Shown here in pieces: positions 1 through 38,696 of a DNA stretch of 38,696 nucleotides. The stretch is from NCBI GenBank assembly GCA_023265155.1, contig JAHFUL010000012.1, positions 1-38,696 on the forward strand, read 5' to 3'. The notes beneath the pieces are model-generated. The model was not told the DNA's origin. It did not search any database and saw nothing but the letters and a program-made list of their open reading frames with translations. The position numbers and the translations under genes were made by a program. The stretch is from Acidobacteriota bacterium. Its GTDB lineage: Bacteria > Acidobacteriota > Vicinamibacteria > Vicinamibacterales > CAVVIG01. Position 1 is the stretch's first letter. Each line of letters opens with the position of its first letter.

Positions 1-658
1 CGCGAGACTGGATGCGGCGGTCGACCTGGAGCTTGTCGACTTCGATCTCGAGGATGCCGGCGATGCGGTTGAGACGTTCGACCGGCGAGATGATCTCGAG
101 TAGATTCTGTTTCTCGTCGACGCCCACGAGGAGGTGCGCCGAGATGGTATCGGCGAGCTTGCCGGGGTCGTCCACGCGGACGGCGGCGATCATCGCGTCG
201 TAGTGCAGGTTGTTCGAGAGCTTCACGTACTGCTCGAACAGCGAGACCACGCGGCTCATGGTGCTTTCCGCCTCGCCGCTCGCCTCGCGCTGCTTGGCCA
301 GCACTTTCACGACGACCCGGTAGAACCCCTTGTCTTCCTTCCACTCGACGGCGCGTGCGCGGTCGACGCCCTCGACGAGCACCTTGATATTGCCGTCAGG
401 CAGCTTCAGGCTCTGCACCACGTTGGCGACGCAACCCATGGTGTAAATGTCTTCCGGCCGCGGGTCGTCCACCGACGCATCGTGCTGCGCGGCGAGGAAG
501 ATGCGCTTGTCCTTCAGCAGAGCATGCTCGAGCGCGCGCGTCGAGCTCGGCCGTCCGATGACGAAGGGCATCATCATGTGCGGGAAGACCACCACATCCC
601 GCAGTGGGACGATCGGCAGGGTTTCGTAAACTTCCAACGGGGTCTCCATAGTGGACAT
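1..658 (-). CDS. lon: Lon protease, N-terminal part (runs off left edge)
   Basis: This is the amino-terminal substrate-recognition (LAN/PUA-like) domain of the ATP-dependent protease Lon. It is absent from the ORF track because it has no stop inside the window. Reading the minus strand from ATG at 658 gives MSTMETPLEVYETLPIVPLR, followed by the typical DVVVFPHMMMPFVIGR block and later VLVEGVDRAR and DEKQNLLEI, all characteristic of Lon around residues 10-210. The ATPase and Ser/Lys protease domains lie outside the window. A second ATG at 649 is an alternative start; neither has a clear Shine-Dalgarno because the upstream DNA is an octamer repeat. The position directly after clpX matches the common tig-clpP-clpX-lon order. 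Lon degrades misfolded and regulatory proteins in the cytoplasm. Confidence 0.93.
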   Translation of the reverse strand, partial: MSTMETPLEVYETLPIVPLRDVVVFPHMMMPFVIGRPSSTRALEHALLKDKRIFLAAQHDASVDDPRPEDIYTMGCVANVVQSLKLPDGNIKVLVEGVDRARAVEWKEDKGFYRVVVKVLAKQREASGEAESTMSRVVSLFEQYVKLSNNLHYDAMIAAVRVDDPGKLADTISAHLLVGVDEKQNLLEIISPVERLNRIAGILEIEVDKLQVDRRIQSR

Positions 659-769
659 GGGTGATGGGGTGATGGGGTGATGGAGTGTCGGGGTGATGGG
701 GTGACGAGGAACTTTTCACCCCATCATTCCATCACCCCATCACGCCATCACGCCGTCATCCCGTATTCC
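659..769. repeat. Inverted octamer array between clpX and lon
   Basis: The gap holds degenerate 8-bp units: GTGATGGG copies on the left and CATCACCC copies on the right, so the two halves face each other. A perfect 10-bp stem, GATGGGGTGA (695-704) with TCACCCCATC (716-725), closes an 11-nt loop, and outer units can extend the pairing. Read as RNA from clpX into lon it would form a strong hairpin without a U-tract. It could attenuate or process the message between clpX and lon; this role is inferred. The same octamer family recurs at 30445-30667. Confidence 0.85.
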
Positions 770-2017
770 TTATCCGGCCTTTTCGATCAAGGTGATGGGC
801 TTGTCCTTCGCCATCACGATGTCGCGGGTAATCATGACTTCGCGGACCTTCTTCTGATTGGGCACCTGATACATGAGGTCCAGCATGAGGTCCTCGATGA
901 TCATCCGGAGCCCGCGGGCGCCGATCTTCCGGTCGAGCGCCAGCTCCGCGATCGCCTCGAGCGCGTCGTCGGTGAAGCGGAGCTTCACGTTCTCGTACTC
1001 GAACAACTTCATGTACTGACGCGTGATGGCGTTGCGCGGTTGCGTGAGGATTTGGACGAGCGCCGGCTTGTCCAGCTCGTGCAGCGTGCCGACGACCGGG
1101 AGGCGTCCCACGAATTCAGGGATGAGGCCGTACTTGATGAGATCCTGCGGCTCGAGCTGCTCGAGCGTGGCGCCGATGTCGCGGTTGCGCAGCGACTTGA
1201 CGTCGGCCCTGAAGCCGAGGGTCTTCTTCCCGACGCGCCGCTCGATCGACTTGTCGAGGCCCACGAAGGCGCCGCCACAGATGAAGAGGATGTTGCTGGT
1301 GTCGACCTGGAAGAATTCCTGGTGCGGGTGCTTTCGCCCGCCCTGGGGGGGAACATTGGCCACCGTCCCCTCGAGGATCTTCAGCAGCGCCTGCTGGACG
1401 CCCTCTCCCGAGACGTCGCGCGTGATCGACGGGTTCTCGTCCTTGCGGCAAATCTTGTCGACCTCGTCGATGTAGATGATGCCCTGCTGGCACTTCTCGA
1501 TGTCCCCGCCGGCGGCCTGCAGCAGCTTGAGGATGATGTTCTCGACGTCTTCGCCGACGTAGCCCGCTTCGGTGAGCGTCGTGGCGTCGACGATCGTGAA
1601 GGGAACCGAGAGCAGCTTCGCCAACGTCTGCGCCAGCAGTGTCTTGCCGGTTCCGGTCGGGCCGATCAGGAGAATGTTCGACTTGGTCAGCTCGATGTCG
1701 TTCCGGCTGCGCGGCTGCTTCTGGATCTCGATGCGCTTGTAATGGTTGTAGACCGCGACGGCGAGCTTCTTCTTGGTCCGCTCCTGGCCGATGACGTACT
1801 CATCGAGGAACTTCTTGATTTCCTGGGGCGTGGGCAGCGAGGAGCGGGTGCCCCGGTTCTCGAACCGGTTGTCGTCGGCGATGATGTCGTTGCACACCTC
1901 GACGCATTCATCACAGATGAACACGGTCGGGCCCGCGATCAGTTTGCGGACATCGTTCTGGTCCTTGTTGCAGAACGAGCAACGCAGAACCTCGGTTTCG
2001 CCGGTTTTTTTCACCAT
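770..2017 (-). CDS. clpX: ATP-dependent Clp protease ATP-binding subunit ClpX
   Basis: ClpX is the AAA+ unfoldase that feeds tagged substrates into ClpP in the cytoplasm. The 415-residue product is of normal length. The N-terminal zinc-binding domain shows CSFCNKDQ and CDECVEVC, Walker A is GPTGTGKT near residue 115-120, GYVGEDVEN follows, Walker B is IIYIDEVDK, and the sensor/pore region includes RKHPHQEF and [11 protein letters not shown]. The C-terminal small AAA domain contains [18 protein letters not shown]. The start at 2017 ([13 protein letters not shown]) agrees with the family and is preceded by a GGACAGG-like element. It lies 27 bp after clpP, consistent with cotranscription. Confidence 0.97.
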
Positions 2018-2044
2018 GACCTGTCCATCCGCCGCGCCGGTCGA

Positions 2045-2659
2045 TCAGGCTCTTTTCCGGATGACATCATCAATAATACCGTATTCCTTGCCCTGGTCCG
2101 CCGACATGATGTAATCCCGCTCGGTATCATCCTGGATACGCTTGACGGGCTGTCCGGTATGGTGGACCAGGATGTCGTTGAGGCGCTCGCGCATCCGCAG
2201 GATCTCCCGGGCCGCAATATCAATATCGGTCGCTTGGCCGGCAAGGCCAGACATGAGGGGCTGATGTATGACAATCCGTGAATTTGGGAGGGAAAAGCGC
2301 TTGCCCTTGGCTCCAGACGCGAGCAGAACCGCCGCCATCGAGGCCGCCTGGCCGATGCACAAGGTCTGCACGTCCGGCTTGACGAACTGCATCGTGTCGT
2401 AAATCGCGAGCCCCGCGGTAATCGATCCCCCAGGGCTGTTGATATACAGCAGGATGTCCTTGTCGGGGTCCTCCGCCTCGAGGAACAGCATCTGGGCGAT
2501 CACGAGATTGGCAATCTGATCGTCGATCGGGGTGCCGATGAAGATGATGCTGTCCTTGAGCAGACGCGAGAAAATGTCGTACGCGCGCTCTCCGCGGTTG
2601 GTCTGTTCGACCACCATCGGTACCAGTTGCAGACGCGGGGCGGGAAGCTGGTAGGGCAT
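2045..2659 (-). CDS. clpP: ATP-dependent Clp protease proteolytic subunit ClpP
   Basis: ClpP is the serine peptidase that forms the double-heptamer chamber capped by ClpX. The 204-residue product carries the full set of signatures: [12 protein letters not shown], the nucleophile serine in GQAASMAA, the catalytic histidine in IVIHQPL, and the acidic region [10 protein letters not shown]. The ORF-track start at 2659 gives [17 protein letters not shown]; an internal methionine 14 codons later would give the MVVEQT form seen in many ClpPs, so the mature N-terminus is uncertain. It lies 47 bp from tig and 27 bp from clpX in a conserved operon. Confidence 0.97.
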
Positions 2660-2706
2660 AGGCCTGAACGGTTATCGTAATCGATAAAACGCTGTGTTGA
2701 CTGTGC

Positions 2707-4017
2707 TTAAGACTGCGTTGGGGAAGACGAGCGGGGCGACGTCGAAACTTCCGCAATTGTAACACGCGCCATGAGGAAGTCAATCGACTTATCCCGGCGC
2801 AACCCCGCGTAGACGCGTGAGAGTCCGCCTTCTTTTTCGAGCGCCGCCCGCACGGCGACCGGTGTTCGGCCGGTCCGCTCGGCATGGCGCGCGATCTCCT
2901 GCTCCACTTCTTCATCGGTCGGGTCGAAGTGCTCGCGGCGCGCGATTTCGTCGAGCACGATGGCGCTCGCCACCCCTTCGCGCGCCGGCTCGCGCTGACT
3001 CTCGCGGAACGCGTCCCAGTCGATGCCGGCCTGCCGCGGGTCGACGTGCTGATCCATCAGCCGCCGGGTGAAGTCCTCCAGACGCCGATCGATCTCGCGC
3101 TCGACGAGGGAGGCGGGTACTTCGAAGGGCACGCGCGCCGCGAGTTGCTTCATGAGCTCGCCCCGAACGTCGCGCTCGGCCGCGTGCCGCGCCTCGTGCG
3201 CCAAATCCTCACGCACCCTTGCCCGGAGCGCGCTGAGCGTCTCGAATTCCCCAAGGTCCTTCGCGAATTCATCGTCGAGGTCCGGCAGCACCCGCCGCTT
3301 GAGGTGCTTGACGTACGCCGTGTACGAGACATCGCTTCCGGCCAGCTCACTGATGGCGTAGTCCGGGGGATAGTGAATCGAGAACGTCTTCGTGGCGCCC
3401 GGTTCGAGGCCGAGCAGCTGCTCGTCGAAGCCGGGCGGGTTCGCCGTCGATCCGAGGTCGATGTTGACGTTCTGATGGCTGTCGCCCTCGCCTTTGGCCG
3501 TCCGGCGCTCCAGGTCGAGCGTCACCGTGTCGCCATCGATGACACCGCGTCCCTCGATCGGCTCGTGCCGGCCGGCCCGTTCGCGAAGCCTCCGGAGCGC
3601 CTCGTCAACCGCTGCCTCTTCCACCTGGGGCGACGGCCGCCGCAGCGAGATCGTCGCGTAGTCGCCGGGCTCGAACGCCGGCACCGTGTCGAACGATGCG
3701 GTGAAGGTCAGCGCCCGTCCTTCCTCGACCGTGACGTCCCGGATATCGGGGGTGTCCACCGGCTCGACCCCGCGCTCCCGCATCGCGTCGTCCACCGCGC
3801 GAGGAATGAGCTCGTGCGCGACGTCGTGCAGGATCTGATCCTTGAATCGCTGCTTGATCACGCGCGCCGGCGCCTTCCCGGGACGGAAACCGGGAATGCG
3901 GGCCTTGCGCGAATAATCCCGCGCGACACGGTCGATTTGCGCATCGACCACGTCGCTGGGGATCTCGACGCGAAGGTTCTTGCGGGTCTCGTTGACGTCG
4001 ATGAGATCGGCTTTCAT
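2707..4017 (-). CDS. tig: Trigger factor (ribosome-associated chaperone, PPIase)
   Basis: Trigger factor binds at the ribosome exit tunnel and helps fold nascent chains. The 436-residue product has the usual three-part layout: an N-terminal ribosome-binding domain with the near-invariant GFRPGKAP loop around residue 43-50, a central FKBP-type PPIase domain (about 155-240; GDTVTLDLE, ELAGSDVSYTAYVK), and a helical C-terminal chaperone domain (VPASLVEREIDRRL). The C-terminus ends in a Ser/Thr/Pro-rich tail. Its location upstream of clpP-clpX is the classical arrangement. The start at 4017 is supported by the conserved MKADLIDVNETRKNL N-terminus. Confidence 0.96.
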   Translation of the reverse strand: MKADLIDVNETRKNLRVEIPSDVVDAQIDRVARDYSRKARIPGFRPGKAPARVIKQRFKDQILHDVAHELIPRAVDDAMRERGVEPVDTPDIRDVTVEEGRALTFTASFDTVPAFEPGDYATISLRRPSPQVEEAAVDEALRRLRERAGRHEPIEGRGVIDGDTVTLDLERRTAKGEGDSHQNVNIDLGSTANPPGFDEQLLGLEPGATKTFSIHYPPDYAISELAGSDVSYTAYVKHLKRRVLPDLDDEFAKDLGEFETLSALRARVREDLAHEARHAAERDVRGELMKQLAARVPFEVPASLVEREIDRRLEDFTRRLMDQHVDPRQAGIDWDAFRESQREPAREGVASAIVLDEIARREHFDPTDEEVEQEIARHAERTGRTPVAVRAALEKEGGLSRVYAGLRRDKSIDFLMARVTIAEVSTSPRSSSPTQS

Positions 4018-4021
4018 GCCG

Positions 4022-4136
4022 TTGTCAGTTTTCAGCTTTCCGCTTTCGGCTTTCGGCGTTCAGTATTCGGCTTTCAGTTATCAGCTCTCGAGAACCGTCC
4101 GTCGGCAGGCGGCGTTGAAAGCCGAGAGCCGACAGC
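4022..4136. repeat. Inverted heptamer array upstream of tig
   Basis: Between tRNA-Leu and tig the DNA consists of degenerate 7-bp units of consensus TTTCRGY (for example TTTCAGC, TTTCCGC, TTTCGGC twice, ATTCGGC) from about 4026 to 4090. After a short spacer the complementary form appears (GCCGAGAGCCGACAGCCGAG), so the two halves can fold on each other. The array lies in what should be the 5' leader of tig on the minus strand. It resembles in kind the short tandemly repeated repetitive heptamers known from cyanobacteria; homology is not claimed. Confidence 0.75.
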
Positions 4137-4149
4137 CGAGAGCTCCGTG

Positions 4150-4236
4150 TGGTGCGAAAGGGGGGAGTCGAACCCCCAAAGCCTTTCGGCTACCGGATCC
4201 TAAGTCCGGCGCGTCTGCCAGTTCCGCCACTTTCGC
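4150..4236 (-). tRNA. tRNA-Leu, anticodon UAG
   Basis: The minus strand reads GCGAAAG...CTTTCGCACCA with a perfect 7-bp acceptor stem, discriminator A and an encoded CCA end. The anticodon arm is CCGGA-CTTAGGA-TCCGG, giving anticodon TAG (reads CUA leucine codons). An extra variable arm (TAGCCGAAAGGCTTT) makes it a class II tRNA, as expected for leucine, and the T-arm GGGGGTTCGACTCCCCC is complete. It lies upstream of tig on the same strand. Confidence 0.96.
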
Positions 4237-4315
4237 ATGGTGTCCGGGGCGCCGAGAGGATTCTGTCAGCGTAGCACGATGCCCGGCAGTCAGGCGACCC
4301 CATCGATGTTCGTGA

Positions 4316-4727
4316 TCATCGATCGCCCCGCCGTTGCGTCGCCGCTGGCGGGCGCAGCGGGTTGAAGCGACGATCGCGCACGTCGTCATAGTGCGCCTCG
4401 CCGCGCCGCGCATGTGCGGTCGCCAGCTCTTTCAGCGTCGCCGCGATCGCATCAGGATCATCGCGCACGCGTCGGTAGCAGCCGATCAGGTCGGGATTTC
4501 GAATCGACCAGGATGACCTCGTGGTCGTGGAGCCGGCCGGTCCGCTGCAAATCCAAGAAGACGGCGCCGCTGCCGAGGAGCGGTTCGATGTAACGGTTGA
4601 ACTGACGTGGGTAGAACCGCCGCAGGTGGGGGAGCAGCTGGCGCCTGCCACCAGCCCATTTGAGGAGTGGCTGCAGGCTGAGGCCCGCCCTCCTGTCGCT
4701 CATCCGACGTCCTGATTGATACACCAT
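4316..4727 (-). pseudogene. Broken Dam/D12-class adenine-N6 DNA methyltransferase remnant
   Basis: The reading frame from 4727 contains the D12-class SAM-binding start: PLLKWAGGRRQLLPHL, then YIEPLLGSGAVFLDLQ and HDHEVILVDS. Homology then jumps to another frame that continues NPDLIGCYRRVRDDPDAI and HYDDVRDRRFNP. One extra base in the run at 4497-4499 (TTT on plus, AAA on minus) explains the switch. Even with the frameshift repaired the protein would stop after about 136 residues, whereas family members are about 270, and the catalytic DPPY motif is absent. It is therefore a 3'-truncated, frameshifted remnant of a DNA methyltransferase, perhaps of a former restriction-modification or phage-derived module. 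Confidence 0.8.
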
Positions 4728-4762
4728 GAGAGACCGATAAGAGATGTGATGCCTTGCCGAAG

Positions 4763-4791
4763 TTGAAGTTGACTCTAATACATTGTAGAAA
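4763..4791 (+). promoter_or_regulatory. Candidate sigma70-type promoter for the polysaccharide locus
   Basis: TTGAAG (4763-4768) and TAGAAA (4786-4791) are separated by exactly 17 bp in the locally AT-richer stretch before the regulator gene. Each hexamer matches the consensus at 4 of 6 positions. The rest of the 4728-4931 intergenic region shows no other clear element. The assignment is weak. Confidence 0.25.
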
Positions 4792-4931
4792 CTGAACTTA
4801 GCAAGAGTGAATCGCTGGCGACCGTAGTCGCATGTGGTTCATGGCGACCTCGTCAGAGCGCCCCAAGCCGCGTCCGTACCCTGTAAGTGACGGGGCGAAG
4901 CTGTATCAACCAAACCCTTACCGGACTTTTC

Positions 4932-5930
4932 ATGGCGGCTCATAGTCAACCTGCTCGGCTTCTCACGACCCCACCGGCAGCCTCCGTGGAGCTCATTGGC
5001 CGCTCGGCAGCCATTGGTCGCATTCAGGAGCTCGTCCGGCGGGCCGCCGCGCTCGAGAGCGCCGTGCTGCTCGTAGCAGAACCTGGCATCGACGTCGAAT
5101 CGGTCGCTCGAGAGCTGCACATCCGAAGCCGCCCGCCGAGTGCGCCCTGGGTAGTGGCCGATTGCGCGAGCCTGGGGCCGCAACTCGACCTGAAGCTGTT
5201 CGGCGCTCCCGGTCCCGCGCAGAGCGATCTTGAATCGATCTCAGACGACAGCCTCATCGCCGGCGCTCGCGGCGGGACGTTGTTCCTCAGGGACGTGACA
5301 GAGCTGCCCTCGAGTCTTCAGACACGACTCGCGCGCATTGTTCGCGACGGCGAGGCACGGATTCAGGGTCAACCGGTCCTCACCGAGCTCCGCCTCGTCG
5401 CGGGCGCGTTGCCGTCCATCGACGCCGACGTTCACGAACATCGCTTCAGGCCGGACCTGTTCCGCCGTCTCGCCGCGACACGGATCGATCTGCCGCCGCT
5501 TCGCGATCGTCTGGCCGACGTGCCGGCTCTCGTCGAGCGGATCCTGCACGATGTGTGTGCGGCCAGTGGCTCGGCGCCCCGGGCTTTCACGCAGGCCGCG
5601 GTCGCGCTGCTGGCGGCGCTGGCGTGGCCCGGCAACCTCGCGGAGCTACGCGGTGCAATTGAGCGTGTGGTGGCACGAGCCCGGGAGGACGTGATTCAGG
5701 TCGAGCAGGTGCTCCCCGCCTTGCAACTCGAACGCGCGCTCGCCTCGTTTGTTCCGACCGGGAACCTGCGCGAGGCGCGTATGCGGTTCGAGCGGAGCTA
5801 CATCGCCGCGGTCCTTCAGCATCACGGGTGGCGGATGGCGGACGCCGCTCAGACGCTTGGAATCCAGCGTCCGAACCTGTACAGAAAAGCCCGTCAGCTC
5901 GGTATTTCCGTCGCGCGCGCCACCGAATAG
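4932..5930 (+). CDS. NtrC/Fis-type regulator with degenerate AAA+ ATPase domain
   Basis: The 332-residue protein has the architecture of a sigma54-dependent activator without a receiver domain: an AAA+ domain (about residues 20-260) and a C-terminal Fis-type helix-turn-helix (MADAAQTLGIQRPNLYRKAR). The ATPase core is damaged. Walker A is AEPGIDVES where GESGTGKE is expected, so the P-loop lysine is missing. The GAFTGA sigma54-contact loop is absent after LFG (LFGAPGPAQ), and Walker B is GGTLFLRDV instead of GGTLFLDEI. FRPDLFRRLAATRIDLPPLR, the downstream sensor/Arg-finger region, is retained. It probably binds DNA but cannot act as a normal ATP-driven sigma54 activator. It stands first in the polysaccharide operon, 16 bp before the Wza-like gene. 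ATG 4932 is preferred; GTG 4887 would add 15 residues. Confidence 0.85.
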   Translation: MAAHSQPARLLTTPPAASVELIGRSAAIGRIQELVRRAAALESAVLLVAEPGIDVESVARELHIRSRPPSAPWVVADCASLGPQLDLKLFGAPGPAQSDLESISDDSLIAGARGGTLFLRDVTELPSSLQTRLARIVRDGEARIQGQPVLTELRLVAGALPSIDADVHEHRFRPDLFRRLAATRIDLPPLRDRLADVPALVERILHDVCAASGSAPRAFTQAAVALLAALAWPGNLAELRGAIERVVARAREDVIQVEQVLPALQLERALASFVPTGNLREARMRFERSYIAAVLQHHGWRMADAAQTLGIQRPNLYRKARQLGISVARATE

Positions 5931-5946
5931 CCAGGATGTGGAACAC

Positions 5947-6810
5947 ATGAACCTCTCAGCCTTCACTCTCAGCCTCCTCCTGGTACCGCCGGCGACGACG
6001 GCAGCATTTCAAACGGCGACCACGACCGCCGCGCTTCCCCAGAGTCCGGTCGAATCGAGAGCTCCTTTGTCGGCCACGTACAGGATTGGCCTGGAGGATG
6101 AGATCAGGCTCGTCGTGGTTGGTGACGAGCAGCTGACCAACGTCTTCCGCGTGCAGTCGGACGGCGGTATCACGCTTCCTTATCTGAATACCGTCGCGGC
6201 TCAGGGACTCACCGCCATCGAGCTGCAGGAGCGCATTCGCGCGGCGCTGGCGAAGGACTTTTTCCGGGATCCTCTGGTGCGGGTCGAAGTCAGCAAATAT
6301 GGCAGCCAGTTCGTGATCGTTCAGGGTGAGGTGCGCCTGCCGCAACGACTCGCCATGACGGGACCGATGACACTGATGGAGGCCTTGTCGGCCGCCGGGT
6401 CGTGGACCCCCAACGCGAGCAGCGTGGTGACCGTCGCGAGGAAACCACCAGCCGCGAGCTCCGGCGTCCAGCAGGACTTCGAAATTTCCAGAATCAATCT
6501 GGATGATCTGAGTCACGGCGTGGCCAATACCAACATTTCCCTCGTCGGCGGCGACATCATTACGGTACCGAAGGCCGAGACGATCTTCGTTCAGGGAAAA
6601 GTCAAGAACGTCGGCGTGTACAACTGGGAGCCCGGCCTTACGGTGCAACAGGCGATCACGAAGGCCGGAGGCACCGACGACAAAGGCAGAAACACCGGCA
6701 TCAAGATCACGCGCCTCGTGGATGGCAAGAACAAGGAGATCGCAGTGAAGCAGCTCACGGACCTGGTGCAACCCAACGACATCATCGTCGTTCCTCAGCG
6801 TCGTTTCTGA
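5947..6810 (+). CDS. Wza-family polysaccharide export (OPX) protein
   Basis: This 287-residue protein begins with a signal-peptide-like stretch (NLSAFTLSLLLVPPATTAAF) and continues with a Poly_export domain starting at YRIGLEDEIRLVVVGDEQL (about residues 50-125). Two SLBB-type segments follow (FVIVQGEVRLPQRLAMTGPM; IFVQGKVKNVGVYNWEPGLT). It ends in the usual NDIIVVP. It should form or line the periplasmic/outer-membrane polysaccharide exit path. No lipobox cysteine and no long C-terminal amphipathic helix are visible, so it is shorter than E. coli Wza. A good ribosome-binding site (AGGATGTGGA) precedes ATG 5947. Its stop overlaps the start of the next gene (TGATG). Confidence 0.9.
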   Translation: MNLSAFTLSLLLVPPATTAAFQTATTTAALPQSPVESRAPLSATYRIGLEDEIRLVVVGDEQLTNVFRVQSDGGITLPYLNTVAAQGLTAIELQERIRAALAKDFFRDPLVRVEVSKYGSQFVIVQGEVRLPQRLAMTGPMTLMEALSAAGSWTPNASSVVTVARKPPAASSGVQQDFEISRINLDDLSHGVANTNISLVGGDIITVPKAETIFVQGKVKNVGVYNWEPGLTVQQAITKAGGTDDKGRNTGIKITRLVDGKNKEIAVKQLTDLVQPNDIIVVPQRRF

Positions 6811-8699
6811 TGTGCGGATTTGCCGGCCTCGTGCGATCGGACCATCCGATCGAGGGTTCGGCCGCTCTTGCCGGGCGGCTGGACGGGGCCCTTGCCCACC
6901 GCGGACCGGACGGCGGAGGCCGCTGGGTTTCTGCAGATGGCCGGGCGCTCCTCGTGCACCGGCGGCTCGCCATCATCGACCCGGGGCCTGACGGCGCCCA
7001 GCCGATGGCGACGCCCGACGGCAGCTATCAGCTCGTTTTCAATGGCGAGGTCTACAACTATCGCGAGCTGCGTCGCGACCTCGAATCGCGCGGCGAGCGC
7101 TTTGTCACCTCGAGCGATACCGAAGTGCTCCTGCGGCTCGTCGTGCGGGGCGGCCCGGTGTCGCTTTCGAGGGTTCGCGGCATGTTCGCGCTGGCGTGCT
7201 GGAGCGAGCGCGATCAATCGCTCCTGCTGGCGCGCGACCGCTTTGGCATCAAGCCGCTCTACGTCGCGGCCGCGTCGGACGAGATCGCTTTTTCGTCCGA
7301 GCTCTCCGCGTTGACCACGGCAGGTCTCGTCGATCGCCGGCCGTCGCCGGCGGGTGTCCTGGCATTTCTGTCGTGGGGCAGCGTTCCCTCACCGCTCACG
7401 TGGCTGCGCGGCGTGGAGTCGCTGGCGCCCGGCAGCTGGCGCCGTTGGGAGCGCGAGGGGCGGGATGAGCGCGGCGAGTTCGCCGACACGCGCGCTGCGT
7501 ACGGGTCGCACGCGCGGCCGGCATCGACGTCGGCGCTGCGCGAAGCGACCGGCGTCGCCGTGCGCGAGAGCGTGGCGGCGCATCTGGTGGCCGACGTGCC
7601 GGTCGGCGTGTTCCTCTCCGGCGGAATCGACTCCGGCGCGATCGTGTCGGCAGCGATCAGTGCAGGCGCCACGAATCTTCAGACGTTCACCGTCGGTTTC
7701 GAGGACAGCGGTGCGAACGGTTCAGAGATTCCGCACTCCCGAATCGTGGCGCGGGCATTTCGAACCGACCATCACGAGTTGACCGTCGACGGCTCCGATG
7801 TGGCCGCAGATTTCCCCCGGCTGCTCGCGCACCTCGATCAACCCTCGATCGATGGTGTCAACAGTTTCTATGTCGCCAGGGCGGTGGCACAGACCGGGAT
7901 CAAGGCGGTACTGTCCGGGGCCGGCGGCGACGAATTGTTCGGCGGCTATCCCTCGTTCACGCGGGTTCCGCGCGCCATGATGGCGAAGCGGATCGCGGGT
8001 CCGATGTGGCCGGGACTCTCGACGCTTGGGAACCTGATGGTCTCGGCCCGCCTCCGTCCCAGATGGCGCCACTTTGCGGGAGCCAACGGCAGTGTGGCCG
8101 AAGTCTACCGCGTGCAGCGGGGATTCCTGATGCCTGAGGAGATCGCTCGGCTGGCCGGCCCGGCGCTCGTCGACCGAGCGGTGATGCGCGAAGCCACGGA
8201 AGCACTGAGTGCTGCGGAAGAACGACTGCTGGCACCGATTGGCAGCGAGTCGGTCACGGCCTCGATTGCCCGGCTCGAGACCCGGCTGTATCTCGGTTCG
8301 CAGCTCTTGCGGGACATGGACGTCATGGCCATGGCGCACGGTCTCGAGGTCCGCGTGCCGTTCGTCGATCACGAGCTTCTCGCCACCATCTGGCCCGCAC
8401 TCGGGTCCCGTCCGGAGCTGCAGCGACACAAGCGTCTCCTCTTCGAAACCCTCGCGTCCCCCTTGCCACAGTCCATCGTCAGTCGTCCAAAGCACGGGTT
8501 CACGCTCCCGTTCGAGAAGTGGCTCGGCGGCGCGCTTGCCCCGATTGTCCGGGACGGAATGCACCAGCTGGGCGCCGACGGCTGGCTCGCGTCAGGCGTG
8601 CCGGACCGGGTCTGGCGCAGCTGGCAGGACGGCACGTCGCACTGGACCCGGCCCTGGGGTCTCGGCGTCCTGGGACACTTTCTGAAGGGGGCTCGATAG
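6810..8699 (+). CDS. AsnB-type glutamine-hydrolysing amidotransferase (asparagine synthase family)
   Basis: The 629-residue protein starts MCGFAGLV, placing the glutaminase nucleophile cysteine at position 2. The class II glutamine amidotransferase domain follows (HRGPDGGG, FNGEVYNYRELR, LLARDRFGIKPLY). The synthetase domain has the PP-loop SGGIDSGAIVSAA and the conserved LSGAGGDELFGGYP, LRDMDVMAMAHGLEVRVPFVDHEL and RPKHGFTLPFEKWL. In free-standing contexts it would make asparagine. Inside a glycan locus, AsnB paralogues are often linked to amidation of uronic acids (WbpS-like), which I infer as the more likely role here. It overlaps the upstream gene (TGATG) and is followed after one base by a small ORF. 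Confidence 0.93.
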   Translation: MCGFAGLVRSDHPIEGSAALAGRLDGALAHRGPDGGGRWVSADGRALLVHRRLAIIDPGPDGAQPMATPDGSYQLVFNGEVYNYRELRRDLESRGERFVTSSDTEVLLRLVVRGGPVSLSRVRGMFALACWSERDQSLLLARDRFGIKPLYVAAASDEIAFSSELSALTTAGLVDRRPSPAGVLAFLSWGSVPSPLTWLRGVESLAPGSWRRWEREGRDERGEFADTRAAYGSHARPASTSALREATGVAVRESVAAHLVADVPVGVFLSGGIDSGAIVSAAISAGATNLQTFTVGFEDSGANGSEIPHSRIVARAFRTDHHELTVDGSDVAADFPRLLAHLDQPSIDGVNSFYVARAVAQTGIKAVLSGAGGDELFGGYPSFTRVPRAMMAKRIAGPMWPGLSTLGNLMVSARLRPRWRHFAGANGSVAEVYRVQRGFLMPEEIARLAGPALVDRAVMREATEALSAAEERLLAPIGSESVTASIARLETRLYLGSQLLRDMDVMAMAHGLEVRVPFVDHELLATIWPALGSRPELQRHKRLLFETLASPLPQSIVSRPKHGFTLPFEKWLGGALAPIVRDGMHQLGADGWLASGVPDRVWRSWQDGTSHWTRPWGLGVLGHFLKGAR

Positions 8700-8700
8700 C

Positions 8701-8955
8701 ATGAACGCCCGGGGTGTTCTGAAGACGGCGCTCATCGGATCGGTGGACGCGCCGACCAGCCGTCACACGGCGTTGCTGCCGAGTGACGCTCGTGACGACC
8801 GATTGATCGTCGAGCTCGACGCACCGTATCGAATCGACACCACGTCACTCGTCATCGAATTGTTCACCGCGGATGCGCGCTTCCGCCGGCTGCTCACCGA
8901 TCGCGAGCTCGGCGACTTCATCACGTGTGTCGCGGTCAGACGCGAACAGGCATGA
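8701..8955 (+). CDS. Small hypothetical protein in the polysaccharide operon
   Basis: An 84-residue ORF fills the space between the AsnB-type gene and the ABC permease. Its ATG lies one base after the AsnB stop, preceded by GAAGGGGG as a possible ribosome-binding site, and its stop overlaps the permease start (ATGA). The product is acidic to neutral with no signal peptide or membrane segment; the end contains RFRRLLTDRELGDFITCVAV. I recognise no family. Because the junctions match the coupling pattern of the whole operon, it is likely translated. Confidence 0.6.
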   Translation: MNARGVLKTALIGSVDAPTSRHTALLPSDARDDRLIVELDAPYRIDTTSLVIELFTADARFRRLLTDRELGDFITCVAVRREQA

Positions 8956-9797
8956 GCCAGGTGTCTCCGTATCCTGTCGCCCTCTCGACCCGCCGTCTCG
9001 CGGCGCAGAGCGGCTGGAGTCTCGGCCGCCTCACCGAGATCTGGGAGTACAGAGAGCTGCTGTATTTTCTGATCTGGCGCGACATCAAGGTCCGCTACAA
9101 GCAGACGGTGCTCGGTGCGGGCTGGGCGATCATCCAGCCGGTCCTCACGATGGTGGTCTTCACCATTTTCTTTGGCCGGCTCGCCGGCATGCCCTCTGAC
9201 GGCATTCCCTATCCCGTGTTCTCGATGGCAGCGCTCGTGCCCTGGACGTACTTTGCCACGGCGCTGTCGAGCGGCAGCCAATCGGTCGTCGGCAGCCAGC
9301 ACGTGATCTCCAAGGTGTATTTCCCGCGACTCATCTTTCCTCTGGTCTCCGTGCTCGGGCCGCTCGTTGATTTTGGCATTGCGTTTCTCGTGCTGATTGC
9401 CCTCATGTTCTGGTACGGCATCCTTCCGGGCGCTGCCGTCCTCTGGCTTCCTGCGCTGCTGCTTCTGTCGATCCTCACGGCTGCCGCGGGCAGCGTCTGG
9501 TTGTCCGCACTGAACGTCCAGTACCGCGACGTTCGCTACGTCGTGCCGTTTGTCATCCAGTTGTGGATGTTCGCCTCGCCGGTGATCTATCCGGCCTCCC
9601 ACGTTCCCGAGCGATGGCGGACGCTCTTCTTTCTCAATCCGATGGCGGGCGTCATCGAAGGCTTCCGCTCGGCCCTCGTTGGCGGCTCGTCCCCAGGGTG
9701 GATCACGCTCGTGTCGGCTGCCGTCGTCATCGTGTCGCTCGTCGCTGGCGCGGCGTACTTTCACCGGCTCGAAGGCACGTTCGCCGATCGCATCTGA
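8952..9797 (+). CDS. ABC-2 type polysaccharide exporter permease (Wzm/TagG-like)
   Basis: The 281-residue membrane protein has the ABC2_membrane signature LIWRDIKVRYKQTVLGAGWA followed by six predicted hydrophobic segments (IIQPVLTMVVFTIFF, ALVPWTYFATAL, the long LIFPLVSVLGPLVDFGIAFLVLIALMF, LWLPALLLLSILTAAAGSV, FVIQLWMFASPVIYP, SAAVVIVSLVAGAAYF). The C-terminal FLNPMAGVIEGFRSAL is typical of O-antigen and teichoic-acid exporters. It should pair with the next gene to move undecaprenyl-linked glycan across the inner membrane. ATG 8952 overlaps the stop of the preceding ORF, and its own stop overlaps the ATPase start (TGATG). Confidence 0.93.
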   Translation: MSQVSPYPVALSTRRLAAQSGWSLGRLTEIWEYRELLYFLIWRDIKVRYKQTVLGAGWAIIQPVLTMVVFTIFFGRLAGMPSDGIPYPVFSMAALVPWTYFATALSSGSQSVVGSQHVISKVYFPRLIFPLVSVLGPLVDFGIAFLVLIALMFWYGILPGAAVLWLPALLLLSILTAAAGSVWLSALNVQYRDVRYVVPFVIQLWMFASPVIYPASHVPERWRTLFFLNPMAGVIEGFRSALVGGSSPGWITLVSAAVVIVSLVAGAAYFHRLEGTFADRI

Positions 9798-11107
9798 TGG
9801 CCGGCGCCCCAGTCATTCGCGCGGAGCATCTCGGCAAACGCTATCGTCTCGGCGCGCGCGGGCGGCAGTCGTCCACGGCCGGAGATGCCATAGCCGCGGC
9901 TGCCAGCCGGTTGCTCGGGCGTCTCCGCATCGGTCGCTCCACCGAGGTTTCGGACGACATCCTCTGGGCCCTCGACGATCTGACGTTCGAAGTTCAACCC
10001 GGTGAAACGATCGGCATCATCGGCCGCAACGGAGCCGGGAAGTCCACACTGTTGAAGATCCTTTCCCGAATCATGGAGCCCACAACCGGGTTCGCGGAGA
10101 TCACCGGCCGCGTCGGCTCCCTCCTCGAGGTGGGCACCGGATTTCATGCTGACCTGACGGGGCGGGAGAACACCTATCTGAACGGCGCGATTCTCGGGAT
10201 GAAGCGCGCCGAGATCGAGCGCAAATTCGACGAGATCGTCGCATTTGCGGAAGTGGACCGCTTCATCGACACGCCCGTGAAGTTCTATTCGAGCGGGATG
10301 TACATGCGTCTCGCGTTTGCGGTGGCCGCCCATCTCGAAACCGAGATCCTCGTCATCGATGAAGTCCTTGCCGTTGGCGACATCCAGTTCCAGAGGAAAT
10401 GCCTCGGGAAGATGAACGACATCGCCAGGCACGGGCGTACGGTGTTGTTCATCAGCCACAACATGGAAGCCATTCAGCGGCTGTGTTCAAGAGGCATGCT
10501 CCTCGATCGAGGACGCCTCATGGCCAGCGGCTCGATTGGCGAGGTCGTGACAAAGTATCGCGCCACTGAGCGCAGGCTCGTCGATATCGGCCGCTTCAAT
10601 GCCCGCGGCCGCAGCGGTACCGGATGGGCGCGCATCAGAGACCTGCGGCTGGTCGACATTGCCGGCAGGCCGGTGCCTGGCCGGCCGGCGGAAGAAGATC
10701 TGACGTTCGTAGTCGATCTCGAGCTCCACAACGCCTCGATGGTCGGCGCCAGTCTTCGCGGACTGATTCTCGAGCTCGTGATCCACTCGGACCAGGGACA
10801 GCCTCTCGTCTCGCTCATGAGCATCGACGACGAGGGCGTTGAGCTGCCATCGGCGGCGGGCTGCCGCATCACCGCCACGCTCTCGGGTCCGACGTTTCTG
10901 CCGGGACGTTACCGGCTGAACGCATTCCTGGGAATTCCGTACCGGGAACACGTCGACGAAGTCCCTGATGCGCTCGAGTTCGAGGTGCTGTCGCCCGTGC
11001 ATCCGTGGCGGCCGTACGAGCTGCACAGCTCGCGACAGATCGTCTGTCGCAAAGCCAGCTGGACGTGCACCGTTGACGCGCCGTTTGCGGGAGCCTCAGT
11101 CCCATGA
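9797..11107 (+). CDS. ABC transporter ATPase with Wzt-type C-terminal domain
   Basis: The 436-residue protein is the nucleotide-binding partner of the Wzm-like permease. Walker A is GIIGRNGAGKSTLLK, the signature is YSSGMYMRLAFA as in Wzt/TagH proteins, Walker B is ILVIDEVLAVGD, and the H-loop is FISHNME. After about residue 255 a further 180 residues form a beta-rich extension (LRLVDIAGRPV, LILELVIHSDQGQPLVSL, LPGRYRLNAFLG) resembling the Wzt carbohydrate-binding domain, which reads the non-reducing end of the finished O-polysaccharide. Its presence implies that export is gated by a terminal sugar modification. A methyltransferase follows immediately (ATGA overlap). Confidence 0.93.
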   Translation: MAGAPVIRAEHLGKRYRLGARGRQSSTAGDAIAAAASRLLGRLRIGRSTEVSDDILWALDDLTFEVQPGETIGIIGRNGAGKSTLLKILSRIMEPTTGFAEITGRVGSLLEVGTGFHADLTGRENTYLNGAILGMKRAEIERKFDEIVAFAEVDRFIDTPVKFYSSGMYMRLAFAVAAHLETEILVIDEVLAVGDIQFQRKCLGKMNDIARHGRTVLFISHNMEAIQRLCSRGMLLDRGRLMASGSIGEVVTKYRATERRLVDIGRFNARGRSGTGWARIRDLRLVDIAGRPVPGRPAEEDLTFVVDLELHNASMVGASLRGLILELVIHSDQGQPLVSLMSIDDEGVELPSAAGCRITATLSGPTFLPGRYRLNAFLGIPYREHVDEVPDALEFEVLSPVHPWRPYELHSSRQIVCRKASWTCTVDAPFAGASVP

Positions 11108-11919
11108 GCGCTCCTCAGAAGGCCAAAGCGCTCGCGAAGCGGATTCTTGGCCGCCATCCGATGGTCACGGTGCCGCCGGCCGTGGCGAACACGTATGTCG
11201 AGGCCGGCAACCAATGGTACCGGCCGACGCTCGGCGGCGCGCTGACGCTGGCGCCGCGTCTCGGAGGCGGCCGTGTCGTGCGGGAGGCGCTGGCGATCCT
11301 CGATCGTCTGGGCGAGGACGTCTACCTCACGTTCGTGCGCAATTTCTATCTCGCCGGTCTCGCGAAGTACGGCGACGGTTGGCAGTATGCGGACATCAAT
11401 ACGGCGCTCGTCGGGCTCGCGGAGGTTTTACAACCAGCCGCGTACCTGGAAATCGGCGTGCGCCGCGGTCGGAGCCTGGCGATGGTGGCCTCGAAGGCGC
11501 CCGCCTGCCACATCGTGGCGTGCGACCTGTTCATTGAGAACTACGCCAACATGGAGAATCCCGGCCCCGACTTCGTGCGCAGTGAGGTTCAACGCTTCGG
11601 GTTCTCCGGAACCCTCGAGTTCATCGTCGGCGATTCGACCAGAGTACTGTCGCCATTCTTCGACGAGCGCCCCGGCCTTTTCTTCGACATCATTACCGTC
11701 GACGGCGATCACACAGCCGCGGGCGCTCACGCGGATCTGATCAACGTCATGCCGCGGCTCAAGATTGGCGGCGCCCTCGTCTTCGACGATGTGTCGAACC
11801 CGTCTCATCCGGAGCTCGGCCAGGTGTGGCGCGACACCGTCGTCGCGCGATCCGAGCTCTCGACGTTCACTTTCGACGAGATTGGATTCGGTGTTGGAGT
11901 GGCGATTCGCCATGCGTGA
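11104..11919 (+). CDS. Class I SAM-dependent methyltransferase (Methyltransf_24-like)
   Basis: This 271-residue protein contains a Rossmann methyltransferase core: YLEIGVRRGRSLAMVA (motif I), HIVACDLF, FIVGDSTRVL and FDIITVDGDHTAAGAHADL. GGALVFDDV gives the acidic residues typical of Methyltransf_24/O-methyltransferase-like folds. The first 90 residues are less conserved. Directly downstream of the Wzt-like ATPase, it may add a capping or tailoring methyl group to the glycan; this role is inferred from position. It overlaps the ATPase (ATGA) and the following epimerase by 8 bp. Confidence 0.8.
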   Translation: MSAPQKAKALAKRILGRHPMVTVPPAVANTYVEAGNQWYRPTLGGALTLAPRLGGGRVVREALAILDRLGEDVYLTFVRNFYLAGLAKYGDGWQYADINTALVGLAEVLQPAAYLEIGVRRGRSLAMVASKAPACHIVACDLFIENYANMENPGPDFVRSEVQRFGFSGTLEFIVGDSTRVLSPFFDERPGLFFDIITVDGDHTAAGAHADLINVMPRLKIGGALVFDDVSNPSHPELGQVWRDTVVARSELSTFTFDEIGFGVGVAIRHA

Positions 11920-12841
11920 CAAGAACCAGAAAGCCGTTGTCACCGGCGGGAGCGGCTTCATCGGTCAGGCGCTCGTCGCGCATCTGCGGTTGGGCGGCTG
12001 GCAGGTCCTCGCCGTGGATCGCCAGCCGTTCCCCGACGCGGCGCAGCCGGCGATGGCCGCCGACGTCGCCCAGCCGGGTGCGCTTGCGCGCGTGGTGGAC
12101 GAGCGCACGACCATCTTCCACCTTGCAGCCTCGGCTGATGTCGCCGCCTCGGTGGCGAGTCCGCGCCGCGACTTCGACAACACCTTCCGGGGCGTCTTCG
12201 AGGTCCTCGAGGCGGCGCGGGACGTGAACTGCAAGGTCATTTTTCCCTCGACGGCGTCGATTTTCGACGCGAGCCATCAACTGCCGCTTCCCGAGCGCGC
12301 GTTCCCGCGGCCGTCCTCGCCCTATGCCGCGGGGAAGCTTGGCGGCGAGGCGTACTGTCACGCGTACCACCGGAGCTATGGCCTGGACGTTCGCATCGCG
12401 CGGCTGTTCAGCGTCTACGGCCCGGGCATGTACCGATTCGCGATCCACGATCTCATCCGAAAAATCCAGGCGAACCCGGAAGAAATCGAGCTGCTCGGTG
12501 ACGGCACGCAAGTGCGCGACTATCTGTACATTGATGATGCGGTGCGCGGTCTCGAGATGATTGCGACGCAGGCAGATCCTGGGGAGGACTACAACCTTGC
12601 GTCGGGTGTTCCCGTGCGCCTCTGCGACCTGGCGCGCACGATTGCCGAGTTGATGGGCCGCCCGAACATCCGCATCGTGCCGACCGGCCGCTCGTTCCCC
12701 GGGGATACGCCCCGCTGGTTTGCGGACATCTCGAAGATCCGCCGGCTCGGCTTCGAGCCCAGAGTGGATTTTCGCGCCGGGCTGCAGCGAACGATCGCGG
12801 CGCTCGTTCCAACATCCGGCGAAGTGGTGGCCACGCGGTGA
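11912..12841 (+). CDS. NAD-dependent nucleotide-sugar epimerase/dehydratase (extended SDR)
   Basis: The 309-residue protein is an extended short-chain dehydrogenase. The NAD-binding TGGSGFIGQALV lies at the N-terminus, FHLAASADVAASV follows, the active-site serine/threonine is in IFPSTASIF and the YxxxK pair in SPYAAGK. Later ARLFSVYGPGM and VRDYLYIDDAVRGLEM are typical of UDP-glucose 4-epimerase-type enzymes. The exact substrate (UDP-Glc, UDP-GlcNAc or a uronate) cannot be read from sequence alone. ATG 11912 lies inside the previous gene's end. Its stop overlaps the next start. Confidence 0.88.
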   Translation: MRDKNQKAVVTGGSGFIGQALVAHLRLGGWQVLAVDRQPFPDAAQPAMAADVAQPGALARVVDERTTIFHLAASADVAASVASPRRDFDNTFRGVFEVLEAARDVNCKVIFPSTASIFDASHQLPLPERAFPRPSSPYAAGKLGGEAYCHAYHRSYGLDVRIARLFSVYGPGMYRFAIHDLIRKIQANPEEIELLGDGTQVRDYLYIDDAVRGLEMIATQADPGEDYNLASGVPVRLCDLARTIAELMGRPNIRIVPTGRSFPGDTPRWFADISKIRRLGFEPRVDFRAGLQRTIAALVPTSGEVVATR

Positions 12842-14016
12842 TGGAGCCCCGCGACGAGGTGGCGTACGTGCTGCCAGACAAACTGGGCGGCGTCTTCAAC
12901 TACGTGGGCAATCTGCTTGCGCACCGGCGCGACGATCGCCTCTCGGCTGCCGCGATTCGCACCGACAACGCGTCGGACGCTGACGCCAGATGCGAGGAGC
13001 CGCTTCGGGCCGATCGCGAGGTCCGCTTTTCCTACGCGCTGCCTCCGGAGAACATCTACTCGGTTCTGCGCCGTCTCGCGCGCGTGTTTTCCGGGCGGCC
13101 TGGCGTCATCGTCGCCAATGACTGGATCGAGCTGGCGCTCACGGCGATCCACGACACGGGGCGGGCCGTCGTGGCGATTACACATGGAGATTTCGACTAC
13201 TACTACGACCTCGCCCTGCGGCATCGCGATACGATCGATGCCTACGTGACGTACAGCGAGCGGATGTTCCAGCGGTTGCGTGAACTGTTGCCAGAGCGTC
13301 GCGACACGATCTTCTTCCTGCCGTACGGAGTGGTGATCCCCGTCGTGGTCCGGCACCCGGCCGACGGCCCGTTGAGGCTTCTCTATGTCGGAAGGCTGAC
13401 GCGCGCAAAAGGCGTGTTCGACTTGCCGGCGATCGACGCCCGGCTTCGCGAGAGGGGCGTTGACGTCGCGTGGACGATCCAAGGCACGGGACCGCACGAA
13501 GCGGCGCTGAGAGACGCGTGGCGCGATGCGCACGACATCCGCTGGACCGGCATGCAGCCGATGGCGGACGTGCTGCGGTTGTACGCGTCGCACGATGTGC
13601 TCGTGATGCCCAGCCGCAACGAAGGCCTTCCGGTCGCACTGCTCGAGGCGGGGGCCGCTGGAGTCGTGCCGGTCGCGAGCAATCTCGCCAGCGGGATTCC
13701 CGACGTCGTACTACCCGGGCTGACCGGCTACCGTCCCGAACCGGGCGACATCGACGGATTTGCGGAAGCGATCGCGTCGCTCGCGGCTGACCGCGACGAG
13801 CTCGAACGGATGAGCCGCCGCGTCCGCGAGCGCGTGGCGGCAACGTACGACGCGTCGATGTGCACGGCGGCGTACGAGCGGCTGTTTGCCGACTGGCGCC
13901 AATGGAAACGGGTGCGGCCGGCTCGCGTGCATCTGTCGTACGGGAGCCGTCTCGACCAGCCGTGGCTGCCCAATCCGCTGGTGCGCGCGCTTCGATCGAC
14001 ATGGATGAAGTCGTGA
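12841..14016 (+). CDS. GT4-family glycosyltransferase
   Basis: A 391-residue GT-B fold enzyme. The C-terminal donor-binding domain begins at LRLLYVGRLTRAKGVFDL and includes IQGTGPHEAALRDA, HDVLVMPSRNEGLPVALLEA (an E-x7-E motif) and GLTGYRPEPGDI. The N-terminal half starts with VAYVLPDKLGGVFNYVGNLL, the glycine-rich acceptor loop. It should transfer a sugar from a nucleotide donor to the lipid-linked glycan on the cytoplasmic side of the membrane. A GTG at 12838 is an alternative start; ATG 12841 shares its A with the preceding TGA. Confidence 0.88.
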   Translation: MEPRDEVAYVLPDKLGGVFNYVGNLLAHRRDDRLSAAAIRTDNASDADARCEEPLRADREVRFSYALPPENIYSVLRRLARVFSGRPGVIVANDWIELALTAIHDTGRAVVAITHGDFDYYYDLALRHRDTIDAYVTYSERMFQRLRELLPERRDTIFFLPYGVVIPVVVRHPADGPLRLLYVGRLTRAKGVFDLPAIDARLRERGVDVAWTIQGTGPHEAALRDAWRDAHDIRWTGMQPMADVLRLYASHDVLVMPSRNEGLPVALLEAGAAGVVPVASNLASGIPDVVLPGLTGYRPEPGDIDGFAEAIASLAADRDELERMSRRVRERVAATYDASMCTAAYERLFADWRQWKRVRPARVHLSYGSRLDQPWLPNPLVRALRSTWMKS

Positions 14017-14960
14017 GCACGGCAGACCCCAAGTCCAGCGGCGCGGTGCCCCTGGTCAGCGTGCTGATGACGGCCTACAACCGCGAGGATTACATCGGCG
14101 AGGCGATCGAGAGCGTCCTTGCCCAGACGTTCGCGAGTTTCGAGCTCATCGTCGTCGACGACCGGTCGACGGATCGCACGCGGGAGGTGGTCCAGCACTA
14201 CCTCGGCGATCCGCGCGTGCGTCTCGTCTGCAACGATCGCAATCTTGGCGACTACCCGAATCGCAATCACGCCTCGACGTTCGCGCGGGGCGAGCTCATG
14301 AAGTACCACGATTCCGACGACCTGATGTATCCGCACTGCCTCGAGATCATGGTCAGCGCGCTTCAGGCGCATCCCTCGGCAGCGTTTGCATTGTCGGGCA
14401 ATGCCGGGTGGCCAGGCGGACCGTCGCCGATGCTCCTCACGCCGCGGATGTGCTATCAGCGCGAGTTTCTCGGCAGCGGCGCGGTGTTCCGCCCGGGGCC
14501 GGCAGGCGCGCTGTTCCGGACCGGCGCGTTCGTCGAACTGGGTCGGTTCCCTCTCGGTGGGATCCATTCCGACACGCTCTTCTGGATCGCTGCGTGCGCC
14601 AGGCGATCGGTCGTGCTGACGCAGGGCGATCTCCTCTATTACCGCGTGCACGCCGGCCAGGAGCTCCAACGACTCGACGTCTCGTACGAGTTGGCGCGGC
14701 TCGAGGGGATCATGTTTCGCGCGATCGACGCCCCCGAATGCCCGCTCGACGCCGCGGAGCGTGAGCAGGCGAAGCGGAACCTTGTGGCAGGGTTCATCAG
14801 GCGCACGATCCGCGACGTGCGAAACGTTCAACCGCGGCTCGCACTGTTCCGGCTGAAACACAGCGGCTTGAGTCTTGTGGAATGGCTCCGCTACACGCGT
14901 CGCCCGCGGCGCCAGACCGCGGCCGGGACGCCGCCACCGCTCGCCAAGGAACAAGGGTGA
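14001..14960 (+). CDS. GT2-family glycosyltransferase
   Basis: The 319-residue protein is a GT-A glycosyltransferase and the only GT2 in the locus. It shows PLVSVLMTAYNREDYIGEAI, ELIVVDDRSTDRTREVV, NRNLGDYPNRNHA and the metal-binding HDSDDLMYPHC. An inverting enzyme using nucleotide sugar is expected. ATG 14001 is listed; a GTG at 14013 gives the 4-bp GTGA overlap with the previous stop that is usual in this operon and may be the real start, shortening the protein by four residues. The C-terminal tail (RRPRRQTAAG) is basic. Confidence 0.88.
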   Translation: MDEVVSTADPKSSGAVPLVSVLMTAYNREDYIGEAIESVLAQTFASFELIVVDDRSTDRTREVVQHYLGDPRVRLVCNDRNLGDYPNRNHASTFARGELMKYHDSDDLMYPHCLEIMVSALQAHPSAAFALSGNAGWPGGPSPMLLTPRMCYQREFLGSGAVFRPGPAGALFRTGAFVELGRFPLGGIHSDTLFWIAACARRSVVLTQGDLLYYRVHAGQELQRLDVSYELARLEGIMFRAIDAPECPLDAAEREQAKRNLVAGFIRRTIRDVRNVQPRLALFRLKHSGLSLVEWLRYTRRPRRQTAAGTPPPLAKEQG

Positions 14961-16309
14961 AGGTCGCACACGCCCTCGGCTGGTACTACCCCGAGAGTCT
15001 TGGGGGGACCGAGATTTACGTGTCCGGGCTGTGCCGCCGCCTGCGGCACGCCGGGCATGACGTGTACGTCGCGGCTCCCGAAGCCGGTCGCGAGGGCACC
15101 GCGGCATATTGCCACGAAGGGACTCCGGTTTTTCGGTATCCGATCCCCGCCGCACCGTCCCGTGATGAAGCTCAGGGGCGGAAGGCCGCTCGCGGCGCCG
15201 AGCTGTTCCATCGCTGGCTCGCGGAGCTTCGTCCCGACGTCCTGCACGTGCACAGCCTTGTCACCGGTCTTGGATTGCACGAACTGAGGGCGGCCAGGCG
15301 CCTCGGGATCCAGATCGTGCTCACGCATCATCTTCCCTCGCTTGGCTACATCTGCCGCCGCGGCACGCTGCTGGAGCGTGACGCGCGGCCGTGCGACGGC
15401 CTGGCTTCGCCGGGACGTTGCGCCGCCTGCATGCTTATCTCGCGCGGCCTTCCCACTTTGGCGGCCGAGACCCTGGCGCTTCTGCCGCCGCGGGTCAGCA
15501 CGGCACTCGGGGTGATGCCGGGGGCGCTCGGGACCGGCTTCGGCATGACGGCATCAATTGCCGAGGACGCGCGCCGCGAACGCGAGCTCTCGACACTCGT
15601 CGACTGGCAGGTCGTGCTGAACGAGTCGGCACGCCGGATCATCGCCGCCAATGGCCTGCCGACCGATCGCATCGTCCTCAATCGCCTCGGTATCGATCAC
15701 CAGACAGTTGTCAGGAAGCCGCCGATCGAGGAGGCGCCGACCCGACGGCCGATCCGCATCGGCTATCTCGGGCGGATCGATCGCACCAAGGGCGTGCGCG
15801 AACTGGTCCTCGCTGCTGCGAAGGTGCCGCGCGAGATCCGATTCACGCTTGAAATCAGAGGACCGGTGCGAGTGGAAGCCGAGCGTCGCCTGCATGAAGA
15901 ATTGCAGCGAATCGCCCTCGGCGATTCGCGGGTGATATTCAGCCCGGAAGTGACGTCTGCCGAAGTGCCCTCGGTCCTTGCCGGGTTCGACGTTCTTTGC
16001 TGCCCATCGACCTGGTTCGAAAATGGCCCGACCGTGGCGCTGGAAGCCATGAGCGTCGGAACACCGCTCATTGCGAGCCGCCTAGGCAATCTCGCCGAGA
16101 TCGTCGAAGACGATGTGAACGGGCGGCTCGTGCCGCCTGGCGACGTCGACGCGCTTTCAGCGGCGCTCGGACAGGCCGCGGACGATCCGGCTGGAACGAT
16201 CGACCGGTGGCGTGCCTGTCTCGGCGCGGTGCGGTCGCTCGATGAAATCGCCGACGACTATCTGGCGCTCTACGCGCGCCTCGATGTCAGACAGGCGCAG
16301 GCTTCCTAG
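14957..16309 (+). CDS. GT4-family glycosyltransferase
   Basis: A 450-residue GT-B enzyme starting at GTG 14957 (GTGA overlap, AAGGAACAAGG upstream). The N-terminal acceptor domain has GWYYPESLGGTEIYVSGL and VLHVHSLVTGLGLHEL. A cysteine-bearing insert (YICRRGTLLERDARPCDG, PGRCAACM) lies near residues 130-160 and is found in several GT4 enzymes. The C-terminal domain has IGYLGRIDRTKGVREL and the E-x7-E box in WFENGPTVALEAM, ending in EIVEDDVNGRLVPPGD. Sugar specificity cannot be inferred. Confidence 0.9.
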   Translation: MKVAHALGWYYPESLGGTEIYVSGLCRRLRHAGHDVYVAAPEAGREGTAAYCHEGTPVFRYPIPAAPSRDEAQGRKAARGAELFHRWLAELRPDVLHVHSLVTGLGLHELRAARRLGIQIVLTHHLPSLGYICRRGTLLERDARPCDGLASPGRCAACMLISRGLPTLAAETLALLPPRVSTALGVMPGALGTGFGMTASIAEDARRERELSTLVDWQVVLNESARRIIAANGLPTDRIVLNRLGIDHQTVVRKPPIEEAPTRRPIRIGYLGRIDRTKGVRELVLAAAKVPREIRFTLEIRGPVRVEAERRLHEELQRIALGDSRVIFSPEVTSAEVPSVLAGFDVLCCPSTWFENGPTVALEAMSVGTPLIASRLGNLAEIVEDDVNGRLVPPGDVDALSAALGQAADDPAGTIDRWRACLGAVRSLDEIADDYLALYARLDVRQAQAS

Positions 16310-16315
16310 ATCCAC

Positions 16316-17554
16316 ATGGCCCGGATCTGCGTGATGACTGCCGGCCATCTGGCCACCTGCCCGCGAATGACCAAAGCTGCCGACGCGCTTTCAGCAGCCG
16401 GTCATGACGTTCGCGTCGTCAGCACCCGACACACCCCGTGGGCCGTGGAGGCAGACGACGAGATACGCGCGACCCGGTCATGGCCATGGAGCGTCGTCGA
16501 CTATCGGAAGGACGCGGCGCGACTGCTGTACGTGAAGTCCGGCCTGAGGGGTCGCTCGGCCCTGGCCATGGCGAGGCAGCTGGGCGCGTCGCAGGTGCCC
16601 TTCGCTGTGGGCGTCCACGCGTATGCTCGGGTCCATCCGGAACTGGTGAGCGCGGCGCTCGAGGAGCCGGCCGATCTTTTCTATGGTGGGACCACCGGGG
16701 CGATCGCGGCAGCCGCCGAGGCGGCCTGCCGCGCCGGCGCGCCCTATGGTCTCGACCTCGAGGACTTTCACGCCGAGGAACAGGAAGGTCCAGACGGTCC
16801 GTTGATGAACGCCCTGGGCGATCGCATCGTGGCGCGCGTGGCCCCGGACGCGGCCTTCGTGACGACGTCGAGCGGCGCGAACGCCGCGGAGTACCGCCGC
16901 CGGTACCGCGTCCACGCGGTGACGATCAACAACACGTTTCCGCTTCCGCTGCACACGCCGGCGATCGCCCGCCGCGACGGGTCGCCACTGAGGGCGTACT
17001 GGTTCAGTCAGACGATCGGATCGGGACGCGGTCTCGAGGGGTTCATCAGGGGGGCCGGCGCCGCGCACGTCCCCGTCGAGCTTCATCTCCGCGGCCGCTC
17101 GTCCGCAGGATATGTCGAGACGCTCAAACAGCTGGCCGCGTCGCTGGCACCCCAACTCTCGATCGTCACGTCCGAACCGGCGTCGCCGGACAGGATGGTC
17201 GCGCTTTGTGAAGATCACGACTTTGGCCTGGCGATCGAGGAAGGCCACATGCTGAGCCGACAGTTCAGTCTGAGCAACAAGGCCCTGACGTATATCCTCG
17301 GGGGCCTTGCGGTTGTCCTGACCGACACCGAGGGTCAGCGTGAACTGGGACAGGGCGTCGGGGAGGGCGCTCTCATCTATCGCGAAGGGGACTACGAGAC
17401 GCTCGCACAGGGTCTCCGCCGCTGGTATCAGGAACCGGAGCGTTTGCTCGCCGCGCGTCGCGCAGCATGGGCCGCAGCGGCCGGGCGCTGGCACTGGGAG
17501 CATGCTTCCCAAAGCGGCGCGCTCGTGGCGGCCGTTGGACGCGTCCTCTCATGA
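16316..17554 (+). CDS. Divergent GT-B (GT4-like) glycosyltransferase
   Basis: This 412-residue protein begins RICVMTAGHLATCPRMTKAA, a GT-B style N-terminus, and keeps LHLRGRSSAGYVETLKQLA and DFGLAIEEGHMLSRQFSLSN in the donor domain. The usual E-x7-E pair is replaced by a SLSNKALTYILGGLAVVLTD segment like that in the SxPNK/Y subgroup. HDVRVVSTRHTPWAV and LFYGGTTGAIAAAAEA are in the acceptor half. It is separated from the previous gene by 6 bp. It is less certain than its neighbours but probably a glycosyltransferase. Confidence 0.75.
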   Translation: MARICVMTAGHLATCPRMTKAADALSAAGHDVRVVSTRHTPWAVEADDEIRATRSWPWSVVDYRKDAARLLYVKSGLRGRSALAMARQLGASQVPFAVGVHAYARVHPELVSAALEEPADLFYGGTTGAIAAAAEAACRAGAPYGLDLEDFHAEEQEGPDGPLMNALGDRIVARVAPDAAFVTTSSGANAAEYRRRYRVHAVTINNTFPLPLHTPAIARRDGSPLRAYWFSQTIGSGRGLEGFIRGAGAAHVPVELHLRGRSSAGYVETLKQLAASLAPQLSIVTSEPASPDRMVALCEDHDFGLAIEEGHMLSRQFSLSNKALTYILGGLAVVLTDTEGQRELGQGVGEGALIYREGDYETLAQGLRRWYQEPERLLAARRAAWAAAAGRWHWEHASQSGALVAAVGRVLS

Positions 17555-18606
17555 ACGGTTCGGCCCTTCGCGTGCTCCTGGTCATGGATCCGTTCATCGC
17601 CGTTCCACCGAAACACTACGGCGGCATCGAGCGGGTCATCGCCGACCTTGGCAGTGGATTACTTCAGCGTGGTCACGAGGTCACCCTGTGGGCGGCTCCG
17701 GGATCCAGAATCGACACGGCCACCGTCGTTCCGTTTGGAACCGAAGGTGAGTGGACCCGATGGAGCAACCTGCGGAACACCGCGACCGTAACCACCAGGC
17801 TCTATCGTGGCCGCTCGCAGTTCGACGTGGTTCACAACTTCGGCCGGCTCGCCTACCTCTCGGGTGTGCTGTCGTGGAACCTGCCGAAGGTGCAGACGTA
17901 CATGCGCACGGTCAACCCCGGCAACATGCGCAAGGTGCAGGCGCTTGGCGCCAGGCGGCTGTGTTTCACCGCGGTAAGCGCGGCGATCAGCCGGACCGGC
18001 GAGCCCGGCGGCGGCGATTGGCGCGTCATTTACAACTGCGCTTCGCCCGATATGTACCAGTTTCAGGCCGCGGTCGATCCGGCCACGGCTCCGCTCGTCT
18101 TTCTCGGCCGGCTGGATCGCTGCAAGGGCGCGCATACCGCGATCACCATCGCCGAGCGGCTGAATCGCGAGCTCATCATTGCCGGAAACGTGTCGACGCT
18201 GCCTCATGAACGCGAATACTTCGAACGGGACGTGCAGCCGCGCATCGACGGTGGGCGTGTTCGTTACATCGGTCCCGTCGACGATCGACAGAAGAACACG
18301 CTCCTCGGCGGCGCGGCCGCTCTCCTGACCCCCATCGAATTCGAGGAGCCTTTCCCTGTCGTTCTGCCGGAGGCGATGCTGTGCGGCACGCCGGTCATCG
18401 GATTCCGGCGCGGCGGACTGCCGGAGGGCATAGACGATGGGCGGACCGGCTTTGTGTGCGACACAGTCGACGAAATGATGACGGCCGTCGGCCGGCTGGG
18501 TGAGATCAAGCGTCACGCGTGCCGGGCGGAGGCGGAGCGTCGATTCAGCACCGAGACAATCGTGGGCGACTACGAGCGGCTCTATCTGGATTTGTGCCGG
18601 AGCTGA
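17551..18606 (+). CDS. GT4-family glycosyltransferase
   Basis: The 351-residue GT-B protein starts VLLVMDPFIAVPPKHYGGIE, with a GGIERV-type acceptor loop, then FDVVHNFGRLAYLSGVLS. The donor domain has PLVFLGRLDRCKGAHTAI, LIIAGNVSTLPHEREYF and IEFEEPFPVVLPEAMLCGTP, which contains E-x7-E. This arrangement (GGxE start, short second domain, LTPIEFEEPFP) matches the common GT4 subgroup that acts in exopolysaccharide assembly. ATGA overlap links it to the upstream gene. Its stop lies 13 bp inside the next gene if that gene uses GTG 18594. Confidence 0.9.
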   Translation: MNGSALRVLLVMDPFIAVPPKHYGGIERVIADLGSGLLQRGHEVTLWAAPGSRIDTATVVPFGTEGEWTRWSNLRNTATVTTRLYRGRSQFDVVHNFGRLAYLSGVLSWNLPKVQTYMRTVNPGNMRKVQALGARRLCFTAVSAAISRTGEPGGGDWRVIYNCASPDMYQFQAAVDPATAPLVFLGRLDRCKGAHTAITIAERLNRELIIAGNVSTLPHEREYFERDVQPRIDGGRVRYIGPVDDRQKNTLLGGAAALLTPIEFEEPFPVVLPEAMLCGTPVIGFRRGGLPEGIDDGRTGFVCDTVDEMMTAVGRLGEIKRHACRAEAERRFSTETIVGDYERLYLDLCRS

Positions 18607-19289
18607 CGCCTATCCCGGAAGGTCCGTGGCTCAACGTCGGCTCGGGTCCGGCGGAAGCGGCCGGCTGGATTCACCTGGACGGGTCGTGGCAGGCGAAGAT
18701 CGCGGGGCACCGGTGGTTGTCGCCGGTCGGCCGCCTGATGTTCAAGAAGGAGATTGGTCACTGGCCGGCCAGTGTGAGGTATCGCGACGTGCGAAACGGG
18801 CTGGGCTACGGTCCGAGCTCAGTCGCCGTCGTGTACTCGTCGCACATGCTGGAGCATCTCCATCGCTCGGAGGCGCTCGGTTTCCTGGTCGAGGTCAATC
18901 GCTCGCTCGCGCCTGGCGGAGTCCTTCGGGTCGTCGTGCCCGATCTGGCGTCGATCGTCGGCTGGTATCAGGCGCATCGGAACGAGCCCGCGGACGGGCG
19001 GAAGGGTTCGAGCAGCGATCTGCTGATGGACATGCTGCTGCTGCGATCTCGCGAGGCGCCAAACGGCCGGAGTCCCGCGGGCTGGGTGAAGCGGGCGATC
19101 ACACTGCACGAGCACAAATGGATGTACGACGCAGAAGGGCTGCGGGCCTTGTTCGTGGAGGCGGGCTTCCGCCATGCGGAACCGCGAGGGTTTCTCGAGA
19201 GCGCGATACCGTCGGCGCGGCTGGCACTGGTCGAGTCGGCCGACCGCGTGTGCGATGGGGCGGGCGTCTCGGTCGAGGCGCGAAAATGA
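18594..19289 (+). CDS. SAM-dependent methyltransferase (Methyltransf_11-like)
   Basis: The 231-residue product contains WLNVGSGPAEAAGWIHLDGS (motif I and the D of strand 2), VYSSHMLEHLHRSEALGFL and LAPGGVLRVVVPDL, the hallmarks of a class I methyltransferase of the predicted SAM-dependent type common in sugar loci. The ORF track extends to 18519, but that part overlaps the preceding glycosyltransferase by 88 bp and reads as shadow sequence, so GTG 18594 is chosen. It is adjacent to a second, clearly related methyltransferase, suggesting duplication. The substrate is probably a sugar hydroxyl. Confidence 0.8.
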   Translation: MPELTPIPEGPWLNVGSGPAEAAGWIHLDGSWQAKIAGHRWLSPVGRLMFKKEIGHWPASVRYRDVRNGLGYGPSSVAVVYSSHMLEHLHRSEALGFLVEVNRSLAPGGVLRVVVPDLASIVGWYQAHRNEPADGRKGSSSDLLMDMLLLRSREAPNGRSPAGWVKRAITLHEHKWMYDAEGLRALFVEAGFRHAEPRGFLESAIPSARLALVESADRVCDGAGVSVEARK

Positions 19290-20020
19290 CGGCCTCGGCG
19301 AGCATCAAGCAGCGCCTCGGAGGGTGGGTGTTTCCGCGGCTGCCCATCACGCGGTTCCTGTTCGATCAGCTTCGCTTCGAAGTGAACGGCTTCCGCGTCC
19401 GCGCCGCGAACCGGACGCTGCCCTGGCGGCGCGCGCGGCTCGCCGATCTCCGGGGTCAGCGCGATCTGCTGCTGAATGTCGCGTGCGGACCACAGATTCT
19501 CGAGGGGTTCGTCAATCTCGATCTCCTGCCCTCGTCTCCCCAGGTAGTTGCCTGGGATTGCCGGCGATCGGTGCCGGCGGCCGATGCCGCGGCGGCCGGG
19601 ATCCGGGCAGAGCAGTTCGTCGAGCATCTCGAGACCCGGGAGGAGTTGCCGGCGTTCCTGCGTGATTGCCGGCGCGCTCTGAAGCCAGGGGGTGTTCTCC
19701 GTATCGTCGTGCCGGACGCCGGGCGCTACCTGCACGCGTATTGCACGCCGGATCTGTCAGGCTTCCGAGAATTGCAGGTCCCTGATCCATTTCCGTCCGA
19801 TCTGCCAACGCGCATGGACGTGGTGAATCACATCTTTCATCAATGGCATGAGCACCGGTGGGGCTACGACTTCGAAGCGCTCACCCATCGTCTCAGCGCG
19901 GCCGGGTTCGCCGAGATCAGGCAGATGCAGTACGGGGCGTCGCTGCTTCCGGCTCTCGCCCAGGACCGCGATGTCCATGCGCGGTATTCGCTCTACGTCG
20001 ATGCCGTGAAGGCCGCCTGA
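19286..20020 (+). CDS. SAM-dependent methyltransferase (Methyltransf_11-like), paralogue of upstream gene
   Basis: A 244-residue methyltransferase with DLLLNVACGPQILEGFVNLD, QFVEHLETREELPAFLRDCR and LKPGGVLRIVVPDAGRYLHA. The last block matches LAPGGVLRVVVPDL of the preceding gene in sequence and position, so the two are tandem paralogues. The GYDFEALTHRLSAAGFAEIRQ segment is typical of the C-terminal cap of this subgroup. ATG 19286 overlaps the upstream stop (ATGA). The gene is followed directly by the REP/MITE-like element. Confidence 0.82.
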   Translation: MTASASIKQRLGGWVFPRLPITRFLFDQLRFEVNGFRVRAANRTLPWRRARLADLRGQRDLLLNVACGPQILEGFVNLDLLPSSPQVVAWDCRRSVPAADAAAAGIRAEQFVEHLETREELPAFLRDCRRALKPGGVLRIVVPDAGRYLHAYCTPDLSGFRELQVPDPFPSDLPTRMDVVNHIFHQWHEHRWGYDFEALTHRLSAAGFAEIRQMQYGASLLPALAQDRDVHARYSLYVDAVKAA

Positions 20021-20023
20021 CAT

Positions 20024-20162
20024 GCCCGTGGTGAAAGTCATATCGGGCTGTTGCAGTCCGAGGCGGAAGGAGAAACAGGGGTCAGACCCCTTTGTTTTCG
20101 GCTGTGCAAAGGGGTCTGACCCCTTGTTCGAGCGACAACTCACTTGCGCCGCGGACTGCTAG
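20024..20162 (+). repeat. REP/MITE-like palindromic element, copy A
   Basis: A 139-bp element fills the gap between two operon genes. It contains an 18-bp perfect stem, 20077-20094 with 20107-20124, around a 12-nt loop; each arm is itself a near-palindrome (GGGGTCAGACCCC). GCAGTCCG (20053-20060) and CGGACTGC (20152-20159) form an outer inverted pair. An inverted second copy lies at 32508-32648; the first 36 bp (20024-20059) are identical in both. No transposase is present in the window, so a non-autonomous, RAYT-mobilised or MITE-like nature is inferred. Confidence 0.85.
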
Positions 20163-20164
20163 AC

Positions 20165-21475
20165 ATGCGACGTGTGCTGATGGTGACGCCGCATTTTCCG
20201 CCCGACAGCAGCGCCGCGTCTCATCGCGTGCGTCTCGTCGCACCCTATCTCTCCAGGAACGGGTGGGACCCGACGATCGTCACGGTCGATCCGCGCGACT
20301 ACGAAGCAGGCGTCGAGCCCGCGCTCAATCGGCTGGTGCCCGCTTCCCTGCGCGTGGTGCGCAGCCGCGCCTGGAAAGCCGCGTGGACGCGGCCGGTCGG
20401 CTTCGGGGACCTGGGTCTCCGAGCGCTCGCGAATCTCCGCTCCACTTGCCGCCGCCTCTTGCAGGAGGAGCACTTCGACGCGCTGTTTGTCACCGTCTAT
20501 CCGGTGTACCCGGCGCTGCTCGGACCCGGGCTCAAGCGGCGGTTTGGGGTGAAGTTCGTGCTCGACTATCAGGATCCCTGGGTCGGCAGCTGGGGATTGA
20601 CAGTGGGGGGAGGGCCAAACGGTGCGCCCGACCGACGCAGCCGTTTGTCTCGACGTCTGAGCACGTGGCTGGAGCCAATCGCGGTCCGGGCAGCCGACGC
20701 CATCACCGCAGTGTCCGCCGGAACACACGAGGAGATCGCGGCGCGAATCCCCGCCGCGAGACGCCTGATTCGGGAGACGATCCCGATCGGCTGGGATCGC
20801 GACGATTTCACCCGCCTGGAGCTCGCTGGCGCGCCCTTCTTTCGAACGGGCAACGGAGCCGTGAACGTCGTGTACGTCGGCACGATCCTGCCAAATGGGA
20901 TCGACACCCTCAGGGCATTGCTGGAGGGTGTGCGGCGCCTTCGTGATCAGGACGCCGACGCGTACGCCCGGCTTCGCTTGTGGTTCCTCGGTACGAGCAA
21001 CCAGTTTCACGAAGATGCACCGCTGCGGGTCCTCCCGATGGCGATGGAACTTGGCGTGGCAGACGTCGTTCGTGAGATCGCGCCGCGAATCCCTTACGCC
21101 GACGCGCTGGCAACGCTGCAGCAGGCGCACGCCATCCTGCTCCTTGGCAGCACGGAACCTCATTACACGGCCAGCAAGCTGTATCCGGCGCTCCTGGCAG
21201 ACCGCCCGATCCTCGCGGCGTTTCACGAGGCGAGCAGCGTGGTGGACATTTTGAAACGCCTCGGCGCCGGCGCGTCTGTGATCCGGCTGGTCACGTACGG
21301 CAACGCGGGTCCACGCACGGACGACCGCATGGACTGTCTGGCCCGGCATCTGGCGGCGATCGCGCGGCAGCCTCTGAGGCCGGCCGCGCTCGACCTGAGC
21401 CCGATCGACGATGTGTCGGCCGAGGAGCTGGCGCGCAAACTGTGCGGGGTCCTGGATCAGATCAGTGCACACTGA
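20165..21475 (+). CDS. GT4-like glycosyltransferase
   Basis: The 436-residue protein begins RRVLMVTPHFPPDSSAASHR, characteristic of GT-B enzymes of the WbuB-like type, and continues VKFVLDYQDPWVGSWGL and AADAITAVSAGTHEEIAAR. The donor half has NVVYVGTILPNGIDTLRALL and HAILLLGSTEPHYTASKLYP, the SKxYPALLA motif replacing the canonical E-x7-E. The start is fixed by ATG 20165, which lies two bases after the repeat element; the upstream ORF extension is repeat sequence. Confidence 0.85.
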   Translation: MRRVLMVTPHFPPDSSAASHRVRLVAPYLSRNGWDPTIVTVDPRDYEAGVEPALNRLVPASLRVVRSRAWKAAWTRPVGFGDLGLRALANLRSTCRRLLQEEHFDALFVTVYPVYPALLGPGLKRRFGVKFVLDYQDPWVGSWGLTVGGGPNGAPDRRSRLSRRLSTWLEPIAVRAADAITAVSAGTHEEIAARIPAARRLIRETIPIGWDRDDFTRLELAGAPFFRTGNGAVNVVYVGTILPNGIDTLRALLEGVRRLRDQDADAYARLRLWFLGTSNQFHEDAPLRVLPMAMELGVADVVREIAPRIPYADALATLQQAHAILLLGSTEPHYTASKLYPALLADRPILAAFHEASSVVDILKRLGAGASVIRLVTYGNAGPRTDDRMDCLARHLAAIARQPLRPAALDLSPIDDVSAEELARKLCGVLDQISAH

Positions 21476-21479
21476 TTCG

Positions 21480-23900
21480 GTGAGACCGATACGGCTCACG
21501 GCGGTACTGACGCATCCGATCCAGTACTACTCGCCCTGGTTCCGACATGTGGCCAGCCGTGCGCCGGGCATCGATCTCACGGTGCTCTACGCCACGGAGC
21601 CGACCGCCGAACAACAGGGGACCGGCTTCGGACGAGCCTTTCAGTGGGATGTTCCTCTGAGGGACGGATATCGCTCGCAGGTTGTGCGTGCGGCGCGGCC
21701 TCGCGATCGGGTTGACAGCGGGTCGTTCTTCGGCATCGATGCAAGAGAGATTGGCGCCGCCCTTCGCGCCACCCACCCGGACGTCGTGCTCGTCCCGGGG
21801 TGGCATTCGATCACGTTTGTCCGGGCGATCGTTGCCGCCCGGCGTCTCGAGATCCCGCTTCTCTTCCGCGGCGATTCGAATCTCGACTCGGCTCCCGACG
21901 GATGGAAGCGTCCCCTGTGGCGCCGAAAAACCAAATGTCTGCTGTCGTTGTTCGATGGCTATTTGAGCGCTGGCCGCCGGGTTCGCGCGTATCTGGAAAG
22001 CATGGGGGTCCAGTCGTGGCAGATCGCAGACACACCGCACTCGGTCGACAACGAGCGCTTCGCGGGAGCGGCGCGTCCCCACCAATCGGCGGAGGGGCGC
22101 GTGGCCGCCCGTGCGAGGTGGGGACTTCCGGCTGACGCCTGTGTTCTCCTCTTCGCAGGAAAGCTGGAAGCCAAGAAGCGGCCCCTCGATGTCATTCGCG
22201 CGGCGGCCCGTCTCGAGCGGCGCGCGGTCGTGCTGATCGTCGGCGCAGGACCGCTCGAGCCGGCCTGCCGTACAGAGGCCTTGCAGCTCGGCGTGCAGAC
22301 GATCTTTGCCGGCTTCCTCAACCAATCCGAGCTGGGTGCCGCCTACGCGGTCGCAGACCTGCTCGTGCTCCCGAGCGATTCGCGCGAAACCTGGGGACTC
22401 GTGGTCAACGAAGCGCTGGCGACGGGATTGCCTGCCGTGGTCAGCGATCGCGTTGGCTGCGCGCCGGACCTCGTGGACGATGAAACGGGCGCGACGTTCC
22501 CGTGCGGCGATGTCGAGGCGCTCGCCGCGGCGATCGAGCGCGTGCGTCGACGCGCGTTGACAGGCCTGTACGGCGATGCCTGCCGCGCCCGTGCGAAGCG
22601 GTTCGATGTGGAGGCGGCCGCCGCCGGCCTCCTGAAATCCTGTCGACTGGTTGCACGTGTTCCAGCCGCCGCACCGAGAGTTGTTGCGTGTTGCGGGAAC
22701 ATGGTGACCGTCACGGGGCTGGAACGGATGGCGTTCACCGTTCTCGGCGCGCTCGCCGACCGCGGTGCACGCGTCCACTGCATCGTCAACAGCTGGGAGA
22801 ACCATCGCATCGTGGCGCTGGCGGACGGGATCGGCGCCACGTGGTCCGAGGGAGGGCACGAAGGTTCCATCAGGCGCCGCGGGCTCACACCCCGTCGGGT
22901 GGTCGCCATGCTGCGCGATGTTCACGTGTCCAGCGCGTCGCTTTGGCGTGCGGCGCGGCGCCTTCGCGCGACGCACGTGCTCCTCCCGGACCATCTCGCC
23001 CCCGTCCGGAACCTGTTCGCCCTAGCGCGCTTACGGGCGCATGGGGTGCGCGTCATCATGAAGCTCGGCAACGCCCCGGATCAGAGTCCCTTCTATCGGT
23101 TCTACTGGCGGTGGCTGATCAATTCGTTGGTGAGTAAGTTCGTCTGCAACTCAGAGTTCACCAGGCGCGAATTGCAGGCGCTGCGGATCCCGGCCCGAAA
23201 GATGACACGAATCTACAACTCGCTGCCTCAGAGCCGCGATGCGGCAAGTCCTGGTGTCGCGCCGCGACCACAGCGCGGGCGCATCGTCTATGTCGGCCAG
23301 GTGATCCCCGGCAAGGGCCTCGATCTGCTCATCGAGGCCGTTGCCTTGCTGAACGCCCGTGGCGTGCCAGCGACCCTTGCTGTCGCGGGCGACATCGACG
23401 GATGGACGGCCCCCGAGTACGTGGAGTTTCGTCAGGCTCTGCGGACGAGATCGCAGGAACCAGACCTGGCGGGTCGCGTGGAGTTCCTCGGCTGGTGCGA
23501 TGACGTCTGGCGTGTGATGTCGACGGCGGACGTCCACTGCGCGCCATCCAGGCCGGAACTGCGCGAGGGATTTGGGCTCGTGAACCTCGAGGCGAAACAG
23601 GCGGGCGTGCCCTCGGTCGTCTTTGCGTCCGGTGCGTTCCCGGAAGTTGTGACCCATCAAAGTGACGGTTGGGTGTGCTCCGATGTATCGGCCGAAGGTC
23701 TGTCCGAGGGCCTGGCGTATTTCCTCACCGACACGGCGAGGCGCGATGCCGCAGGGGCCGCCGCGCACCGGTCGCTCGCCAGGTTCGACATCGCCGCCTT
23801 CGCCGAGTCGTGGTGGGAAGTGTTTTCGGCTCCGGCCCAGCCGCACGAGCCGCTCGCGGCGATTGAGAGACCGGTCCCCTCAGGAGAAGTGGCCCCGTGA
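21480..23900 (+). CDS. Tandem double-domain GT4 glycosyltransferase fusion
   Basis: This unusually long 806-residue protein holds two complete GT-B glycosyltransferases. Unit 1 (about 1-400) starts RLTAVLTHPIQYYSPWFRHV, has LLFAGKLEAKKRPLDVIRAA and an E-x7-E box in SRETWGLVVNEALATGLP. Unit 2 (about 405-790) starts RVVACCGNMVTVTGLERMAF, has RIVYVGQVIPGKGLDLLIEA and the E-x7-E box in LREGFGLVNLEAKQAGVP. Both donor domains look intact, so the protein could add two sugars in sequence. GTG 21480, just after the previous stop, is preferred; GTG 21465 and a longer ORF are alternatives. Its stop overlaps the next start (GTGA). Confidence 0.87.
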   Translation: MRPIRLTAVLTHPIQYYSPWFRHVASRAPGIDLTVLYATEPTAEQQGTGFGRAFQWDVPLRDGYRSQVVRAARPRDRVDSGSFFGIDAREIGAALRATHPDVVLVPGWHSITFVRAIVAARRLEIPLLFRGDSNLDSAPDGWKRPLWRRKTKCLLSLFDGYLSAGRRVRAYLESMGVQSWQIADTPHSVDNERFAGAARPHQSAEGRVAARARWGLPADACVLLFAGKLEAKKRPLDVIRAAARLERRAVVLIVGAGPLEPACRTEALQLGVQTIFAGFLNQSELGAAYAVADLLVLPSDSRETWGLVVNEALATGLPAVVSDRVGCAPDLVDDETGATFPCGDVEALAAAIERVRRRALTGLYGDACRARAKRFDVEAAAAGLLKSCRLVARVPAAAPRVVACCGNMVTVTGLERMAFTVLGALADRGARVHCIVNSWENHRIVALADGIGATWSEGGHEGSIRRRGLTPRRVVAMLRDVHVSSASLWRAARRLRATHVLLPDHLAPVRNLFALARLRAHGVRVIMKLGNAPDQSPFYRFYWRWLINSLVSKFVCNSEFTRRELQALRIPARKMTRIYNSLPQSRDAASPGVAPRPQRGRIVYVGQVIPGKGLDLLIEAVALLNARGVPATLAVAGDIDGWTAPEYVEFRQALRTRSQEPDLAGRVEFLGWCDDVWRVMSTADVHCAPSRPELREGFGLVNLEAKQAGVPSVVFASGAFPEVVTHQSDGWVCSDVSAEGLSEGLAYFLTDTARRDAAGAAAHRSLARFDIAAFAESWWEVFSAPAQPHEPLAAIERPVPSGEVAP

Positions 23901-25372
23901 AGAAACTGAGATTCAGAGATACGGAGGTCGCAGGCATCGCCCTCGTGTCGAGCCTGGTCGGCTATTTCATCGACGACTGGATTGGTGGTGCGGCGATCGT
24001 CGTGCTGTGGCTGGGGTTCAAGCTGCTGGTCACGGGCGATCGGATTCCCGTGCTGTTCCTGGCGTTTCTGTTCCAGTGGACGCAGGTCACGATCGGCCTG
24101 TTTTACGCGGGGCTGACGGGCCGCGACATCCCGACGATCTACCGGAGCGACTACCGTCCCATGGTGTTGATTGGACTGGGCTGTGTCCTCGCTATTGCTG
24201 TTGGCGTTCGCGCCGGGGTGTCGTTGGTGCGCCGTCGCTGGCAAGAGATGGACATCCAGGAACGGCCGGACGATGTCCTTTCGTGGCCGATGCTGCTCTG
24301 CGCATACGGCGTGGCGGTCGTGTTCGAGGGCGCGATTGTTCAGCTGTCGGCCGACTATCCCTCCCTCCGTCAGATCTTCCTCACGATCACCATCGCGCGC
24401 ATGGGCATGCTGTTCCTGATCTTCCGCCGCCTCTGCCACCCGGTGTTTCGCTGGGCGCCCTTCATGACCCTCCTGGGGATGGAGGTCGCGCTGGGATTCA
24501 CGGGCTTCTTCGCCGGCTTCCGCGAACCGCTCGTGCTCGGCGTCATGGCACTGCTCGAAATCTTCGACCACCGCCGGATGTCGCACGCCGTCTCTCTGGT
24601 CGGACTGCTCGTCGTCATGATCGGGGCCAGCGTGATGTGGATGGGGGTCCGCGCCACGTACCGGCGGGATTTCAGCGAGATTGACGCCTTTTCGACGTCG
24701 CAGAGCGCCCGGATGGACCGGATCTCCTCACTGGGCAGCGCCTTCTTCCAGAGCGATCGCGGAGAGATGCTCAGCACGCTCGACAGCCTGATCGATCGCA
24801 TGTGGGTGGTCTACTATCCAGCCCTTGCGGTCGCCCGGGTGCCGTCGGTGCTCCCCCACACCAACGGCGCCATTGTGGGGGCGGCCGTGACGCACGTCGT
24901 GACGCCCCGAGCCTTGTTTCCGGACAAGCCGGAACTGCCCTCCGACAGCGAAATGGTGCGAAAGTATTCCGGTGTCTGGGTCGCGGGGCGCGCCGAGGGC
25001 ACGAGCATCGCTTTTGGGTACGCGGCGGAATCGTACCTGGACTTCGGTATTCCGATCATGTTCGTGCCGCCGGCCGTGTTCGGACTCCTGATGGGACTCG
25101 CATACGCCTTCTTCGTCAGCATCATCGGGCACCGCGAGCTCGCCGTGGCCACGGTGACCGTGATCTTCTGGCTGGCCTTGTATCTGTTCGAGCGCTCCAC
25201 GGCCAACATGCTCGGCTACGCGATGAGTCTCATCATCTATCTGGGCGTGCCCGCGGTGCTCGTCGACAAGCTGCTGACGATGAAATCGGCATCGGCCCGG
25301 CGGCAAACGGCTTCGCCCTATCTCACGCAGCCCATCCCGGAAGCGCCGCACGCATCTGACGGTCTCCCCTGA
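23897..25372 (+). CDS. Polytopic membrane protein, Wzy-like polymerase candidate
   Basis: The 491-residue product has about eleven hydrophobic segments (for example GGAAIVVLWLGFKLLV, PVLFLAFLFQWTQVTIGLFY, VSLVGLLVVMIGASVMWMGV, ATVTVIFWLALYLF) and a large loop around residues 250-390 with VTHVVTPRALFPDKPELPSD and GTSIAFGYAAESYLDFGIPI. Such a layout and the FFAGFREPLVLGVMALLEI segment are common in O-antigen/exopolysaccharide repeat-unit polymerases, which are too divergent to assign by sequence alone. It sits among the glycosyltransferases, which supports that role. A different membrane function cannot be excluded. GTG start with GTGA overlap. Confidence 0.65.
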   Translation: MKKLRFRDTEVAGIALVSSLVGYFIDDWIGGAAIVVLWLGFKLLVTGDRIPVLFLAFLFQWTQVTIGLFYAGLTGRDIPTIYRSDYRPMVLIGLGCVLAIAVGVRAGVSLVRRRWQEMDIQERPDDVLSWPMLLCAYGVAVVFEGAIVQLSADYPSLRQIFLTITIARMGMLFLIFRRLCHPVFRWAPFMTLLGMEVALGFTGFFAGFREPLVLGVMALLEIFDHRRMSHAVSLVGLLVVMIGASVMWMGVRATYRRDFSEIDAFSTSQSARMDRISSLGSAFFQSDRGEMLSTLDSLIDRMWVVYYPALAVARVPSVLPHTNGAIVGAAVTHVVTPRALFPDKPELPSDSEMVRKYSGVWVAGRAEGTSIAFGYAAESYLDFGIPIMFVPPAVFGLLMGLAYAFFVSIIGHRELAVATVTVIFWLALYLFERSTANMLGYAMSLIIYLGVPAVLVDKLLTMKSASARRQTASPYLTQPIPEAPHASDGLP

Positions 25373-26550
25373 TGCACGTCCTTCACGTCACGCCCTACTT
25401 TGCGCCGGCGTTCGTCTACGGCGGGCCCCCGCGCAACATCCTCGCCCTCTGTCAGGGCTTGCAGGCCGCAGGCGTCGGCGTGGAAGTGGTGACGACGGTC
25501 GCGAATGGGCCGGTCGATCTGCCTGCAACGTCAACAAGATCAACGGCGTCGGGAGATACGTACGAGGGTGTTCGCGTGCACTACGCCCGGCGCGCATTTC
25601 CCAGCGTGTTTTTCAACGCCGCGATCGCCGACCCGATTCACACCGCGCTCGCGCGGGCCGATCTGTGCCACATCCACGGACTGTGGACGGTGCCGGCGTG
25701 GCAGGCTGCCCGCGCGGCCCGGCAGTGTGGCGTCCCCTTCATCGTGTCGCCCAGAGGCATGCTCCAGCCGGCTGCCCTGCGGCGCCGAGGTTGGAGGAAG
25801 CGGCTGGCCTTCGAGTTGTTCGATCGGCATCACCTCATGGGGGCCGTGCGGGTCCACGCGACGGTCGATGAGGAAGCCGCCGTTCTTCGAGAGCTCGTGG
25901 ACCCCGCACGCGTGGTCACGATTCCAAACGGCGTCGATCTGGCCGGTTCGGATCGTGCGCGATCGGGCGCACGCGAGCGACTGGGCATCGCGGCCGGCGA
26001 TCCAATGATCGTCTTTCTCGGGCGGCTCCATCCGATCAAGCGGCTGGATCTGCTCACTGACGCGTTCACGCTGGTCCGTGAGCGTTACCCCTCGGCGACG
26101 CTGATTCTGGCGGGGCCAGACGAGGGAGGCCTTGCGCGTCTTGGGTCGCGGCTCGCGCGACTGGGGTCTGCCGTGAAGATCGTCGGGACACTGGCGGACG
26201 ACGAGAAGTGGGCGCTGCTTCGTGAGGCCACGGCGCTGGTGATGTGCTCCGATTCGGAGAACTTCGGCACCTCGGTCGTCGAGGCCATGGCGGTTGGCCA
26301 GCCTGTGGTTGTCACCGAGACGTGCCCCTGGCGCGAGGTGGCCGACGAGGGATGTGGTTTCTGGGTGCCGCAGAACACCCGCTCCATTGCTGACGCGTTG
26401 TCCTCGCTCATCGCTGATCCCGCGATGGCCACATCCATGGGCACTCGCGGCGCGCGAGTGGCGCGCGAACGATACGATTGGCGCCGGATCGGAGCGGCCA
26501 TGGCCGCGTGCTATGCCGGCGCCTTGTCGGCGAGGCGTCAGGTCGCGTGA
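25372..26550 (+). CDS. GT4-family glycosyltransferase
   Basis: A 392-residue GT-B enzyme. The start HVLHVTPYFAPAFVYGGPPR is the classic GT4 acceptor loop, followed by LCHIHGLWTVPAWQAARA and PFIVSPRGMLQPAALRR, which resembles WcaA/PimB-type subgroups. The donor domain has MIVFLGRLHPIKRLDLLTDA, ATLILAGPDEGG and the E-x7-E box in CSDSENFGTSVVEAMAVGQP. It overlaps the membrane protein gene by TGATG and is separated from the next gene by one base. Confidence 0.92.
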   Translation: MHVLHVTPYFAPAFVYGGPPRNILALCQGLQAAGVGVEVVTTVANGPVDLPATSTRSTASGDTYEGVRVHYARRAFPSVFFNAAIADPIHTALARADLCHIHGLWTVPAWQAARAARQCGVPFIVSPRGMLQPAALRRRGWRKRLAFELFDRHHLMGAVRVHATVDEEAAVLRELVDPARVVTIPNGVDLAGSDRARSGARERLGIAAGDPMIVFLGRLHPIKRLDLLTDAFTLVRERYPSATLILAGPDEGGLARLGSRLARLGSAVKIVGTLADDEKWALLREATALVMCSDSENFGTSVVEAMAVGQPVVVTETCPWREVADEGCGFWVPQNTRSIADALSSLIADPAMATSMGTRGARVARERYDWRRIGAAMAACYAGALSARRQVA

Positions 26551-26551
26551 C

Positions 26552-27661
26552 ATGAACGGGATCCGCGAGGTTCTCGTGCTCACGCCCGCCATCGACGGCG
26601 CGGACGGCATTTCGGAAGTGTCACGCCAGTTCGTTGCCGCGCTCGAAGAGCTGACACCCTCTGGCGAGCCTGGCACGCCTGGCAAGATCGTCACGATCGA
26701 TGTCTGGGCGCTCGACGGCGGCATTCCGCCCGAGAGATCGCTCGGTCGCGCGACCTTTCGATCGGCCGGCGGGAGCCGCACGCGCCTGTCCGCGTGGGTG
26801 CTGGCGCGGGCTCGATCGGCGTCGGACGGCCTGCTCGTCGTTGTCCTCCATGTCCACCTGGCGCCGCTGGCGCTGGCGTTGGAGATGCGCGGAGCACGAT
26901 TGGCGTTCTTCTTTCACGGGATTGAGGTCTGGCAGCGGATGCGCGCGCGCGAACGGCGCGCCCTCGATCGCGCCACCGTACTGCTGGCGAACTCCCGGTG
27001 GACGGTCAGCCGGTTCAAGGAGATCAATCCGGAATACGCGGCCGCGGACATCCGCGTCTGCCATCTGAGCGTCTCGCCGGCGGCCCTTGCTGAACCGCCC
27101 ATCGCGTCAGGCTACGCGCTGATCGTTGGCCGGCTGGCCGCCAGCGAACGATACAAGGGGCACGATGCGCTGATCGACGTATGGCCGCAGGTGCGCCGAT
27201 CGGTCCCGTCCGCCGAACTGCTGATCGTGGGGGAGGGCAACGATCGGGCTCGACTCGAAGCACTGGTCGCATCGCTGGGGTTGACTGACGCCGTGAAGTT
27301 CGCCGGGCGTGTGTCGACGAGCGCGCTCGAAGGCCTCTATCGCGCGGCCGCCTTCTTCGCCATGCCGAGTGTCGGCGAGGGATTTGGTCTGGCCTACCTC
27401 GAGGCGATGCGGGCGGGCAAGGCCTGCGTCGCGGCGCCAGGTGCCGCGGCAGAAATCGTCGAGGACGGCGTCACGGGGATCATCGTGGATCCGGTCCGGC
27501 GGGACGCGCTGGCGGCGACGCTCATCCGGCTGTTCCAGGAGCCGCACACGTGCGCGGCCATGGGGCGGGCGGGGCAGGCGCGGGTGCGGGCGGAATTCGA
27601 GACGCGGCACTTTGCCGGCCGCGTGATCAGTGAGCTCTCGGCAGCGTTGGTGCACGCATGA
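26552..27661 (+). CDS. GT4-family glycosyltransferase
   Basis: The 369-residue protein has REVLVLTPAIDGADGISEVS at the start, RLAFFFHGIEVWQRMRARER (receptor helix with the conserved HGxE) and TVLLANSRWTVSRFKE in the acceptor half. The donor half has ALIVGRLAASERYKGHDALI, LLIVGEGNDRARLEALV and PSVGEGFGLAYLEAMRAGKA containing E-x7-E, so it is complete. ATG 26552 follows the previous stop by one base; its stop overlaps the carbamoyltransferase start (ATGA). Confidence 0.9.
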   Translation: MNGIREVLVLTPAIDGADGISEVSRQFVAALEELTPSGEPGTPGKIVTIDVWALDGGIPPERSLGRATFRSAGGSRTRLSAWVLARARSASDGLLVVVLHVHLAPLALALEMRGARLAFFFHGIEVWQRMRARERRALDRATVLLANSRWTVSRFKEINPEYAAADIRVCHLSVSPAALAEPPIASGYALIVGRLAASERYKGHDALIDVWPQVRRSVPSAELLIVGEGNDRARLEALVASLGLTDAVKFAGRVSTSALEGLYRAAAFFAMPSVGEGFGLAYLEAMRAGKACVAAPGAAAEIVEDGVTGIIVDPVRRDALAATLIRLFQEPHTCAAMGRAGQARVRAEFETRHFAGRVISELSAALVHA

Positions 27662-29451
27662 ACGTCCTCGGACTCAACGCCTATCACGGCGACGTGTCGG
27701 CGGCGCTCGTCGTCGACGGACGGCTGATTGCGGCGGTCGAGGAGGAGCGCTTCCGACGGATCAAGCACTGCGCCGGCTTCCCCCATCAATCGGCGGCGTC
27801 CTGTCTCCGGCTGGGCGGCCTCGAGGCCGCGGATGTCGACCTCTTTGCGGTGTCACGCGATCCAAAGGCGCACTGGTGGCGGAAGGCGTTGTTTCTGGCG
27901 AGGCACCGCCCTCGCGCAACGGTGTCCGACCGCGTGAAGAACCTGGCTCGCCTGCGCGGCCTCCCGGAGACCCTCGCCCAATCCCTGAAGCTCGATCCAG
28001 CAACTGTCAAGGACAGAATGCGGTTCATCGAGCATCATCCCGCGCATCTGGCCAGCGCCGCGTTCGTCAGTCCGTTCGACGAGGCTGCGGTGTGCGCGAT
28101 CGACGGGTTCGGAGACTTCGTGAGCACGTCGTGGGGCCGCGTTCGCGGGACAGCCCTGACGGTCGATCGTCGCATCTTCTTTCCACATTCCCTTGGCCTG
28201 CTGTACCTGGCGATTACGCAGTATCTCGGCTTCCCGAAATACGGCGACGAATTCAAGGTCATGGGTCTCGCGCCTTACGGCGAGCCACGACTGGTCGCCA
28301 AGCTGAACGAGCTCGTGCACCTGCGAGACGAAGGCGCCTTCGAGCTCGACCTGACGTACTTCTCGCACTGGTCGGAAGGTGTCCAGATGACGTGGGACGA
28401 TGGAGAGCCGCTAATCGGGCAAGTGTTCACGCCGAAGCTCGAAGCGTTGCTCGGACCACGTCGCCGCCCCGACGAACCGGTGCTGCCGCTGCACGAGGCG
28501 ATCGCCGCGTCGCTTCAAGCGGTCTTCGAGGATGCGGAATTCCATGTCCTGACGCACGTGCAGAAGACGACCGGGGCGACGAACCTGTGTCTGGCGGGCG
28601 GCTGCGCCATGAACAGCGTGGCAAACGGCAAGATCCGTGAGCGCACCCGCTTCCGGAATGTGTTCATCCAGCCCGCATCGGGCGATAACGGCACGTCGCT
28701 CGGCGCGGCGTTCGCGGCGTCGCATCAGGCCTCGTCCTGTCCGCGCTCGTTCGTGATGGAGCACTCCTACTGGGGCCCGGCTGCCGACGACGCGGCGGTC
28801 GCCGCGGCGGTGGATCGGCAGCGCCATGTCTTCGACTCGCATGGATGCGCGCATCGGACCTGGAACGACGCCGATGCTCTCGACGCCTGGACCGCGGCGC
28901 AGCTGGCGGGCGGGCGGGTTGTCGGCTGGTTCCAGGGTCGAATGGAGTGGGGCGCCCGCGCGCTCGGCAACCGCAGCATCCTCGCGGACCCCAGGCGGGC
29001 GGATATGCGCGACACCATCAATACGCGCATCAAGTTCAGAGAGAAGTTCCGTCCGTTCGCGCCATCGATCCTCGAAGAGCGGCTGGACGATTACTTCGTC
29101 GGGGCGTCCGCCGACCCCTACATGCTGCAGGTCTATCCTGTGCGTTCCGACAAGCAGAGCGTCGTGCCAGCCGTGACCCACGTGGACGGATCGGGACGGC
29201 TCCAGACGGTGTCCGAGCGGTCGAACCCCCGGTACTGGCGGCTCATCAAGGCCTTCGAGCGCATCACCGGCGTGCCGATCGTGCTGAACACGTCGTTCAA
29301 TGAAAACGAACCGATCGTGCTCACGCCCCACCAGGCGATCGACTGCTTTCTTCGAACGCACATGGACGTGCTGGTCATCGGCGATCACGTGCTGGAGCGA
29401 ACGAGGGTGCCCGTCACTCGGCCCCTGCATCACCTGACTGGAGTTGTGTAA
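27658..29451 (+). CDS. Carbamoyltransferase (NodU/CmcH/TobZ family)
   Basis: This 597-residue enzyme should transfer a carbamoyl group from carbamoyl phosphate, via carbamoyl-adenylate, to a sugar hydroxyl. The N-terminal Kae1-like domain has NVLGLNAYHGDVSAALVVDG, the metal-binding IEHHPAHLASAAFVSPF and CAIDGFGDFVSTSWG, then KYGDEFKVMGLAPYGEP and LCLAGGCAMNSVANGKI. The YrdC-like C-terminal domain has GRMEWGARALGNRSILADPR, KFREKFRPFAPSIL and VPIVLNTSFNENEPIV. All major family blocks are present and the length is normal. In this locus it most likely O-carbamoylates a glycan residue or its nucleotide-sugar precursor. Confidence 0.95.
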   Translation: MNVLGLNAYHGDVSAALVVDGRLIAAVEEERFRRIKHCAGFPHQSAASCLRLGGLEAADVDLFAVSRDPKAHWWRKALFLARHRPRATVSDRVKNLARLRGLPETLAQSLKLDPATVKDRMRFIEHHPAHLASAAFVSPFDEAAVCAIDGFGDFVSTSWGRVRGTALTVDRRIFFPHSLGLLYLAITQYLGFPKYGDEFKVMGLAPYGEPRLVAKLNELVHLRDEGAFELDLTYFSHWSEGVQMTWDDGEPLIGQVFTPKLEALLGPRRRPDEPVLPLHEAIAASLQAVFEDAEFHVLTHVQKTTGATNLCLAGGCAMNSVANGKIRERTRFRNVFIQPASGDNGTSLGAAFAASHQASSCPRSFVMEHSYWGPAADDAAVAAAVDRQRHVFDSHGCAHRTWNDADALDAWTAAQLAGGRVVGWFQGRMEWGARALGNRSILADPRRADMRDTINTRIKFREKFRPFAPSILEERLDDYFVGASADPYMLQVYPVRSDKQSVVPAVTHVDGSGRLQTVSERSNPRYWRLIKAFERITGVPIVLNTSFNENEPIVLTPHQAIDCFLRTHMDVLVIGDHVLERTRVPVTRPLHHLTGVV

Positions 29452-30417
<966 letters not shown>

Positions 30418-30444
30418 CTCGCTTCATGGCCTTGTCGCCAGCTC

Positions 30445-30667
30445 ACTCCGTCACCACGTCGCCCCATCACTCCATGACCCCGTCGCCCCATCACTCCATG
30501 ACCCCGTCGCCCCATCACTCCATGACCACGTTGCCCCATCACTCCATGACCCTGTCACCTCGTCACCCCATCACCCCATCACTCCATCACTCCATGACCA
30601 CGTCGCCCCATCACTCCATGACCCTGTCACCTCGTCACCCCATCACCCCATCACTCCATCACTCCTT
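30445..30667. repeat. Octamer tandem array (CATCACCC family) with 72-bp higher-order duplication
   Basis: About 27 degenerate 8-bp units of consensus CATCACCC (variants CATCACTC, CATGACCC, CGTCGCCC, TGTCACCT) fill the gap between the fucose-synthase-like gene and the next glycosyltransferase. A block of nine units is duplicated in tandem: 30521-30592 and 30593-30664 differ at a single base (TTG versus TCG). All units run in one direction, unlike the inverted array of the same family at 659-769. One frame is open across the whole array (30414-30674; repeated SPHHSM peptides). Confidence 0.9.
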
Positions 30668-30673
30668 CCGTTG

Positions 30674-31909
30674 ATGCACATCTCGTTCTTCAACCGGTCC
30701 TACTGGCCAGACCAGGCCGCGACCGGTCAGCTGCTGACCGAGCTCGCCGAGGATCTGGTCGCGCGACATGGGTGCGAGGTGTCGGTGGTGGCCGGGCGGG
30801 CCGTTCATGGCGCGGAGGCGAGCGCGCGAAGTGCGAGGCTGGTCAGCCGGGAAACCCGGAACGGTGTGACGATTCTTCGCGCGAACGGGACACGCTTCTG
30901 GCCAGGGCGATTGGCTGGCCGGGCCGCGAATTACCTCACGTACTTCGGTTCATCCAATCTGGCGGGCCGGTATCTGGCGAGGCCCGACGTGGTGGTGGCG
31001 CTGACCGATCCACCGATCGTGGGCCTTGCCGGCCTCTGGACCGCACGGCGCGCAGGCGCGCGGTTCGTATTTCTCTGCGAGGACGTGTTTCCGGAGGTTA
31101 CCTCGCTCCTCGAGCATTTTCACAGCTCGTCTGTCAATCGCGCGCTCGACCGCGTCAACCGGCGCCTCATCGGTCAGGCCGACGCCGTGGTGGTGCTGGG
31201 AGAGCGCATGCGCCGCCGGCTCGTCGAAGAGAAGGGCGCCGACCCGTCGAAGATTGAGGTCATTCACAACTGGGCCGACTGCGAGGCGATTATTCCAGGC
31301 CCGCGGGACAACGCGTTTTCACGCGAACATGGACTGACCGGCCGGTTCGTGCTCATGCACTCCGGGAATGTCGGCATGTCCCAGAACCTCGACGTCCTCA
31401 TCGAGGCCGTGTCGCGCCTGACGTCGAAGGACAAGCTCGTCGTTGCCATTGTCGGGGAGGGCGCCCGTCGGAGATCCCTCGAGATAGATGTCGCGCGGCG
31501 AGGCCTTGCGAACGTCCGGTTCTTTCCGTATCAGCCCAAGGCCAGACTTGCAGAGTCATTCGCGACCGCGGACGCGTTTCTCGTGTCGCTGAAGGCAGGA
31601 ATAGAGGGCTACATCGTTCCCAGCAAGCTCTACGGCATTCTGGCCGCCGGCAGACCGTACGTCGCGGCCGTCGACGCGAGCTGCGAGGTGGCGGCGATCG
31701 CCAGGGAGCATCACTGCGGCGTGCCGGCGACCCCGGGTGACCCTGACGCGCTCGCGAAAGCCGTTGCGGCGCTCTACGACGACCCAGGGCAGGCGCGCGT
31801 CATGGGCGAGAACGCGCGCAAAGCGGCGTGGCAGTTCGACCGTCGCGCGGCGGTCCAGCGCTATTACGACCTCCTCCTCCGCGTGACTGGTGTGGCGCGA
31901 GCAGCATGA
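30674..31909 (+). CDS. GT4-family glycosyltransferase (WcaI/WbuB-like)
   Basis: The 411-residue protein begins MHISFFNRSYWPDQAATGQL, typical of the WcaI/WbuB group that adds the second sugar, often fucose or FucNAc-type, to the lipid-linked primer. RPDVVVALTDPPIVGLAGL and FLCEDVFPEVTSLLEHF follow. The donor half has FVLMHSGNVGMSQNLDVLIE and LKAGIEGYIVPSKLYGILAA, the PSKxYGILAAGRP motif of this subgroup. ATG 30674 is preceded by an in-frame TTG at 30671 and overlaps the stop of the repeat-encoded frame. Its stop overlaps the initiating transferase (ATGA), and pairing first and second sugar transferases this way is common. Confidence 0.9.
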   Translation: MHISFFNRSYWPDQAATGQLLTELAEDLVARHGCEVSVVAGRAVHGAEASARSARLVSRETRNGVTILRANGTRFWPGRLAGRAANYLTYFGSSNLAGRYLARPDVVVALTDPPIVGLAGLWTARRAGARFVFLCEDVFPEVTSLLEHFHSSSVNRALDRVNRRLIGQADAVVVLGERMRRRLVEEKGADPSKIEVIHNWADCEAIIPGPRDNAFSREHGLTGRFVLMHSGNVGMSQNLDVLIEAVSRLTSKDKLVVAIVGEGARRRSLEIDVARRGLANVRFFPYQPKARLAESFATADAFLVSLKAGIEGYIVPSKLYGILAAGRPYVAAVDASCEVAAIAREHHCGVPATPGDPDALAKAVAALYDDPGQARVMGENARKAAWQFDRRAAVQRYYDLLLRVTGVARAA

Positions 31910-32511
31910 TCAAGCGACTGTTCGATGTGCTGTTGTCCGGCGTGGGTCTGTTCGTGTCAGCTCCCGTCTGGTGGGCGATTGCGCTCGCGATCAAGCTCGA
32001 GGACGGTGGGCCGATCTTCTTCGCGCAGTCGCGAGTCGGGCGCGGCGGCGGCGTGTTCATGGCCCTGAAGTTCCGGTCGATGATTCCTGACGCCGAGCGG
32101 GACACTGGCGCTGTCCAGGCGGCCACCGCCGATCCACGGATCACGCGGACTGGACGGTTCATGCGAGCCACGGCGATGGACGAGTTGCCGCAGCTCTGGA
32201 ACATTCTCGTGGGAGACATGAGCTTCGTCGGGCCCAGGCCCTTGCGACCGGGCGAAGTCGACGTCCGCGGCGACGGGACGCTCGTCGCCCTCAGCGATGT
32301 GCCCGGCTATGTGGAGCGGCACCGCGTACGGCCGGGACTGACCGGATTGACACAGGTCTATGCGCCTCGCGACATCGCGCGCCACAACAAGTTCAGGCTC
32401 GATCGCCTCTATCTCAAGCGGGCCGGCCTCTGTCTCGATCTCAAGTTGATCCTGCTCTCGTTCTGGATCAGCTGGCGCGGTCAGTGGGAAGCGCCCAAGC
32501 GGAACATCTAG
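31906..32511 (+). CDS. Initiating polyprenyl-phosphate sugar-1-phosphate transferase
   Basis: A 201-residue single-domain enzyme of the bacterial sugar transferase family (PglC/WcaJ catalytic domain). A membrane-inserting helix is at the start (RLFDVLLSGVGLFVSAPVWW), then GPIFFAQSRVGRGG, the catalytic KFRSMIPDAERD, DELPQLWNILVGDMSFVGPR and HRVRPGLTGLTQV. It transfers sugar-1-phosphate from a nucleotide sugar to undecaprenyl phosphate, starting glycan synthesis on the inner leaflet. It is the last gene before the inverted repeat copy; its stop TAG (32509-32511) lies within the edge of that element. Confidence 0.95.
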   Translation: MIKRLFDVLLSGVGLFVSAPVWWAIALAIKLEDGGPIFFAQSRVGRGGGVFMALKFRSMIPDAERDTGAVQAATADPRITRTGRFMRATAMDELPQLWNILVGDMSFVGPRPLRPGEVDVRGDGTLVALSDVPGYVERHRVRPGLTGLTQVYAPRDIARHNKFRLDRLYLKRAGLCLDLKLILLSFWISWRGQWEAPKRNI

Positions 32512-32648
32512 CAGTCCGTGGCGCACGTGCGTTGCCGCTCGAAGAAGGGGTCAGACCCCTTTGCGATGGCCGAAAACAACGGGGGGTCTGACCCCTTCTC
32601 TGCCTGGGCCTAGGACTGCAACAGCCCGATATGACTTTCACCACGGGC
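32508..32648 (-). repeat. REP/MITE-like palindromic element, copy B (inverted relative to copy A)
   Basis: On the minus strand this 141-bp segment matches 20024-20162: bases 32613-32648 are the exact complement of the 36-bp start of copy A, and both end in GGACTGCTAG. The central hairpin is retained (AAGGGGTCAGACCCC at 32545 pairing with the complement ending at 32597), but the loop and arms carry substitutions and a net 2-bp length difference. The two copies bracket about 12.3 kb holding glycosyltransferases, the Wzy-like gene, the carbamoyltransferase and the priming transferase. It may also terminate the long operon. Confidence 0.85.
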
Positions 32649-32684
32649 TGATAGCGTGAGCCGCCTCCGCATAAAGAACGCCTT

Positions 32685-32690
32685 TATAAT
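32685..32690 (+). promoter_or_regulatory. Candidate -10 element for the geranylgeranyl-reductase-like gene
   Basis: A perfect TATAAT lies in a short AT-rich stretch after repeat copy B, 36 bp before ATG 32727. No convincing -35 hexamer is seen at the proper distance (about 32662-32667 reads CGCCTC). It would let the flavoprotein gene be transcribed separately from the polysaccharide operon. Confidence 0.35.
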
Positions 32691-32726
32691 GTTCAAAGGT
32701 CGTCTAGTCTCCTGAAACATCTGGTC

Positions 32727-33899
32727 ATGACACATCTGGCGGTGGATGTCCTCGTTGCAGGCGCCGGGCCTGCCGGACTCTTTGCTGCGGAGCGCCTCGC
32801 CAGGAGCGGCGCGCACGTTCTCGTCTGCGAAGAGCACGAGCACGTCGGCGATCCGGTTCACTGCACGGGCATTCTGGCGTCCGAGAGCTTTGCCGAGTTC
32901 GATCTTCCGCGCGACCCTGCCCTGAACACTCTGTCGGCTGCCCGGTTCGTCTCCCCTTCTGGGCTCACCGTACCGTACGCGAGCCAGGTGCCCGTCGCGA
33001 CCGTGATCGATCGGCCGGCGTTCGATCGCGCGCTGGCCGCCCGTGCGATGGCGGCCGGAGCGACGATCATGACCGGTGCCCGCGTCGCTTCCCTCGAAAC
33101 GGATGCGAACGAGGTGCGCGCCATCGTTGGAGAACGGTTCGTCAGCGCCCGCCTGGCGGTGCTCGCGTGCGGGGCCACCTACGCGCTTCAGCGCCGGTTG
33201 GGCCTCGGCCTGCCTGCGTTGCATCTGCAGACCGCACAGGCCGAGCTACCCGCCGTGACGCCGCCCCTGGATGTGGAGTTGCACTTCGGCCGGCTCGTGG
33301 CACCGGACGGCTTCGCATGGGTCGTGCCCGTGTACCGGCCTTCAGGCGCTGCCAGTGTCCGGATAGGCGTCATGGCCTCAATGGATGCGGCCGGCTGCTA
33401 TCGCCGATTCCTCGCCCGGGTGCGCGATCGCTGTGGAGTGTCTGCCGCGGCTTGTACGCCGCGTCAGAAGATCCTGCCGCTCGGCTCCATCGAGAGCATC
33501 TATGCCAACCGGCTCCTTGTCGTCGGCGATGCGGCCGGGCTCGTCAAGCCGACGACCGGCGGCGGTATCTACTACAGCATCCTGAGTGCGGCGTTGGCCG
33601 CAGACACCGGCAGCGAGGCGCTTCGCCGCGATCGTCTGGACGCGGCCGCTCTCGCCGGGTACGAGGACGCCTGGCGCGTCCGGATTGCCGACGAGCTGCA
33701 GACGCAAGCCGAGTTGCGGCGGGCGGTCACGCGCCTATCGGACGACGAGATTGACGGGTTTTTCAACCTGGCACTCACCGACGGCATCATGCCGATCGTG
33801 CGATCGACGATGCGGTTCAATCAGCACCGCGATCTGATTCGGGCGCTCTTCCGGCACCCTCCCGCGAGACAGTTCCTCTTTCGCTCGATCGTGAGCTGA
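32727..33899 (+). CDS. FAD-dependent geranylgeranyl reductase family protein
   Basis: The 390-residue flavoprotein has the N-terminal dinucleotide fold VAGAGPAGLFAAERLARSGA, the GGR-type HVGDPVHCTGIL, a middle DRPAFDRALAARAMAAGAT and the C-terminal FAD-binding block LLVVGDAAGLVKPTTGGGIY. GGR enzymes saturate isoprenoid double bonds on chlorophyll/tocopherol precursors, archaeal lipids or polyprenyl carriers. No photosynthesis or carotenoid genes are nearby. Next to a glycan locus that uses undecaprenyl phosphate, reduction of a polyprenyl carrier or of a quinone side chain is conceivable; this is inference. Confidence 0.88.
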   Translation: MTHLAVDVLVAGAGPAGLFAAERLARSGAHVLVCEEHEHVGDPVHCTGILASESFAEFDLPRDPALNTLSAARFVSPSGLTVPYASQVPVATVIDRPAFDRALAARAMAAGATIMTGARVASLETDANEVRAIVGERFVSARLAVLACGATYALQRRLGLGLPALHLQTAQAELPAVTPPLDVELHFGRLVAPDGFAWVVPVYRPSGAASVRIGVMASMDAAGCYRRFLARVRDRCGVSAAACTPRQKILPLGSIESIYANRLLVVGDAAGLVKPTTGGGIYYSILSAALAADTGSEALRRDRLDAAALAGYEDAWRVRIADELQTQAELRRAVTRLSDDEIDGFFNLALTDGIMPIVRSTMRFNQHRDLIRALFRHPPARQFLFRSIVS

Positions 33900-33949
33900 G
33901 CGCTCCGCGCGCGCGCTCCCTACCGCACTTTTCACGTGGGTGTAGGTGA

Positions 33950-34110
33950 GGAGCTGTTGGTGGGTCCTTGGTCCTTTGTTCGGAGTCCTTGGTCCGTCGC
34001 TTGGTCCCTGGTCGTCCTTGGTCCTTGGTACTTGGTCGTACCCGTTCCGTCGGTCCAAAAGGACGGACGGAGGAACCAAGGACGAAGGACTCAGGACGAC
34101 GTGCTACACC
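33950..34110. repeat. Inverted heptamer array (GGTCCTT family) between convergent genes
   Basis: Degenerate 7-bp units (GGTCCTT, AGTCCTT, GTCCTTG frames) fill about 33960-34045. After a spacer the complementary form AAGGAC appears (34056-34110: GAACCAAGGACGAAGGACTC), giving a long imperfect hairpin. It lies between the convergent flavoprotein (+) and ligase (-) genes, where it could act as a bidirectional terminator. Confidence 0.8.
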
Positions 34111-34125
34111 GAAGAGCAAACAGCT

Positions 34126-34162
34126 CTAATCCCTAATCCCCAATCCCTAGTCCCCAGTCCCC
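34126..34162. repeat. Short heptamer array overlapping the 3' end of the ligase gene
   Basis: Five 7-bp units run without gaps: CTAATCC, CTAATCC, CCAATCC, CTAGTCC, CCAGTCC. The array extends past 34147 into the minus-strand ligase gene, so the gene's last codons and its TAG stop are made of repeat sequence. The unit type (GGGGACT/GGGGATT on the minus strand) looks like known cyanobacterial STRR heptamers. Confidence 0.8.
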
Positions 34163-35403
34163 TCTTCCTGGTGAACCGCCAGTGCCGCGCAGACGGCGAA
34201 GAGCACGCCGTTGGCGGGCATGCGCAAGCCCGTCTCCCACAGACTCTGCACGGCGACGGCGATGAGACTGGCGGCGGCGCCTGCTCGTATCCAGAAGAGC
34301 ACCGTGGTGTCGCGCCTGAGGCGTTCGGTGAGCAGGAGGAGCAGGGCGATGACCGCCGAGAACGCAGGAAGCCCGACCAGAAGGCCCCCCTCAGCGGCGA
34401 TCTGCAGGTACTGGTTGTGCGCCTGGTTGAACAGGAGCTGCCGATCGCCCTGCTGATACACCAGCATGGCCCTGTTGAACGTGCCGGTCCCGGTGCCCGT
34501 GCCCGCGAAATCGCGCACAATCGGCAAGGTCTGCCGCCAGATCTCCGTCCGCTCGGTGCCGAGCTCGAGCGCTTCGGCAAAGCGCGTGGCCAGCTGATCG
34601 AAGTTTGCGAGATAGGTCGCGATGACGAGCGCGAAGACCGCCGCTCCGGCGAGCCACTTCGCCCTGACGGCGCCGAGCTTCGTCCGCGCCAGCGCGAAGC
34701 CTGTGACGGTCGCCACGACGAGACCGATCACCCCCGAGCGCGACAGCGAGACGAAGAGCGCCGACACCATCGTGACGCCAGCGCCCGACTGCCAGATGGC
34801 CGTCGAATCCAGGGCGCGGACGAGGGCACGATCGCTCGTCGACTGGCGGTGCATCCGGGCGCGCACGTGCGCCATCAGGTAGCCGCAGGTGAGGGGAATG
34901 GCGAGGATCAGCCAGGTGGCCATGTGGTTCCGATTGACGAACGGGCCGAACGGACGCGCGCTCGCGTCTTCCGGACGCCAGAACCCATAAATCAGGAGGG
35001 GCGAGGTGGCGAGCTGCACGGACGCGACGACCGAGACTGCTAAACCGAGCCAGGCGACCGATCGGACGACCTGGCGGACGCCGCCGCGCTCGAAGACACG
35101 GCGGGCGAGCCAGAACGACGAAATCAGCATCCCCAGGTACGCGACGCTCACCGCTGTTCCGGCCGGACTGATGCTCAACGGCCGGCGCGATGGGGCCGCG
35201 TCCGGGTTCTCGACCAGCAAGGCATGGTCGAGTCCATCCAGGTGAGGTGACAGCGTGGCGCGTGCGCCGGGCGGCAGAGGCAAGAGCTGAACCGTGACGA
35301 CGAGGAGACAGATGACAAGGGCGGCGTCGAGCGGCGAGTGCGCGCCGAAGATCGGCGGGCGGATGATGATCAGGCCGGCGAGGAGAAAGACGGCGAGCGG
35401 CAC
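34147..35403 (-). CDS. O-antigen ligase/polymerase family (Wzy_C) membrane protein
   Basis: A polytopic protein of 418 residues from GTG 35403. The diagnostic Wzy_C block is present: RTEIWRQTLPIVRDFAGTGT, then QLLFNQAHNQYLQIAAEGGL with the conserved HNxYLQ. About ten hydrophobic helices flank it, and FGPFVNRNHMATWLILAIP is the usual motif before the periplasmic loop. It either polymerises repeat units (Wzy) or attaches glycan to an acceptor (WaaL). The upstream frame remains open and hydrophobic to a CTG at 35496 (KRSRPAPAWPLVAAVAWALF), so the true start may lie there, overlapping the Wzc-like gene by 14 bp and giving 449 residues. The C-terminal tail is encoded by a heptamer repeat. Confidence 0.88.
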   Translation of the reverse strand: MPLAVFLLAGLIIIRPPIFGAHSPLDAALVICLLVVTVQLLPLPPGARATLSPHLDGLDHALLVENPDAAPSRRPLSISPAGTAVSVAYLGMLISSFWLARRVFERGGVRQVVRSVAWLGLAVSVVASVQLATSPLLIYGFWRPEDASARPFGPFVNRNHMATWLILAIPLTCGYLMAHVRARMHRQSTSDRALVRALDSTAIWQSGAGVTMVSALFVSLSRSGVIGLVVATVTGFALARTKLGAVRAKWLAGAAVFALVIATYLANFDQLATRFAEALELGTERTEIWRQTLPIVRDFAGTGTGTGTFNRAMLVYQQGDRQLLFNQAHNQYLQIAAEGGLLVGLPAFSAVIALLLLLTERLRRDTTVLFWIRAGAAASLIAVAVQSLWETGLRMPANGVLFAVCAALAVHQEEGTGD

Positions 35404-35482
35404 GAGCGTCCAGGCGTAGAGGCCTCCGAAGGCGAAGAGCGCCCAGGCGACGGCCGCGACGAGCGGCCAGGCGGGGGCGGGT

Positions 35483-37726
35483 CTAGATCGCTTCAGCGTA
35501 GTAGTTTTTGTACTGTTGGCCGTAGTGGCGCGAATAGTAGTACTTGTTCCGCACGAAATCGACCCGGTTCAGCACCGCCGCGATCTGCCGCGGACGGCTC
35601 GACTGCAGCGTCTCGATGGCCCGTTCGGCCAGACGCCGCCGCGTCATCTCGGCGCCGATGACGAACACCGCGCCGGAGACGGCCGGCGCGAGAATCACGG
35701 CGTCGGTCACCGCCAGCACGGGCGGCGTGTCGATCAGGATCCAGTCGAACGGCCCATGCGAGAGGTTGGTGATGAGCGTCTTCATGCGCTCGGAGGCGAG
35801 CAGCTCGGACGGATTGGGCGGGGTTTTCCCGGCGGTGACCGCGAGCAGGTTCGGATCCACGGTCCGCTGAATGACGTCGCGGACACGGGCCTGGCCGGTG
35901 AGCACCTGCGAGAGCCCGCGCTCGTTGGTCAGGCGCAGCGCGCGATGCATGCCGGGACGGCGCATGTCGGCGTCGACGAGCAGCACCCGGGCACCGCCGT
36001 AGGCGAGCGCCATCGCAATGTTGACCGCCGTCGTGGTTTTCCCTTCGAGGGGCTGCGCGCTGGTGACCACCAGGACCTTCGCGCCCTCACCCTGGAACGT
36101 CGTGATGAGCGACGTCCGAAGCGAGCGGAACGCCTCGCCGAAGTCGTGCGGCACCTGCGCTGAGCTGAGCAGTGGATGCTTGTCGCCGCGGACCGCAGGA
36201 ATCAATCCCAGGAAGGGGATCTTCAGCTGCCGCGAGATGTCCTCCGGGGTCTTGATGGTGTCGTTCATGTAGTCGAGGACGAACACCACACCGAGCGCCG
36301 CGACGAGCCCGATCATCAGCGCCACGAGCCACGTGCGACGGCCGCCCGCGCTCATCGGGCTGCCCGGGACCTCGGCGCGCTCGATGACGCTGACGTTGTT
36401 GTCCTTGCTGTTGCTGGTGACCCGGAGCTCGCTCTGACGCTGCAGGAGCGCGTTGAGCGTTTCCTCGTTGCTCTGCGACTCCCGCTCCATGACGCCGTAG
36501 TCAATCCCTTTGCGGCTGATGTCGACCGATTCGGCCTTTGCCAGAGCGAGTGCGCGACTCGCGTTCTGCTCTTCGATGACCGCCGATTCATATTCGTTCC
36601 TGACCCCCAGGACGGCCCTGTCCTTCGCCAGTTTGAGCTGCCGGGTGGTTTCGGCGATCTTCGCGTTGATTTCCACGACCTTCGGATGCATCTCGAGATA
36701 GGGTCCGAGGAGCTGCACCCGCTCGCTGTTCTGCGCATCGAGCTGGGTCTTGAGGGTCTGGACCGTCGGGTCGGACTGGATGATGCCCAACGAGTCGGCG
36801 GCACCTGGCGCCTGCACCTGCCTGTAGATCGCTTCTTTCTGCGACAGTTTGTTCTTCGCCTGCATCGCGTCGTCGTTGTACTTCGTGAGCTTGGAGGTCA
36901 CGACGTTCTGATGCTGATCGAGCGACATCGCGTTCTGCTTCTCGCGGTAGTCGCCGAGGCTTCGCTGGGCTTCGCCGACCTTCAGCTTCTGCTTTTCGAC
37001 CTCCTTGTCGAGAAACGCAATCATGTTCTGCGTGCTCGACTGCTTCCATGCGAGATTCTGCTCGACGTAGACGTCCACGAGCGCATTGGCCGCATCGGCG
37101 GCGAACCTCGGATCGCGCGCATCGAAGAACACGTCCACCAGGTGGGTCTGACGTTCAGGCTCGACCGAGACCCGGCCGAGGAACCCGTTCACGAGCGACG
37201 CTTCGTCAGGCGTTTCGTCGGCGTTCGGCGCATCCACGACGGGCTTGGGGCGGACCATTCCCGTCAGCCGCTCCCGGAGTCCGCGGAGAACCGTCAAAGG
37301 GGTGGACGGCGGTGCCTCGCTGCCATTGAACTCGGGTACCGTGGCGAGCTTCAATCGTGTAGCCGCGAGCCGGCCGACGTCGCGGCTCTTGATGATCTTG
37401 TACTGCGTCTGGTAGTAGATCTCCGGATCCTCGAACGCCACGTCGGACTGCATCGACCCGGGCAGGGCCGACGACCGTTCGGGCTCGATCCGCAGCTGCG
37501 CCTGCGCTCGATAGATCTTGACGCTCGTGTAGCCCTGGAGCATCACGGTGAGCGTGGTCAGGACGAACACGGCAAACGCGATTTGGCGATACCGATAGAC
37601 GACAGCCAGCCGATCGAGGAGATGAACCTCTCCGTCGCCAGCCGGCGCGTGCGCCTCAGGATGCGGCGATACGGGACCGCCGGCCGCGCCCGAGCCGGTT
37701 TTTGTGTTCCCTGGAGGGGTCGCCAT
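35483..37726 (-). CDS. Wzc-like polysaccharide co-polymerase and BY-type tyrosine kinase
   Basis: The 747-residue inner-membrane protein joins a Wzz/PCP domain to a bacterial tyrosine kinase. TM1 is near residue 50 (IAFAVFVLTTLTVMLQGY), a long periplasmic coiled-coil follows (residues about 230-430), and TM2 is RRTWLVALMIGLVAALGVVF. The kinase has Walker A in SAQPLEGKTTTAVNIAMALA, A' in LLVDADMRRPGMHRAL and Walker B in ILIDTPPVLAVTDAV. A C-terminal tyrosine cluster (KYYYSRHYGQQYKNYY) supplies autophosphorylation sites. It controls chain length and export with the Wza-like protein encoded at the other end of the locus. GGAAGG lies 6 bp before ATG 37726. Confidence 0.95.
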   Translation of the reverse strand: MATPPGNTKTGSGAAGGPVSPHPEAHAPAGDGEVHLLDRLAVVYRYRQIAFAVFVLTTLTVMLQGYTSVKIYRAQAQLRIEPERSSALPGSMQSDVAFEDPEIYYQTQYKIIKSRDVGRLAATRLKLATVPEFNGSEAPPSTPLTVLRGLRERLTGMVRPKPVVDAPNADETPDEASLVNGFLGRVSVEPERQTHLVDVFFDARDPRFAADAANALVDVYVEQNLAWKQSSTQNMIAFLDKEVEKQKLKVGEAQRSLGDYREKQNAMSLDQHQNVVTSKLTKYNDDAMQAKNKLSQKEAIYRQVQAPGAADSLGIIQSDPTVQTLKTQLDAQNSERVQLLGPYLEMHPKVVEINAKIAETTRQLKLAKDRAVLGVRNEYESAVIEEQNASRALALAKAESVDISRKGIDYGVMERESQSNEETLNALLQRQSELRVTSNSKDNNVSVIERAEVPGSPMSAGGRRTWLVALMIGLVAALGVVFVLDYMNDTIKTPEDISRQLKIPFLGLIPAVRGDKHPLLSSAQVPHDFGEAFRSLRTSLITTFQGEGAKVLVVTSAQPLEGKTTTAVNIAMALAYGGARVLLVDADMRRPGMHRALRLTNERGLSQVLTGQARVRDVIQRTVDPNLLAVTAGKTPPNPSELLASERMKTLITNLSHGPFDWILIDTPPVLAVTDAVILAPAVSGAVFVIGAEMTRRRLAERAIETLQSSRPRQIAAVLNRVDFVRNKYYYSRHYGQQYKNYYAEAI

Positions 37727-37739
37727 CAGCCTTCCGGTT

Positions 37740-38318
37740 TCAGTTCGCGCACGGCGGACTGACGCAGTCGCTGATACGGGTCGCGAGGACTCCGGCCGCT
37801 GCGGCGGTGCCGGCGACGATCGCGGCTGCGCCCGCCTTGTTTCCGATGAGGCCGGCGAGTGAGCGGACCCTCATCGGCAGCTTCACAATTGTTGAGAGCG
37901 CATCGCCGGCATCGACAGTAATGAGCTGACTCGCGGCGAGAACCTTGCCGTTGTCCAGGACCAGTTCCGCCACGTAGTTGCCGGGCTCGACGCGGAGAAA
38001 CGTGAGGGTTCCCGATGCGTCGGTGAGCTTGGTGTCCGTGATCCGTCCCGTGCGCGTATCGCGCAGCCGCACCACGCTGTGTGGCAACAGACCGGTGCCG
38101 GAATCGAGTGCCCTGACCTCAATCTCGCCGAACGCCGACTGGCGCGCTCCGGTCGGCGGACGTCTGGCCGGTGCCTGAGCGGGCACGTCCGAGGCCCCAA
38201 TCGTGCGACCGGACGGGGCCGGCGCGGGGGGGCTCGACTGCTTCGCCAAAAGCGGAAAGCCCTGCGAGACGGCAAGGGCGACCGCCAGAAGAATACGGTG
38301 GTGCCGAGGCATGCTCAT
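37740..38318 (-). CDS. Small secreted protein with carboxypeptidase-regulatory-like fold
   Basis: The 192-residue product starts with a basic N-terminus and a hydrophobic segment (ILLAVALAVSQGFPLLA), a likely Sec signal peptide. A proline-rich linker is followed by a beta-sandwich-like part (VRLRDTRTGRITDTKLTDAS, FLRVEPGNYVAELVLDNGKV) resembling CarboxypepD_reg domains. It ends in a small-residue-rich helix (GNKAGAAAIVAGTAAAAGVL) and a two-cysteine tail (CVSPPC). No enzyme motif is seen. It is the first gene of the minus-strand operon, 13 bp before the Wzc-like gene, suggesting a periplasmic or outer-membrane accessory in glycan export. An internal ATG two codons later is an alternative start. 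Confidence 0.7.
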   Translation of the reverse strand: MSMPRHHRILLAVALAVSQGFPLLAKQSSPPAPAPSGRTIGASDVPAQAPARRPPTGARQSAFGEIEVRALDSGTGLLPHSVVRLRDTRTGRITDTKLTDASGTLTFLRVEPGNYVAELVLDNGKVLAASQLITVDAGDALSTIVKLPMRVRSLAGLIGNKAGAAAIVAGTAAAAGVLATRISDCVSPPCAN

Positions 38319-38393
38319 GTCGTTTCGACTCTCTTCATCTATCGGTTGAACGCCGGGCTCTCAAGAGCCTTCCAATATATGACTCTTTAAGAC

Positions 38394-38423
38394 ATTATAG
38401 GTATTTATAGCGTTCCTTCACAA
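38394..38423 (-). promoter_or_regulatory. Predicted sigma70 promoter for the secreted protein/Wzc/ligase operon
   Basis: On the minus strand TTGTGA (38418-38423) and TATAAT (38394-38399, perfect) are 18 bp apart. Transcription would start near 38387, leaving a leader of about 70 nt before ATG 38318. The -35 lies within an inverted repeat (38415-38480), which could be an operator. Confidence 0.55.
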
Positions 38424-38480
38424 CCCTGGCCGATCGAGTTCGCAGCCCATGTGGGGGGAAGACCAGCGGTTGTGTGAAGG
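38415..38480. repeat. Imperfect inverted repeat in the divergent promoter region
   Basis: CCTTCACAACCCTGG (38415-38429) faces its imperfect complement in CCAGCGGTTGTGTGAAGG (38463-38480), differing by a 2-bp and a 1-bp insertion. It covers the predicted -35 of the minus-strand operon and lies upstream of the divergent plus-strand gene. It could be a regulator binding site or a transcript hairpin. The rest of the 38319-38548 intergenic region shows no other clear feature. Confidence 0.45.
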
Positions 38481-38548
38481 ACCCGCCAGCCACGTCGGAC
38501 GGCTAAGTTGTTGATCTGTTAGTGCCTTACGTATTTAACTCTAGCGCA

Positions 38549-38696
38549 ATGACAATCCCGCGGCTGCGGGTCGCCGTCGTGGCGTTGGCGATCGCTTTGG
38601 GGCTCGCGCCCCTCCCGCCCGGAGCGATCGAGCGGCAGTTTTCGAATGGGCTCTATCCCATCGTCCAGTCCGGGCTCACCGGGATTTCGAACCTCG
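38549..38696 (+). CDS. DUF3810-like protein, N-terminal fragment (runs off right edge)
   Basis: From ATG 38549 an open frame runs to the window end and is missing from the ORF track because it has no stop here. The 49 visible residues contain a hydrophobic segment (VAVVALAIALGLAPLPPGAI) followed by IERQFSNGLYPIVQSGLTGI, which resembles the N-terminus of DUF3810 membrane proteins of unknown function. The family guess rests on this one short block, so it is tentative. Confidence 0.55.
   Translation, partial: MTIPRLRVAVVALAIALGLAPLPPGAIERQFSNGLYPIVQSGLTGISNL

Follow-up and report, generated by a model that had tools for sequence, protein, structure and literature searches.

A probably NtrX-derived pseudo-ATPase regulator at the head of a Wza-type polysaccharide export operon in Vicinamibacterales

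The window, by which we mean the whole stretch of 38,696 nucleotides analysed here, is part of a Vicinamibacterales MAG (2.53 Mb, 66.5% complete) and contains a glycan cluster whose genes and features are listed in Table 1. The gene at its head encodes a regulator of the enhancer-binding protein (EBP) type, and its open reading frame is uninterrupted from the ATG at 4932 to the TAG at 5930. A gene for a Wza-like export protein starts 16 bp after it, which agrees with the description of the regulator as head of a Wza/glycan operon in an earlier, sequence-only reading of this DNA. An in-frame GTG at 4887 was considered as an alternative start and is disfavoured, because a conserved leader element overlaps the GTG and the distance between element and start differs among orthologues. 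The trigger factor/ClpP/ClpX flank upstream of the regulator is conserved in the majority of orthologous loci for which enough DNA is available. A Wzc-like chain-length/kinase protein (GNVR + AAA_31) is encoded on the minus strand (35483-37726), at the far end of the glycan cluster.

Table 1. Features of the window and carriers of the leader element.
Feature	Position	Strand	Basis
Trigger factor, then ClpP, ClpX	2707..4017	-	flank upstream of regulator
Possible remote half-site TCCTGATTGATAC	4710..4722	+	motif shared with five orthologues
Decayed equivalent of the orthologues' operator/-35 region, AAGTTGAAGTTGACTC	4760..4775	+	alignment with orthologues
Conserved leader element TGTAAGTGACGGGGCGAAGCTGTATC, one copy in this genome	4882..4907	+	orthologue comparison
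TGTAAGTGACGGGGCGRAGCTGTATC carriers	window 4882-4907; L052-L063, L065, L066, L068, L069, L071, L079, L080, L082, L085, L181, L188
Pseudo-ATPase EBP-type regulator, 332 aa, AAA+ core/lid/Fis-type HTH	4932..5930	+	ORF, Pfam, AlphaFold2, tree
Walker A remnant AEPGIDVE, lysine gone, residues 49-56	5076..5099	+	translation, motif alignment
GAFTGA (L1) loop remnant; family consensus DLE.(I/V)..DS	5205..5258	+	alignment
Walker B remnant FLRD, residues 118-121	5283..5294	+	translation, motif alignment
AAA+ lid (AAA_lid_14), sensor II Arg to Ala237	5502..5726	+	Pfam, motif alignment
Fis-type HTH_8 LGIQRPNLYRKARQLGI, near invariant across the family	5787..5894	+	Pfam, alignment
Wza-like polysaccharide export protein (Poly_export + SLBB)	5947..6810	+	Pfam
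Asparagine-synthase-like amidotransferase, next operon gene	6810..8699	+	Pfam
ABC transporter ATPase, Wzt C-terminal-like domain	9563..11107	+	Pfam
Methyltransferase, epimerase, carbamoyltransferase and many glycosyltransferase genes of the glycan cluster	11104..31909	+

The window protein consists of a Sigma54_activat domain (PF00158, 76.3 bits), an AAA_lid_14 and an HTH_8 domain; Pfam finds no N-terminal receiver domain, and the AAA+ part begins at residue 21. Side by side with the 13 intact EBPs of the same genome, which also encodes rpoN, it scores 78 bits against PF00158 versus 211-251 bits. The AlphaFold2 model (mean pLDDT 85.5) shows an intact AAA+/lid/HTH fold. The protein therefore has two features of bacterial EBPs (bEBPs), the PF00158-family AAA+ fold and the Fis-type HTH, and is missing the Walker A lysine, the Walker B DE pair, the sensor II arginine and the GAFTGA loop. 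Where the canonical Walker A motif is GExGxGKE the window protein has AEPGIDVE, with valine for the P-loop lysine and aspartate for a glycine, as is characteristic of its subgroup; APGPAQSDLESISDDSL stands in place of the GAFTGA loop, and Walker B is FLRD instead of FLDE. The sensor II motif GNxREL has become GNLAEL, without its arginine, and both arginine-finger positions (FRPDLFRR) are retained; neither point was on the list of the sequence-only reading. That reading had recognised the lost P-loop lysine, the lost GAFTGA loop and the retained fold and Fis-type HTH, all of which we find as well. Its claim that the order of the Walker B acidic pair had changed stands as far as the motif is altered, but the change is described more accurately as a lost catalytic aspartate, in a motif that is variable among orthologues (RD, QD, HN, HH and, in L031, even DE).

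A scan of named genomes and a search across 60 related ones showed orthologues with 44-67% identity in the majority of genomes belonging to the same GTDB-style family, and more distant ones in at least 10 families of Vicinamibacterales. In a sample of 297 Acidobacteriota genomes, scores of about 260 bits and above are confined to this order. Motif counts and tree are based on an alignment of 48 relatives, all from Vicinamibacterales (Acidobacteriota), with 18 intact EBPs. The Walker lysine is missing in 47 of the 48 relatives, the DE pair likewise in 47, and GAFTGA in all 48. All three losses are combined in 46 of the 48 but in none of the 18 intact EBPs, every one of which has the Walker lysine and GAFTGA, so that chance does not account for the pattern. 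The two arginine-finger positions are retained in 42 and 46 of the 48 relatives, respectively. In 20 of 48 an arginine takes the place of the Walker lysine (GxGTGR). One member, L189 (G035:C123), has an intact-looking P-loop (GPDGSGKG) together with missing Walker B and GAFTGA motifs, possibly an early stage of decay. Such P-loops might be taken to mean that a nucleotide is still used, i.e. that residual ATP or another nucleotide acts as an allosteric signal in an altered pocket without hydrolysis, and for NtrC of Rhodobacter capsulatus ATP binding alone is reported to suffice (PMC10274813). We regard this as highly unlikely, as the P-loop of the window's subgroup is destroyed at both the lysine and the glycine and sensor II is lost.

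In the IQ-TREE phylogeny the 48 relatives form a single clade apart from the 18 intact EBPs (support 100/100). The clade stays single with the motif columns left out (SH-aLRT 100) and hence is not created by the shared losses. In a tree of the HTH, NtrX-like proteins of the same order adjoin the clade (SH-aLRT 98), in agreement with NtrX being the top match by NCBIfam, PDB sequence and Foldseek (Brucella NtrX 5m7n/o/p). The L1 loop of Brucella NtrX is shortened too, like that of the window protein. Unlike NtrX, the window protein is without receiver, Walker A, Walker B and sensor II, sits at a Wza operon, and reaches a full-length score of 181.5 bits against an NCBIfam cut-off of 600. For six orthologue pairs, dN/dS, estimated by a simple counting method with dS partly saturated, takes values of 0.14-0.28 across the AAA+ part and 0.05-0.17 across the HTH, the most constrained part of the protein; these values indicate that the dead AAA+ domain is being maintained. 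As judged from sequence, the regulator is probably an NtrX-derived protein under selection that has permanently lost ATP binding and hydrolysis as well as sigma54 contact. The opposite view, a decaying gene nearing loss, could draw on the decayed operator of the window (see below) and on the frame of G010, which is broken in the assembly. It is extremely improbable: the break in G010 falls at ambiguous bases, frames are open in the other relatives, dN/dS is well below 1, and the gene and its synteny are retained throughout the order.

Of 42 members, 37 have a Wza-type gene on the same strand no more than 2.6 kb downstream, compared with 0 of 16 intact EBPs (the 13 of this genome and 3 others), counted by hand from tables for members with enough downstream DNA; five of the 42 have no Wza gene nearby. 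The sequence-only reading had proposed to look for homologues with the same lost motifs near Wza genes, and this is the arrangement encountered. The Wza gene directly follows the regulator in the window's subgroup. In other members one gene intervenes, a BBP2_2 barrel in L111, the sole case run through Pfam.

The proteins at these loci have three architectures: pseudo-receiver, pseudo-AAA+ and HTH; pseudo-AAA+ and HTH, as in the window; and, in two genomes, HTH alone. The pseudo-receiver of the long members (L041, L042, L044, L045, L047, L048, L050, L081-L083, L085, L188-L190) has neither the acidic pair nor the conserved lysine; the acceptor aspartate is kept in some cases. Their Walker A motif is mostly GTGR, and both signalling modules, receiver and AAA+, look dead within one protein. 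The HTH-only proteins (L111/L186 in G384, L112/L187 in G360) comprise about 82 aa, with an HTH_8 score of 44 bits for L112. Their genes stand between the trigger-factor flank and the barrel, Wza and amidotransferase genes, with no AAA+ remnant nearby in the G384 or G360 loci. No AAA-containing clade member is evident elsewhere in the two genomes, where the best AAA+ matches do not exceed 230 bits and all five that were inspected are intact GAFTGA-type EBPs. Two short frames at contig ends (L174, L175) were left out of the count, which gives two complete HTH-only loci. In the HTH tree, a weakly supported placement over 58 columns puts the HTH-only proteins among the short class, so their AAA+ domain may have been lost from a short-class ancestor.

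Among the orthologues, nearly all AAA+HTH operons and both HTH-only operons have upstream of them a 16-bp palindrome, GTRTC-N6-GAYAC, that shares bases with a sigma70 -35 box. It occurs in exact form at 24 loci, namely upstream of the regulator at 22 AAA+HTH loci and upstream of the gene preceding the HTH in the two HTH-only operons (-797, -788). In all, 674 kb of sequence contain just 34 matches (0.05 per kb). The operator and promoter tests were devised after viewing the upstream sequences. Operator matrix scores are 22-33, with one of 15.5, and the background maximum is 24. Copies of the palindrome that contain TTGACA number 0-2 per genome in 12 genomes. Further genomic copies (L207, L208, L213, L216) are probably due to chance; their target genes are not coherent. 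The right half of the palindrome lies on the TTGACA -35 box, and about 17 bp further on there are -10 boxes resembling CATATT or GACAAT. Conservation extends to the two T of the -35 box that the symmetry of the palindrome does not require, which means that both -35 box and operator are maintained. A sigma70-like promoter is found at 15 of 44 loci versus 1.9% of random windows. Sigma54-like (-24/-12) promoters, in contrast, are absent upstream of the regulator in the window and occur at 5 of 44 loci versus 15% of random windows, i.e. without excess. The long pseudo-receiver class has weak one-mismatch operators further upstream. Another protein could also bind the palindrome.

These data bear on the proposal of the sequence-only reading that the protein is possibly an anti-activator mixing into active hexamers. 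The dead subunit would then poison hexamers of an active EBP with its arginine fingers while having no ATP site. The retained arginine-finger positions (42 and 46 of 48) keep the idea formally alive, and the AAA+ fold is intact in a genome with rpoN and 13 intact EBPs. The proposal nevertheless fares badly and is very improbable: the operons have no sigma54-type promoter signal upstream but a sigma70 promoter that bears a specific palindrome, conservation is highest in the HTH, the HTH-only relatives have no AAA+ domain for mixing, and none of the intact EBPs of this genome is located at a Wza locus.

A second GTRTC half-site is present 20-23 bp upstream of the palindrome, mostly at exactly 22 bp, in 26 of 27 AAA-containing loci (22 with exact and 5 with one-mismatch palindromes; chance expectation 1.3%) and in neither of the two HTH-only loci, a pattern noticed after the fact. 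L176 and L177, AAA-containing members of the family that also includes the HTH-only ones, have the second half-site. The pattern points to side-by-side binding of two dimers as a reason why the AAA+ scaffold is retained.

Taken together with the genomic context, the protein is very likely an ATP- and sigma54-independent autoregulator of the Wza operon. The suggestion of the sequence-only reading that an EBP scaffold was turned into an ATP-independent DNA-binding regulator is borne out, as far as sequences allow, by the clade-wide dead motifs, the strong constraint on the HTH and the two relatives without AAA+. The selected, NtrX-derived factor would act at the sigma70 level on the exopolysaccharide export operon that it heads. 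Its dimers would bind GTRTC-N6-GAYAC through the Fis-type HTH, in the relatives on the operon's -35 box, and also the weaker tandem site about 22 bp, or two helical turns, upstream. The AAA+ domain, though inactive, would provide a scaffold on which dimers assemble with each other, and would perhaps sense a ligand or partner. A repressor had already been named as possible, which fits the position of the operator across a near-consensus -35 box; the sign itself we infer. Repression is the more probable sign, because the operator covers a near-consensus TTGACA box with a 17-bp spacer, and activation is possible but rather unlikely. The explanation as a whole, a dead-ATPase autoregulator of NtrX descent with repression favoured and the AAA+ domain as scaffold, we consider reasonably probable.

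The closest functional parallel is found in VpsR of Vibrio cholerae (7v2b), which has a receiver domain, binds c-di-GMP and belongs to a lineage different from Vicinamibacterales; we know of no VpsR relative with a missing AAA+ domain. According to PMC10274813, VpsR is likewise an EBP-like exopolysaccharide regulator without GAFTGA, and acts at sigma70 promoters without ATP. The features of this class, an EBP scaffold without GAFTGA, an exopolysaccharide locus and a sigma70-like promoter, are all found here, the promoter being that of the orthologues since the window's own is decayed. By analogy, the regulator would work like a VpsR-class, sigma70-level EBP derivative; it fails the defining features of bEBPs and NtrX that were tested. 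The same protein and operator could also work by class II activation, the regulator bringing sigma70 RNA polymerase to the exopolysaccharide promoter, perhaps on binding a small ligand such as c-di-GMP. VpsR is a close structural match (rank 10), the main operator is at a class II activator position with the second site upstream in phase, and overlap with the -35 box fits class II activation too. We nevertheless regard a VpsR-like activator as unlikely: a near-consensus -35 box with a 17-bp spacer in most loci is unusual for an activator-dependent promoter, and HTH-only forms without a ligand domain speak against a ligand-driven activator.

Other EBPs without GAFTGA at sigma70 promoters are the NtrC proteins of Rhodobacter capsulatus and Caulobacter (PMC10274813). 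Both keep receiver phosphorylation, whereas the window protein does not; Rhodobacter NtrC needs ATP binding and Caulobacter NtrC its Walker A/B residues, which are lost in the window protein. The PEP-CTERM-box response regulator PrsR (TIGR02915), also of EBP type and linked to exopolysaccharides, keeps receiver and sigma54 domains, and the window protein scores 150 bits against its cut-off of 502.6. Within its incomplete coverage, our literature search found no description of the present pseudo-ATPase regulator family, nor of an order-wide joint loss of phosphorylation, ATPase and sigma54 functions with passage to an HTH-only form. GAFTGA-independent EBPs are thus known singly (VpsR, Rhodobacter and Caulobacter NtrC), and most keep some ATP machinery or a receiver. 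The present case is an order-wide family in which phosphorylation, ATPase and sigma54 contact appear to be lost while purifying selection still acts on the fold. Such a family can serve as a natural experiment on the role of a pseudo-ATPase domain within a transcription factor. It also offers a defined candidate operator and promoter for testing the control of exopolysaccharide export in abundant, hardly studied soil Acidobacteria.

The three architectures may reflect a stepwise reduction of an NtrX-type activator at one locus type: receiver and ATPase die, the receiver is lost, and finally the AAA+ domain is lost to leave a Fis-like protein, with the operator kept and its two tandem sites reduced to one when the scaffold goes. 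We propose this sequence tentatively, with slightly less than even confidence. Fis itself is thought to descend from an NtrC-type regulator (Morett & Bork 1998, as cited in PMC7166090). It is a small free-standing Fis-type HTH like the relatives in G384 and G360, which the window protein is not. The HTH-only form differs from Fis in being tied to one operon, in another phylum, with pseudo-AAA+ relatives still extant. If true, the scheme would add a second path, one that can be traced, leading from a sigma54 activator to a Fis-like regulator, and it would reveal why a dead AAA+ domain is retained.

The window's own promoter contains no recognisable palindrome, though its HTH is unchanged; the upstream region retains only the leader element and the remote TCCTGATTGATAC. 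Since the main operator is decayed here, the mechanism was read from the orthologues, and regulation in the window's strain may differ from theirs. The half-site TCCTGATTGATAC is also located 158-161 bp upstream of the main operator in L053, L056, L058 and L063, and 74 bp upstream in L065. These spacings are near whole helical turns, and DNA looping is possible.

Of the 44 clade loci, 24 have the near-invariant TGTAAGTGACGGGGCGRAGCTGTATC in their leader; among these are operon starts at a large distance upstream of long-class regulators. A genome contains one or two copies, almost all of them at operons of the pseudo-ATPase regulator family. The leader element matched no family in an Rfam search, and RNA folding gave no common structure (z = -1.6 versus shuffled flanks). 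The ops element is the site used by RfaH-type NusG paralogues; the leader element resembles it in position and loosely in sequence, and might be an ops-like site for such proteins. Genes for UpxY-family NusG paralogues lie on the same contig as long-class regulators, at a distance of about 2-6 kb upstream (L243 in G014:C26, L239 in G016:C42, G026:C133, G015:C44). Two of the four were checked with NCBIfam and score 111-112 bits as UpxY-family antiterminators (NF033644, cut-off 100). No NusG paralogue was found in the window's incomplete genome, and we treat the link between UpxY/NusG and the leader element as a lead only. Upstream of L052, L054, L057, L060 and L061, direct repeats of GTC plus A/T-rich sequence with a period of about 10 bp, e.g. 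GTCTATTAAGTCATATTAAGTCGCTAATTGTCG, cover the -10 box and the early leader.
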